A stretch of 64,000 nucleotides of DNA from Odontesthes bonariensis. Lineage: Eukaryota; Chordata; Actinopteri; Atheriniformes; Atherinopsidae. The translations under genes were made by a program, and so were the position numbers. Shown one piece after another: positions 1 through 64,000 of this stretch; within the stretch, counting starts at the first letter, position 1, and every line of letters begins with the position of its first letter. The DNA is taken from assembly GCF_027942865.1 (NCBI RefSeq), contig NC_134525.1, positions 21,451,657 through 21,515,656 of the forward strand. Reading direction: 5' to 3'. The notes beneath the pieces were generated by a model. It saw only the letters and a program-made list of their open reading frames with translations, had not been told where the DNA came from and made no database searches.

Positions 1-414
1 CTTTGAAACAAGACCTACACAGCTCCTGATTCATTTTTAATGTCTCTCTGTCTAATTAATTTTCTAGTGTCCATATGGGCCAGCAGCCCTCCTTGGGTGC
101 ACATGGTTGTCCGCTTCTTTCTGTTGTTAATTGGCCTCAAAGAACATCTGCTCCTGCTTTAAATGATGCTCTGATTGACCTGAGCGCCCTGCCTGTCTGA
201 GGTACAAGCTGAGCCTCTAACTCCATCAGTCTATCGTCAGAATGACTCCATTTTTCTGCAGATTTCATTATATCTGTAAGTGTTTCAGCAACAAAATGAC
301 ACCGGTCAGCATTAGGATACAAAGGCTAAGCACACAGTGTCATTTCATGTCCTGCTCACCTGACACTCCTTATTAATGTTACTGATTTTCTTGTAATAAT
401 GCTTAAAAAAATGT

Positions 415-505
415 AATACACAAAGAAATAAAAAGAAATAAAGAAATAAATAAAAATAAATAAAGAAAGAAATAAAAAGTTAAATAAATAAATAAAGAGT
501 TAAAT
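415..505. repeat. A-rich simple repeat (AAAT/AAAG-type)
   Basis: A run of imperfect aaat, aaag and aaaat units covers about 90 bases. It is low-complexity sequence, possibly the decayed tail of an old retroposon, but no body is recognisable next to it. Confidence 0.6.
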
Positions 506-3500
506 GAACTCCTCTACTAAGTTTATAAGAACTTCCAAAATCCTACATCTTGACTTCTTGAAATCTAGTGATTTCTAGCTAAGCGTTGGTTTACATTACC
601 ACAACAAAAATAAGGAAATTTGGTTCAGAGAGCCAGACTTAAAAAATGAAAAAAAAATCATAGGTTGGATTACTTGGTACCATAGTTAGCCTCAGAAGAC
701 TGTATGATTGAAGAAATGGCTACACGTAATTATCTTTTTCATTTTATTCTCAGTTTAAGAATTTTCTGAAAAGAGTCATCACAAAAGAAATAACAAAACT
801 GGTAAATAGCTGTAAAAATGTGGTATACTCTCTATAACATATAACTATGACTATTACTTATGTAATTATACTAATGTGTGCCTTTTCAGTGGCGTGGTTG
901 AACATTCACGTAAGAACATAGCCGATATAGCAGCAAATTGGTGCTCAGGCCATAAATCCTAAAGGCTTTGGTCATATCCTTACTTGCTTTCTGTAAGCCC
1001 CACACTTCTTTCAGCATCATATATTATCATAACACTTAAGTTAATTACTAAATACTAGCAAAACTAATCACACTTAATTCAGCTGTACTAGCTTAAAGAG
1101 CTACTTTCTATGTATATCACGGTACAGCCTTTTGGACCAACCAGCACTGCAGCCTTTTACTCTATTTTATGTCTTCTTTTATATTCCTTAACATTTCTAA
1201 TTACTAAAGATGTGTTTAAACTGTTTTATTGTCTTATTACAGGCGAGACCAAGATAGATTAAAAAAAAAAGTTTTTAGCTAAACCTTCTTGGCACACATA
1301 GCTAAGCCACAGAAAAGTCATTTTAAGCAGACAAACAAGGCCAGTCTGCAGTGATTCAATGATGTACCAAAAGCCAAAAAATGATGTCAAACCCTTATCA
1401 GTCACTTTCACATAAAACTGTGCATTTTGTAAACACTGAAGCACATCTTCCCGCCCATGACTTCACTGTTTCCAGACCAATGAGAATTTTAAAACTCAGA
1501 CTGTTGGTCGTAACTGAACCATGGTCAGTGCACACGGTCTCACTGACATCAGTGTTTCCAGGCTGGAGTAGAGCTATATACTCTACATAGACCTCCACAG
1601 ATATATATCACACTTTCCAGTCCGGTGCTGACGTGATAGATTATGTAAAAGCAGTAAAAATCCAAGACATTCCTGTGGGCCTGTGTGGCTAATTAACTTT
1701 CCTGAAATTTCTATATTCTCTGGACAAGTGAAAGAACGTGCAGCTCCAGCCAAGGAAACCCTGCTCCAGACTACTCTGTGCTGGCCTGACATTCCTCCCT
1801 GGGCATGCATCCCAGTGCCTGGAAATCTGGGAATTCCAGGTCACACTTTACCATGGGAGCTTAGCTTACCACTTGCACACACAAACTCCTTAGTTTCTGA
1901 GAAAAATTAAACCCATCTGTGTAATACTCAAGAGTTTCCCTTTCTCAATCTTTTAAAAAGAGGCAGAAAAACTCCAGCAGGTAAAAGCTCCTTGTATTAG
2001 TTTCTCATCTGTGACTACTGAACGGATTGGGAGAGAGTTTCGAAAACTGATGGATTTGATGATCCCCCAACTTTTCTTCTAATCCCAATGTGAGATCCAA
2101 GTTTCTGGTTTTAGGGAAATGTCTCAACAATTGATTGTTGTCTCGCTGTGAAATGTGGTTCACACATTCTTGTTGTTTTTAAGATGAGATTCCCTATGAC
2201 ATCAAATTTGATATCTAGATGCTTTTATATGATCTCTGTTGCACAAGACATCATTTATACACCAGAATCGGGACCTGGATTGGCAATAAATAAATAATGA
2301 CTCGTCCTGCACTCAAGAGTGTATACTACTTTTCCTCCAATTAGAAGCTTTTTTTAAAAAAAAAAATCTAAATTTAAGCAGAGCTGATAGAGAACAGTAG
2401 GAGGGGCCTGACCAATCAGAGCAGACAAAGCTTTTGAGGAGAGGGTCAGCCTCACCAGCTTCTATTTTGAAAGCAAACAACATAAATAGTCAGGTTTTCT
2501 CTGCCATTTTTTATTCATATTGAGAAGGTGTGAATAAGAAAAGGTGTACAGAAACCAAATATCAATAAAACTCCCTCTAAAGCGCCAAAAATCTGGGCTA
2601 TGATATAATATCGTAGATTTTCCCAGAAGAAGAGCTCTCGCCATTTTCCTCTTGCAGATATTTATCGTGGTCATTGTTTGTTTTTCCTCCTCGACATGTG
2701 TTTCTGGTTAGGATAACTACTTCTTCTACTGAATAACAGCTACTAGCAACATTACCTATAACGCCACCTTCTGGTGATATTTTGCAGCCTAGTTTATTCA
2801 AAAGTTCCCTTTCGATGTGCATCACGAGTGAATAGAAATTGATATCTGTAAAGGATTAGCCCTCTGCAAAAGCACTTTAACTTGCTCTGTGGGCAGATCA
2901 ACTTATTTATTTGCCATTTTGATCTGCAAAACATGCAACATTTGAATCAGCATCAACTTCAATGTTTTGTTAGGCATTAACGAGTTCAAGCTGTGCCAAG
3001 AGTGTGCGTAAGTGAAGCCTCACTCAAGCTTTACTCAGTTATGCTCTTTTAAAGATTATATCAATAACTAATATGTGATAGTAAATTCAGTTTATGCACA
3101 TGCCATATTCCACTCATTACTGACAGTAGAAAATGCACTATAATACAAGCTTACCAATTGGCATACGACAGAAAAAAAAACTTTCTTGCACTTCTTTGCC
3201 ATGTCGGTGTGACTTAACTCATTTGGATACTGGCTACTGCTGCTGCATCATGGCAAGCAGGGAAGCCTAGAATACAAATTGGGGAATGGAGTAGGGCCTG
3301 CTGTCTTCAATTAGCTGAGTTTCCGTGAGGAGTGTCTGGGAATGGCTACTCAGTCTGTCAGACGGAGTCCCATCCGGCCGGGTCTCCATGCTCCACATTC
3401 CATCCAGAGCGCAATTGTGTTCCGCCCCATTTCAGACGTGAAACGGCGGTTTGGTGCTCCATATTGGAAACATGTGAGAGGAGCGTCATAGAAAGAGCAG

Positions 3501-6500
3501 CATGTCACGGCAGCTGGAGTGCTCTCGAGTTCAGCCCTGCCCTGCACTCTGCCCAAAGCTCTAGCTGCAACACTACTCTTCACATTGTTTTCAACATGCT
3601 TCCTTTGTGCCCAGTTGTTAAACAAACCACATGTTGCCAGTGATGCTCCACCAGAGCAAACATTTGTTTTCAAAACAAACACCTTACACATGGGGCTTGA
3701 ACGCTCCGGTGTGGCATTTCAGCAGCTGGTTCTAGACTAATCCACTCATCAGTTAAATTAAAGCCTACTCAGTTGTACAGTAAATGTTGCTCCTGCCTAC
3801 TGCAACGTGTGTCACACAAAATAAAGTTGTGTAACCCAACTACAGTAGATTGCACGGGACTACTGGCATATTTCCCTCTCTAAAATATCTGGGATGAAGT
3901 TTTTGTTCCAGTTCAGGGGCTGGACTGTTTAAGGTCCACATTTCTAGACAGAATATGTCATAGTGGGCTCACATGTCTTGGTTTCTTTTCAAAGGCTTCT
4001 TTAAGTGTGACTGACACACTTTTGGCAGAACCTGAAGGTCACAACTATACATATATATTTTATATATTTTATATGTGTCTATAATTTCCTGCTCACTGTA
4101 TTTGAATTGTGAACCGATCAATTTTTGGGTGTATTTAGAGGATCTTTATTTGTTCACTGCACTAAGTAGTAATTAATTTCATTCTGGGTGAGCACACAGT
4201 CTCACAGGAAAGGTAACATGCACATCTTTTGGTCCTGAATAGGGATGAAACAGTTGTTATTATGGTGTTCATCACAACTGCATATATAAAGTGATTCCCA
4301 TCATTAATTTCCATAAACTACAGTTTTTTTATTTTTTTATTTATTAAACCATTATTTGTTATTTAAAAATGTATGCAGACTCAGAGAAATGAACAATCAT
4401 AATCTCGTAGGGCACAACATGACTTTTTCAAATATCTCATATTGTCTGTTTAAAACGTCAAACCAATAGATATGTGAGTAGTGCATCTTAAAACTTAAGA
4501 GGAAAAAAAACAGCAGATATGCTAGTTTTTCATTAAAGAAATAAATGGGTAAACATTTACCTTTAAACACTAACACTAGTGCAATATCTTACACTAATAT
4601 CACATATAGATGAGGATGCTCAACACTTAGAAAGACTTATTTTGGGCTTTATTATCATCATTTTAGTCTATCTAAAGCTGTTTTGGCTTCAGAACAGTGT
4701 CCCCATGATGTATGGATGACTTCTCAATTAATTTTAGACAATGAATGAAACAATGAAATTCAATGTCATGAAATCGTAATCCTTTTCTCTCTGTGTGGAA
4801 CTCAAGTGTTCGTGTACTAACAGTGTGTATTAGTAAGTGAGAGTCAAAGTGTAACGTGGCCATCTAGTGGTAAAGTCAATTAGAGAGGATCATTTTTATC
4901 TGCAGTACTGGAGATTTGTGTGGAAGGGGAAAAAAACACCCTCATTTTCTGCATTGCTCTTCTGATGAGCAATGTAATGGAGAGTAGAGGAAGCAGAAAA
5001 AGGGAGATTACAGACAGCAGCCACAGATGAGTGGCAGTATTACAAACACAACAGTATGGAAAATAAAAGCATGTATAATCAAATTTAGCAGAACACCCAC
5101 ATTTTTCTTCCTTCTCTAATACGCAAAACAGCCACAGCAGCAGACTTCTATTTCCAGGCTTTAGTACACAAAGAGCATGCGAAATAAACCAGTGAAGCCC
5201 AATAAAGTCATACCATCAACTGAGCATGTTACTATAGTGTGAACCCACTGCATTCAAAAGCATTACTATCATTGCTCTCTGTGCAATGCCTGGAATGAAT
5301 ATGAAATAAAAGATTTATTGTGTCCGGCTGCATGAACAGTGAGAACAGCTCTGCAGAATAGTGTCAGCTCAGTGAAATATTTCAGCTGAATTCTGTAGCG
5401 TTCTATGAGACAGTTTCAGGATAGCAATCTGCTTCCGGGAACAATGATCAACATTGAGGAATAAAGCTGACACATGTCCACTGACTAATCAGATTTGTGT
5501 GTCGAAGTAGCCCATACATTTTAGAAAGTTATGCAGCCACACCTGCAGAAATAATCTGAATTATTCATACATAATAACTCATCGAGAAATAATGATAAAA
5601 AATGCATTCAGCTCATTAGGTCACACATGATGGCAACCCTTGACTTCATCAGCTCCTTAATCTCTCATTTGCACTCAAAGTCTCCATCCTCTGACCTCTT
5701 TGATAAATCAGCATCAAAGCCACAAACTCACATATGGAAGCTCTGCTCTCCGGCGTTGGCCCAGCCCACAGCACGGCATGAAGGGGACCAGGGAGGGGAG
5801 GAACGGACGGCCGTCTCACAGACTCCCCGTCAGGCAGCAGCATTGACAGTATTCAGCCCCGATCCATGTCTGCAGACTTTTTCAACAAGCTTGTGGATAA
5901 CCAAAAGACGCGGAGGCGACAAGGACAGGAGAGAGCCTTGATGGAGGGGTGACCGGAGGGAGTAGAGGACTGCTGTATCCACACCAGCCCCCTACTTCTG
6001 TCCATTCCTCCCAGGCATGCACCTATTTCCTCTGACTCAGAAACTGTGAGAATTCAGAAAGTCAGGTTCTCCCCTTTCCTTCCCATCTCCAGACTGTTGC
6101 AGCAGGGTACCCACCAGCTCACAGTGTGGTGAAACTGTTTACCCCACCCCCAAATCTGTACACGGTCCGGCAGATCCTCTGCGCTGCCAAATCCTCTGCA
6201 GCACTGCTGTGCTGTGGCAGAGACGTACAGATGCAGGCTGGCACGCTGGTTCAGCTGCATGTGGATTTAGATGCACTCATCATCACACACAAGTTCTCAG
6301 CATGGGGAGGAGTTGTAGTTCTGAATGTCCTTTATTGACCGCTGTCCTCTGCCTCTTAATGGAGGACCCCCCCCCCTGCTCTTTCCTTTTATCCAATGTG
6401 CTTTAAAAGCTTACGTTTCCCTTTTTACTGTGTCATATCTTCATTTGCATTGCTTTTCCCTTCCTACATACTATTCGTGCATGAATGCTTAGGACAGACG

Positions 6501-9500
6501 TTGAGGCAGCTACTGGTTGCTGAAGTAACCCGTGAAGAGGGGTGCTCCAAAAGGGCGGTCACCTGCACACTTCAGTCATGCATGTGTGCCGAGTAGTGAC
6601 TGCAGGGGTGGTGTGACTGTTTCTTTTCTCCTCATCACAAACCTGCTCTCCATGCTTGTCCTTTACTACGCTCAGGTGATTAAGTCCAGACATGCAGACG
6701 CTCTGCCGCGCCGTTACTGCCGTGTTAGCTAGAGAACTCACAATTTCTCTTAAGTGTTAAATGACAGACGTGCACTGGTGTTACAGAGGTGGTGACAAAT
6801 TTTAGCGACATTTTAGCAGGTTAACAAAGTCGCTGTCAGTGAAATCATCAGTGTCATGTAAGTTGCAAAGGACGAGGCAATATCAAAATAAATTCAGGCT
6901 GCCATTTTGTTGACATCAGTTAAAAAAGTATCGATTTACAGAGATTTCCAATAATTGGTGAGCACACAATGGCACGCAATCAACCCACAAACTAATATGA
7001 CTTCAGTATCAATGTGAAGCCTTGTTTAAACCAACTCAACAATACTGGTAATACAGCTGGTAACAGTTGCACATGCTTTAAGTATTCGTGATTTGATATG
7101 AGGAAAAAGGTTCTTCAGGAAAACAGTTTCACAGAGGTTAAAATAAATAATACCTTATTGTTTTCAATAGCATATGTGTCATGTCTCAGAAAATCCCCCT
7201 AGTCCAGGTATTTTCCCCCTGTTTCATCCCCATGCACATCGGGCTCTGTCTTATTATTATGCACGGCACATTTAGATGCTGAAGACATCATCAGTCAATT
7301 GCAATGTTGCTTCTCTGACTGGAGTGGCCCAGACTGTAGTTTATCAGGAGAATAACAACATGATTTCTTCTGTCAGATAATGCTGTGTCAAGATGAAGAC
7401 AAACCGAGTTTCTGTCTCCACAAATCAGAAGTGATTGTGCTATAAGCAAGAGGCAGCTGCTCATGAAAATGTCTAGTGTTACCAAACATATATTCTACGC
7501 CTAAATTAGATCTCAAGTGCCGAGGCTCATTTTAGGAACTGTCCATGATAACTGATTCATTCGGCTGAGGGACCTTTTTAGCTACTGTTTTACTGAAATA
7601 GTAAATGGTCCACATTTACAGGGGACACCTCTTTTAACCCTGTCTGGGTTCTAAAACGTGCTTCACAATGTGTTTCACGCTCAGCCATTCTCACAAATAC
7701 TCATACAACACTTATCAATATCAAGGTGTAGCCTATATATGCAGCACTTTTCCTCTAACATCCCATACTGACAAGCATATTGAGGAGACTATGGGGGAGC
7801 AATGTGCCATCCTTCCTTTAGTCATAGTGAATTTGCAGTTTAAATTTGAGATATATTGTCAGATAATTTGAGGTAAAATTGTTGAAAAAAAAATGTTTGT
7901 TTTTTTTTAAATTAAATGTGCACTGTGCTTATTTCTTGCAGGGAGATCTGTTTAATAAATAAAAATAAACAAACAATGAGTTAGCATAAACTGGGGAGGA
8001 AACAGCAAGCCTGTTCAAAGGTGATAAAATCCACCAACCAGCATTTCTCTTTCCAGTCGTTATGCATAATGACTGGAAAGAAACTGAAAAATGCAGTTTT
8101 CCTTAAAGGAAAACAAACAAACAAAAAAACTGTGCATGGCAGATGTCCACAACAGATGTCTGTCAGTCAGTCCGCCAACTCTAATAGACTGTAGAAAAAA
8201 CATTGTCGATGCCAATTTAAAGTTTAGACACACCTACTCATTCATGTTGACTGATACTGTACATGCTCACAGGACTTTCCATACAAGGAAAATTGCTGCT
8301 TTGGTGAGTATATACAATTTGAGGACACGACACTGAACAGAGTGTGTGCAGTCTATTGTAAAGCTTTGTGCATATCAATGATATTATCAGTATACATCTC
8401 CTGAGGCCTCACAAACACTCAGCCCAGCATAAAGCTGACAGAGTCTTTCATCCGCGCTGAAGCTTCTTCATTGTACAGCCGATATGTCACAGGCTGGGAT
8501 GTGTCAGCTGTGATGGAAAAGCGTCATTATAAACAGAACTGAGGACCTTACAATGAGAAGGGAAAGCTATGTATCAGATAACTTGGCAGAGGCTGTTCCC
8601 CTTGAGAAATAGTCATCACTCACTTGCCAAAGCCGCAAATAATACGGTAAGTGACCATATCTGCACTACGTAATACTGTCACTGTGCACCCTCCAAAATC
8701 AAAGTAATTCAATGAAGAAGCTAGACTAAGACCTGCTTTAAGTTTAGCTCATTACATTTAATCAGGTAGAAGCCCAGTGTGGTGATGCAAGTAATAAAAC
8801 AGTGAAAGATGTGTTTTTTCTTCCCCTTTATCTCCATCACTACCCAGAAGACAGCCTAAATCAATCACAGGAGCAGCAAGAGCGAGCTTTCAAGGCATAA
8901 GAGCAAGATAATTAAATTAATCCATCTCATGAACGAAACAACAAAAAACAGTAGGTCCCTCTTCTATCGCATTCAAGAGGACATCTTCATTTTTTTTTTA
9001 TATGGACTACTTCTAATTTCAAGTTTGAACATACAGTCTTGAACTTTCTGAAATTGAACAGACTGAAGCATTAGTCAAGAACAGTAGAAGAATAATCAGA
9101 AACTAAAATAACAATGTTCCAGCTTTATGAACGAAACAACCGAGGGAAGCACTCTTCCATTCATGGCACAAGAAATCAAGTCCAGTAACTACGAAACAAT
9201 AAGATAATCCCTACAAATGTGTGAAGTGTAACTGGTCAGTTTATATTTTTCTCCTTACTCTGTGAAATCCTACATGTTTCCTTATGATATAATACAATGG
9301 ATTTACTGGACATTATCTAACTGGAAGACTTCAATGACTCATATTAATAGCAATTAGTAACTGTGTCCACATAGTGCATAAACATAACCCAAAATAATTT
9401 AGCCTTTGCTGACACACAGCAGGAAAGGATGAGTGATGAGACTGAGAAAAAGCTGGCCTTGCTCTGCTCAGATGTCTTTAAAAGTGTGACTTAACGTCAC

Positions 9501-11149
9501 CCACTACATTATCTTTAAAAATGCTAAAAAGTGGGAAAGGAGTAGGGGAACAGGGTGAGGAGAAGAGGGAGGCTGTGAAACTGAACAACAAGGCAGCTAC
9601 AGATATACCCCATAGGGCTCTTTAGAGTTAAAAGACCCTTCTCTTCCAGAATCCCCCTAAGATGGCCACAGGGCTTATGGAGGATCACGGTGGTCCAAAG
9701 CTGAAAAAGTCAGAGCTGCTGCCAACTGGAGCCGATGCAATCCAAGTCAAATGCAGGATAGGGTGCAGACTCTGTATGGCACCATAACATTAGTTAAAAG
9801 GGAAAGAATCCAGGCTATTCTACAGCAATTAAAAGAGCAGGTGTGAACATCTAAGCTAAAACTGTCAGCATTAGCCAAGCAAGACTCAGGATGATTTAAA
9901 ACACTGAAATAGATGACATGTTCAGCCGTTTTCGATTCATAAATAAACTAAAATGTTTATTTTTCTGTATGTCGCAAAAAAAATTTAGTTGCAATAGATT
10001 AATCTTGTAGGACTGTGAGAAAAAGATCCTTCACAATGATAAACAATTGTACTGCATGACCATATTCACGTTAAATACTCACAACAATAATTCTGACCAC
10101 AAGATGGCAGCCTAGTGCCACTAAGCAGCAGTAGTAACTTCCAGCTGTGTCTCTTGACTCTAGATTTGCACATAAAGAACAGTATTTTACCCGAGGCATA
10201 AATACAGCAAGCTGATGCCAGCAATCACATATGGATAGCTGGAAATATGTACTATTGGAAAAATCTTGACATTAGTTGTTTAAAGTTCAAAAAAAGGTAT
10301 GCAGGGTTAACGTTTCACTTCAACCTTCCAAGACTGGCAGTGGCAGCCCCTCCATACCACTGCTGAGTGTATGCACCATATCCATTACATAAAAACACAA
10401 GGGTTGCCAGATTTGATAAGCATCAAAGGAATAACTAGCCTTTTGCGTCATCGCCTCTCTACTGTTAAGTAAAAAAAAAATAATCTAGGGAATAATGAGA
10501 AGGAAAAATGCTCACAATCACTGAGGAAATGGGAAAGGGTTTTATTGGACGGCCTTTCATCAGCAAATGCATCTCACAAACCTGAATGTACAGACAGAGT
10601 TTAACTATAACAATGTATGCTCCTGTAATGAGAGACCTCCTGAGATGCGTATGTACAGATGGAGGTGAAAGAGACAGAAGGAGGCGGGTGACACGGAGGG
10701 GAAGTGGGCAGTCTGGTGCAACCATTTACATAAACATAACGAGTGTGGGAAGCAGCAGGAGGTTAATTGTTACATAATGCTCTGTGAGTTACGCAAATCG
10801 CCATTTGAACTACTGACCAACACTCGTTTTCTTTCAAGGTTTTCCCGATGAGCGAGCGCTTTTCTGTCTGTTTACAGAAAGTTATGTGAATACAGACCGG
10901 TCAGTGGGTCTTAAGACCATCTAAACCTGGTACCTACAGTATTATTTCCAACAAAAGCCAAAGAGCAGCCTGACATCCTCAGGTGAAGCTCGTCTGACAG
11001 TTTCCCAGTGTTCAACAGAGGTTTTAGAGTTTGAAAGAACCCGTCAGGAGAAATCCTTCCTTACAAAGTCAGAGACTTAATTCAATTTGCTGCTAAGGAA
11101 AGACTTTTATTAGCTTCCTTTTAAGCAATCCATCCCCGTGTGTTTAATC

Positions 11150-11245
11150 CTGTTGTTTGTTCTGCACTTTGTTTTTCACTCTCTGTAAAGCAATTTGTTA
11201 ACTCTGTTTTTGGAGAGGTGCTATATAAAGAAAGTTTATTATTAT
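11150..11245 (+). repeat. LINE (L2-type) 3' tail relic
   Basis: The stretch ends in the sequence ggtgctatataaagaaag followed by tttattattatt. This closely resembles the 3' tail shared by many fish L2-like LINEs and SINEs that use them. Only the tail is present, as expected of a 5'-truncated insertion. Confidence 0.5.
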
Positions 11246-12119
11246 TCAGGGTCACGAGGACTGGATCATTTCCCAGGGTGCATTAGGCAATAGCAGACAC
11301 TCTGATCAAAGTGCTAGGTGACAGACAGAAAGGATACTTAGTGAGACTTATTTTCTAATTTAGAGAAAAACATAAAGACATGACATGTAAATATGTGAAA
11401 AGACAGAAGCTATCAAGCCATCAATGCCGTAATCCAGTAAATTGAATTGTAGAGATGAATGTAAGCCACATCATATCACAGCTACATGATATTTAATGAC
11501 AGAATAGCTAACACAGGTAGTACAAAGGAACAAAAACAAAACTGGATTGAATGACAACATTGAGACAACTCTGATGCCACAAACAGCTACTTTTAGCTTG
11601 GCCTACATATCAGGAAAAAGGCGAAACAGCTGGCTGGATGGCTTTATAGGCAAGTTGAATAATTGTACTGTATTGGACTCTGCAAAAGTCTTGATCCACC
11701 CCTCATTTCTTTAAATCTTCCTTATAAGCAATTTGAAGAAACATTTAAAGTGGTCTTGAGCAATCGGTGTACATTAGCCGCTTTTCACTCGGTTTCAGTT
11801 TAGTCCCTGTTCCTGACCATTTTCAGAGGAATGTGTTTTTTTGTTTGTAAAGCTACTTAACTCTGACCTATTACTAATTCAGGCATAAAGAGGCTCCTAA
11901 CTCGATGGATGAACCAGTTTTGTGTCTACACATAACAGACAACTTAGCAAAGAACCAGTTTTAATTGTATCTTTAGGCACTTTGTTACCAGCAGCACAAC
12001 TTAATTTGTTCTCATTTCTTTTGTTGTATCTCTGAAAAATGCCAAAGATAACCACATTTGACAGCCATGAAATTGTATTTTTGCACCAATAAAGTGATTC
12101 CCAAAACTTATTTGCTGAA

Positions 12120-12660
12120 AACTTGGCATATCTCAGCATGGTGTGCAGTGTCTTCTTAAAACTTTTGTGGAAACTAGACAAGTGAAGGACAAAAGAAGAA
12201 GTGTCAGGCCTAAAAAACTATCTACAGCAGATGAACCGTATCTGAAAGTGAAAAAAATCCAGCATAGACCTGACAAAAGTCAAAATCAGTTGATCCATCT
12301 GCTGTTCACTGAAGCCTCATCAGAAATGGTCTCCATGGGAGGGTGGCTGTCAAGAAGCCATTCTTAAGGAAGGGAAACAGGGAGAAAAGGCTGAGCTATG
12401 CCAAATGACACAAGAAGTGGTCTAAAAATTTGTAGCAAGAGTTTTTTTGGAGTCCTCCCCAGAGCCCGGAATTTAACATTATTGAAGCAGTGTGGGATCA
12501 TCTTGACAGAGAACGGAACAAAAGGTAGCCGACATCCAAAGAAGAGCTTTGGGATGTCCTTCAAGAAGCCTGGAGAACTATTCCTGAAGACTACTTAAAG
12601 AAATTACAAGGAAGCTTGTCTAAGAGGGTTAATTGCCTTGCCAATACGTACATTTTGAAA
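12120..12660 (+). mobile_element. Tc1/mariner transposon relic (transposase fragments)
   Basis: The plus strand keeps pieces of a Tc1-like transposase in shifting frames. They include a segment resembling the DNA-binding region near 12,190-12,240, the common fish Tc1 stretch around 12,330-12,420, and a C-terminal region near 12,470-12,630 reading FNIIEAVWDHLDRERNKR before a stop, followed by ELWDVLQEAW and LKKLQGSLSKRV. The D35E-type catalytic block is broken by stops and frame changes, so this is a fossil in a cacnb2 intron and cannot be active. Confidence 0.8.
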
Positions 12661-14580
12661 AAAAAAAAACCTATTCTTTCCACTAAGCCCAAGCAATGAT
12701 CTATAGTCCACGACTGTAAGTTCTATATTTTTTATCATGACCAAGAAGCATGTGAAAGAAAATCACACACTCTGCCATTAGTAGGATCGCGTCTTTGCTT
12801 ATTCTGAAGAACACCACCTCCATGCAAATATAAATCAACTATCCACCAAAGGATGTTCAAGTTTGCAAACATATCTGTGACAAATCTCCCTCTCTTCTTT
12901 CTCATTGGAGTACTAAGCTCGAGTTAAATACTGACCTTTCTTCTCCCACGGCTGGGCGGGCTGGTATGGCCTGGACCTCCAGCCCTCCCAGCCTCCTCCT
13001 CCACACTCCCCCCGGGCATCAGGCCATGACCGCAGGGAGCATCTCTCATCCTTTCTCTCGCAGCCGAGTCTCTGTCTGCCCTCTGCCCTCTCTAACTGTA
13101 GGAAAATGAGTAACTCTGCCTTTAAGGCGCTGTTTATGAGAAGTTACTGGAAGCCTGTCTTGGATCGATCACATAAAAACCCTGAAGAGATGTTCTTAAG
13201 ACACCTACAAGACTGAGAGGACTAGGAGGCATAAAACCAGCAGATCAGACAGGAGGATGAGCATGAGAAAATATAGAATACCTTATTTCAAAACTCAGTC
13301 ATGCAGCTTTGACTCTTTATAGTGAGGACTTAGATTACATACGGTACCTTTATGGGAGGGTGTTAGTTTAGCAATTTTAATATCAAATCCTTTTCTTGGT
13401 GGGAAAACTAAACATTATCACAATCAGTATGAGTCAGCACAAGCAAGAGGAAAATAAGGCCAGATCAAAACTGCTGTTCTGCTAACCCAACTGAATAATC
13501 TACCATTATTCAGTTGTATCAATTTACTTTATCATCCAAACAAAAGAGAAGTCTCTGGTCTGCTATTTCTGGGACTGTCTTGCAAATATCTAAAAAGAGT
13601 ATTTTTTGCTCAACATACAGCACATGGTCCTCCATGACCCTAAACATCATCATTCCTACTCTGGACAACCCTTCCCCATCTCCTGGTTGAATGGCTTCTC
13701 GTTTCTGTAGGATGTGACGTTACATTGCACTATGATGGTCACGCTGAGCTCAGTTGAGCGATGACTCTGACTGCAGAGGAAAACGTCATTTGGGGACAAG
13801 ACTGTGGGAATGGGCATAATCTCCCAAGGGTGATGGTAAGATCTGGCAATTTGTCACTAAGCAGCTCCAGCTGAGGAGTAACAGTCTGTTGAGAGGTTCT
13901 CTTTGTCCGTGAGATGAAGCAGACAAGTGTCTAGAGGTGCCATTTTGTTCTTATCTCCTCCAGTTTCCCGTCGCTCTGCCGCTGCTGTGCCAAAGACAAA
14001 GTGATCTGTGCCTCCTCCAAAAAAGGCAGAAACATTTAGGCTGGAGTGTGCGTCCTTAACCCGGCCCATCCTGTTCCTTTGCAGGTCTGCTCAACAAAAA
14101 CCAGACCTATCCAGTGTTTTCCTTGCAGGGTCTGCTGTAAAACAGGCCACTGTGTTGAAGCTGCACTCAAAGCACTGAGGATGCAGCACAGAAGAGAGGC
14201 TTCCACTTAACATACTGTACCCAGAAGTGTTTACAAAGGGCTTTCACTGCAATGCACATCTTATCCCTGATGGATGATGATGACTGGGGGTGAAGTTCTG
14301 TGCTAGTTTGCATTTACTGTCAGCTATTTACAACAACTGAGATACACACAAACAAGTGTTACATTCTCAAATGACAGAACTGTATGCACCTTGGCAAATG
14401 ATGATGTATGTATAATTTATTTTCCGCTTCGAAAGAACTGGTAGAAGAAAGCTAACAAAACATTACGGGAGGAGGATGGAGGGAAGGGCATGCAACAAAG
14501 ATCTCTAGCAGATTCAAACTGGAAAAAAGGAATACAGTTTAAAAGTTTAAGTTAAATTACAACTTTAGTTTCATCCTTAC

Positions 14581-14673
14581 CTGGCGGACAAGACTGTTGG
14601 TTGTGGTGTCCGAGGAAGTGCTGCCATCTGAACCCTTAAACCGCCCTTTTCTCCGAGCTCCTTTGCCTTGAGA
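14581..14673 (-). CDS. cacnb2 coding exon 2
   Basis: The exon has 93 bp (31 codons) and ends in LVRQ before a GTAAGG donor. Its acceptor is AAAG with phase 0. It is the basic, Ser/Thr-rich segment conserved in beta-2 isoforms. The final GTAAGG makes a good donor toward the exon that lies outside the window. Confidence 0.88.
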
Positions 14674-16683
14674 CTTTATGGGGGAAAAAATGAATAAATC
14701 ATTGAATAAGTTCACATCTTTTCAAGCCTATTTTCATTCAAAACTTGAAGAACCATACGCACATCAAAGCTGTTCTATAAGCTAATATTCTATTGCCGTC
14801 ATTGTCTCTTCTATTCATGCTACCCATCATGAGGTCTCTTCCAGTTCCAGTTTGGGAGATTAAAGAAGAAAAATCACATGTACAAAAATGCATTACAGTT
14901 TAGCTGAAAATAATCAGATTTAGTAGCCTGAGTTATAATTATTTTATTCTATTATTAAGTATCTAACTCGGACTGCAACTGTTTCATTATTGAATAAATA
15001 TTAGTAAAATGTCAGACAATAGCAAATAGGGCTCATGTCCAAAGTGCGTTCACTACCCAAAACCCTTATCTTCCGAGGTGATCTAATGCAGCTAATACTC
15101 AGCTGCAACCACAGTATAGGTGCAGTTTTTGTGAACAATTTAGACTACTACAACTACAACTAGCTTATCAAGTTGGTCTATAAACAAAGCCTTGGCCAGT
15201 TATTTCACAAACTGGTTCGACTATACTTCCAACATTATGGCGCTTGTCTTTGCACAGACTCTGTTCCAGGCTGACCTACAATGGAGTGACAACACAAGTG
15301 AATTTTATACTGAAAAGCTTCATAAAGATTCATAGAGATTCAGTTGAACTTTAAAATGCAATTTTACAAAGCACAAGGAGTTTAAACGTTGTCCCTCATC
15401 TAATCAACGGGAGGCAAATGGATCAAAACTCTCTCAGAGTTTTAAAAGAAATGCATTATTTTACCTCTCATGCGTAACATAAATGCCCGCTCCGCTGTTG
15501 GTTAAATTATTAGTGTTCTGTTTAAGGTGTAACATTATGGCAGGTGATATCAATTATGTGGGTGGTCTACTTTGTCAGCTGATGATGATGATGATGGGCT
15601 GGAAAAGTTATGCACAAGCATTCATACAGCATATGTTGCCAATGGCAACTGTAAACCAGAAATACATTTCCAGTATGCCTTTAATTCCTGCCCACTCCCT
15701 CGGGACATGTTAATAATGCATATAAAACTAGAACGCAAAGGGTCATTCTGACTGTTTTTCAAGAACCAGTCATGTAGTTTGAGCTTTTGTACAATCTAAA
15801 AGAAACAAAAGCAATTGAGTGCATGGGAAAATTATTGCTCAAACCACTCTTCAGTATTTTGTATTGTATAATTAACACGAGAGCAAAGTAATGTAATATC
15901 ATGATTATCAATATATTATATCAAAACAACCATAATCCTGGTGGAAATTTGGATTTAATATGTCTGAAAGCTACTGAAATGTATTAAAATACCCTAAACT
16001 TTCAGAAATATATATTTAACAATTCAAACTAGCTAACACTCAATAAAGGTGTTAAATAGGGCAACATCAGTATCTTCCTTGCAGGACATCAAGATTACAC
16101 AATACACACAAAACGTTTTTACATTCAAAATGTTTTTGCACTGATGCAACGTGTGTAAATAAATGATAAAATCATGATCACTTATGGAAATCTGGATTCA
16201 CTTTAAAACGTGGCTGACATTAGATAGACAAATATCTCAGTATAAAACTAAAAAACAAGATATCTAAAAACATTCTCCATCCTGGCGGCAGATGCTGATA
16301 CACCAACCTTACTCACACCAGTTAATTAGCAGAAAATTAACGAACAGTAGGCTACGTCTTTTTGGAACAATATCAACCGTTAGAAATGACACATTTCCGC
16401 ACTCACGCGACGCTTTCCTCGAGGTTTACGTTAGCAGAACTTAATTTGAGCTGTTGTGGCCACAAAGGGCACGAGGGAAGTGAACAGGTGAGCTGTTCAT
16501 TTGATATCTTTTAACGTGCTAGAAACAAACAAACAAAAAAACAAACAGGCTGTTTGTTAAATAGATATTAAAGGTGACATTTTATTTAAATTAACTTACT
16601 TGCAACACTGGGTATTCTAGAGTCTCCATGTGTTTGTCCGGAGGTGTTTCTTCCCTCGTCTTTGGGCTATTATGGACGACCAT
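14581..16683 (-). CDS. cacnb2, voltage-gated calcium channel beta-2 subunit, first two coding exons
   Basis: CACNB2 is a cytoplasmic subunit that binds the alpha-1 pore subunit of high-voltage calcium channels, brings it to the membrane and tunes gating. Only the variable N-terminus is in the window: 28 residues from exon 1 and 31 from exon 2, joined in phase 0. Exon 2 is diagnostic. It reads [20 protein letters not shown] and onward, nearly the same as the mammalian segment that follows the long beta-2 N-terminus starting MV. The SH3 and guanylate-kinase-like domains must lie beyond the left edge. The position next to slc39a12 matches human 10p12 and supports CACNB2 over paralogous beta subunits. 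Confidence 0.88.
14674..16599 (-). other. cacnb2 intron 1
   Basis: This is an AT-rich intron of about 1.9 kb between the two coding exons. It contains a short (GAT)n stretch near 15,580 and no recognisable exon or transposon. Confidence 0.7.
16600..16683 (-). CDS. cacnb2 coding exon 1 (alternative N-terminus)
   Basis: The exon encodes 28 residues starting [12 protein letters not shown] and ending YPVLQ, then a GTAAGT donor. The start ATG at 16,681-16,683 was chosen because the frame is open to the donor, enters exon 2 in phase 0, and the join ends in Q followed by S, as in the mammalian isoform whose first exon starts MVQRDMSK. Other beta-2 first exons may exist elsewhere. Confidence 0.78.
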
Positions 16684-17100
16684 TACACCCTTTGAAAAAG
16701 CAAATATTCAACAAAACGTCTCGGCTTGGATAGAAGCCCCGTTCGTGGACGAGAAAGAGACTCAAGCACATGTTTTTACAGGTAAGCTGAGTGGTTAAAT
16801 GCTGCTGCTGCTGCTACCGCCAATCTTCAAGTTTGAGCTGGAGTCAAAGGAGGGGCTTTGACTCCCAAAGGAGGCACAATTGTGCGGAAGAGGTTTGCAG
16901 TTTCTCTCAAATTCCGATGATGATGATGATGTGAATTCTCGGATATTATAGCCTTCAGCATCATGTAGCCTCCGCATCAGTTCACTCCTACCCACACTGG
17001 CTGAGAGCTCTCCTGCTCCATGCTCCTCTCATCCAACGCCAACACCTCCTCACAGCATCAAAGGATGAAAATGAACAGCATTCCAGCAAAAAAAAAAAAA
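16684..17100 (-). promoter_or_regulatory. cacnb2 5' flank / probable 5'UTR with upstream ORF
   Basis: The stretch is immediately upstream of the cacnb2 start and relatively GC-rich. It contains a 66-codon open frame on the minus strand (16,795-16,995) starting MGRSELMRRLHDAEGY and ending in a serine run encoded by AGC repeats; it stops before the main ATG. If it is transcribed it would be an upstream ORF. No TATA box is obvious. The transcription start cannot be placed from sequence alone. Confidence 0.35.
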
Positions 17101-17426
17101 AAAAAGGATAACAATGATTAAAATGCAAAAGTTTAGAGTACACAGACATTTAGACATTTTCCTCAGATCAGTTTTGGGGTTGATGGACTTTGAAACCATG
17201 TCGTGAAAAAGAAAGCTCAAAGTCTCCTGCTGTATTTCTATGGTGTCCAGAGAAGTGGGCACACTCTGAATTGTTTAGACTTTTTTTTAAGCATTTTAGC
17301 TGGCAAAGCACCCCCACGCTGTTTTACTCAAAAAGCCGAAGATGGGCCAATAGTAAATAGCAAACAGTCACATACACGATGCTTCTTGACATCAGGGGGT
17401 AAAGATCAGTATAAGAATCGAGGAGG

Positions 17427-17515
17427 CAGTACAGTGGTGTGGTGGTTAGCAGTAGTACCAGTGTTCTCTCTTGGTACTTTGGCTTCCTCCTTTAGTCCAA
17501 AAACTGTGGTGGCTC
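17427..17515 (+). repeat. DANA-like tRNA-derived SINE relic
   Basis: It contains the phrase acagtggtgtggtggttagc, the A-box-like head of a SINE family common in fish, followed by a decayed body (tactttggcttcctcc, tccaaaaactg). A better copy of the same family is at 53,543-53,824. Confidence 0.5.
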
Positions 17516-17635
17516 CATCTCTCCCTATGCCTGTCTTGCACTGACAAAAATGTGGTATCTTTGACGGGGGGGGACTTGAAAATGGATGACTTACACAGCA
17601 CTCAGAGGCATACACCAAGTTAAAAAAAAAGCAAT

Positions 17636-17712
17636 TCCATCCATCCATGCATCCATTATCTTCCGCTGACACGGTCGAGTTGTCCAGGCAACAGGTCATA
17701 GACCTTTTTTAC
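17636..17712 (+). repeat. LINE 3'-tail-like relic (CCATCCAT type)
   Basis: The stretch ccatccatccatgcatccat followed by tatcttccgctgacacgg resembles the tail common to several fish LINE and LTR families. It is too short to classify. Confidence 0.4.
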
Positions 17713-20700
17713 CTGAAGTCAGAGGAAGGCAAAGTGGAACGATGCGGCTGAAAGTGAACACCTCATAGAAACGACGAGCGGGGACAGGCAACACATAGCT
17801 CTTAAAACATTTATATTGAAACATCATTTTTATCGTGGTAGTAGTTTAATTGCAGTAAATTTGCAATGAAATTATCAAAGTGCAAAAACGGAGCAGTTGA
17901 ACAACAGTCTGTGAAACCTTTAGAAATGTTCAGGTTCTCAAATATAACGGGACAAATTAACAACATAAACAAACACACAAACTACTCCTTTCAGCAAGTG
18001 AAATGTGGATCTGTTGGGTAGAGATCACGTGATCGCTGCAGAATATTCCGCTTCTTTACCTTCTAAACTCCTCGGTTGCTTTTGCTATATGTTTTCTGGC
18101 TGATCATCCGTGTTGTCTTCTTCAAATTTTTAAACCCTGTGCTCGCCCTTGTTTTTTCCTTTTCCTTAGAATGCATCAACCTGTTGATTTGACCACTCCT
18201 AATGTCTCTAGCCGTCTCTCTGATGAATTTTTTTCCATTTCTTCAGACTAATGATGGCCTATCTATCTTGAATTGAGAGCCTCTTTGACAGTGAGTTGTG
18301 GGTCCTGTGCACAGCTTCCAAATGTTAATGCACACTTGAAACCACCTACACTGCTCTGACCCGCTTCACTGATCTTTAAATGGAGAAGGTAAACTGTTGC
18401 CAAAACCAATGCATTAAACAGCTTTTTAGCCAAATGTCCAGTCCACATTTAAGCAAACAAAAAGGTTTTATTAAGGAGCTGTAACTCCTTAGTGAGATGA
18501 AACACCTGTACTTTGGGCTGTTTAAAACTGCAACTTGAATTTGTTGTGAGGAACCTTCTCGTAGAAATGAATGCATAGAAATGACTTTAGATAGTATTGA
18601 TTTTATCTCTCTAAAAATGATTGATTTTCTTAATTCTTGTAAAAAAAAAAAATGGATCTGAGGGAGAGCTCAAGTTAAAGTCTCCATATATCTCGTTTTG
18701 GTGTCAAAAAACAAATATATTCTGTTTAAAAGTGTATAAAACAGAGAACAGCAACAAATCTTTGCATTTGAGCAAAAAAAGCAGCTATAGAATGTGAGTC
18801 TTTTTGACTAATATACAAACTTTTACTGCTGGTTTGAGGTGAGGGAAAGGTTCACCTGGTCTGTTGTGCTCCTGTATGAGATGAGCTGTGATGGACAAGT
18901 AAATAAAGAGTTGCTCATCAAGCAAGTTGAAACCACTGCTCGGAAGCTTTTCTTATCAATTGTTGCCCTCTAGTGGCTTTGTGTGCATTTGCATGTTAAA
19001 TAGGCACTCTGATTCCTCCCATTGGTGTTGAATTACTGGTCAGCCTGTGGTAACAGTTATATAATGACACTGGTGGCTCTGAGCTGTTTTAAAGTCTGCC
19101 AAATTGATCCTGATAGTGTCATAGTGATGTCATCAAGGTTACCTCAGATTTATAACACAATACTGTGGCATTTCAGAGACGTGGGCATTAACCAAACACA
19201 AATAGAACTTTCCGGATCTGGCAAATTTGCCATCTGGAGTGCTACATGATTAGGGATCATATGATTATATATAATGTAGAGACAAACTGCAGAAACCAGT
19301 TGAAAGAGCTGGTTTGTGTGTATTTGGGTTGTTCCCACAGTATGGCTTGATCCCTATCGCGACCCCAAGTTGCTAATCACCAAACCCTCACAGACATGCT
19401 TGACTTCATAGCTGTAATGAGTCACTGTTTGAGCTGATAAAGGTTTGAAATATCATAATGAAGGAGGAATGAGACACATTATTGTGCCAACACATGTTGC
19501 CTGGTAACAAACAAACAAAAAGACAATATATATAGAAAAAAAGTAGGGAGAGCCAGAGGGTATATTTCAGTGTACCCTCTGGCTACACTGAACAGTGATA
19601 GTGAAATGTAAAGTTTCCGTACATCTTCTATGACTGGTTTGCATTTACTTTGAGAGAGGAAGAACAACCATGTAGATGACAAGCTTTGCTTTGAATCATG
19701 GTTTCCATGAAGAAAGTCTACAGATGTGCGGACTAATAGACAGGGTGCCATAGTGGCATCAAAAAGTACACATCATTGGAAGATCTGATTAGACTTCTCT
19801 GCACCCTCATAAACGTGTCTCTTTTAAGTTGATAGGATGTATGTTTTTTTTACGTTTCATTGGTGTCTGTGATTGTTCTTTATATTTTTTGGTTCCTGCC
19901 AGATTTAAACTTGTTAAACAAAAGGGAGACAGTTTTAGCAGAGCACAAAAGTCATAGAGTTTAAAAGGTGATAACAGTGAGTTACCTTGTTAGTTATTAT
20001 TTTAAAGTCAGCTCCTTTCCAATCAATAGGAAAACATTTTTATGTTTCCTGTTCAGTGTCTCTCTCGTAGCTTGTTTGCGAGTGTTCTTCTGCCCCGGTG
20101 ACCTCTTGAGCCGAACTTTTCTACTGACAGGTCTCTGCTGAGCAAGTGGGATTACTCCGTGTGTACACACCAACATGCCCCAGATAAAAGCGCTTCCTTC
20201 CTCAATCCTGGCAGCAGTTGCGGGAAAAGTCACACACATGCCAAAAAAATACCTCTGTGCTGCTAAAAAGCCGATTTACACAAATGCGAGTAAGGTCGAT
20301 GCTTTCCTGGAAATGCCAAAAGGGTTGGCATTTCTAAAATAACAGCAAATTTGCTGGAATAAGAGAAAATGCGGTGGACTTCCTTCTATTGTTTGAACAT
20401 TTCTCGGGAAGTCTCAGTAAATGGTATCAGCTTTTTCTGACATGATAGACAAATAATCCCACGAATCTGTCGATAGAACTGACTTAGCAGTTTGATAACG
20501 AGCCTAGAAGGGAACATTCACATAACCACCGTGGAAAACTAAACAATGAATCTAATCCCTGGTTCAAATGGCATAAGCGATTGGTAGTTGTTTGCTCAAA
20601 TTTTACATAAACATCGCTGTTGAGACGACGAGAATTTAATCGCAGCAAGCTGATTAGAAAATTTAAAAAAAAAAACTACATCACAAATAACCAGTATCAC

Positions 20701-21427
20701 AAATCCATTTTTTCCCCCAAGAAATAAGTTGATTTATTGTGTTTCATTTATTTTATTGTTCTGAAGCGTTCATCATACTGTGTTCTTCCGCCTCCTTCTG
20801 CTGGCCCACTTTGACCACCAAAGAGCATGTGCACTGTGTGGGTCGGAGTTTCTGTCTGTTTCGGCAGCGAGCATTAGTCATCCAGGTTGGTGGATGAAGA
20901 GAACAAGTAAGCTCAGGTGGGTGGAAATGCCCTCGTTGGATCACAGTGAGGCCTCAAAAAACAAAGAACAATACCTCGGAGATGAGAAGCAGATATATAG
21001 AGAGCAACGTTTTTCCAAACAGGGCTTCATAAATAACTGTGTCTGAGAGCAGCTTAAGCCTGACAAAGAGCCTCTAGGCTTATTTCATAACTAATAACAG
21101 AGTTTTTATTAAGCCATATAGGCTTTGGATCTTTTTCCAAACTTGCCAAATGATATTAGAAAATAATCATATCCTTGAAAGCTCATTTACATACTCACTT
21201 AATTTACATAAAAAATTCACCCTGCTGCTAAATAATGTAGTATTTTAAAACTGTCTCAGTTGTCCTTTTAAATGGTGTTAAATTTTACTTGTCTTTTGTG
21301 AAAATACAAAATTAAAGGACAACAAAATCCGTACTAAAACCTCCATGTTAACTCGAGGATTCTCAGATTTCCTTTTCCATCCGTTTAAAGATAGAGGAAG
21401 AAGAAAAAAAAGGCAAATCTGCAATAC

Positions 21428-21433
21428 TTTATT
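21428..21433 (-). terminator. Candidate poly(A) signal of slc39a12
   Basis: AATAAA on the minus strand lies about 400 bp downstream of the slc39a12 stop codon. Further copies occur farther left (near 21,102 and 20,749), so the site actually used is uncertain. Confidence 0.35.
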
Positions 21434-21828
21434 TCTTGGTAATGAGATATGATTTAAAAATCAAATGATTGGATTGTCTTGATGCAACAAGAATATCGCA
21501 TAGAACAACAGATGTGCACATCTGCCAAGTCAAATCAAACGAGCCACATAGCATCCAGATTCATGAGCACCCGAATTAGAAAAATAGATGATCAAGTGTA
21601 AAAAATAAAAAATAAGATGACCAACCCCTAGAAATATACCATGAAATTTTGATCCAGTGCCGAGACTATGACGTCATGTAGCATTACTGACCTACTAAAA
21701 CACACCGTCTGCACGCGCTAACACCTGCATTTGTGAAGAGCGGGAGATGATAATTAACAAGTCAATGAAAAGTAGAAAAGTCAACGTTTACTTCTCCTCG
21801 CCTCTGTTTGAAGAGTCGCGCACTGCAT

Positions 21829-21957
21829 TCAGAATTTGAGTTCATGTTCAAAGAGTGCCAGCAGCAAAAGGCAGGCCCAACCCATCAGGAGGCCGAGGTT
21901 CTGCAGGAGGAACATGAGACACGGTCTGTTGGTTTTCACTCGACTCATCTCTGGAAG
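21829..21957 (-). CDS. slc39a12 exon 12 (last coding)
   Basis: It has 43 codons including TGA and starts [12 protein letters not shown]. It encodes the last membrane segment ([19 protein letters not shown]) and the short tail FEHELKF. Phase 0. Confidence 0.93.
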
Positions 21958-24900
21958 CTGATGATAAAAAGAAAATAAAGTATAATAAGTTATGATAAGA
22001 CATCCAATGAAAAGACAAAAATCAGCAATACATTCGCACATCTCTCAGTACTTTCCTGTTCTCTACCCTGTCAGTCCCATTGCTTCCTGCTACAGACACA
22101 CAGTAAATCATTATCATAATCTGTACTAAAGCAGAGCAGCGCTTCGAGATGGATGCTTAATTCAGCATGCCCACATTGCACTTAACATGTCAGCATGTGT
22201 AGGGCAAATGATTACCATGTTCACCACCAAATTTATGCAGGTATTTTGCCATGAAGTTCAGGGGAGTTTCTTCTTTGTTTTGTTGATGGCACTAGATAAG
22301 TAAGGCCAAAATAAGGGCATCATTTTATTTTGTTGTTCGCACAGTGTTTTTGGGTTGAACACTTGTCTGGTGTGTATAGATGCAGACTCAATACCAATTA
22401 CATTGTGAGTCGAGAACTACGAAAAAACGTGGCAGTTTGAAACACTAATCCAATCGGCTATGTTCTCCGATTACATGTCTGTGCTACCACGTTCTTGATA
22501 TTTTACATAAAATCTGTGAATCTCTGAGAAGAGGAGTTGAAGTGTACACTGCTTTCAGATCCATGGCTCTACAGTGACTAGCAGGGCTTTTCTCTCATAT
22601 CCACCAATCAGCCACATCATTAAAACCACCTGTCTAATGCTGTGTAGGCCCTCCTCTGATCTGTTAATACAAGATTTTTGGGGTGTTCTGTGGTAGGATC
22701 TCGGTAGAAGGTTCTTTTAGGTCCTCTGGGCTGGAGTGTGAGGCCTCTGTGTATCAGGTTTGCTCTGACATTTCATTTGGAGGTGAGGTCAGCACCTTTG
22801 GTTCAGGGCTGCTACTATGATTTAATGGTGGGACCCAAATTTTCCCAGTTTAAAATGGGCAACCGAGACATTTTCTAGGGCTGACATTCGTTTGTTTGTT
22901 TTTGTTTTTTCATTGAAAATGTAATAAACATTTGACCATCCCTTTAAGAGACTGCCTTACCATTTCTACCAGCGACAAATAGAGAAATATCCCAGCAGTG
23001 ACAGAGAAGATCCACTGCTGAACTTCTGCCTCTGAGGAAACAAAGAGTCCGATGTAGAGGCCCATGAAGGCCGTTAGAGCGCTGAGGAAGTTCATCATCA
23101 CAGCAGTCTTCACTGAGAGTCCAGAGCTGAGCAACACTGCAAAATCACCTTAAAGATAAAAAAAAAAAAGCAGCAGCATGTTGGTCATAGTGTTATCTGG
23201 AGTCGCCAAGTGTTCAGAAATTAATCACAGTGACCTCTCACCCATCTCGTGCGGGATCTCGTGGCACAGGATGGCCACAGTGGTCGCCATGCCGGTCTCT
23301 GCTGAAGAGGAGAAAGCTGCTCCCACAACCAGGCCATCAGCAAAGTTATGAAGACTGTCTCCCACGATTACCATCACAGCCAGCAGAGGAACCCCTTGTC
23401 CTGGGAACACAAAGAGAGTCTGTTATTGAAGCTCATCCTCAGACCGTGGTGATTGGTCTGCCGTGCCAGACGACTAATTACAGAGTACAGCACATTAATC
23501 TGGGTGAGAGTATGCAGCTCGTTTTGAAGGAGTCGTTTAGCTTACTCTGACGTGGAGGACTGCTCGTGTCTGTATGTTCAGGAGACATTTCTGTACACTC
23601 TAAGTCGTCCACCGGTCCCTGCAGGAAAGAGACAATTATTTCAACTTTCTTAACCTCTGATTCAAATCTGAGTTGTCATAGTTAAACAAAGAGAACTGGG
23701 TGAGACAGGTTAACCAAAAGAGGATATTTTGGGGACCCTTCTCTGTCCAGTATATTCCGGTTATGAGGCAGGCATTCAACTGTATGTACACAACTCAACA
23801 CAAGCATAAAGTACTTTGTGAATTACTCAATACTTCTCATTCTCCAACATCCTACATGCTGTGTTTCTTTACTCCCTCCCACACCACTCCTCGTTTCCTG
23901 TTATATAAGAGCAGTGCAGCATGGATTTCATTGAATTTCAGTACATTTTGTTTTACATGGATGTAGTGAGTTACTAATGGCAAATGTGTTCTGAAAGAAG
24001 TGATAGCTGACGATGGGGTCAGAATGGTGCGAATGTGCTGCTTCGGCCCTAAACTCGTTTGGGAAACAGAGCCCACAGGCACATCAGTTTGTGTTTTTCC
24101 TGATGCTCGGGTGGAGGATTGTTGCAGTGAAGTGAACATGGAGGTGAATGAAATTATATTTACTTGAATAAAACTTCAATGATACAAAATGTTTTATCAA
24201 CAGCTGACGTAACTAGAACAACAGTTGCCTCAGTTTTTAGAGCCAATATAAAAGCAAGTATGAAAGCAGGTTTATTATTTAGTGTAAAACAAAATGACCA
24301 GAAATTAATATTTTAAGTGATAAATACTTAAAATATCCAGATTCTAAAGATACTACATGATGTAATATAAATTAACAAGACCACTACTCCAGAATTCATC
24401 TTTACATCATTTGTGGTGTCAAAACAATAGTAGATTAAAAGTAAATTTAAAAAGTCCTTCTGGATTTGGTTTGAGATCCAAATTATCTTTTTTGTAGTTA
24501 TTGGGAAGTTTCATCTGTGTACCAAATTTCACTCCGGTTGAGGATTCCTGGGGACTGTTTTGCTCTTTCTAGGAGTTGCTGTTGAGTTATTTTGTCACAA
24601 CCATATGTGAGAACCTGTAAAAAAAATCTGTGTATTTTCACCTCTTCTGACACATTGAAAGAGCTTCGGCTTCGTGCTTGATCGAAAAGTTCAGCTGCAA
24701 GTCGTCTTAAGTTGCATTAGTTCTGTACTCAGCAAAATAGTTTGCTGAATTAAGCAAAACCATGTTGCTCCAAAACCTGTATGTGTCATTACAGGATTAA
24801 GTCTGGCTTCACAAATGTGCAAGTAATTTGTGTAGCATGCACCAGTGCACTCCCATTCCACATGGATGACCGCTTTAAACTGCTGATAACAAGCCATATA

Positions 24901-27900
24901 ATCCTTCTCCTTTCTAGAGTGGAATCAGCGCATCGTAATTTATCAAAATAACTTTGAAATTTGATTTGCCAGTCCAGAGGATAGTTTTACGTTTCACCTC
25001 AGTCCATCTTAAAGGAGCTTAAAGGAGAACACACTTTCACAGAGTCCTTTTACTTCTGAATTACTCTTTTATGCACAATCATCTTTCACCGACCTGTTGC
25101 CTGATAAGTTTTGATAAAGCAATACAGTACACAGCTTGTTTGTCATGTTGCTGGCATCAAATCTAAAATATGCTTTATTTGTACCATGTTCAATGAAATA
25201 TTGAGTCTGAAAATCCAGAGGTAGTTATCTGGCTTTTTTGTTTCTTTTATTTGATCTCTTTTTTTCTCTGTTCTTGACATTTGGCAGCATTTGGATGTTT
25301 AGCTCCTTCATTCCCAAAAGCTGCCTCGTCGTGGTAACTATCATTTGTTCTATCACCAACTAAACAAAGGTGACGATAAGAGGAATGAGGATTTACTGCC
25401 AACAATGCTTTTTTTAAAAAAAAACGACAGTTCAGTGAGAGTTGTTAAGGGACTCACCAGCTGGATGGTGGAGATGGACTTCCCCCGCTGTGACTCACTG
25501 TTGCAGTTCAGCTCTAAGGGAAGGTCACTGGAGTGACCCTGCAGATGGAGGAAAGTCAGGGGACCATTGTTTCTCAACATGCACAGTCATGACAAAAGTA
25601 TTTGTCTTTGTGAAACTCTCACACTCCAAAAGCCAGATAAATAAAATCGACCACAGTTTCGGGTTCTTTCCCATAATACATTATGATTTGAGTATTAGAT
25701 TGACAAAAGCCTTACGTGGCTGTGAGATGGGACTAAAAGTGAGAATATTCTTTCAATAAGAAAAAAGCCGTAAATCCCAGCAATCAGGCCCAGAATTTTC
25801 CACAGATACTCCTTTTCTTCAGTAAAGTGCTCGTCATCGTGACTGTGAGTGCTGTCATGGAGGCCAAGGATCTGAAGAGGCCCAAAAATGAAAGAGTTTG
25901 ATCCAGAATCAGGACACGTATGTGATCGCTTATAGTGCTACAGTAGCTTCAACCTGTGGTATGAGGTGCAGGAGAGCATCTCCTGAGAGGGTTCCCACTG
26001 CCAGGCCGACAAACAGCTGCAGGATGAGTGTGAAGGTCTCCTGGCAGGAGTTGAAGAAGATGAGGCAGATACCGAACATGGAGCCAACCGTGATGAGCAG
26101 GACAGCAGCTGTGCTGTAGCCATACTCTGCAGGAGGGAAAGGACTTTGAATATATAAATATCTATTTCTTTTTTAGCAGATTAATGTAAGAGATTGTGAG
26201 AATCCTCAAAGTTAAATAAATGATAGAAATATAAGCAGAATAGAATTGAAACCTAAATTGCATTAATTTAAAACTGTTGCATGGAGATACTTGTCTAATA
26301 CTTTAATTCTGTTGATATTCTTTTTGTTTGAACAATACATGAAACTACTTTACGTCATAACCCTTTTACTTATTCAAAGTCCAACTGGTAACCAAGACTC
26401 AAAGTTTTGATTTCAATTTAGTGAGCAAAGTCATCAAATCCAACTCACTGTGTTTTTAAAATGAAGGTGGTTTTCAGAGAGAAACGATTAGATATGAAAT
26501 GTCTTACTCTCGATGGCAGTTGGCAGAGACCCTCTTGTTTTCTGCTCTGTAGTCCCACAGGCATTGCCTAGCAACTGCTGAATGATGGCAGGGCAAATTT
26601 GTCTGAAATGCTCCTTGGAAATGGGCAAATGCGGCTCCAGTGCAAAAATATCCACCAGCTGATTGGCTGAAAAACATGCCTGATTTGGTTCAAAAGAAGA
26701 AACAAATTGGGAGATGGGCAGGAAGCAGTTCAACTCAGGTTTCATAGCAACTGCATGTAAATTCAAGCAATCCTGCCACACAGTATTTAGTGATTCTCAG
26801 CGCACAATTATAACTTTTTATCTCCAAAACTTAATAGAATAATCCTCTTGTCCTCACCTGTGCCCAAGCTCTGCTTATTCCCTCAGTTTCGTGGTTGCAG
26901 CTGTTTTGCGAATGCGCAGCTACATTCGGTGAACTTACTGTGATGCTTCGCCTCTTCCTGGCTTGAGAGTGCGCTGCTCCTTCGCGTCCTACACCCAACC
27001 GACGAAGCAGCTCCTGCAGGTCTAAGCAAATACAATGGCCACAAAATAGCATCAGGTTTAATTCGTCACTGTTTTGTGTCAGGATTTCTTTATTTGCAGT
27101 GCTAAACAGTTTCACAATAATGCAAAAGATGGTCACAAATGTGCAAATTCATCCAGGCAAGATGGAGGAATACAGTGTAACAGTTTAGGGGTCTTTTATA
27201 ACATCTTCATTAACCTTGACAAGGCCAGTTGGACAACTACCGCTCTGTCACACGAGCGAAACAGGCGACACATACCTGTGATGTACACCTGAAAGAATGG
27301 TCATTATTATTCAACATGAAGAAATTAAGAATTTTTTCACAACAGTTAATAGTTTGACCTTTTTTTCAAATAAAATTTACAAGGAAGAGTGGAATAGCTT
27401 TAGACACAATGTTTGATCATCTATCCTCTAACACACCAACAAGAATATTAGAGGCAAATGAGTCACTCTTCACAGTCGTGTGGATAGAAAAGTTCAAACT
27501 TCTCCGCTATATGGGATTTAGTGCAAAAGCTTTCACTTGTCGTGACAAACGCATAGAGAATTATCATCAGTGTCTGTTACAGCCTCTTTTAGCTCTCGTG
27601 GATTTCCAGAACATATTTTTTGTGTATCAGTTCACTTTTAGCTGCCTGCTTGTGAACATCGTTAAATTTAGCGTCAGTTAGTTTTCTCAGACAACAAACG
27701 CATGCTACTCTGAAACTGAGGCAAGATTTGATAATGGCCAATATTGCTCTGTATATATTAGATGTGAACTTTAAAGTTCTGGATTGATTGCACAGAAAAA
27801 TGGGTGAAAACAAGAAAAACCCACCAGAATTTGTGTCCATCAGCGCAAAAACAAAGGTGTATTTTTTGTGATCCATCACAGTAAAAATAAACGTATGCCA

Positions 27901-29693
27901 TTTCATATACAGGGTTTATTTATCTTTGCTGTCTCACCAACTAAAACTTGTTCATATTTGGTCAAGATGAGGTGATATAAGTGGACAAAGCCTTCTGGAT
28001 CAGATTAGAAAAAAATCCTGTTGACATGCATACTTGAAAATGCAGCTTAGATTGTCCTGGTATTTTTTGGAAAATTTTTGCTACATGAGGGGACATTCTC
28101 AATCTTTGTTCTTTAAATTGTTTATTAATAAGAGAATTGTAAAGCAACCTGAGTTTCAGGTCTTTATGTAGTTGTAGTCAGTGTGAAATCACTATCAGAA
28201 GTGCATATGTTTCAAAAGTATTTAATGAAGTACAAAACACACGTAGATTACCTTGTGAACTTACCCATAATCTGCAGGTTACTTGTGCAATTTAGAGACT
28301 GAAAGATGTAGTCTGTAAAGAAAGCAGGCGATGGGAGGTTCCTCCGTCTGAAACAGTGGCCTTGCAGGATATGGCTGATGATGGCTGCTGCTAGTCTGGG
28401 CACAGTAGTCACTGCAGCACCTGGATTTCCTTCAATGTCAACATCTTCTAGGAGGTGAGCTGCATCAATACACTGTGGAATCAGAGGTTAAATGTATGCA
28501 TATTTGCGAAAAGACACATTTGTCAGAAAATATTCCTTACTTGCAAATCAGAGGAAGTGTTTTCATTGGAGGGGTGGTAGTGCTGGTTGATGAGCTGCAG
28601 AATGCTTTCTGTTTCACTGGGTGACAGGAAGCTGTTGTTCTCAGCTGGATGTAGATTGGTGAGGGCCAGAAGATAGAACTGAAAGTTCTCAGATGAGGAG
28701 GGAAGGGATGAAGGGGAAGCTCCATTTGACACACACAGATCTTGGAAGTTAATTACATAGTACAGCAGAACAGTTGAGATCCGCTGGTAGTCTTCCTCAG
28801 TGAGATAAACCTTCCCATCATCCCCTAACACAGAGAGGGCTACGTCTGGTGTCAGCCACTGTGACAAGGATAAGACCAAGCATGAAAAACAGAGCAGGTT
28901 TGGGCAGATCTTAAAAACAGAAAGTCGTAAAATACCAGATCATAGAAGTAATCAACATGAAAAAGGGGTCTGCTTGTTTTCTCCCTAAACTCACTGGACT
29001 GTATATCTAGGAAATGGGGTAATTTTGTGCCATTGTTGTGAACTCAATACAAGCTCAATAGATCAGTTCACAAATTCTAGAGGTAAGGGGAATGAGTGAA
29101 ACACTTCTCCTAGTTAGAAGGAGCACCTTATTTCAGACACTGGTCTCGGAATTTCTTTAACGCATTAACAGTCCACCTTAACAAACTTGTGTAGTACCTG
29201 TAAATCCACTCTATGGAGTTTATTATGTCAAACTGATGGATGTTAAAAGCCAGACAGCATGAATGGCCCATAAAGGCCAAGTGCTTAGGTCTCCACTTTC
29301 ACTCACATTCCAGCCATAACAAGCATGTTTAGTAAAGAATGGTATGCGTAGATAGAATACAGGGGAGGCTAAAGTTATTTTTCTTTCCTAGTTTATTATT
29401 TAGTGACATAATCATGGTAACATTCAAACAGGTGCAGACCTTACCTTTTCGCACATGTCCTGAGTGATACCGGTCCGCTCTGCACAGTGCACATGGCGGA
29501 GCAGCTTGGCGATAAGGACACTGATTTTGTTCTTCTGGAGCTGAGGCTCGCTGGTACTTCCCAGAGGCAGGTCCAAGGCCCTGACAGCCTCCAGCAGGTA
29601 CCCCTGGTTCTGCCTTTTCCCCTCAAGAGCTCTCCCCAACAGAAAAAGATGCAGCAGGAGCAGGAAACATGGAGCAGTGCTCCTGAAGCGCAT
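21829..29693 (-). CDS. slc39a12, zinc transporter ZIP12 (12 coding exons, complete)
   Basis: ZIP12 imports zinc into the cytoplasm across the plasma membrane and belongs to the LIV-1 branch of the ZIP family. Joining the 12 exons gives 2,070 nt, 689 residues plus stop, against 691 for human. The order is a signal peptide ([20 protein letters not shown]), a large extracellular domain to about residue 370, TM1-TM3 in exons 6-7 ending HLIPQ, a His-rich loop, TM4 with HNFADG (residues 549-554), TM5 with HEIPHE (578-583), then TM6-TM8. HNFADG and HEIPHE supply the paired metal-site ligands. All phases agree and every donor is GT. ZIP4 is the closest alternative; the neighbours mrc1 and cacnb2 and the exon-by-exon match favour ZIP12. 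Confidence 0.93.
22605..22790 (+). repeat. DNA-transposon-like repeat relic in slc39a12 intron
   Basis: The phrase catcattaaaaccacctgtc followed by taatgctgtgtaggccctcc resembles a dispersed fish repeat that I know only as unclassified transposon-derived sequence. No coding remnant or inverted repeats are visible. Confidence 0.35.
22961..23148 (-). CDS. slc39a12 exon 11
   Basis: The exon has 188 bp and starts after EMG with [18 protein letters not shown]. It covers the segments around TM6-TM7 ([27 protein letters not shown]). It ends in phase 0 before GTAAGG. Confidence 0.93.
23242..23400 (-). CDS. slc39a12 exon 10 (metal-site exon)
   Basis: The exon has 159 bp and carries both zinc-pathway signatures: [11 protein letters not shown] in TM4 and CHEIPHEMG in TM5. 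His first in HEIPHE is typical of most LIV-1 members and differs from the EEIPHE of ZIP8 and ZIP14. Donor GTGAGA. Confidence 0.95.
23546..23618 (-). CDS. slc39a12 exon 9
   Basis: A 73-bp exon encodes [20 protein letters not shown], part of the cytoplasmic loop before TM4. It ends in phase 1 before GTAAGC. The loop is poorly conserved, so the call rests on phase and position. Confidence 0.85.
23619..25457 (-). other. slc39a12 intron 8
   Basis: This intron of about 1.8 kb shows no supported exon and no classifiable transposon. A short-lived frame at 25,353-25,580 is the exon 8 frame running into its introns. Confidence 0.6.
25458..25538 (-). CDS. slc39a12 exon 8
   Basis: 27 codons encode [20 protein letters not shown] and SISTIQL. 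The end matches the mammalian loop segment STIQL. Phases are 0 and 0, donor GTGAGT. Confidence 0.9.
25716..25871 (-). CDS. slc39a12 exon 7
   Basis: 52 codons. A His/Asp-rich stretch ([11 protein letters not shown]) is followed by a membrane segment, [18 protein letters not shown]. The exon ends SHSH, part of the His-rich cytoplasmic loop typical of LIV-1 transporters. Phases 0 and 0. Confidence 0.92.
25954..26126 (-). CDS. slc39a12 exon 6 (TM1-TM3)
   Basis: The exon has 173 bp and starts (K)[18 protein letters not shown]. It encodes TM1, TM2 and the start of TM3, with [20 protein letters not shown] ending in Q. The donor GTTGAA is weaker than usual but is at the conserved position. Confidence 0.93.
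26508..26679 (-). CDS. slc39a12 exon 5
   Basis: The exon has 172 bp and encodes the end of the extracellular domain: [12 protein letters not shown], then [20 protein letters not shown]. This matches the ISKEDF and PGIIQQLL block of human ZIP12. It joins KYGY of exon 6 by a split lysine codon. Confidence 0.92.
26858..27021 (-). CDS. slc39a12 exon 4
   Basis: The exon has 164 bp. It begins with a split codon giving [12 protein letters not shown] and ends GISRAWAQ in phase 0. It belongs to the extracellular domain and is rich in Ser, Arg and His, less conserved than its neighbours. Confidence 0.85.
28265..28472 (-). CDS. slc39a12 exon 3
   Basis: The exon has 208 bp and includes the segments [17 protein letters not shown] and [16 protein letters not shown], matching the mammalian LPSPDYFTEYIFSSLN region of the extracellular domain. 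It ends in phase 1 before GTAAGT. Confidence 0.92.
28541..28858 (-). CDS. slc39a12 exon 2
   Basis: 106 codons begin [20 protein letters not shown]. They include [16 protein letters not shown] and [14 protein letters not shown], matching the helix-rich extracellular domain of ZIP12 and ZIP4. Phases 0 and 0; the donor is GTAAGG. Confidence 0.93.
29445..29693 (-). CDS. slc39a12 exon 1 (start, signal peptide)
   Basis: 83 codons run from the ATG at 29,691-29,693 to ITQDMCEK before GTAAGG. A hydrophobic run ([12 protein letters not shown]) right after the start is a clear signal peptide. An overlapping open frame with its own ATG at 29,792-29,794 is out of frame and probably lies partly in a 5'UTR intron. 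Confidence 0.88.
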
Positions 29694-29738
29694 GTTCCAA
29701 TCCAGGGCTGTCGGACTCCGTCGAGCTCCCAGGGCTGG
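29694..29738 (-). promoter_or_regulatory. slc39a12 5'UTR with probable upstream splice acceptor
   Basis: Upstream of the ATG, the minus strand has a long pyrimidine-rich tract (TTTTTTCTGTCTGCC and onward) ending ATTCCGTAG at 29,739. That is a good acceptor, which suggests a 45-nt 5'UTR piece spliced to a non-coding first exon farther right. Confidence 0.4.
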
Positions 29739-30849
29739 CTACGGAATGTAGACAAGAAAGTGGCAGACAGAAAAAAATGGACAAGAGAATTCAAGAGAAA
29801 GATTTGAAGAAAGAATAGAAAGCTTCTGAAACAGAGGAGCAGAGATTTGCTCTTGCTGAGAGTGGCATTAATAATAGGACGCCTGATCTGATGGAAGACA
29901 GCAGGGCTCGGCGGGCACCCTTCATCTGAACCAGTCCTTACAGTACCGAATGGTCAGTCAAAGCCTGGGCCCCTCAGTCAACAACAAAAGGATTAGTGCA
30001 GGCAAGTAAGAGAGAGCACAGGGCAGGGAGAAGTGGGTATGGAGAGGGGGAACTGTGGAGAAAATAATTAGTGCTCAGGAAAAGCTAGAGACTAGGCAGA
30101 AACTACTACTAATGTAGAGTAACAGCCCAGAAATACTGATCCTTAAGTGATGTACAGGTCCCATATAGGTGACTGGAAGTGTTGAATGCCTCTTTAGTTT
30201 TTGCCTCAAATGAGAAAAACGCTTTGACTGTTTTTCAGTCTGATGGAACAACATTCTGCTGTTTCCTCATTTAGAAGCATCAAAAGTTAAAAAGAAATAA
30301 AGAAGCTGATTTGAATAAATACATGTGGCATGCGTACTGTTAGGCACCCATACGTAAAGCCTTAGTGATGCTCAGACCTAACATTTTGTTATTTTTCATG
30401 ATCTCTTAGTCATCAAGGATCAAACATGAGAGCAAAACATGCCGAGCATCCCAGCATCCTCCCACACTGGACAACCTGCAGATCAAATAAGCCTGGTAAC
30501 AAGAGGACATAGTTTTAGTTAAAAAATTCTGAAAGCTCCAGTAACACCTGACATTGAATAGATGAGAGGCTTAGTAGATGAACCAGGCCTTACAGTCTCC
30601 TCTCTGCCCCTCCCAGCTGCTGCAACTAGGTTTGATTTCCTCTTTAGGTTAAGGTTGTCCTCACTGGATAAACAAAGGATCCAGCAGTTGACTGGGGGGA
30701 ATTCTTCGGCATTGGTGCTGTTAGTAAAACCCTCTTATGAGAAATAAGTGTTGAGTAAGCTCCTGAGGATTAGCTGCGACAGCCTTAAAGGGCTGAGGTT
30801 GCCATGGAGAATGCTGCCTCAGTTTCAACAATGAGGTGATGGGGGTGGC
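29739..30849. other. Spacer between slc39a12 start and the mrc1 duplication unit
   Basis: It should hold the slc39a12 promoter and first non-coding exon. No TATA box, exon or classifiable repeat could be placed with confidence. Confidence 0.4.
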
Positions 30850-31239
30850 GAGGCTCTGGTAGAGGTACAGAGTAAAAGTTTGAAAACAAAGTTGTGTTGA
30901 CTCCGTTTGATGTCTGAGTCCCTCTATTTTATCTTCAATCCCCCAACTCCTCCCCTCAAAAAATATTTGGTTTAGTTTTAAATTATTTTTTGACTGATCT
31001 ATTATAGGCTCTGTTATATTGTTGGTATAGCAAGTTTTATTTATGCAACAGACACCAGCAATGATAGGTGTGAATCCTTTGAAATTCCCAGGATTTCTGA
31101 AAACATTACAAATAAATATTGTCTTATCTCCATCTGTGTCACAATTATATCAAACAAAATCTAAATGTGACAAGACAAATATCCCACCAGCAGTTCCACT
31201 TTTCTCATCTTTACTGAACTCACTCAGTAATCCCTCACA

Positions 31240-31920
31240 GTAAGCCTCCTTTAGCAGCAGCACCTCCATCAGTTGTTTGCTGTAGCAGCTTATGAGACCT
31301 GCACAGCAATGAGTAGGAATTCTGGACCATTCCTCCTTACAAAACTGTTTCAGTTAATCAACATTACAGTTTTAACTGAACAATAAATAGTTTGAAATGA
31401 CTTGGTTATTTCAGGAACAGGAAGTTTCTTATATTTTATTCATTATTTTTCTGATTTACCTGTGTGCATTTATAATATGAATTTAAATATTTTTTTCCCT
31501 CAGCACTTACAAGGCATCAAGACTCTTGGGAAGAAAAGCAACCCCAAATCATGATGCTTCCTCCACCATGCTTCAAAGTTGGATTGAAGTTTGGTGCCTC
31601 CCATGTGTCCACCGAACACTTTAAAGGACGCCACTTTTGGTCATTAATTTTCTTATAATGAACACATTAACAAAGAGTATGTGATTAGCCGTTTTAATTA
31701 TATTTATTCCACCTAATTTAGGATTAGGTGAAATAATTAGATGCACGTTAACCTCTTAGTGTGGTCTTTGAAGGAAACCCACTCCGACAAAGATTAGGTC
31801 ATGCTGCATTCGTTGATAGTTTGTCTTAGTTTGGATTGATGAACACTAAGGATTACAGAATTCTTTTTTTTTGTTAGACTGCATTTGTCTACGACTTAAA
31901 TTAAGATAATTTTCTTACAG
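31240..31920. mobile_element. Tc1/mariner-type relic present in both mrc1 copies
   Basis: Phrases such as ttctggaccattcctcctta with caaaactgtttcag, and caaccccaaatcatgatgct with tcctccaccatgcttca, are characteristic of a dispersed fish Tc1-like family. The interior is decayed and non-coding. The same relic lies at 50,927-51,650, so it was in place before the mrc1 duplication. Confidence 0.55.
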
Positions 31921-32533
31921 TACATTAACAGTAATGCACAGGATATCTAGGAGATCCAGGAATGCATGCATATGGAGGTAGGATGGCTGCCTTGAAATCG
32001 AAAGGGTACTGGTTCGTTCCTCAGCTCACCTCTCAAAGTCTTCTTGGACAAGATTCCCACAAAATCATGTACCAACTCAAAGGATAAATAAGCTGTTGGA
32101 TTTTGGTGGAAAATTGTTTGATCAAAAGTGAAATATCTCAAAAACAACTGGATGGATTTCAGTAGAAGATGAATTGTAAAAACCTTTGTTATTTCTTTAC
32201 GTCCAGTAAGTCTCAGCTGTACTTGATGCAACACAGAAGTATTTGATACTGACTAGGCAACATAAATATAACACATAATAATAAATACTTTACCTTTTAA
32301 AAAGCAGTGTTAGCTTTACTGTTATGACAATTATAGCCGATCTTGCCTAAATGTACGTTCCTGAACTTGCATCCATAGTAGATTGTGATCAGATTCAAAA
32401 CCGCTATGGTTTTCTTATATAAGCTTGGTGCATCTTACAGTTCTATATAATTCTATTAAATGTATGTGGACTATTAGACAAAAAGATGATTTTTTTCAAC
32501 AAAAAAAAGCTAAATCAGCTTTATACATTTTCA

Positions 32534-32539
32534 TTTATT
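32534..32539 (-). terminator. Candidate poly(A) signal of mrc1
   Basis: AATAAA on the minus strand lies about 440 bp past the mrc1 stop codon. The same hexamer is kept in the duplicated copy near 53,318. Confidence 0.35.
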
Positions 32540-32974
32540 TGGTACATATTTACATTATCATAGAAAAGGAGCAAGCTGATCAACAGCCAGTGAGGATTAT
32601 GAACAAGCACCCCAGTTTAGGGAGATTTGTCAGTTTGCATTCAAAACATATTCACCTTTCTTGATTTAGAGCATGTAAATATTCCTGGTTACAGTGATTT
32701 AAAAAAAAAAAAAAATCTAAAACATCTCTACACATTTCATGAAACACATGATCATATTTAATTCGTGCTTGATTGTTATTATTTACATAATCTTGTGCCT
32801 AATAAGTGCGGTACCAGTGCTTGCAAAGGACTTAAAATGACAATAATCAGAATCTTTGAGACAGTTATCACTAGAAGATTTCTTTGACATCCTCTTCCTT
32901 TTAAAATGATCCAAAATAAAGCATGCAAATCTCTGATCATATCATTATGTTATTGCCAACCACCTTTGTTCTTT

Positions 32975-33207
32975 CTACGCCTGCTCATTCTGCTCTATGT
33001 TGGCCACAAGGCCTTTGGTGTCCACGGGGACTCGGTTAGGATTGTTTGAGTATAACTTATTGTCAAAAGTGCACTCTCCCAGCACAGGTGGGGGTATCCG
33101 TTTACGGAAGAGGAGGAAGGCACCAAGTCCAATTATGGCAATTACAATCAGTACTGTTGCCACAGTGATGCCAGCAGATCCATGTGAAGGTTCTTCAACA
33201 CTATGTA
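32975..33207 (-). CDS. mrc1 exon 30 (transmembrane and tail)
   Basis: 77 codons and a TAG stop. It encodes the helix ITVATVLIVIAIIGLGAFLL, the stop-transfer FRKR, the FDNKLY uptake motif and the conserved end VANIEQNEQA. Human MRC1 ends in a very similar GNIEQNE. Confidence 0.95.
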
Positions 33208-36200
33208 CTGAGGAGGCAACACAGACAGAAGTCGGTTATCAGTTATGCATATGAAGCTTGCAACATTTTACTCAGAATGTATTTAAAGTCGATTCTATTG
33301 ACTTACCAAAAGATGGAGGCTTTTCTGTGGGTGGAATAACTAGAGGAAAAAAAAAGATAACAAATACCCTGTCTTAGTGACTGATAAGTCAATTAGAAAT
33401 GAAAGAAGAACTGATTAAACTTACTTTTCATTCTTTTGCAGATATAAGATCTATATCGTCTGCAGCTGGTTGTACTCCACTTCCCGCTTTCAGACTGGAT
33501 TTCAACGCATGAGTCTGACTTTGGCATTTCGTTTTTCCAGTTGGAATAGTCCACAACGCTGTTATCGATCCACATCCACTTATCTGAAACAGAGAAATGG
33601 CTCTTTAGTGACCAAAAGCTGCTCATTTGGCATACGATAAAATGTAACTTTAAAAAATATATTTTGCTGGTAAGAGTTGAGGAGGATAACTGTGTGTTTG
33701 AACAAAATCAATATTGCTGGAGGGTCGTAAAGAAAGTAAAAAAACTAGAAATATTTTAATGTAAGGATGGAACAGCATCTTCAGAAAATAATTAAAACTA
33801 TTTCCTTAAAGTGTTGCAAACTGATTTTTTACTTTTGTCAAAACAGCAGTATATTATTTAAAAAAAAAACTATTTGGAATTTTTGGGATAAGTTACATGC
33901 AGTAGAAGAAAACACATTCATCTGGATTTAGTTCTTAGGTATTTGTACTGAAGCTTTCCCTTTCTGTTGCTATTATATCGTACATTTCGACTTTATTTCT
34001 TTTCACAAGTAAAACACAAACTATATATGATCAGTACTGGATACTTAATTTACTTATCATAAGATATTAAGCTTTATTAAAGGTTAAAGGCTCTTCAAAC
34101 TAGCACAAATATCTTGTAGTTATACTCATTATGCTTCAGCTTTTTTATATAGTTATATAATATGAAATAAGTTGTGTATGGTACTCTGTGGTCTGAATAT
34201 ATGAATATATTGTAACATACTCTTCAGTTTTTTTTTAGTTTGCTTGCAATAACAATATGATATTAACAATACCTAAACTGCAAATACAATAGACTAACTC
34301 ATCAATTGTTATGTCATCAGGATACTAATGGACAGCATGGCAACATTTATACCATCAAATATAGGTCAAACTACAACTTTGATATATTTATTCTAATGAT
34401 TTCATAGGGAATAATAGAAAATAATTTGGTCCTTACCAGGTCTTAACATTTCTTTTTCAGATTTGTTGGTGTGCTTTGGATCATTGTTCTGTTGCATGAT
34501 CCAGTTTCTGCCAAGCTTTAGCTGCTAGATAGATGACCACACATTTAACTAGCCCAAATCATCAGCCCCCCACCACCGTGCTTGACAGTTGGTAGGAGGT
34601 GATTGTGCTAATAAGATGTGTTTGGTTTTCTCCAAACATGCTGTTGGACATTATGACCAAACATCTCCACAATAATCTTGTCAATCCAAAGAACAGAAGT
34701 TTATTTGGTTTGTTCATTTACTACATTTCAAGCCTGTGCAGCTGTGCTGCAATGTTCCCTTGAGAGAGAAGAGACTTTATCCTGCAACTTTTTAAAACAA
34801 GCCATACTTTGAAGCTATTAAATCATAGGATATACTTAATTTATCAAACACTGCTTCTGCATCTTGGCTTCATTTTTGTTAAATAAAAAATGACACAGTG
34901 TAATATGTAATTCTGTTGTTCATCGAAAATTACATTTACCTCATTTTAAAACCTAGTAAGAACCAGATGAGTTTTTTAATTATGTCTTGATAAGTGAAGC
35001 CCAACAATAGAAAGAGGGTATACTTTCATTTATAGGGTTAGGGTTAGAGTTAGGGTCACTTTTCCGGGACGGGCTCCCAACATGAAAACACAAAACCTGG
35101 TTAATTGCAGTAGTGCATGGAAAATACAAATTCTTGGAGGTTAGGGTTAGGGTTCTTCAGAAACTCTTATTGTGAGAGACATTTTCCCTTTTATCATAAC
35201 ATTTAAAATTTTAGACCTGAATGGTTGATAACTGAGTTGAAGTGATTACGGTTAAATGTTTTGGCTGAAAACAGTTCCAGTATTCCCTACCATCATGTGA
35301 CTTGTAAAGACCAATCCAGAAGCTTTTGGCACCATCCTGTAGGAGCTCCAAGTTCTGCTGAATGAACTTCCCCTCACTAGGGTCCTCAATACTCACAAGA
35401 GAAGCACCTGACAACCACAATAGCATTACGTTAGAACCCACAAATATTATAATATATTAGTTACTTGGTGAAATTCTTCATAACTTACCCATTTTCAGAC
35501 ATTCAACTGAGGCATGGGCCCAGTTGTCTACCTGAGAACTGTGGAATGAATAACAATGGCCTCTGAAAGGTATCCAGGTTCTTTGCTTCGTTGACTCCGG
35601 ACAGTTGCCGGGAAGCTGTGGCGGCTCAGTGGGAGGTACGACTGAAAAAAAGGCACAAGAATCCATGTGTTCTCAGAAACTGTTATTGAACCATCCTTAG
35701 TTTTTGTGTATAAAGTAACTGAGAGACCATCTGACCTGACGACTTTTTGCAAATGGAATAGTAGGTACTGGTGCATGGTTCTGTCTTCCACATGTTGTCG
35801 ACATCAATGTACACACAGCCATAGTTGTTTTTTGGCTCATTTTCCCCCCATTTGGTAAACGAGAGAAGCCAATTATCAACCCACTTAAAGCGGCCACCAG
35901 TCTGAAAAGATATAAAGTCCTTTGTGTAAGACCAAAAAGAAAGTTTAAACTTAAAATCATTCTGTAACAGGTAGACTCTTTACCACATTGCTATTGAGGC
36001 CAATCCATACAGGCTCATTGTGCTTGGCAGTCTGCAAGGCCATGTATGCCTGGATTACAGGGTCCAGGATGCTGGCCAGATCTGCATCATCCGCTTGGCA
36101 CTGTCTCCTAGCCTCATCCCATCTCATCTTCTGGGCTACCAGTTTGTAGGAGTCATTGCCAAAATTATAAAAAGTCTTTGGTGACACAGTGGTGGGTCGG

Positions 36201-39200
36201 ACTTCAATCTGAGAATCTGAATAGACAAGACATATTAGTTGGTACTTGACAAGCCTTCCTGCTTTATGAGTATCAATTATTTGGATTTTCAGAGTTCAAG
36301 GGAGCTAGTGAGCCCAGAGCTGCTCATTGTTAGGGTACATTTTGAGAAAATTTCATCACTTGACATTTTCTGGCAGTGACTGTGACCAAATAGCTTAAAA
36401 TAACAAAAATAAATATAACTTAAAGGTGGGGTAGGGGATCTTTTTCTGGAGCATTTTTTTACATATTGCTTGAAATACTCTTCACACCCTCATTGCAACC
36501 AATTAATTAAAAGTTTTGACACAAATATGAAAAGTTTTAGTGGCCTCTAGAACGTACAATCTAGGAAAAACACTATCCAATCATACTGAACGGACCGTTA
36601 ACGATGATTGGATTCTGATGCTGTCTATCAAACTGCAATCTGCTCCTCCCTCCCCCTCCTTCCCCCTGTGCGCGTACCCTGCTCCGTGAACGAATTACGT
36701 GTCCAGAAGCTTGGCAGGAAGCTAAACTAGAGCCAGCTTGGCTAGCACCTAGCATTATTAAACATATAGTTAGCATATACTAAATACTAAATACGGCAAC
36801 GATCGATGCTTGCTGTCAGAACAGCGCTCGTGCACCTTCGTGCTCGTGCGCGTTCATGTACTCTAGAGGCGTGCCTTCGGGGGAAAAGTGAAGAAAAGGG
36901 TTGGGACTTTTTACCTGTGTATTTTCAAAATGCAGCTTCGCTGGACTCAAAATCCAGGATCTCCTACCCTACCTTTAAAGTCTTTTTGTTTGGTTAATCT
37001 CTAATTTTACATGATGCTTCTCACCCTTTTCACCCTGGATAAAAAAATTAAATAATCCACTTGACTAAACATTGAAAACAACGTTGCATGATTAACTTTA
37101 ATCCATTGGGAAATCAGTTTATTGACACCCAGCTGTGAAAAATAACAGACATTTTTATCAAAATTTATATTGCCGCTGTATCAGTGTTCTTTATGATTGT
37201 ATGGCTTTGACAATGTTACTCACCAACATTTTTTTTACAGATGAAGCCATGTTTTGAGCTACAGTCCTCCACCTTCCACTGTCCTTTTTGTGTGGTGATG
37301 CTGCCTACCATGATCACACAGTCAAACAGCTGTAAGGCAGAAAAGGGTTAAAAGGGTTAAGGGTAGCTCTGTGTTTTTCCCTTACAACCTTACAAATACA
37401 ACTGTATTTATCCCAATGGGGAGAATGTATGCATTACCTCTGCAATGAAGGGTCAAGAGTCAATTACACCAATAAATGGTAATGATAGTAGAAATTTTTA
37501 ACTATTTTATAAATTGTCAGATGATTTGAACTGTAACAGTGTGTCACAATTCACAAGTTCATCTAATGTTTTTAATGGCTTATTCTTAATCAGAAATGTA
37601 ATTTGTAACTAGCCAATTAAAAAGATGAACATTTCTCTTTGCGGTGTAGCCAAGAAAAACTATACGCTGGAGTGAAATGGTATGACATGATCAAAACTGC
37701 AAATCTACTTTTGTTACTGTTCGTGTAGTTGGATCAGAAGAACAATTTTCTCAGTAAAAATTGATTTGGTAATTAAAGACCAACTTTTAACTGTTGACTT
37801 TAAGACAGGAGCTCATATATATTCTTTACAGCTGCATTCATATGTTTATTATGCTGGGTAATATTAGTGAGATAAAGAAAAAAAGGGTTAAAAGTAGATG
37901 CGAGTGGTATCAAGTTAGTTCAGTTGTAACAATTATGTTATGCTTCTTTTCAAGCTATTTGCATGCAGATTAGTTGCTTTATGTCATTTTATTGTATTTG
38001 AGCATGTTAGAGGTGTAAATGCAAGAAAGAAAGCTATAGACATATAAGCTGCATTTGTAACAACCTCTTCCGTAAAGTAGTATCCATTATGCCTTGATGT
38101 GGGGTGCCCTTTGGCCCAGTTGGTGTATGAAATGCGTTTGCCGTCTGTCCACATAAAGTGCATCTCCCAGTTGATATCATTCATGCCAATCCACAAATCA
38201 TTGTTGTAGAGCAACAACTGTGTTGTGAGGAATGCTGACAAGAAAGACCCAATAATTCCTTCACTTATATGGAACATTTAAAACTTTCAAACACAAAAAG
38301 AAGCGGTTTTGATCTTTAGCAAAATGTTGCAGCATGGCTGATGTAGCTCACCTTGCTCTTTCTCGCTGACAATGGATAACAGATTTCCTCCCTCTTGTTG
38401 GCAGTGTGTCCTGGCATCATGCCAGTTCTTACTCCCATTCCCCTTCAATTTGTAGCACTGTGTAAACGAGATAATTTTGCTCACAGCTGACCATGTTCAT
38501 TCAAGCTTGGTCAGAAATGTGTGTTATGCTTTTTTTTTTATGCAACTGGATATCGTTTAATTAGAGTTCTGGAAGTGGGAGTAATCCACGTCTCTTAAAG
38601 ATACAAAGAAGAAGAATCTTTTTTAGTGCTTCACTGGGAAAATGATATTCAGAATAAGATAAGTAGAAAAACAGGTATTGCTCTGATGAGCAAAACTGTG
38701 ATTATTCAGCAAAAACAGTAATTACAGAGTGAGCAGAGTTAAAATTGATATACCATACAAATAATCTGTGTAATATGTAGTTATGCATAATTACCTTTCC
38801 TTGGAAGGCAACCCATTCAGGTCCACATCCTCCTTTAGGAACTGTAGTTGGTTCCATTGTTGTATTCAGAAAGCTACCGCTTCTTTTGCAAATAGAGGGA
38901 AACTCCGTACCACAGTTAATATCATTCCAGTGGCCTATGTATGCAGAATTTAGGGAGGAAAGTCACATGTGGAAATCGCCAGTAGCTAATATTTACCAAA
39001 CTAGATAAGGATGGAGTGTTTCTAAATTACTCACCCATTCCTTTGTAAAGAGTCACACAGTTTTCATCATTGTTAGCGAAGTTGGGCTCATTGTGTTCCC
39101 ATGCAGTGTAAGTTACAGGTGTCCCATCCAGCCAGCTAGAAACAGAAAGAAGGAAAGAAAATGCCAGTCATAGGAGCTGATGAGGCCACCAGTAAAAAGC

Positions 39201-42200
39201 CAATATTCAAAGTGTTTTGCTTTAATATTGTTGTTTGATTTACCTAAATGATTTATCCAAATTCACTGTCAAGCCAATGTAGTACTGGGTTTGAGAAAGC
39301 TGTGCTATCTGTTAAAACACAAGCATTAGAGGGACACTTTTACACATTTATAGAAGCAGGTCAGGAAGTCTGAAAGAATTTGACATGGTGCCCTTTTTAC
39401 CCTCTATATTTGGTAATAAAATGTATTTCTCACTTGTTTCCAGAGGAACTTCCTCTCACTCTCCCCCGTGATGACTGCAAGTTCACCAAAGTTTCTTTTG
39501 CAGTAAGCTCTGGCTTCTTCCATTGCTAAATTGTCTTTGTTGATGTAGTAGTGAGTGTCATTGTATATGAGCCATCCATCGTCTGTGGTGTTGTATACTG
39601 CAAAGAGAAAAAGAGTCTACAACAGTGAGAACTGCTGGAGTACTTCGAGCCAGAGATATCATCATCTGTTGCTGGATTTTTGTGTTGTTGTGTTTTGTAA
39701 AGTCTTGTTTGTCTTTTTGTCTTTTTGGTTATGCTGTCTTTTGTGAAATTCTACATTTTCTCTCTTGTTATTTGTGAAAAGTTTTGTTTTTCTCTTTATT
39801 GATTTGTTTTTGATTGTGTCGTCCTTTGCAGGTCAGTTTTGCTGTTTTTTTTGTGTGTGTGTGTGCATGTGCATATTTGACCGTGTTCATCTCTTGCTTT
39901 GGTGTTTTGCATCTCAGGGTCACTGTACATAGTCTTACAAAACAGCTCTTTCTATTCTCATGATTTATGTATCAGGTCGTTACTACGAAGCAGGATAAAA
40001 GGTTTAGTAAGATGACTTCAGGTTCTGTTCAGGATTTTCAGTTTCTCAAAGCTCGTACTTTTCTTACCAGGATGTATCGCTGTGGCAACTTATGCTGAAA
40101 ACTGGACCGTGTTAAGTTCAGAGATAAGAGATCAGCTTTCCTTCTTGCTATTCTTACAGCACCTGTGTTGCTTCTCAATCAGCTTGAAAATTTGAGTTGT
40201 TATTGGTCATTTGATGCCAGCTCCGCCTTTTTTAGTTGAACGCGCATATATATCCAATGTCAGAAAACCTGGGTTGACTCACTGAATTAATAACCAGTAT
40301 TTTAGTACTGCTGCGCAAGAACTCTGTTAGTTGTTAGCATTAGTTAAACCAGATCACCTAAAGATACTCTAGATACTGTATGTTGAATCTGCTTCATAAC
40401 AGGTCCCTTATATTAGATAAATATAACCTCAGATGAAAAGCAAAACAAGACATATTAGAGTGTGAGTACATGTGTGAAAAACTGTCTTCACTCTGACTGC
40501 TTCCATAGAAATTAGGAGTGTAAGTAGCACCCACGTGCTGCTAATCAAAGGCACTCGATTAAATGATCATCAGTGTTAGCACCTCTATAAAAGCATAAGT
40601 TTGGTTAGTTTGATGGTCTGGAGCATTCAGATGTGTGTTAACTCTACAATTAGAAAAAGACTGAACAAGTATGACTTGTATTGAGGGGTTGTGTCACTCC
40701 ATGGTGAAGTTTTGTCTCGTTCCATTTTTTGTCTCCTGTTTTATTTTGAAAAGTAACTCTCCTCTCTTTTTCCTGATTGTTTCCACCTGTTCCCCATTAC
40801 CCCATGTGTTTAAATAGTCTGCGTCTTCCTTTTGTCCTGTGCCAGAGTTTTTCGTCCTATCGATCACCCCAGCTGTATTCCAAGACCTTGACCAAGCTGT
40901 AGTCATCGTTGCATCGTTTGTTTATTTGTCCTTTGCCTTCTCGTGAATGATCTTTTGTTTACATCCGTCAGGAGAGATTTCGTGTTTTTGCTTAGAACCT
41001 TGTTTTACGTTTTATTCTAAGTGAGTTTTTGTTTTCCTCCCTTTAGAGTGATTTTGATCTAGATATTTCATTAATGTCGGCATCTGCCATTAATCTATCT
41101 CTGCTTCTGAGTCCTGTTTCGAGTCCCGGCCTGATAGGTTGCAGGAGAAAGCCTCTTCTCTCTAAAAAGAACATGGCAGCACAGCTGCTAGATTTGCAAA
41201 ATTGCATCTGAACAAACCACAAGACTTCTGGAACAATGTCCTTTGGATAGACCAAACCTAAATGGACCTGTTTGGTCATAATGCACAGCAGGATCGGTGA
41301 CAGCTAAAGGTTGGCTCAAAGTGGATCATGCAACGGGGCAATTATCCCAAACAAGGCAGCAAATCTACATCAGAATGACTAAAAAAAAAACCTGAAGGGA
41401 GCTATTATAAACAAAAGTCTGACATCGTATAGAAAAAAATTACTTCAAGTTTCTGCTGTTAATAATGGTTCTACAAACTGTTGAATCATGTGGTGGACAC
41501 ACTGCTTCTGCATTTTGTCTCACGTTTTGTTCAATAAATAATGAGTGTAGTATTTCTTTAAGGCCCGGTCACACATCCCTCCACGGGCATATCGCGGCCG
41601 AATCACGGCCAAAAATTTCTGCCCGTGAAGCAGACGCTGTGCAAAATGTGCAAAATTGGCTTACCCGCGGTTTACCTGTGGTATGCCCGCGGAACAGACG
41701 CCGGCGACTGTTCCGCGTCCTTATCGCGGGTGAAGCGCGGCGGTACCGCGGCCTACCACGGGTATAATAAAGCAGCCGAACCGGGCTGTAGAAATCATAA
41801 CCGCTCAAGACACAGTCCCGTGAAGATGGCACCGAAGAAGAAGCAGCGTGCGAGCAAGAAGCCGAGGGCGAAGGCAGCAGATGAAGGCAGCCCAGTGCTG
41901 TAACACTGTAACACTTGGTTCTGATGCTGCTGGAGCAGCAAGACGAGGTCATTACTGTGACGGGGATCCATGTTCACCCCTTGACGTCTGGAGCACAACT
42001 GACGAATGCTCGGCAAATCGCGGAGAAAGGCGTTTGTCCGTGCTTACACGCGGTACACACGCTAACAACGCGGTACAGACGCGGAACAAACGTGTTATGA
42101 CCGTGCTCCACCCGCGATTACCCGCTGATCCTACCGCGTGTAACCACGTCTTAACCGCGGCCGTAGCACGTCCCAGCACGTTCGTTCCGCGTCTGTACCG

Positions 42201-45200
42201 CGTCTTTACCGCGTGTGTACAACGTGTACCGCCCGCGATTACCCGCGGTCTAAAGTTTTGGGCAGCCCAAAACTTTTTCGCGCGGCCAACCGCGTGTGAA
42301 TTTCTTACCGCGTGTAACGACGGGTGAAGTACGGCTGTATCGCGTCTCAATCGCGACCTCAAAGCGTCCAACAGCGTCTGCTTCACGGGCAGACAGTTTT
42401 GGCCGTGATTCGGCCGCGATATGCCCGTGGAGGACATGTGTGACCGGGCCTTTATGTTCATCTGAAGCTTTCTTTATCTTATTTTAAGACTTTTATTATG
42501 TCCTGAAGAGGATGTGCTTTCTTTTTCACAAGACCGGAAACCAATTATGTTAAAGATTATATTCAAATATTGATATTCATCTAAATCTAAATAAAGACAC
42601 AATCATAAAGCTTAATCGTCACTGCAATCCCTTCAAGTATTGTTGCTACATTTCAAACAGGGTGCCGAAGTGATTGATTGATTGACTGACTGATCAACAT
42701 TGTTTGGCAAAAGAAATGCAGTAAACAAACAGAACACTGCTGAAACCTACCCACTTGAACTGTGACAGGCTCAGGTTTGGGAGTTGCACCTGAAAATAGA
42801 AGTACAATCAGACTCACATATCTAAACAGCAGGGATAGGCCTTAGTTAATCCGAATGAGCTTTTACCTTTACGTATCTGACAGATCCAGTTGTTGTAGCT
42901 CTCACAGTGCCGATCATTCCAGTGCTTTCCGTAGTAAAACTTGACTTCAATGCAGTGTTCATTATCATTGTGGTTGTTTGGTTCCCCAAAGTCGAAGTTC
43001 TCAAAGCCATACTATGTCACAGTTTTTGGACAAATACATGATTAGGTCAGGGTTTGGATTAGCAGGGAGGAAATCATTTTGTGATTGCAGTGAGAAGCTA
43101 CATACAGGCGAGCCATCACTCCAGGCAAAACCTTCATTGGGACCCTGCAGTCTGAGGCCGATCCAGAATGTTTCTGACAAATGAGGACTTTAAGGGAGCA
43201 GAAAACAAGATAACTGATGATCACTTGAACTGCCTCATATGAACTCATGTTATGTACAAGCTGCTGGTGCAAGCTAACATACCTGGAAATTTCCAGGTCC
43301 TCCTCACTGTGTATGCTCATCAGGTCTCCACCAATGTCCTTGCAGAAGTTCAGAGCGTCGTCCCAGGTCTTCTTAAGTTCATCTTTTTTTTTGTAAGTCT
43401 TTTTTTAATTTGTGATAAAAACGGGTTACTTTTTTGCTCTTTTTTATAAGAAGCGCTCACTTCAAAGATCATGTCAGTTTGTCACCTACTTTATAGCAGA
43501 TATTTCTTTCGGCCACGGGGTTCCAACCGGGAGCACAGCTCAGGGCCGGGGTGGTGGGAGGAGGTGTTGTTGGCTGTACACCCTCTGCCTGCTTCTTGCA
43601 AATATACTTCTCCTTTCTGCTGCAGGCGATAACATCCCATAATCCAGCAAAGGTCCCGGTTGTCATGGCAACACACCCCTGTTTTCTGTCTTTTGTTGAA
43701 CACATTGAGAGAAAGAATAAAAAAAGAAAAGAGGAATAAATGTTACAACCAATCAAACACAGTGAGGAAAGTGTCATTGACTAAATGATGATTTTGGGGC
43801 ATTGAAAGGCAAGGCACATCTACAGCCGTTTAGCTGCACTCCACTGACAAAGACGGGATGATATTTTACAAGTATAATCTTCACCATGTTAATTTTTTTT
43901 ATTTGCCCCATAGCATCTTAAACAGCACTACATACTAATTGCATCTGAGTCTTTTAAAATGCCAGAAATCTCGCTGGAACTTTTTTATTAATTGATTTAA
44001 ATCTTCAGATGACACAAGAACATTAAGAAAAAAACAAGAGTTCCAGCAGCCCATCTTTCTCCACAGGGTTGAACAGATATTAAATCTTATATTTCTTAAT
44101 TATCTGTTAATCCAGTCTACTTTTAAAAATCAAAGAAAATTCTAATGCTCAGGCCACTAAATGGATTAATTAAAGATTTAATACTAAGTCCCTGAACTCC
44201 AGTCTTCCTCACTTGACTGACTTTTATTTTATATTTTATATTATAATATTATATTATATCCCCTCAATGAATTGTTTCATTACTCTCATTAATTAATTAA
44301 TATTGTATACGATATTATATAGGACATCTCTATATTTACTGTATAGCACATAAAAAGCAGCTTGCATAAAGATAAAGCAAAAGTTTTTTTTATAGATAGA
44401 TATACAGAGTTTAAAAATGTGTGCTCTACCTGGCATGCCCACATTGAAATGAGTGAAGGTGACCTTTCTTTTCGTTGTCCATATAAAATTGTGCCTGTCC
44501 GCTGTGTTGGAAAAGCCTGTCCAGAAATACTTCTCTGGTCTCAAACCCATCAAACTGACCAGGAAAGCATTCTCATATCTGCATTAAAATGCAAAAAATT
44601 TAAATTACTTCAAAATAAAGCCTTGAATGAATTGATTGATTAATTTAATTAAAAACTACAATTAGTTACCTGTTAGCCACGTCCACCAGGTTAGCACCAG
44701 CCTCCGAGCAGGCCTGCTTCGCCTCTTCAAAAGTTTTTGTCTCAGTGCCAATGTTATAACAATATGACTCAAACCTTGTGGAACCCTAAAAACAAAAAAT
44801 ACTTAAGACTAAATCTAAAAAATGCATTTTTTCATTCTTACAATCCTATTTACAGTAAAGCACATCACTCACAAGCTGACATCCTGGGTTGACTTCCTCA
44901 TGGGTGCCTCCAGATGGTTTGGTGGAAGCCTTCTTCTTACAGATATACCCATATGTCTTCTCACACATGTGATCTGCCCACTTCCCATCCTACATAAAAG
45001 ATGAACAGACTATGAGAGCAGAACAAGTGTGTCCACAAAGGAAAGTGTTTTATGCTTAAAAAAAAGGCCGTCTTTTTGCATTTGGACAAAACTGAGTTAC
45101 CTTTCCACTGATGATGACACAGTCTTCCTGATAGTTGGTGGCATGAGAAGGCTCATCACTCTGCCACTGGGTGAAGGTGACATGGGAGTGATCAGACCAC

Positions 45201-48200
45201 TCAAACAGCATCTGGTTCCTCTGATCGTTCAAGCCAATCCAGAACACATCTGTTGGCCCTGAAGTGTGAAATGTACACATGGACGTTGAGTAGACATGTT
45301 TCAAAACTCTTCAAAAGGACAAGAACAAAATATTAATATTCAAAAGTGTGCACCCCCTGGTCTCTACACCAAACTCCACGGCAGCTATCGAGCGGTGAAT
45401 CGAGAGCTTCGCCTTCTGGCTCAGATCCTTCTTCACCACGACAGGCCGACGCAGAGCCCGCATCACTGCTGACACCTTACTGATCCGCCTGTCAATCTCC
45501 TGCTCCATTTGTCCCTCACTCATGAACAAGACCCCGACATACTTGAACTCCTCCACTTAGGGAAGGATCTCATTCCCAACCCGGAGAGGGTATTCCACCC
45601 TTTTCCAGCTAAGGACCATGGTCTCGGATTTGGAGGTGCTGATTCTCATCCCAGCCGCTTCACACTCGACTACAATGAACCGCTACAATGAGAGCTGAAG
45701 ATCACGGCCTGACGACACTAACAGACCCGATTCTGAGGTTGCCAAAACGGACCCCCTCAATGCCCTGGCTGCACCTAGAAATTCTGTCCATGAGATTTAT
45801 GAACGGAATCATTGACAAAGGGCAGCCTTGATGGAGTCCAACCCTCACCGGAAACACATCCGACTTACTGTCGGCAATGCGGACCAAACACTGACACCGG
45901 TCATACAGAGACCGAATAGCCCCTATTAAGGGGCCCCTAATAGTCTCCATACTCCCGGAGCACCCCCCACAAGACTCCCCGAAGGACGCGGTCGAATGCC
46001 TTCTCCAAGTCCACAAAACACATGTAGACTGGTTGGGCGAACTCTCATGCACCCTCTAGGACCCTGCTGAGGGTGTAGAGCTGGTCCACTGTTCCATGGC
46101 CAGAACGAAAATCACACTGCTCCTCCTGAATCAGAGATTTGACTATCTGACGGATCCTCCTCTCCAGTACCCCAAAATAGACCTTGCCAGGGAGGCTGAG
46201 GAGTGTGATCCCCCTGTAGTTGGAACACACCTTCCGGTCCCCGTTTTAAAAGAAGGGGACCGCCACCCTGATCTGGCAGTCCAGAGGAGCTGTCCCCGAT
46301 GTCCACGCGATGTTGCAGAGGCGTGTCAACCAAGACAGCCCTACAACAGCCCTACGACAGAGTTCTTCAAGGCAGGAGCCTTCCTAAGGTAAGCCATCCA
46401 CCCCCGGGGCCTTGCCACCGAGGAGCTTTTCGACCACCTCGCCAACCTCAGCCCCAGAAATGGGAGACACCGCATCCAAGCTCCCTGACTCTGCTTCCTC
46501 ATTGGGAGGCGTGTCGGTGGGATTGAAGAGGTCCTCCCTACCGACTCACAACATCCCGAGTCGAGGTCAGTAGAGCCCCATCCTCACCTTACAGGGTATT
46601 GACGGTGCAAACCCCACCCACCTCTGCTTTCTATTATTTAAATTTCTATGACCATTTCCCAGCCAGGTTATTGCAACTTCTTCTTTTCTATAAAAGTTTA
46701 TAGTTAAAAGAATAATCACATGTAATGTTTGGACATGAGAACGTATACTATTGCTACAGTCTTTACTCTCTGTATGAACAAAAAGTTGCATATTTCCCAA
46801 AATAATTCTTACAGATTTTACACAAAGGGGCTCTTTGTTTTGTTGTTGTTTCATTTGTATAACTTATTGTAGACTTACTGTATCCAGACTGAGATATGAT
46901 GAAGCTCTGCTCCTCTATATTGTGTATGCTGGCCAAATCTCCTCCCTCTTTGTGGCATGCAGCCAAGGCATCCTTCCACATCTTTTTATTTCTCTCCAGG
47001 TACAAACAGTTACCTGCATAAGGAACCCAGTGACTGGGGCAGAAGCTGGGCGCTTTGACTGTGGATACACACAGATGGAGCTAAGGAACATAATCAACTA
47101 CGGTTTGGACAGTAAGGACTTACTTCAAAAGTAAACCACATTCTGAGTGTGTTGGATGGGGATTTTACTGTGTGGTGGGGGTAGACTGGTAGAGTTTCCT
47201 CTTCGACAAATGTAGCCAAGTTTCTTGGTGCAGGTGCTGCTCTCCCACTTTGAGGCTTTTGCAGCATTTAGAGTTGCACAGGTGAGCCCAGGTTCTGAGG
47301 AAGGATGACCTGTTGGAAACATTGGTTCATTGATGATAAATGAGAGAATTAACTTAAGTTGCTCCAGTCATTAAAAACATATCTTACAATAGAATTTCTA
47401 CACTAACCAGGGGCCCAGTTTAAGTATCTGAACGGGTTTCCATTGCTCCACTGCCATCCGCTCTCAACATCCAAGCTGTTCAGCCCAATCCAAAGAGAGG
47501 TTCCCAAGTGATTTGTCAACCCTTTGTCAACACATGAATATGACAGCAATTCATTTTCAACAATATGTCAACATAGGTAGCAGACACAAACTTAATGTTG
47601 TACCTGCAATGTATGACTGTTCGTGTAGTTCTACGATGCTGAGGAGATCAGCTCCCTGCTGCTGGCAGCTCTTCCTAGCCTGATGCCAGGTCAGCACTGC
47701 CTGTGCATTCCTCTGATACTGAACCCCTGTGACTGGGTCAGTGTCCCACCCAGTGGAGGCTAGATCATATTAAATACACATAACTCAACAAGTTAAAACC
47801 AAAAATAAAATAAATTGTTTACACTATTACCTTAAAGTAATGTTGACCTGTTGACAAAGAAGGACAATAAGGAGGTCAATAAAGTATCCAGCTTGATAAA
47901 CATCTACATGCTTATCTAGGAAAGAGCTTTTTCATGAGGGGCTATTGTAAAGGGAGATCCCTTTATTTTCCTGTTCCCTTCCTGCTCCGTTGTCAGGGGA
48001 GAAGACAAGAGGAAAACAAGGACAGTGCTGTGTTGACAACATGAGAGGAAGTGGTGGTGTTGTTCTGCTGCGGGAGAACAGGGGAGAGGGGTCAGAAACC
48101 AGACCTGTAAGCACTAACCTCTTGATAGGAGTTCTTTCGTCAATCAGCAAATTGTGCAAAGAGTTTGCAACTCTTTAGGAGTGCTGATTATTATAGATAT

Positions 48201-49829
48201 ACATTGACCTTTTGAAGGTTAATTAATGTAAATGTTACTCACCTTTGTTTGGACAAAACCCCCACTTTTTTACTTTGTCATAATCTCTGTCCGTAGCACA
48301 CCACAGCTGTCCATCTGTGCGACCTTCCTTTGTGCATTCAGCATACCACTTCTCATGGAACTTAAATGGGAACTGACAGGGGGCTCCAAAAGCATTACCC
48401 CCTATCGTGAAAGTCTCTGAGGAGAAACAGATCACAGATTTAAAGATGATAAGAAACTATATGGACATGTTGTTACTACATTATGAGCATTACTTTCCTT
48501 ATGCTATGACCGTTTTCTAGGATGGATTTCCTCATGACTCTGGCAGCTGGTTGTAGGTTTTCACTTCCATATCAAAGGTTTTCCACACCAATCTTAAAAA
48601 GCTGTTTCTTAATGGACTTGTTGTCTTAAATGCCAAAGCTAAACTGAGCTTTTTTTATATTCGAGTGGGCTGGATGAAGAACCTTAAACAAAAAGTACAA
48701 CAAAATATGCAAAAGGTCTAATTCATGATGCATGACGTGATGCTGTTGCTTGATTTGCCTTTAGATTGCTCTAACTCATGAAAAGGACTGGTTGTGAACC
48801 AATTCCAAATGTATTCAAGTCTAACTTTGATGCTAGAACTCTGTGAACCCAACAGCCAGCTATGCATGGCCAGTTGTGCCACTCTGGACAGTGTGTAGTG
48901 CTGGCTGCACGTGCACCAAGATACAAATGTCTCATCGTTATCAGCTGCACTTATGGGTCTTATGTGGTAAAATTTCGCTCCTCACTTTATAACCACAAAC
49001 CATTTCCCTGAAGGTGGAATTTTTTTCACAATTATTGAATTTCCACACAAGTGATCATTTATCAGAAATCCCTTTTTTTCTGTATATATCACATTATTTT
49101 GTTATCTGAATTAAGTTTATACAGTATATATTTTCATTGTCTGTTCAATATTATAATAAAACACTGCTGAGGGACTCTCTGAAACACCTTTCCAAACCTC
49201 CTAGAAAGCTGCTGCACCCTCCATTTTAGCTCCCACTGTGGACAACATTGTGGATTTGTCGATTGTGGACAAAGAATTCCTACCTTGAAACCCTTTTGAA
49301 CAAAGATCATTCTGAGTGCCAAATAGTCTCCAGCGACTCCACACCCCTGAGCCTTTGTAGATCATAACATTCGTCTCCTGGCGGTTTCCCCAGTTTAGGT
49401 GCAGGTCCTGGTCTTTTAGGCCAAAAAGGGTCTCGTTCTTGCACTGCCAGTGCTGAAGAATATTGTTTTCATCGCATTCAAAGAGAACTACCTTCACCCA
49501 ATCTTTTATCTCTGTGGCAGCCAGGCACAGTTTGAGGGACAGACTGAGGAGGCGGGACTCAGAAGCCCAGCGAAACTGCTGCTCCTTGGCACGTGGATTA
49601 CATGGAGCCAGAGTTACTGAAGTGGCTTTCTCCACTTTTACGCACTTGCTGTGGTCCTGGTTGAAGATCAGGAAGGTTCCACTGTCTGGAGAGGAAGTTA
49701 TTTAATTACTCCATCACAGTCAAACTTACTGAAACAAGAAATGTGTCTGGAGTACTTACCTATATCAGCGGTGATGCAGAGAACTTGCAGGAGACAGAGA
49801 ACCACAGCAAATTTCAAACAGGGTAACAT
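32975..49829 (-). CDS. mrc1, macrophage mannose receptor 1 (CD206), 30 coding exons, complete
   Basis: MRC1 is a type I endocytic receptor of macrophages, some endothelia and dendritic cells that binds mannosylated and sulfated glycans. The 30 exons sum to 4,305 nt: 1,434 residues plus stop (human 1,456), with all phases in register. The order is signal peptide (1-23), cysteine-rich domain (about 24-157), fibronectin type II domain (158-215), eight C-type lectin-like domains (216-1346), a linker, a transmembrane helix and a 45-residue tail. The tail has FDNKLY, matching the FxNxxY uptake signal. CTLD4 and CTLD5 keep EPN and WND, the calcium and mannose-binding residues; the others lack the full set. 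The introns are loaded with transposons, but no exon is broken. A defective tandem copy lies upstream. Confidence 0.95.
33307..33339 (-). CDS. mrc1 exon 29 (linker)
   Basis: A 33-bp exon encodes IIPPTEKPPSF between the last lectin domain and the membrane helix. Acceptor CCTCTAG, donor GTAAGT. The phases (1 and 1) match its neighbours, and the exon is kept in the duplicated copy at 55,171-55,203. Confidence 0.85.
33425..33583 (-). CDS. mrc1 exon 28 (CTLD8, last part)
   Basis: 159 bp encode DKWMWIDNSVVDYSNW and on to SYICKRMK, the WIGL-distal half of lectin domain 8 with its final cysteines. The first part of the exon is missing in the duplicated copy. Confidence 0.93.
34440..35028. mobile_element. 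Tc1-like fragment in mrc1 intron 27
   Basis: It contains ttggatcattgttctgttgc with atgatccagtttctgccaag, and ccaccaccgtgcttgacagt, a stretch repeated in many fish genomes. The end matches the element at 40.45-42.54 kb (catttttgttaaataaaaaa). It is internally deleted and non-coding. Confidence 0.65.
35033..35155. repeat. Interstitial telomere-like TTAGGG patches
   Basis: Two short runs of ttaggg units (35,033-35,058 with one variant, and 35,138-35,154) flank about 80 bases of other sequence. They are internal to mrc1 intron 27, so they do not mark a chromosome end. Confidence 0.6.
35291..35407 (-). CDS. mrc1 exon 27 (CTLD8, middle)
   Basis: 117 bp encode ASLVSIEDPSEGKFIQQNLE and the conserved FWIGLYKSHD. 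Donor GTAGGG. The frame continues open beyond the donor but without lectin similarity, so the exon ends here. Confidence 0.92.
35489..35641 (-). CDS. mrc1 exon 26 (CTLD8, start)
   Basis: 153 bp encode VVPPTEPPQLPGNCPES and WIPFRGHCYSFHS, very close to the mammalian linker TEPPQLPG and the start of CTLD8. Confidence 0.95.
35736..35901 (-). CDS. mrc1 exon 25 (CTLD7, end)
   Basis: 166 bp encode TGGRFKWVDNWLLSFTKWGE and NEPKNNYGCVYIDVDNMWKT. Acceptor TTTTCAG; donor GTCAGA is weak but at the expected position and phase. Confidence 0.92.
35984..36216 (-). CDS. mrc1 exon 24 (CTLD7, start)
   Basis: 233 bp encode SYKLVAQKMRWDEARRQCQ, ADLASILDPVIQAYM and VWIGLNSNV. This matches the mammalian CTLD7 pattern ASILDPYSNAF and VWIALNSN. 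Confidence 0.94.
36424..36974. mobile_element. piggyBac-like non-autonomous element in mrc1 intron 23
   Basis: A 551-bp element is bounded on both sides by TTAA (36,420-36,423 and 36,975-36,978). Its ends are inverted repeats: aggtggggtaggggatc on the left and the complement of gatctcctaccctacct on the right. TTAA target sites are the hallmark of the piggyBac superfamily. No transposase is encoded, so it would need help from another copy. Confidence 0.75.
37224..37329 (-). CDS. mrc1 exon 23 (CTLD6, end)
   Basis: 106 bp encode LFDCVIMVGSITTQKGQWKV then EDCSSKHGFICKKNV, the last strand block and cysteines of lectin domain 6. Donor GTGAGT. Confidence 0.92.
37330..38064 (-). other. mrc1 intron 22
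   Basis: About 0.7 kb of AT-rich sequence with no transposon or other feature recognised. Confidence 0.6.
38065..38234 (-). CDS. mrc1 exon 22 (CTLD6, middle)
   Basis: 170 bp encode LLLYNNDLWIGMNDINWEM, then FMWTDGKRISYTNWAKGHP and YYFTEE. The donor GTTGTT is unusually weak for this gene; it was chosen because it joins exon 23 in phase 0 at the conserved place. Confidence 0.88.
38352..38457 (-). CDS. mrc1 exon 21 (CTLD6, start)
   Basis: 106 bp encode CYKLKGNGSKNWHDARTHCQ and EGGNLLSIVSEKEQ, matching the mammalian segment NWQEARKAC and GGNLVSIQNEKEQ. Confidence 0.94.
38795..38934 (-). CDS. mrc1 exon 20 (CTLD5 end, CTLD6 start)
   Basis: 140 bp encode HWNDINCGTEFPSICKR, a linker, then GGCGPEWVAFQGK. 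The WND here belongs to the mannose site of CTLD5. Confidence 0.94.
39035..39135 (-). CDS. mrc1 exon 19 (CTLD5, sugar-site exon)
   Basis: 101 bp encode WLDGTPVTYTAWEHNEPNFA then NNDENCVTLYKGM. EPN is the motif that marks mannose-type specificity in C-type lectins. Confidence 0.95.
39244..39308 (-). CDS. mrc1 exon 18 (CTLD5, middle)
   Basis: A 65-bp exon encodes IAQLSQTQYYIGLTVNLDKS, matching the mammalian AYFIGLLISLDK segment. Phases 0 and 2. Confidence 0.92.
39434..39597 (-). CDS. mrc1 exon 17 (CTLD5, start)
   Basis: 164 bp encode DDGWLIYNDTHYYINKDNL and EARAYCKRNFGELAVITGES, ending RKFLWKQ. This is close to the mammalian CTLD5 start (ARAFCKRNFGDLVSI). Confidence 0.95.
40692..41136. mobile_element. 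Solo LTR nested in the Tc1-like element
   Basis: A 445-bp sequence starts TGTCACTCC and ends CCTGATA, with a perfect 5-bp target duplication GGTTG on each side (40,687-40,691 and 41,137-41,141). TG at the start and A at the end, a 5-bp duplication and no internal coding region fit a solo long terminal repeat of an LTR retrotransposon. The terminal C of the usual CA appears mutated. Confidence 0.65.
41561..42451. mobile_element. Harbinger-like element with 80-bp inverted repeats, nested in the Tc1-like element
   Basis: An 891-bp, GC-rich element. About 80 bases at each end are nearly perfect inverted repeats beginning aggcccggtcacacat. A TTA triplet flanks both ends (41,558-41,560 and 42,452-42,454), the 3-bp target preference of PIF/Harbinger transposons. 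The interior is full of CpG-rich ccgcgt and accgcg units. It holds small overlapping frames on both strands but nothing like a transposase, so it is non-autonomous. Confidence 0.75.
42751..42789 (-). CDS. mrc1 exon 16 (linker)
   Basis: A 39-bp exon encodes GATPKPEPVTVQV, the hinge between CTLD4 and CTLD5. Human MRC1 has TPKPEPTP at this place. Phases 1 and 1. Confidence 0.9.
42867..43011 (-). CDS. mrc1 exon 15 (CTLD4, sugar-site exon)
   Basis: 145 bp encode YGFENFDFGEPNNHNDNEHC, then KHWNDRHCESYNNWICQIRK. EPN and WND are the calcium and mannose ligands of the main carbohydrate-binding domain of the receptor, and both are intact. Confidence 0.95.
43106..43187 (-). CDS. mrc1 exon 14 (CTLD4, middle)
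   Basis: An 82-bp exon encodes ETFWIGLRLQGPNEGFAWSD and GSP. The mammalian counterpart reads FWLGLTYGSPSEGFTWSDGSP. Confidence 0.95.
43283..43398 (-). CDS. mrc1 exon 13 (CTLD4)
   Basis: 116 bp encode TYKKKDELKKTWDDALNFCK then DIGGDLMSIHSEEDLEIS. The acceptor follows an A-rich stretch with few pyrimidines but is the only one that keeps phase 0 from exon 12. Confidence 0.88.
43490..43689 (-). CDS. mrc1 exon 12 (CTLD3 end, CTLD4 start)
   Basis: 200 bp encode DRKQGCVAMTTGTFAGLWDV and EKYICKKQAEGV, then a Pro/Thr hinge and APGWNPVAERNICYK. A nearer AG at 43,682 would shift the frame, so the acceptor at 43,690 was chosen. Confidence 0.92.
44430..44578 (-). CDS. mrc1 exon 11 (CTLD3, middle)
   Basis: 149 bp encode YENAFLVSLMGLRPEKYFW and TGFSN, then KVTFTHFNVGMP. 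GLRPEKYFWTGL is identical in position to the mammalian protein. Confidence 0.95.
44670..44785 (-). CDS. mrc1 exon 10 (CTLD3, start)
   Basis: 116 bp encode GSTRFESYCYNIGTETKTFE and EAKQACSEAGANLVDVAN. Phases 0 and 2. Confidence 0.93.
44873..44989 (-). CDS. mrc1 exon 9 (CTLD2, end)
   Basis: 39 codons encode DGKWADHMCEKTYGYICKKK and a hinge ending NPGCQL. Phases 0 and 0, donor GTGAGT. Confidence 0.94.
45101..45258 (-). CDS. mrc1 exon 8 (CTLD2, middle)
   Basis: 158 bp encode DVFWIGLNDQRNQMLFEWSD and TFTQWQSDEPSHATNYQEDC. The site reads EPS where sugar-binding domains have EPN, as in mammals, so CTLD2 probably does not bind mannose. Confidence 0.95.
45320..46610 (-). mobile_element. Non-LTR retrotransposon (LINE) reverse-transcriptase fragment in mrc1 intron 7
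   Basis: Frames on the minus strand read NYRGITLLSLPGKVY, EEQCDFRSGHGTVDQLYTL, VRVGLHQGCPLS and EEFKYVGVLFMSEGQMEQEI, all recognisable blocks of a LINE reverse transcriptase. The catalytic block region is degraded, and frameshifts and stops separate the pieces. Both ends are truncated. The clade was not assigned. Confidence 0.85.
46879..47058 (-). CDS. mrc1 exon 7 (CTLD2, start)
   Basis: 180 bp encode KAPSFCPSHWVPYAGNCLYL, then ALAACHKEGGDLASIHNIEE and FIISQSGY. In the duplicated copy only its first 83 bp survive, fused to exon 28. Confidence 0.95.
47169..47309 (-). CDS. mrc1 exon 6 (CTLD1, end)
   Basis: 141 bp encode SSEPGLTCATLNAAKASKWE and KKLGYICRRGNSTSL. The frame runs on to an in-frame TGA near 47,127, but a GTAAAA donor at 47,168 gives the phase needed by exon 7, so the exon ends before the stop. 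Confidence 0.88.
47408..47521 (-). CDS. mrc1 exon 5 (CTLD1, middle)
   Basis: 114 bp encode [20 protein letters not shown] then PFRYLNWAP, almost the mammalian LWIGLNSL and SPFRYLNW. Donor GTTAGT. Confidence 0.95.
47604..47759 (-). CDS. mrc1 exon 4 (CTLD1, start)
   Basis: 156 bp encode DPVTGVQYQRNAQAVLTWHQ and ARKSCQQQGADLLSIVELHE. The identical segment WHQARKSCQQQ occurs in mammalian MRC1. The duplicated copy has lost the donor end of this exon. Confidence 0.95.
47760..48242 (-). other. mrc1 intron 3
   Basis: About 480 bp without recognisable feature. Compared with the duplicated copy it lacks two short stretches (about 12 and 29 bp), so one copy has gained or lost small indels. Confidence 0.6.
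48243..48416 (-). CDS. mrc1 exon 3 (fibronectin type II domain)
   Basis: 174 bp encode GNAFGAPCQFPFKFHEKWYA, GRTDGQLWCATDRDYDKVKK and WGFCPN, a canonical FNII module. In the mammalian receptor this domain binds collagen. Confidence 0.95.
48417..49283 (-). other. mrc1 intron 2
   Basis: About 0.87 kb, almost identical to the intron of the duplicated copy (56,790-57,655). No transposon recognised. Confidence 0.7.
49284..49685 (-). CDS. mrc1 exon 2 (cysteine-rich domain)
   Basis: 402 bp encode the N-terminal R-type (trefoil) domain: FLIFNQDHSKCVKV, QFRWASESRLLSLSLKLCLA, then WQCKNETLFGLKDQDLHLNW and GSGVWSRWRLFGT. In mammals this domain binds sulfated N-acetylgalactosamine. The copy at 57,656 encodes the same amino acids. 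Confidence 0.95.
49760..49829 (-). CDS. mrc1 exon 1 (signal peptide)
   Basis: 70 bp from the ATG at 49,827-49,829 encode MLPCLKFAVVLCLLQVLCIT and ADI before GTAAGT. The start was chosen because it gives a standard signal peptide and joins the cysteine-rich domain in phase 1. Confidence 0.93.
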
Positions 49830-50480
49830 CCTCAGTCTCTGGCTTGAACTTGGTTGTGAATGTGGCTGTAGGACAGATTTCCAGTCATGAAAGAGGAGGT
49901 CTGGTGTGTTCAAAGGTGTATGACAGAGTGCAGTAGTGTCACAAAGCCATGGTGTCCTCCTCTTAATCACACTGATGGATATCCTGTCACATGGGTATAG
50001 TTCCGGCAGGTCAAACGACTTCCATAAGCAGACTTTTCTTGGCAAATCAGCTGAAAGCAGCAGAAAATGAATGTCAACTTACAGGATCTGAAATGGCAAA
50101 TAAAAGAAATGTGTGATGTATTTTTACACTCATTTATCAAAGAGTTATTTTCAAGTTTAGAAACGTTATTTGTTAAAAAAACAAAAAAAATCCCAAATGT
50201 GAGTGCTAAATCTTTTCCCGCATGACCCAGAGAGCAGAATTTATTAGTGTTTTAGAGTACCTAATTAAATATGTTTTAAATCATGTTTGATTTTGTCTGA
50301 TTCGACAGGTTTTTGGGGACAGGACCCCTGAGAGATTTCTGAAATGATCTAAGTAAGTAGACAAAAAGAGCAGCGGGGATCTTGGTTCCCATTTGGGGAA
50401 ATGATTGTCTGATAACTATGGCCTCATTAGTGTTGAAATACCCACAAATGCTGCTCAAGCCAATATAGATATGGATCCAA
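49830..50480 (-). promoter_or_regulatory. mrc1 5' flank (probable promoter and 5'UTR)
   Basis: The first 51 bp upstream of the ATG are the same in both copies. Beyond 49,880 the two copies suddenly differ much more, though they can still be aligned to about 50,479. No TATA box or named element could be fixed. Confidence 0.4.
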
Positions 50481-50926
50481 AGGCTCTACCAAAGACTCTG
50501 GTAGAGGTACATGAATTGCTGATGCTTGACAGAGTAAAACTTTGAAAACAAAGTTGTGTTGACTCCTTTTGATGTTTGATTCCCTCTATTTTATCTTCAA
50601 CCCCCCCCCCCTCCCCCCACTCCTCCCCCTAAAAAATATTTGGTTTGCATTTCAAATTATCTATAATCTGATCTATTATAGGCTCTATTATATTGTTGGT
50701 ATAGCAAGTTCTCTTTATGGCGGGGCCTCAATGATACCAGCAATGATAGGTGTGAATCCTTTGAAATTCCCAGGATTTCTGAAGTAATTACATGTAAATA
50801 TTGTCTTATCTCCATCTGTGTCACAATTATATCAAACAAAATCTAAATGTGACAAGACAAATATCCCACCAGCAGTTCCACTTTTCTCATCTTTACTGAA
50901 CTCACTCAGTAATCCCTCACAGTAAG

Positions 50927-51650
50927 CCTCCTTTAGCAGCAGCACCTCCATCAGTTGTTTGCTGTAGCAGCTTATGAGACCTGCACAGCAATGAGTAGGA
51001 ATTCTGGACCATTCCTCCTTACAAAACTGTTTCAGTTAATCAACATTACAGTTTTAACTGAACAATAAACTCGTTTGAAATGACTTGGCCATTTCAGGAA
51101 CAGGAATTTTTTTATGTTTTATTAATTCTTTTGCCGATTTACCAGTGTGTGTTTATAATTTAATTTAAAATATTTTTTTCCCTCAGCACTTGCAAGGCAT
51201 CAAGACTCTTGGGAAGAAAAGCAACCCCAAATCATGATGCTTCCTCAACCATGTTTCAAAGTTGGATTGAAGTTTGGTGCCTCCCATGTGTCCACCGAAC
51301 ACTTTAAAGGACGCCACTTTTGGTCATTAATTTTCTTATAGTGAACACATTAACAAAGAGTATGTGTTTAGCTGTTTTAATTATATTTATTGCACCTAAT
51401 TTAGGATTAGGTGAAATAATTAGATAAACTTTAACCTCATAGTGTGGTCTTTGAAGGACACTCCGACAAAGATTAGGTCATGCTGCATTCGTTGACAGTT
51501 TTTCTTAGTTTGGATTGATGAACACTAAGGATTACAGAATTCTTTTTTTGTTAGACTGCATTTGTCTACGACTTATATTAAGATAATTTTTTTGATATTT
51601 ATCCTGGTCATTTCAGAACCTTTTCTTACAGTACATTAACAGTAATGCAC
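50927..51650. mobile_element. Tc1/mariner-type relic, second copy
   Basis: The same decayed element as at 31,240-31,920, duplicated along with the mrc1 unit. It contains ccattcctccttacaaaact and ggaagaaaagcaaccccaaa. Confidence 0.55.
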
Positions 51651-51807
51651 AGGATATCTAAGAGATCCAGGAATGCAGCAACATTCAAAAAGGGGAGAAC
51701 ATTACTGCAGTTTACTTTCATATCAAAACTGAATAGGCGATAAAGTGGTATTGATCACAGCGATCAATATCATGTCACATGTGTGATTATAGGTAGGGTG
51801 GCTGTGG

Positions 51808-52501
51808 CTAAAGCCTGATTCTTACTTGGCGCAACCGCGCAACTGTTCTGGCTCGAGAACCATTAATAACGTCATCGAAAGCGCCAGCCCCTTCACAGTT
51901 CCTTCAGCTCATGAGCGCAGTTTGCGCCGAGTATGCGTCACATTTGCAGTTCTCTCCAGACCAGCGGGCGTCACTGTTGAGGAAACAAGCTGAAAAGCAT
52001 ACGAAGAAAGCATACACAATGCCACCTGTGGTGTCACGTCAGCAGAGGCTGGCACATCCGATGCGGATGCGGAATGAATTTTCTCTGGGTGTAGAACTGT
52101 ATATGTATCTCAGAGCTAAGCGGCTGCGGCAAAAACAGAAGAGAAGGTGGAATGTTCGTCCTTTGCAACAAGACGAACTTTGTCAAACGTTGTCAAACGT
52201 TGTCCTTTGGGACAACGTTGTCCCAGTGTAACTTCATAGACGTGTCGTACAGATGTTTGTAGAGGCGCACCCTCTCGGTCACCGCGGTCTCTGCAGTGTT
52301 CATTTTTTCTTTTTCTTGGTCAGCTGTTTCCAGTTGAGCGCGCGTGAAGTCAGAAAAAAAGTTGTGTGCGCGCCCTTGCGCCGCGCGAGGATTTTCTAGC
52401 TTGCAACGGGGGGCGTGGCGGAATTTTGGGACACGTGACCGTTTGCGCCATTTGCGACCAGCTAGTATGAGCGAGGTTGCACGGAGTATGAATCAGCCTT
52501 T
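51808..52501 (+). mobile_element. Harbinger-like element with transposase-N-terminus remnant
   Basis: It is bounded by inverted repeats, aaagcctgattcttacttgg on the left and the complement of cggagtatgaatcagccttt on the right, and is absent from the equivalent place in the downstream copy. A plus-strand frame (51,911-52,231) ends with KRRWNVRPLQQDELCQ, which resembles the start of PIF/Harbinger transposases (RRWWVRP-type). The target duplication is not clean. Superfamily placement is probable rather than proven. Confidence 0.6.
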
Positions 52502-52591
52502 AAGGAGGTAGGATGGCTGCCTTGAAATCGAAAGGGTACTGGTTCGTTCCGCAGCTCACCTCTCAAAGTCTTCTTGGTCAAGATTCCCATA

Positions 52592-52635
52592 ATGTGAGTC
52601 ACTTTGGAAAAGCATCTGCTAAATGGAGTGTAATG
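52592..52635 (-). repeat. Fish SINE/LINE tail motif (reverse orientation)
   Basis: The stretch gtgagtcactttggaaaagc followed by atctgctaaatgg is a mutated complement of the common fish retroposon motif also present at 63,693-63,760. It lies in a stretch specific to this copy. Confidence 0.45.
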
Positions 52636-53542
52636 TAAAGGTGGCTGAAGTTTCCACAGATTTTTTTGGCTGAGGGAGGCATGAGGCAAATGTATGACAG
52701 CTTTACTGAAAATCAATCATAGCATAAATATGTTCCTGGTTATACAAAATAATGTACCAACTCAAAGAATAAATAAGCTGTTGGATTTTGGTGGAAACTT
52801 GTTTGCAGTCTTTTTTGTCAGTATGATATATATATAGAGAGAGAGAGCTTTGGATTCTTTGACATGTTAAGTCTATCAACCCACAAAATTGAAATATCTC
52901 AAAAACAACTGGATGGATTTCCATCAGTCATTGCGAATACACTCACATTGCTAGAAGATGAATTGTAAAAACCTTTGTTATTTCTTTACGTCCAGTAAGT
53001 CTCAGCTGTACTTGATGCAACACAGAAGTAGTTGATAGTGACTAGGCAACATAACACATAATAGTAACACTTTACCTATTAAGAAGCAGTGTTAGCTTTA
53101 CTGTTATGACCATTATAGCAGATCTTGGCTAAATGTACGTTCCTGAACTTGCATCCATAGTAGATTGTGATCAGATTCAAAACCGCTATGGTTTTCTTAT
53201 ATAAGCTTGGTGCATCTTACAATTCTATATAATTCTATTAAATGTATGTGGACTATTAGACAAAAAAAAAAGAAATATATTTAAAAAAAAAGCAAAATCA
53301 GTAATTCAGTACATTTTTATTTATTTGGTACATATTTACATTATCATAGAAAAGAAGTAAGCTGATCAACAGCCAGTGAGGATTATGAACAAGCACCCCA
53401 GTTAAGGGAGATTTGTCAGTTTGCATTCAAAACATATTCACCTTTCTTGATTTAGTGCTTGATTCCAAAACATCTGTACGTATTTCATAAAACACATGAT
53501 CATATTCAATTTGGATTGATTGTTATTTACACAATCTTGTGC

Positions 53543-53824
53543 TGAGTGACTGCACGGTGGTGTGGTGGTTAGCACTATTGCCTCACAACAAGAGGATTCC
53601 AGGTTTAAATACCAGCTGGGTCCTGTATGTGTAGAGTTTACATGTTCTCCCCGTGTATGCATGAGTTTTCTTTGGGTACTCCGGCTTCCCCCCACTGTCC
53701 AAAAACATGCATGTCCCGAGGAGTGAGCGTGAGTGTGTATGGCTGTGTGTCTCATTTGTCTCTGTGTGGACTGACGACATGATAGGCTCCAGCCTCACTG
53801 CGACCCTAAATTGGATTTATGTGC
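53543..53824 (+). mobile_element. DANA-like SINE insertion
   Basis: About 280 bp beginning tgagtgactgcacggtggtg and continuing tggtggttagcactattgcc, with catgttctccccgtgtatgc and a tRNA-like head. It is missing from the same site of the downstream copy (near 32,798). Short flanking repeats (cttgtgc, ttatgtgc) look like a target duplication. Confidence 0.7.
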
Positions 53825-54086
53825 CTAATAAGTGTGGTGCCACTGCATGCAGAGGAATCAACATGACTATAATCTCTGAGACAGTTATCACTAGAGGATT
53901 TCTTAGACATCCTCTTCCTTTTAAAATTATCCAAAATAAAGCATGCAAATCTCTGATCATTATGATATTGCCAACCACCTTTGTTCTTTCTACGCCTGCT
54001 CATTCTGCTCTATGTTGGCCACAAGGCCTTTGGTGCTCACGGGGACTCGGTTAGGATTGTTTGAGTATAACTTATTGTCAAAAGTG

Positions 54087-54445
54087 TGTAAAGCCCCGAA
54101 AATATGTTAAGAACGTGATATTCAATTAATAGGTATATTTATTTTATTGGGAGAGCATTTATTTTATTTACTATTTAGTTAAAACAATTAATTTGGTTTA
54201 GGGCTAAATATGTGTTAAAATTACTTTAGTTTGTTTCATTTATTTTATAGATTTCTGTCATGATAATACCCCGTTAAGAACGACACAATGCCTGATAGGA
54301 GTTGAAAGTTCATGACCTGTGATTAATACGCAAAGAGAAAACTACACATGCTGTATGCTCGAACTGGTGATTTTGTTTAATAAAGTTGCACAAAAGAGAA
54401 TATCTATTTTGATTTTTTTAGTTATTTTCAAGGGTGCAACAAGAT
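54087..54445. mobile_element. Insertion 1 in the copied transmembrane exon (solo-LTR-like)
   Basis: 359 bp begin TGTAAAGCCCC and run to GGGTGCAACA near the end, with an AATAAA at about 54,379. TG at the start, CA at the end and a late poly(A) signal resemble a solo LTR, but a target duplication is not clear, so the class is tentative. Confidence 0.4.
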
Positions 54446-54507
54446 CACTCTCCCAGCACAGGTGTGGGTATCCATTTACGGAAGAGGAGGAAGGCACCAA
54501 GTCCAAT

Positions 54508-55001
54508 TCTGTCAGAACCACTCTCGTCAAAACGAGACGAGAAACAGAGATGAATTTCAGAAGCTTATTCTGAATGCATACAATTATGTTTGGCGGTATG
54601 GCTCTGTTCGGAGGAAGTTCCCGACTTTTCCACGAGCTCCATGGAAGCCAAGACAGGGAACAGCAGCATCCTCAGGTGGAGTGCCTTCCATTTGCTGTAA
54701 AGGCAACAAACCCCCTAGAACAGAACAAGCAACAATGAACAACAGTATGACATTGTTTGGCAATGAGAAGTCAGTGGAGCAGGGGAGGTGGTGGGTGCAA
54801 GCAGAAAGCAAAAAAAAGCAGTGACAGCAAACCAAGTTTAAATGAAGCGCCCCAAATGCCAGCATCCAATTGCGAGCAGCAGCTGATTACCCATTGAGCG
54901 CAGCTGGTTGTGGACAGCCATAAGGGTTGGGTCGGCGTCAGCCAATAGGCAAAGGCCGCGTTGACTAGTGTGGTCTGCCAGAACTAACGCGGTGCTACAT
55001 T
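54508..55001. mobile_element. Insertion 2 in the copied transmembrane exon (unclassified)
   Basis: About 494 bp are inserted between ccaatt and atggcaatt of the exon. It starts ctgtcagaaccactctcg and ends gcggtgctacatt. I found no inverted repeats and no coding similarity. Moderately GC-rich. Confidence 0.5.
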
Positions 55002-55170
55002 TATGGCAATTACAATCAGTACTGTTGCCACAGTGATGCCAGCAGATCCATGTGAAGGTTCTTCAACACTACTGAGGAGGCAACACAGACAGAAGTCGGT
55101 TATCAGTTATGCATTTGAAGCTTGCAATATTTTACTCAGAATGTATTTAAAGTCGATTCTATTGACTTAC

Positions 55171-55203
55171 CAAAAGATGGAGGCTTTTCTGTGGGTGGAA
55201 TAA
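55171..55203 (-). pseudogene. mrc1 copy: exon 29 equivalent
   Basis: The 33-bp linker exon is intact and has both splice sites. It is stranded between broken exons. Confidence 0.8.
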
Positions 55204-55287
55204 CTGGAGAAAAAAAAAGATAATAAATACTCTGTCTTAGTGACTGATAAGTCAATTAGAAATTAAAGAAGAACTGATTAAACTTAC

Positions 55288-55433
55288 TTTTCATCCTTTT
55301 GCAGATAAAAGATCTATTTTGTCTGCAGGTGGTTGTACTCCACTGTCCGCCCACATCTTTTTATTTCTCTCCAGGTACAAACAGTTACCTGCATAAGGAA
55401 CCCAGTGACTGGGGCAGAAGCTGGGCGCTTTGA
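55288..55433 (-). pseudogene. mrc1 copy: fused exon 7/28
   Basis: The first 83 bp of exon 7 (55,351-55,433, KAPSFCPSHWVPYAG to KKMW) are joined directly to the last 63 bp of exon 28 (55,288-55,350). Reading on from the exon 7 frame enters the exon 28 part shifted and meets TGA just before the old donor. The acceptor of exon 7 and the donor of exon 28 are both kept. Confidence 0.88.
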
Positions 55434-55543
55434 CTGTGGATACACACAGATGGAGCTAAGGAACATAATCAACTACGGTTTGGACAGTAAGGACTTACTT
55501 CAAAAGTAAACCACATTCTGAGTGTGTTGGATGGGGATTTTAC

Positions 55544-55684
55544 TGTGTGGTGGGTTTAGACTGGTAGAGTTTCCTCTTCGACAAATGTAGCCAAGTTTCT
55601 TGGTGCAGGTGCTGCTCTCCCACTTTGAGGCCTTTGCAGCATTTAGAGTTGCACAGGTGAGCCCAGGTTCTGAGGAAGGATGAC
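55544..55684 (-). pseudogene. mrc1 copy: exon 6 equivalent
   Basis: 141 bp, open, with one visible replacement in the hinge (SLNPPH for SLPPPH). Splice sites unchanged. Confidence 0.82.
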
Positions 55685-55782
55685 CTGTTGGAAACATTGG
55701 TTCATTGATGATAAATGAGAGAATTAACTTAAGTTGCTCCAGTCATTAAAAACATATCTTACAATAGAATTTCTACACTAAC

Positions 55783-55896
55783 CAGGGGCCCAGTTTAAGT
55801 ATCTGAACGGGTTTCCATTGCTCCACTGCCATCCGCTCTCAACATCCAAGCTGTTCAGCCCAATCCAAAGAAAGGTTCCCAAGTGATTTGTCAACC
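55783..55896 (-). pseudogene. mrc1 copy: exon 5 equivalent
   Basis: 114 bp, open. It differs from mrc1 by GTFLWIGL in place of GTSLWIGL. Confidence 0.82.
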
Positions 55897-55931
55897 CTTT
55901 GTCAACACATGAATATGACAGAAATTCATTT

Positions 55932-56092
55932 TCAACAATATGTCAACATAGGTTCGTGTAGTTCTACGATGCTGAGGAGATCAGCTCCCTGCTGCTGGCA
56001 GCTCTTCCTAGCCTGATGCCAGGTCAGCACTGCCTGTGCATTCCTCTGATACTGAACCCCTGTGACTGGGTCAGTGTCCCACCCAGTGGAGG
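55932..56092 (-). pseudogene. mrc1 copy: exon 4 equivalent without donor
   Basis: The exon opens normally (ARKSCQQQGADLLSIVELHE). The 42 bp that carried its last codons and the donor are gone, so the frame runs into old intron sequence, adds PMLTYC and stops at 55,932-55,934. Confidence 0.85.
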
Positions 56093-56615
56093 CTAGATCA
56101 TATTAAATACACATAACTCAACAAGTTAAAACCAAAAATAAAATAAATTGTTTACACTATTACCTTAAAGTAATGTTGACCTGTTGACAAAGAAGGACAA
56201 TAAGGAGGTCAATAAAGTATCCAGCTTGATAAACATCTACATTCTTATCTAGGAAAGAGCTTTTTCATGAGGGGCTATTGTAAAGTGAGATCCCTTTATT
56301 TTCCTGTTCCCTTCCTGCTCTCGCTTTACAGCAGCGTCAGGGAGAAGACAAGAGGAAAATAAGGACAGTACTTTGTTGACAACATGAGAGGAAGTGGTGG
56401 TGTTGTTCTGCTGCGGGAGAACAGGGGAGAGGGGTCAGAAACCAGACCTGTAAGCACCAACCTCTTGATAAAATGATGACGATATGATTATGCATGGTCT
56501 GGAGTTCTTTCGTCAATCAGCAAATTGTGCAAAGAGTTTGCAACTCTTTAGGAGTGCTGATTATTATAGATATACGTTGACCTTTTGAAGGTTAATTAAT
56601 GTAAATGTTACTCAC

Positions 56616-56789
56616 CTTTGTTTGGACAAAACCCCCACTTTTTTGCTTTGTCATAATCTCTGTCCGTAGCACACCACAGCTGTCCATCTGTGCGACCTTC
56701 CTTTGTGCAGTCAGCATACCACTTCTCATGGAACTTAAATGGGAACTGACAGGGGGCTCCAAAAGCATTACCCCCTATCGTGAAAGTCT
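56616..56789 (-). pseudogene. mrc1 copy: exon 3 equivalent (FNII domain)
   Basis: 174 bp, intact splice sites and frame. It differs from mrc1 by YADCTK for YAECTK and YDKAKKW for YDKVKKW. Confidence 0.82.
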
Positions 56790-57655
56790 CTGAGGAGAAA
56801 CAGATCACAGATTTAAAGATGATAAGAAACTGTATGGACATGTTGTTACTACATTATGAGCATTACTTTCCTTATGCTATGACCGTTTTCTAGGATGGAT
56901 TTCCTCATGACTCTGGCAGCTGGTTGTAGGTTTTCACTCCCATATCAAAGGTTTTCCACACCAAATTTAAAAAGCTGTTTCTTAATGGACTTGTTGTCTT
57001 AATTGCCAAAGCTAAACTGAGCTTTTTTTATATTCGAGTGGGCTGGATGAAGAACCTTAAACAAAAAGTACAACAAAATATGCAAAAGGTCTAGTTTATG
57101 ATGCATGACGTGATGCTGTTGCTTGATTTGCCTTTAGATTGCTCTAACTCATGAAAAGGACTGGTTGTGAACCAATTCCAAATGTATTCAAGTCTAACTT
57201 TGATGCTAGAACTCTGTGAACCCAACAGCCAGCTATGCATGGCCAGTTGTGCCACTCTGGACAGTGTGTAGTGCTGGCTGCACGTGCACCAAGATACAAA
57301 TGTCTCATCGTTATCAGCTGCACTTATGGGTCTTATGTGGTAAAATTTCGCTCCTCACTTTATAACCACAAACCATTTCCCTGAAGGTGGAATTTTTTTC
57401 ACAATTATTGAATTTCCACACAAGTGATCATTTATCAGAAATCCCTTTTTTTCTGTATAAATCACATATTTTGTTATCTGAATTAAGTTTATACAGTATA
57501 TATTTTCATTGTCTGTTCAATATTATAATAAAACACTGCTGAGGGACTCTCTGAAACACATTTCCAAACCTCCTAGAAAGCTGCTGCACCCTCCATTTTA
57601 GCTCCCACTGTGGACAACATTGTGGATTTGTCGATTGTGGACAAAGAATTCCTAC

Positions 57656-58057
57656 CTTGAAACCCTTTTGAACAAAGATCATTCTGAGTGCCAAATAGTC
57701 TCCAGCGACTCCACACCCCTGAGCCTTTGTAGATCATAACATTCGTCTCCTGGCGGTTTCCCCAGTTTAGGTGCAGGTCCTGGTCTTTTAGGCCAAAAAG
57801 GGTCTCGTTCTTGCACTGCCAGTGCTGAAGAATATTGTTTTCATCGCATTCAAAGAGAACTACCTTCACCCAATCTTTTATCTCTGTGGCAGCCAGGCAC
57901 AGTTTGAGGGACAGACTGAGGAGGCGGGACTCAGAAGCCCAGCGAAACTGCTGCTCCTTGGCACGTGGATTACATGGAGCCAGAGTTACTGAAGTGGCTT
58001 TCTCCACTTTTACGCACTTGCTGTGGTCCTGGTTGAAGATCAGGAAGGTTCCACTGT
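57656..58057 (-). pseudogene. mrc1 copy: exon 2 equivalent (cysteine-rich domain)
   Basis: 402 bp encoding the same amino acids as mrc1 exon 2, with intact splice sites. Confidence 0.85.
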
Positions 58058-58131
58058 CTGGAGAGGAAGTTATTTAATTACTCCATCACAGTCAAACTTA
58101 CTGAAACAAGAAATGTGTCTGGAGTACTTAC

Positions 58132-58201
58132 CTATATCAGCGGTGATGCAGAGAACTTGCAGGAGACAGAGAACCACAGCAAATTTCAAACAGGGTAACA
58201 T
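58132..58201 (-). pseudogene. mrc1 copy: exon 1 equivalent (signal peptide)
   Basis: 70 bp, same signal peptide and start codon as mrc1. The sequence upstream of 58,252 is clearly diverged, so the promoters of the two copies may differ. Confidence 0.85.
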
Positions 58202-58252
58202 CCTCAGTCTCTGGCTTGAACTTGGTTGTGAATGTGGCTGTAGGACAGATTT

Positions 58253-58834
58253 GTGTGCAAAGGTATGTGACAAAGTTCACCAGTGACACAGAGCCAAGGT
58301 GTCCTCCTCTTAATCACACTGATGGATATCCTGTCACATGGGTAGTTCTGGCTGGACAAACTTCTTCCATAGGCAGACTTTTCTTGGCAAAACAGAGGAG
58401 GAAGTGGGATCAAACTATTAGGCGAGAAAATGAAAGTCAGCTTACAGAATCTGAAAGGACAGAAAAAAAGAAGGCCTGCATGATATATTTTTACATTCAT
58501 TTATGAAAGTGTCATTTTTAAGTTTAGAAATGTTATTTGTAAAAAAATAAATTAAAAAAAGCCTAATGTGAATGCTAAGTTACCCAGAGAGCAGAATTGA
58601 TTAGTTGTTTAGAGCACATAATTATGTGTTTTTGGGGACAGGGTCTCTGAGAGATCAACGAGGCCTCAAGTTAGAATACAGAAATTATCTGTCAAAATAA
58701 CTTATAGTATAAGTCAATAGTTAAAGAGAGCAACAGGAGATCTTGGTCCCCATTTGGGCAAATGATTGTCTGATCACTATGCCCCCATTAGTGTGCCCAC
58801 AAATGCCGCTCAAGCCAATATAGATGTGGATCCA
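58253..58834. repeat. mrc1 tandem duplication, upstream unit, diverged 5' flank
   Basis: It can be aligned with 49,881-50,479 (for example ctcaagccaatatagat) but with many differences, unlike the block next to it. The duplication unit ends at about 58,834. Confidence 0.75.
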
Positions 58835-60125
58835 GATTAGTTGGCTATGTATCTGTGAAATACATTTGCCTTGAAATATAATTCAGAGCTACAGTAATGT
58901 GTTTGTCAGCTTCCTGGGGGCAGCAGATCAATTTGTAAATTCAACAAGCCAACATGTATACTGGGCCTGTGATTAAACCATTTCCTGAGAGAAATCCCTT
59001 GGGCAGTTGATAAATCCTCCTCCATGAACACCAGCTTTTTTACTCTTGTTTTTACACCATTTAATGCTGAACTGGGAGTGTATACTCAGTGTGTTGGAGG
59101 TTCTTGACCAAACCAGGTCAGAGAACAGAACAAAATGATCCAAAACAGACTTATTGGTTGAATGAACTGTGTTCTTTTCTCTCTTTTATACATCTCAGAC
59201 ACTGCATTATCCAGGCCAAAGTGTAACATCCATCTTTTTGTCAAAAACAGTTGTACTTTTGTACATTCGTGAGGACACATTTAGAGCTAAACAATATTTA
59301 CAGGATTTGGGGTTCTGCAGTAAGAGTCTGGGTGCTGAACTGGCCTGCCCTTACCAACTGAAAACATTTTTTTAAAATATCTGAGATTCAACATTTGATA
59401 TGTTGTCTTATGTGTTGTTATCAATCAAATCAACTGATATTAAAATATATTAGTAATTTAATCTCTTTTTACGTTACATTAAACCTTTTTGTTTGAGACG
59501 TTAACTTTTGTGTGTTGGATGGCTTTGGTGTTTACTCCCAGATCATTTCACAGGTACAGTGACGTTGTTTCCTCTGCTGCTCTTTTCTATAATGCAAATG
59601 TTGCAGAATGACAGGAAAACTTTTTTTCATATCTGGCAGCTGTTTGGAGTGAATGAGATGAATTCTAGTAAAAAAAAAAAGGTGTAAATGGAGGTCAAAA
59701 ACAAGCACACACTGTTGGTCAAATCCGTCCATATCGCAAATCATGAGTTAAGCTCAAACAAATATTTTAGGAGTTTCTTTATTTATCATATTAAAATAAA
59801 TGTATCAGTGATACAAACTCACACTTTTTTCCTCTTGTGAGTATTAACTTAGCAAAGAAAAACTCTAATTTAAACAACATGGATTTATTCTTTTACATAT
59901 TTGCCACACCTTATGATGGTAGAAAAAAAATCTGCTATTAACTCTCAAGTGACATTACAGGGACATTCCCAAAGTGCCATGCTTGGTGAAGGTCAAGGGT
60001 TCTGAGGGGTTAAAAAAGTATGTTTGCACAGAAAGGTAATAAAACATAACACAACACATCATTTGACACATAACTTCAATTGCCTAAGAGCTCCCTTTTG
60101 GCCTGTGTATAGTACCATCATGTTT
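58835..60125. other. Spacer between the mrc1 copy and tmem236
   Basis: AT-rich sequence with no exon or classifiable repeat recognised. It includes the downstream flank of tmem236. Confidence 0.5.
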
Positions 60126-60131
60126 TTTATT
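60126..60131 (-). terminator. Candidate poly(A) signal of tmem236
   Basis: AATAAA on the minus strand, about 570 bp past the tmem236 stop. Another copy lies farther left near 59,776. Confidence 0.3.
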
Positions 60132-60696
60132 CTTCAGTTGTTGTTTTTTTTGTAATGTCTTGCAGATGCAAATTCATACTTGGTTTGGTTGCACCAGCTA
60201 TCTTTAAATCCACCGCTAAGTTTGAGTATAAAGTTCCTCCTAAACTACTTTTAAAATAATGACTTATTAAGCCAGGTTACACCATTAAAACTCAATACAG
60301 AAATATTGAATTATGGAAACAGGTAGTTGCGAAAATGACAACTATCAAAACCCAAATGATGTTTTCATGAGCTGCTTTAACATTTTCTGATTTAAAATGA
60401 TTTTTTTTTAAGTGTTGCAGATGCCACTTTTCCAGATTTAGTTGCTTATAAAGTTGCCTTTTAATGGGCATCATGTCAGGTTTGTAGACTATATTCCACA
60501 TTTCGTCTTTGACTATAATAAAACTCAACTAAATAACTAGTTTGCGCTCATACCATTTGAACTTTTTCTCATTGCTAAGTTTAAACGTATGGAGAGCTGG
60601 TGCAACCACCTTCTGAATGCCATCAGGCTGCGTTTCTTGTTTAAGTCTCCCAACACCTTTTTCAGTGTTGCACTGTTTGTCCTTGCTGTCTTGGTC

Positions 60697-61400
60697 TCAA
60701 AAGAACATCCTCTCTGTATTGAAGACCCTCAGCTTGGTCATGAAGTTAAAATAGACGAAGGCCAGACACACCAGCAGGTTCTTCATCAGATAGAGGACGG
60801 GCGTGACAAAGCCGAAGAAGGCAATGAGGCCGATGCGCACAAAGAAGAAGGGTAAGTCCTGCAGGGCAACTCCCAGCGAGGAGAGCAAGGGGCTGTGGGG
60901 CATGACCACCACACGCAAGCATGACAGGTAGCTGAAGATGTAGATGGGGAACACCCAGCCTGAGTAGTAGACCAGAGGGTGTCCTGCCACTCTCACCATC
61001 TCCACTGTATCCATCCAGAACATGAAGCTGTCCACAAACACATCTGCTCGGGCATCACTGGCACACAGGAACCTCAGAGGGCCCGTGTAGGCGTATGGAG
61101 ATATACGGTACGCTGAGGTGCTTGCTGATCGAGAGCTCAGTCCAGAAATACTGAATGGCCTGCCAGGGGTTCCTGGTATCCCCGGGACTGTCCCATTGGT
61201 CTCTGGTCGAGCTGCTGCTCCATTCTGGCTCCTGTCATTGAGCTGGGTTGGTTGCTGGCTTGGTTGCATGGGTGCAGGCACACTTTGCCCGGGCACAGCT
61301 GGCCCCGGCACAGCTGGAGTGATGGGAGTTACTGGTGTCACCTGCTCCACATGTGTGAGGACAGTGGAAGGGATTTCAGCATCTCTATCCATGTCGTTAG
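60697..61400 (-). CDS. tmem236 last exon
   Basis: 704 bp start with a split alanine codon, ANDMDRDAEIPSTVLTHVEQ, pass through a Pro-rich loop (VTPVTPITPAVPGPAVPG), and carry the conserved block SFMFWMDTVEMVRVAGHP and the C-terminal membrane segments up to TGA. Confidence 0.93.
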
Positions 61401-63286
61401 CTGTACGGAACAAAGGAAAAACAAACACAGACAGTCACCGACACCCTATATTCAACAGAAAATCCAGCAATGAAAATGTATCGGATAAGGTTAGGAGAGG
61501 GGCACTGAAAGACTGAAAGAGCTCTAAAATAAATCAAACTGGCAAGAAGCCAGTAATAGGACAATAATAATACTGGTGTAATACCATTAGTGCTATGATA
61601 AGATATACAGGTTTTGGGAACACTATGTATCCAGGGAAGATGTTGCTTATTCGAGTAAGACAACACATAGGGGAAGAGTCAGGGTCTGGTCTGCCCACAG
61701 TACAGACTTGTTACAAAGTAACAATATTCAAAGCATTAAGAAAAAATAATACAATATGTGAGGTCCAGCATTGTTCAGCAGATAAAATCCTGTATCAGTT
61801 AAGAATGGGAATACATTTAATTTTAAAGCATCAGTTAGTTTCCTCATTTTCCAAACACTTTTTTAATATAATATAATATGCAACCCAGCCCAACTTTTTT
61901 AAATATGTTGCTGTCACTGTGTATTTGTTTTAAAAAACAATACAATTTCAACATCCGTAATGCTACTTTAAGTTAAATATAGAACTTAAATCATTTGCAA
62001 ATCATTGCTTTGTGTCAGTATTTACATTGACTCAGCATGAAGCATTCTTTGGAAACAAGACTGTAACCCAGATACAACTATAGGCCCACAGCAGTTCGTG
62101 TCCACAGCAGTTCCTAAAAAGAAATTCCCTTCACGTCTTTATTCATATGTTTTTAAACTTATCACAGTATTCTTAGGGGGAAAAAAACACAGAAACCACA
62201 TAATACTGTTTTCAGAACTGGGTACTTGTAGTTTCTCTCTTTGGTAAATTGAGCATTGACAAATGTCCTTCTCCTTTCCTCAGACTAGATGGCTGAGTTG
62301 TTCTGGATACACGATGTAAAGACCTATTCCTGGTCTGTTGTCTCAGAACCCCTGCAGTGTAAAACCAGGTGTGTATCACTATAGAAGTACGGGAAAGTTC
62401 AGGAACTACAGAACTCAGTGACTGATTTGTGTAATGTGTTCTGAGCTGCGCTCACCCTGGCCAGTCAGTCTGCAGTGGCGTATCCTCTCCACAACATCGA
62501 TACAGATGAGCGAAAAGAGGACCAGTGACACTGGGAGCTCTGTGAACGTATCGTGCTTTATGTTGTTATTTATCTGCACCTGCACAAATAACGATACACT
62601 AATTAAAAATAAATACATTTGACCTGAACCCATCAGTCAATAATGAACTTTGTGAGCTACAATATATCACTTTCAGCTCTGTTATTTGCCTGAGTCAGGA
62701 CTTCACACCAACAGGACACAGAACAAAGCAGACAAACGGGTCATCTAACAGAATTTATGGCTCTTACAGAAAAGGCACCAGATAAGTAGGGGCCAACAGG
62801 TCAGCTTGGTCTTTGGAGAGTGCTATGTAAAACAGCAAATAGGACCTGGGCTGCAGCCAGAGAGGAAGTGAAAATGCGCTTCATGGACAGATGGTTTGAA
62901 AGCATGGACAGGAAGAGAAACCAAGCTGCTTATCAGTAGCTTCTTGTCCAAAGGACTTCTCACAAATCATCACTTACAGAGACCTTCCAATGATGGCCCT
63001 AAATGCTCCAAAATGTTACTTTTTTGCAGCAAATTTAATTTTGCTATGTTTTTGGACTATGTGAATATAAAAAAAAATATTAGAAGGATGAACAATAACA
63101 GACTTATTCATGTTACAAATATAGCAACATACAGGTGAGAGGTCTTGATCAGAGCACAGATAAACAGATGTAACAAATGAAGCACATGAAAAACGATCCA
63201 CTGCAGGTTGTACCTCAGAGCTGGCGATGAGAAAGGCAAAGCAGGGCAATGTGGACAGGATCACGTATACGAGGGCCACAGGCCTC
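60697..63286 (-). CDS. tmem236, transmembrane protein 236, last three exons (5' end outside window)
   Basis: TMEM236 is a multi-pass membrane protein of unknown function. The three exons give 300 codons including the stop and match the human protein from RPV (residue about 87) to the end. They read ALVYVILSTLPCFAFLIASS, LPVSLVLFSLICIDVVERIR, then DTVEMVRVAGHPLVYYSGW, and a final pair of membrane segments ending FNFMTKLRVFNTERMFF. The middle loop is longer in Pro, Thr and Val than in human. Exon 1 with the first two membrane segments must lie to the right of position 64,000. Its place beside mrc1 is the same as in mammals. Confidence 0.92.
61401..62455 (-). other. tmem236 intron
   Basis: About 1.05 kb without exon or transposon recognised. 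Confidence 0.6.
62456..62579 (-). CDS. tmem236 penultimate exon
   Basis: 124 bp encode VQINNNIKHDTFTELPVSLV and LFSLICIDVVERIRHCRLTG. LPVSLVL is identical in human. Donor GTGAGC. Confidence 0.92.
62580..63213 (-). other. tmem236 intron
   Basis: About 0.63 kb, no feature recognised. Confidence 0.6.
63214..63286 (-). CDS. tmem236 third-from-last exon
   Basis: A 73-bp exon encodes RPVALVYVILSTLPCFAFLI and ASSE. The join to the next exon gives EVQ, as in human TEVQ. Acceptor ATCAG, donor GTACAA. Confidence 0.9.
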
Positions 63287-64000
63287 CTGATTAAAGAAAA
63301 AAAAGAGGGGGAAGACTAAAAGTATAAGAGAGGAAGACTGACAGTTGCAACAGTTGCAATCTCATGGTATTCACCAACCGAATGCTGTCCAAACAATGGA
63401 TGTTTTCAGTGAACTTTAATAACTCTAACAATCCACAAATCTGTGCAACAATACACAAGCAGCTCCACGGACAAACATGCATTTTTGTAGATTTCGTTTG
63501 TAAAATCATATCCACAAAAATACAGAGTGATTTACAAATATGTATTATCTGCTCTGTAAGTAAATATTTTGATTACATGTAAGAATGAAGTTTATTCAAA
63601 CGTAGATACTTTCAAAACTGAAATGCATTTAAAGGGAAGTTTCAGCGCAATGATTTTCACATTTACATCGTTTACTGTCAGCGTGAGGTGGGACTTTTTA
63701 CATTACATTACATTACGGTCATTTTGCAGACGCTTTTATCCAAAGGGACTTACAATAAGTATGTTCAACATTGGTAGGCAAAAGAACTTCAGGTCACAAG
63801 AAAGTGCATTTCCTTCCAAAACCAAACAGCTAAGAGCATAACTAGTGCTAGAGTAAGTGCAATAAGTTAGGTACTGAGACAAATTGGAAAAAAGACAATT
63901 TAGAAAAAAAAGACAATTTAGGAAACAAATAAGTGCGTAGGAAGCTTTTCTGACTTCACTCCTACGTGTTTGCGTTATTTTGTTCAACTGGAACCGAGTG
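63287..64000 (-). other. tmem236 intron (partial)
   Basis: This is upstream intron sequence. Apart from the repeat at 63,693 nothing is recognised. Confidence 0.55.
63693..63830 (+). repeat. Fish retroposon repeat (CATTACATTAC type)
   Basis: Contains cattacattacattacggtc then gcagacgcttttatccaaag and gacttacaataagt, one of the commonest dispersed motifs of teleost genomes, linked to SINE and LINE tails. Confidence 0.55.

Follow-up and report, generated by a model that had tools for sequence, protein, structure and literature searches.

A probable mrc1 pseudogene beside its intact parent gene in Odontesthes bonariensis, with mosaic identity between the two copies

The locus described here raises two questions, namely whether a shortened tandem copy of a mannose-receptor gene is a new receptor or a decaying duplicate, and whether one age can be given to the duplication. 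We addressed them in a window of 64,000 nucleotides, the whole stretch of DNA that was analysed. A preliminary description had proposed that a repeat unit covering mrc1 lies directly upstream of the gene, that about 13.5 kb of its middle is absent from the copy, and that the copy retains the first and last exons. Self-alignment, which that description had suggested as a check and which we ran as a self-BLAST of the window, confirmed the duplicate structure directly: two units, here called A and B, form direct repeats on the minus strand, and the five plus-strand matches that score over 250 bits are collinear.

30851..50479, minus strand: unit A, an intact 30-exon mrc1 (MRC1 / CD206-like) gene with short flanks (self-BLAST, Pfam, spliced model)
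50493..58834, minus strand: unit B, a tandem second copy upstream of A in the direction of transcription, most likely a pseudogene (self-BLAST, alignments, Pfam)
A 30867-31966 / B 50529-51677, plus-strand match: repeat block 1 (self-BLAST)
A 32123-32798 / B 52884-53542, plus-strand match: repeat block 2 (self-BLAST)
A 32794-33071 / B 53820-54086, plus-strand match: repeat block 3 (self-BLAST)
A 33130-33487 / B 54998-55350, plus-strand match: repeat block 4 (self-BLAST)
A 46976-50479 / B 55351-58834, plus-strand match, 5182 bits: repeat block 5 (self-BLAST)
33488..46975, minus strand: the part of A absent from B, from the rest of exon 7 (CRD2) to the first part of exon 28 (CRD8) (self-BLAST, Pfam, spliced model)

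Blocks 4 and 5 abut in B (55350/55351) and are separated by 13,488 bp in A, which agrees with the size of the loss first proposed. A global alignment extended the homology on the 3' side to about A 30851 / B 50493, next to the copy boundary of 50494 given earlier. At the outer ends of the duplication, no match longer than 8 bases was found between 30500-30900 and 58750-59200. Reverse-transcriptase remains occur at about 45982-46227, in A only.

The reading frame of unit A is intact. Its spliced model, guided by human MRC1, has 30 exons and 1,434 amino acids with no stops and no frameshifts, and covers the whole of the human sequence, tail included; the exon number equals that of the published MRC1 gene structure (passages of PMC4229073). 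Pfam domains in the unit comprise CysR_MRC2_N, fn2 and several Lectin_C stretches, and its architecture is that of an MRC1 orthologue, with CysR, FN2, eight C-type lectin domains and a membrane anchor. The top PDB match of one reading frame of 46.0-60.0 kb was human MRC1 (1.1e-29). A probably remains the working receptor.

49829-32978, minus strand: coding exons of unit A, with the stop codon just after (spliced model)
23240..28861, minus strand: ZIP zinc-transporter gene, probable slc39a12, with ZIP4_domain, Zip and EF-hand_Zip (Pfam)

The ZIP gene lies downstream of A in the same orientation, and its ZIP4/Zip domains fit SLC39A12 but do not single it out among ZIP members. It is probably slc39a12, placed as at the published MRC1 locus, where SLC39A12 flanks MRC1 (PMC4229073, in part). 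On the STAM side, six-frame searches of 59.0-63.99 kb gave no Pfam match up to E 0.01, and STAM is expected outside the window. The Pfam scans covered 30.45-50.39 and 50.4-60.0 kb on the minus strand, and 10.6-15.59, 20.6-25.59, 25.6-30.58 and 59.0-63.99 kb in all six frames.

Unit B has kept exons 1-6, with damage in exon 4, and also exons 29 and 30, the latter interrupted. Of exon 7 only the 5' portion survives and of exon 28 only the 3' portion, and exons 8-27 are missing. The first and last exons are thus retained, as the preliminary description had it, though the last is interrupted.

58132..58201, minus strand: exon 1, encoding the signal peptide; same sequence as in A (alignment, spliced model)
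57656..58057, minus strand: exon 2, encoding the cysteine-rich domain; same sequence as in A (Pfam CysR_MRC2_N, 1.9e-15)
56616..56789, minus strand: exon 3, encoding the fibronectin type II domain; two residues differ from those of A (Pfam fn2, 1.1e-16)
55783..56092, minus strand: exon 4, intron 4 and exon 5, merged (alignment, spliced model)
55544..55684, minus strand: exon 6 (end of CRD1) (alignment, spliced model)
55288..55433, minus strand: fused exon, 5' exon 7 (CRD2) with 3' exon 28 (CRD8) (self-BLAST, alignments)
55197..55229, minus strand: exon 29, 33 bp, between CRD8 and the membrane segment (alignment)
53993..55071, minus strand: exon 30 (transmembrane segment and tail) (alignment)

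Exons 1-3 of B remain readable, and alignments and conceptual translation revealed at least five disabling lesions in the unit, which had escaped the preliminary description. A 42-bp deletion (A 47579-47620) removed the last 17 bases of exon 4 together with the splice donor, and reading on through the damaged exon leads to a stop and a conceptual product of 268 amino acids. The fusion of CRD2 to CRD8 at 55351/55350, a join with zero shared bases, is out of frame, and a stop lies within the fused exon. At the start of exon 30, 4 bp are gone, and in phase 1 a stop now precedes the membrane helix; insertions of 494 bp (54509-55002) and 359 bp (54087-54445) further interrupt this exon, membrane segment included. 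When exon 4 is skipped, a stop follows after 347 amino acids, and when exon 4 and the fused exon are both skipped, the frame is open to the end of exon 29 and then meets the exon-30 stop. Such double skipping might have yielded a short working receptor (CysR-FN2-CRD1-membrane anchor), a reading that we rejected on account of that stop and the insertions. The 494-bp insertion ends in CAG, with GT four bases in, and might be partially spliced, which is moot in the usual frame because the stop lies upstream. No clear transposon ends emerged when both insertions were searched for repeats, terminal or inverted.

A functional MRC1 paralogue requires a reading frame open through the membrane anchor, and B has none. 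Instead, it keeps introns, carries disabling lesions and stands in tandem with its parent, as a duplicated (unprocessed) pseudogene does. Loss of function in B is what these lesions suggest, and the unit looks like a decaying duplicate of the ordinary kind rather than a new receptor.

How old, then, is the duplication? The preliminary description had called it a "clear, datable rearrangement", having missed that identity between A and B is strongly uneven. In the 5' flank, 70 of 511 sites differ (13.7%); the following 2.9 kb, up to the deletion junction, hold 24 differences in about 2,861-2,869 sites (0.84%); and the 3' side beyond the junction differs at 127 of 2,559 sites (5.0%) in a patchy manner. 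Gap openings number 14 in the 5' flank and 34 on the 3' side.

B 55351..58256 (A 46976-49909), minus strand: high-identity tract (segmentation, windowed identity)

A segmentation with three rates beats a single rate (log-likelihood -870.8 vs -943.9), and together with the windowed identities it rules out a single duplication of even divergence. Both edges of the tract are sharp. At about A 49,900 the difference falls from 13.8% to 0%, and the first 691 sites of the tract are identical, introns included (intron 1 and part of intron 2). The longest identical run counts 696 sites, whereas 2,000 shuffles gave none longer than 297. At the other edge, the last difference lies 204 bases before the junction (A 47180), followed beyond it by 7 differing bases in 54 (A 33485-33432). 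The tract is itself uneven, its identical stretch of about 692 sites having p 0.033 in shuffles of the tract. On the 3' side there is a separate identical run of 276 sites, a length that none of 2,000 shuffles of that side reached; it lies over what resembles a Tc1-type transposon remnant. Divergence is thus a mosaic that no single age fits, and the claim of datability is not supported; an age taken from the most similar part would be that of the latest homogenisation and not of the duplication.

A sharp-ended tract of identity, introns included, inside more diverged duplicates is the pattern of gene conversion, to which the mosaic is probably due. On the simplest account the tandem duplication is old, gene conversion came later, and B decayed; we consider it likely that B is a non-functional duplicated copy of mrc1 which arose in this way. 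An ancestral mrc1 unit would have been duplicated head to tail, with the outer flanks joined without evident homology, and the copies would have diverged to roughly 10-14%. B would then have lost its middle through the join of exon 7 to exon 28 without shared bases, gaining small deletions and insertions, and gene conversion would have overwritten part of one copy with the other. The latest such conversion would span 2.9 kb, beginning slightly upstream of the start codon and reaching as far as the deletion junction, and its direction was probably from A to B. Conversion itself, its direction and the order of events, with the deletion first, are all read from one pair of sequences. Because the tract is uneven, there may have been more than one conversion event. 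Three observations deserve mention as counterpoints: exons 1-3 of B are intact and exons 1-2 equal those of A, which also fits retained function (with exons 1-2 counted, 6/1,123 exonic vs 18/1,738 noncoding sites of the tract differ, about half the noncoding rate but not significantly so, p 0.21, over few sites); the Tc1-type remnant under the 276-site run could have been converted by another element; and an assembly or polishing fault could mimic part of the mosaic.

Could the hybrid structure of B have arisen without conversion, from one deletion or template switch? An array formerly of more than two units might have suffered a deletion that began in exon 7 of one unit and ended in exon 28 of another, older unit, or repair might have copied exons 1-7 from A before end-joining to the remains of B. 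Either version predicts that the copies are closely alike as far as the junction and show older divergence past it. The identity step indeed coincides with the junction itself, between the differences at A 47180 and those at A 33485-33432, and the join shares no base. On the other hand, such an event alone leaves unexplained both the other abrupt change, near A 49,900 (13.8% to 0%), and the patches of identity on the 3' side, and a conversion tract halted by heterology at an older deletion would give the same picture. We regard this origin as possible, if somewhat doubtful.

It is unlikely that B, or its near-identical stretch, is an assembly artefact (a haplotype duplicate or chimeric join) and that the real chromosome carries one mrc1 unit. 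A difference of 0.84% is possible between two alleles, polishing with cross-mapped reads could make paralogues alike, and there is a precedent in the older human reference, whose tandem MRC1/TMEM236 repeat was judged a probable misassembly (Staines et al., PMC4229073, in part). That repeat resembles ours as a tandem MRC1 copy in a genome assembly, but it is >99% identical over about 200 kb, whereas A and B differ by 5-14% outside one tract. Such divergence, with many indels, is too much for usual alleles; moreover, B carries insertions and lesions of its own, and the window contains no N.

Two further alternatives would give the readable front of B a use. It could encode a secreted protein of 268 amino acids that competes in soluble form with the receptor and consists of the signal peptide, the cysteine-rich and fibronectin II domains and one half of CRD1, given that exons 1-3 are intact and that reading on from exon 4 yields this length. 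This is very unlikely: CRD1 would be halved, and with further exons after the stop the message would be prone to nonsense-mediated decay. No constraint is seen in the codon and exon/noncoding counts given below, which cover few sites, and the Fugu proteins form a separate group in the passages of PMC514892. Less probable still is that B supplies A with a second front end, B exon 1, 2 or 3 being spliced into A exon 4 in transcripts from B's own diverged promoter. That exon lies about 8.9 kb downstream, on the same strand and in the same phase. If so, a full-length receptor would come under a second control, and conversion would have kept exons 1-3 nearly identical as useful parts as the rest of B decays.

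Finally, a single recent duplication in which purifying selection kept the 5' exons of B identical accords with the identity of exons 1-2 and hardly seems credible otherwise, since intron 1 and part of intron 2 are identical too, exons elsewhere in the tract differ as much as introns (6/651 exonic vs 18/1,519 noncoding sites outside the identical first part, Fisher p 0.66), and nonsynonymous changes outnumber synonymous ones among the codons, by 4 to 1 for exons 1-7 and by 8 to 2 for exons 28-30.

Both tandem arrays of MRC1 and partial paralogues in fish have been published before, and the decaying copy with its parent adds a further case to them. Passages of Staines et al. (2014, PMC4229073) describe a tandem MRC1L array (MRC1L-A to -E) in chicken, turkey, zebra finch and turtle, with three genes in lizard, and an MRC1L-D without CysR and FNII exons. 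Like A and B, these are mrc1 paralogues in tandem and in one orientation, next to SLC39A12 (at our locus a probable slc39a12) and with the 30-exon structure that A has; unlike B, which is broken and without most CTLDs, they have intact frames and are transcribed. Neither fish nor gene conversion is a subject of those passages ("zebrafish", "teleost" and "gene conversion" have 0 occurrences). In Fugu, parts of PMC514892 report extra mannose-receptor-like sequences, MManR-F1 to -F5, of which 4/5 have <8 CTLDs, and note an expansion of MManR. They share with B the character of additional, CTLD-poor mannose-receptor sequences in a fish, but their duplications are dated as old (397 Myr for MManR), whereas parts of A and B differ by <1%; pseudogenes and conversion have 0 occurrences in those passages. 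Zebrafish likewise has two mannose-receptor genes, mrc1a and mrc1b, whose arrangement is unstated in the portion of PMC5457137 consulted. Interlocus gene conversion between tandem duplicates (e.g., PMC3790853 and PMC4467073) shares with A and B a patchwise identity of paralogues. The present case differs in that a working gene is paired with a heavily deleted copy and the tract ends at the deletion junction.

Our results also have practical implications. Gene-prediction and RNA-mapping pipelines may be misled at this locus, because reads from exons 1-2 are indistinguishable between A and B; the exon-3 differences at A 48337 and A 48272 distinguish the two. For evolutionary work, the pair is a clean example against dating a duplication by one divergence figure, since it looks very young by its 5' exons and several times older by its flanks. 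Whereas the arrays of birds and reptiles are intact, this locus appears to offer the opposite case, an mrc1 tandem unit dying beside its parent.

Self-BLAST of the window resolved two collinear direct repeats, the intact mrc1 gene (unit A, 30.85-50.48 kb, minus strand) and a shortened copy (unit B, 50.49-58.83 kb), which is transcriptionally upstream of A because the gene reads on the minus strand. Both units match the Pfam domains CysR_MRC2_N, fn2 and Lectin_C, and human macrophage mannose receptor 1 is the top PDB match for one frame of 46-60 kb (1.1e-29); by these comparisons, the gene is a mannose receptor. The preliminary description had proposed a tandem second mrc1 copy without its middle, and both parts were borne out: exons 7 and 28 of B are fused, the join lying at B 55351/55350 (A 46976/33487) and sharing no base. 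Within the given sequence, B is a true tandem unit. An unlikely but live alternative explanation of the repeat is an assembly artefact, since a tandem copy of MRC1 in human has been considered a probable misassembly (passages of PMC4229073). Parts of the same source describe tandem MRC1 arrays in birds, turtle and lizard, and one chicken paralogue without CysR and FNII exons; passages of PMC514892 report several mannose-receptor paralogues in Fugu, four of the five with fewer than eight CTLDs. A limited literature search found no paper on this mrc1 locus, although we do not claim its absence from print.

Spliced protein-to-genome alignment, guided by the human MRC1 sequence, modelled A as a 30-exon gene that encodes 1,434 residues and closes with a TAG; introns have canonical GT-AG ends, and there are no internal stops or frameshifts (the latter permitted at a penalty, unused); exon ends are model choices, with weak acceptors in exons 12-14. 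In the relevant passages of PMC4229073, mammalian and most chicken MRC1 genes have a 30-exon structure, the terminal exon carries the membrane and tail regions, and the flanking genes are SLC39A12 and STAM. Downstream of A, on the same strand, lies:

23240-28861, minus strand: ZIP zinc-transporter gene (Pfam ZIP4_domain, Zip, EF-hand_Zip)

The ZIP4_domain matches and one of two Zip matches exceed curated Pfam cut-offs, and the other Zip match and the EF-hand_Zip match fall under them. This gene is probably slc39a12, fitting the published neighbourhood; no STAM was seen within 59-64 kb. At 12280-12549 (plus strand), a Tc3-type transposase helix-turn-helix match (29.3 bits) and a DDE_3 match (25.5 bits) fall short of their curated cut-offs (31.5 and 28.6).

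Divergence between the units, counted over 5,931 aligned, ungapped sites, is mosaic. Differences affect 70/511 sites (13.7%) in the 5' flank (A 50479-49882), 24/2,861 (0.84%) in a high-identity tract (A 49881-46976), with none in its first 691, and 127/2,559 (4.96%) past the deletion junction (A 33487-30843). The longest identical run over all sites is 696, against a maximum of 297 in 2,000 shuffles. Hidden-state segmentation favoured three rates (log-likelihood -870.8) over two (-887.8) or one (-943.9), with steps at A 49910/49909 and the deletion junction and 3' patches at 0%, 3.4-3.7% and 10-18%; its rates and switch probability were chosen by us and then refitted, so these borders are approximate. 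A sharp-ended identity tract spanning introns within older duplicates is, as a sequence pattern, what gene conversion would leave.

Identity gives way to 14% divergence (A 49882-50479 / B 58257-58834) some 50-80 bp before the start codon is reached, so the two units would produce similar transcripts from dissimilar promoters. Downstream of the gene, the patchy 3' flank holds 276 difference-free aligned sites (A 31113-31388 / B 50795-51071); nearby reading frames resemble, by a motif, a Tc1-type transposase remnant. About 280 bp of the B 3' flank (53543-53819) are absent from A, and their sequence resembles a repeat often found in the genomes of fish.

The high-identity tract runs up to the deletion junction, and three orders of events may be considered: the deletion may have come earlier, with later conversion halted at the end of homology; a single repair event may have copied exons 1-7 from A and end-joined them to the remaining B; or the deletion may have fused two units of a once larger array. 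The outer ends of the duplication have no common match longer than 8 bases, and it was therefore probably made otherwise than by recombination between repeats. Selection by itself does not account for the tract, given similar exon and noncoding rates (6/651 versus 18/1,519 differences without the identical first part, p 0.66; 6/1,123 versus 18/1,738 with exons 1-2 counted, p 0.21) and mostly nonsynonymous codon changes (four against one synonymous in exons 1-7, 373 codons; eight against two in exons 28-30, 106 codons); counts are small, and some weak constraint may have acted on B codons.

Exons 1-3 of B are exact or carry two amino-acid changes relative to A. Beyond them, a 42-bp loss (A 47620-47579) removes the splice donor of exon 4 together with the final 17 bases of that exon, and the conceptual product with exon-4 read-through has 268 aa. 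Since this loss lies inside the tract, it would postdate the most recent copying from A into B over that stretch, provided that A served as donor. The exon 7/28 fusion shifts the frame and meets a stop within the same exon, and exon 30 starts without 4 bp, its usual incoming phase reaching a stop after VVLKNLHMDLLASLWQQY. Two insertions complete the five lesions:

54509-55002: 494-bp insertion in the membrane segment of exon 30 of B
54087-54445: 359-bp insertion in the tail of exon 30 of B

Any one of the five would, as read from the sequence, harm the receptor. The most likely reading is that B is a pseudogene whose 5' end has undergone gene conversion, and B is ordinary in kind.

One element bears on the age of the rearrangement:

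~45982-46227, minus strand: reverse-transcriptase match (RVT_1, 5.5e-08) in intron 7 of A

These remains of a non-LTR element occur in A only, within the sequence missing from B (33,488-46,975 of A). Mobile-element sequence there may be younger than the A/B split, which leaves both the length and the time of the 'deletion' uncertain. The rearrangement had also been called datable, which was not supported: with 0.84% divergence in the tract against 5-14% in the flanks, the implied ages would lie several-fold to more than ten-fold apart. B is a useful caution against dating such a duplication by one divergence value.
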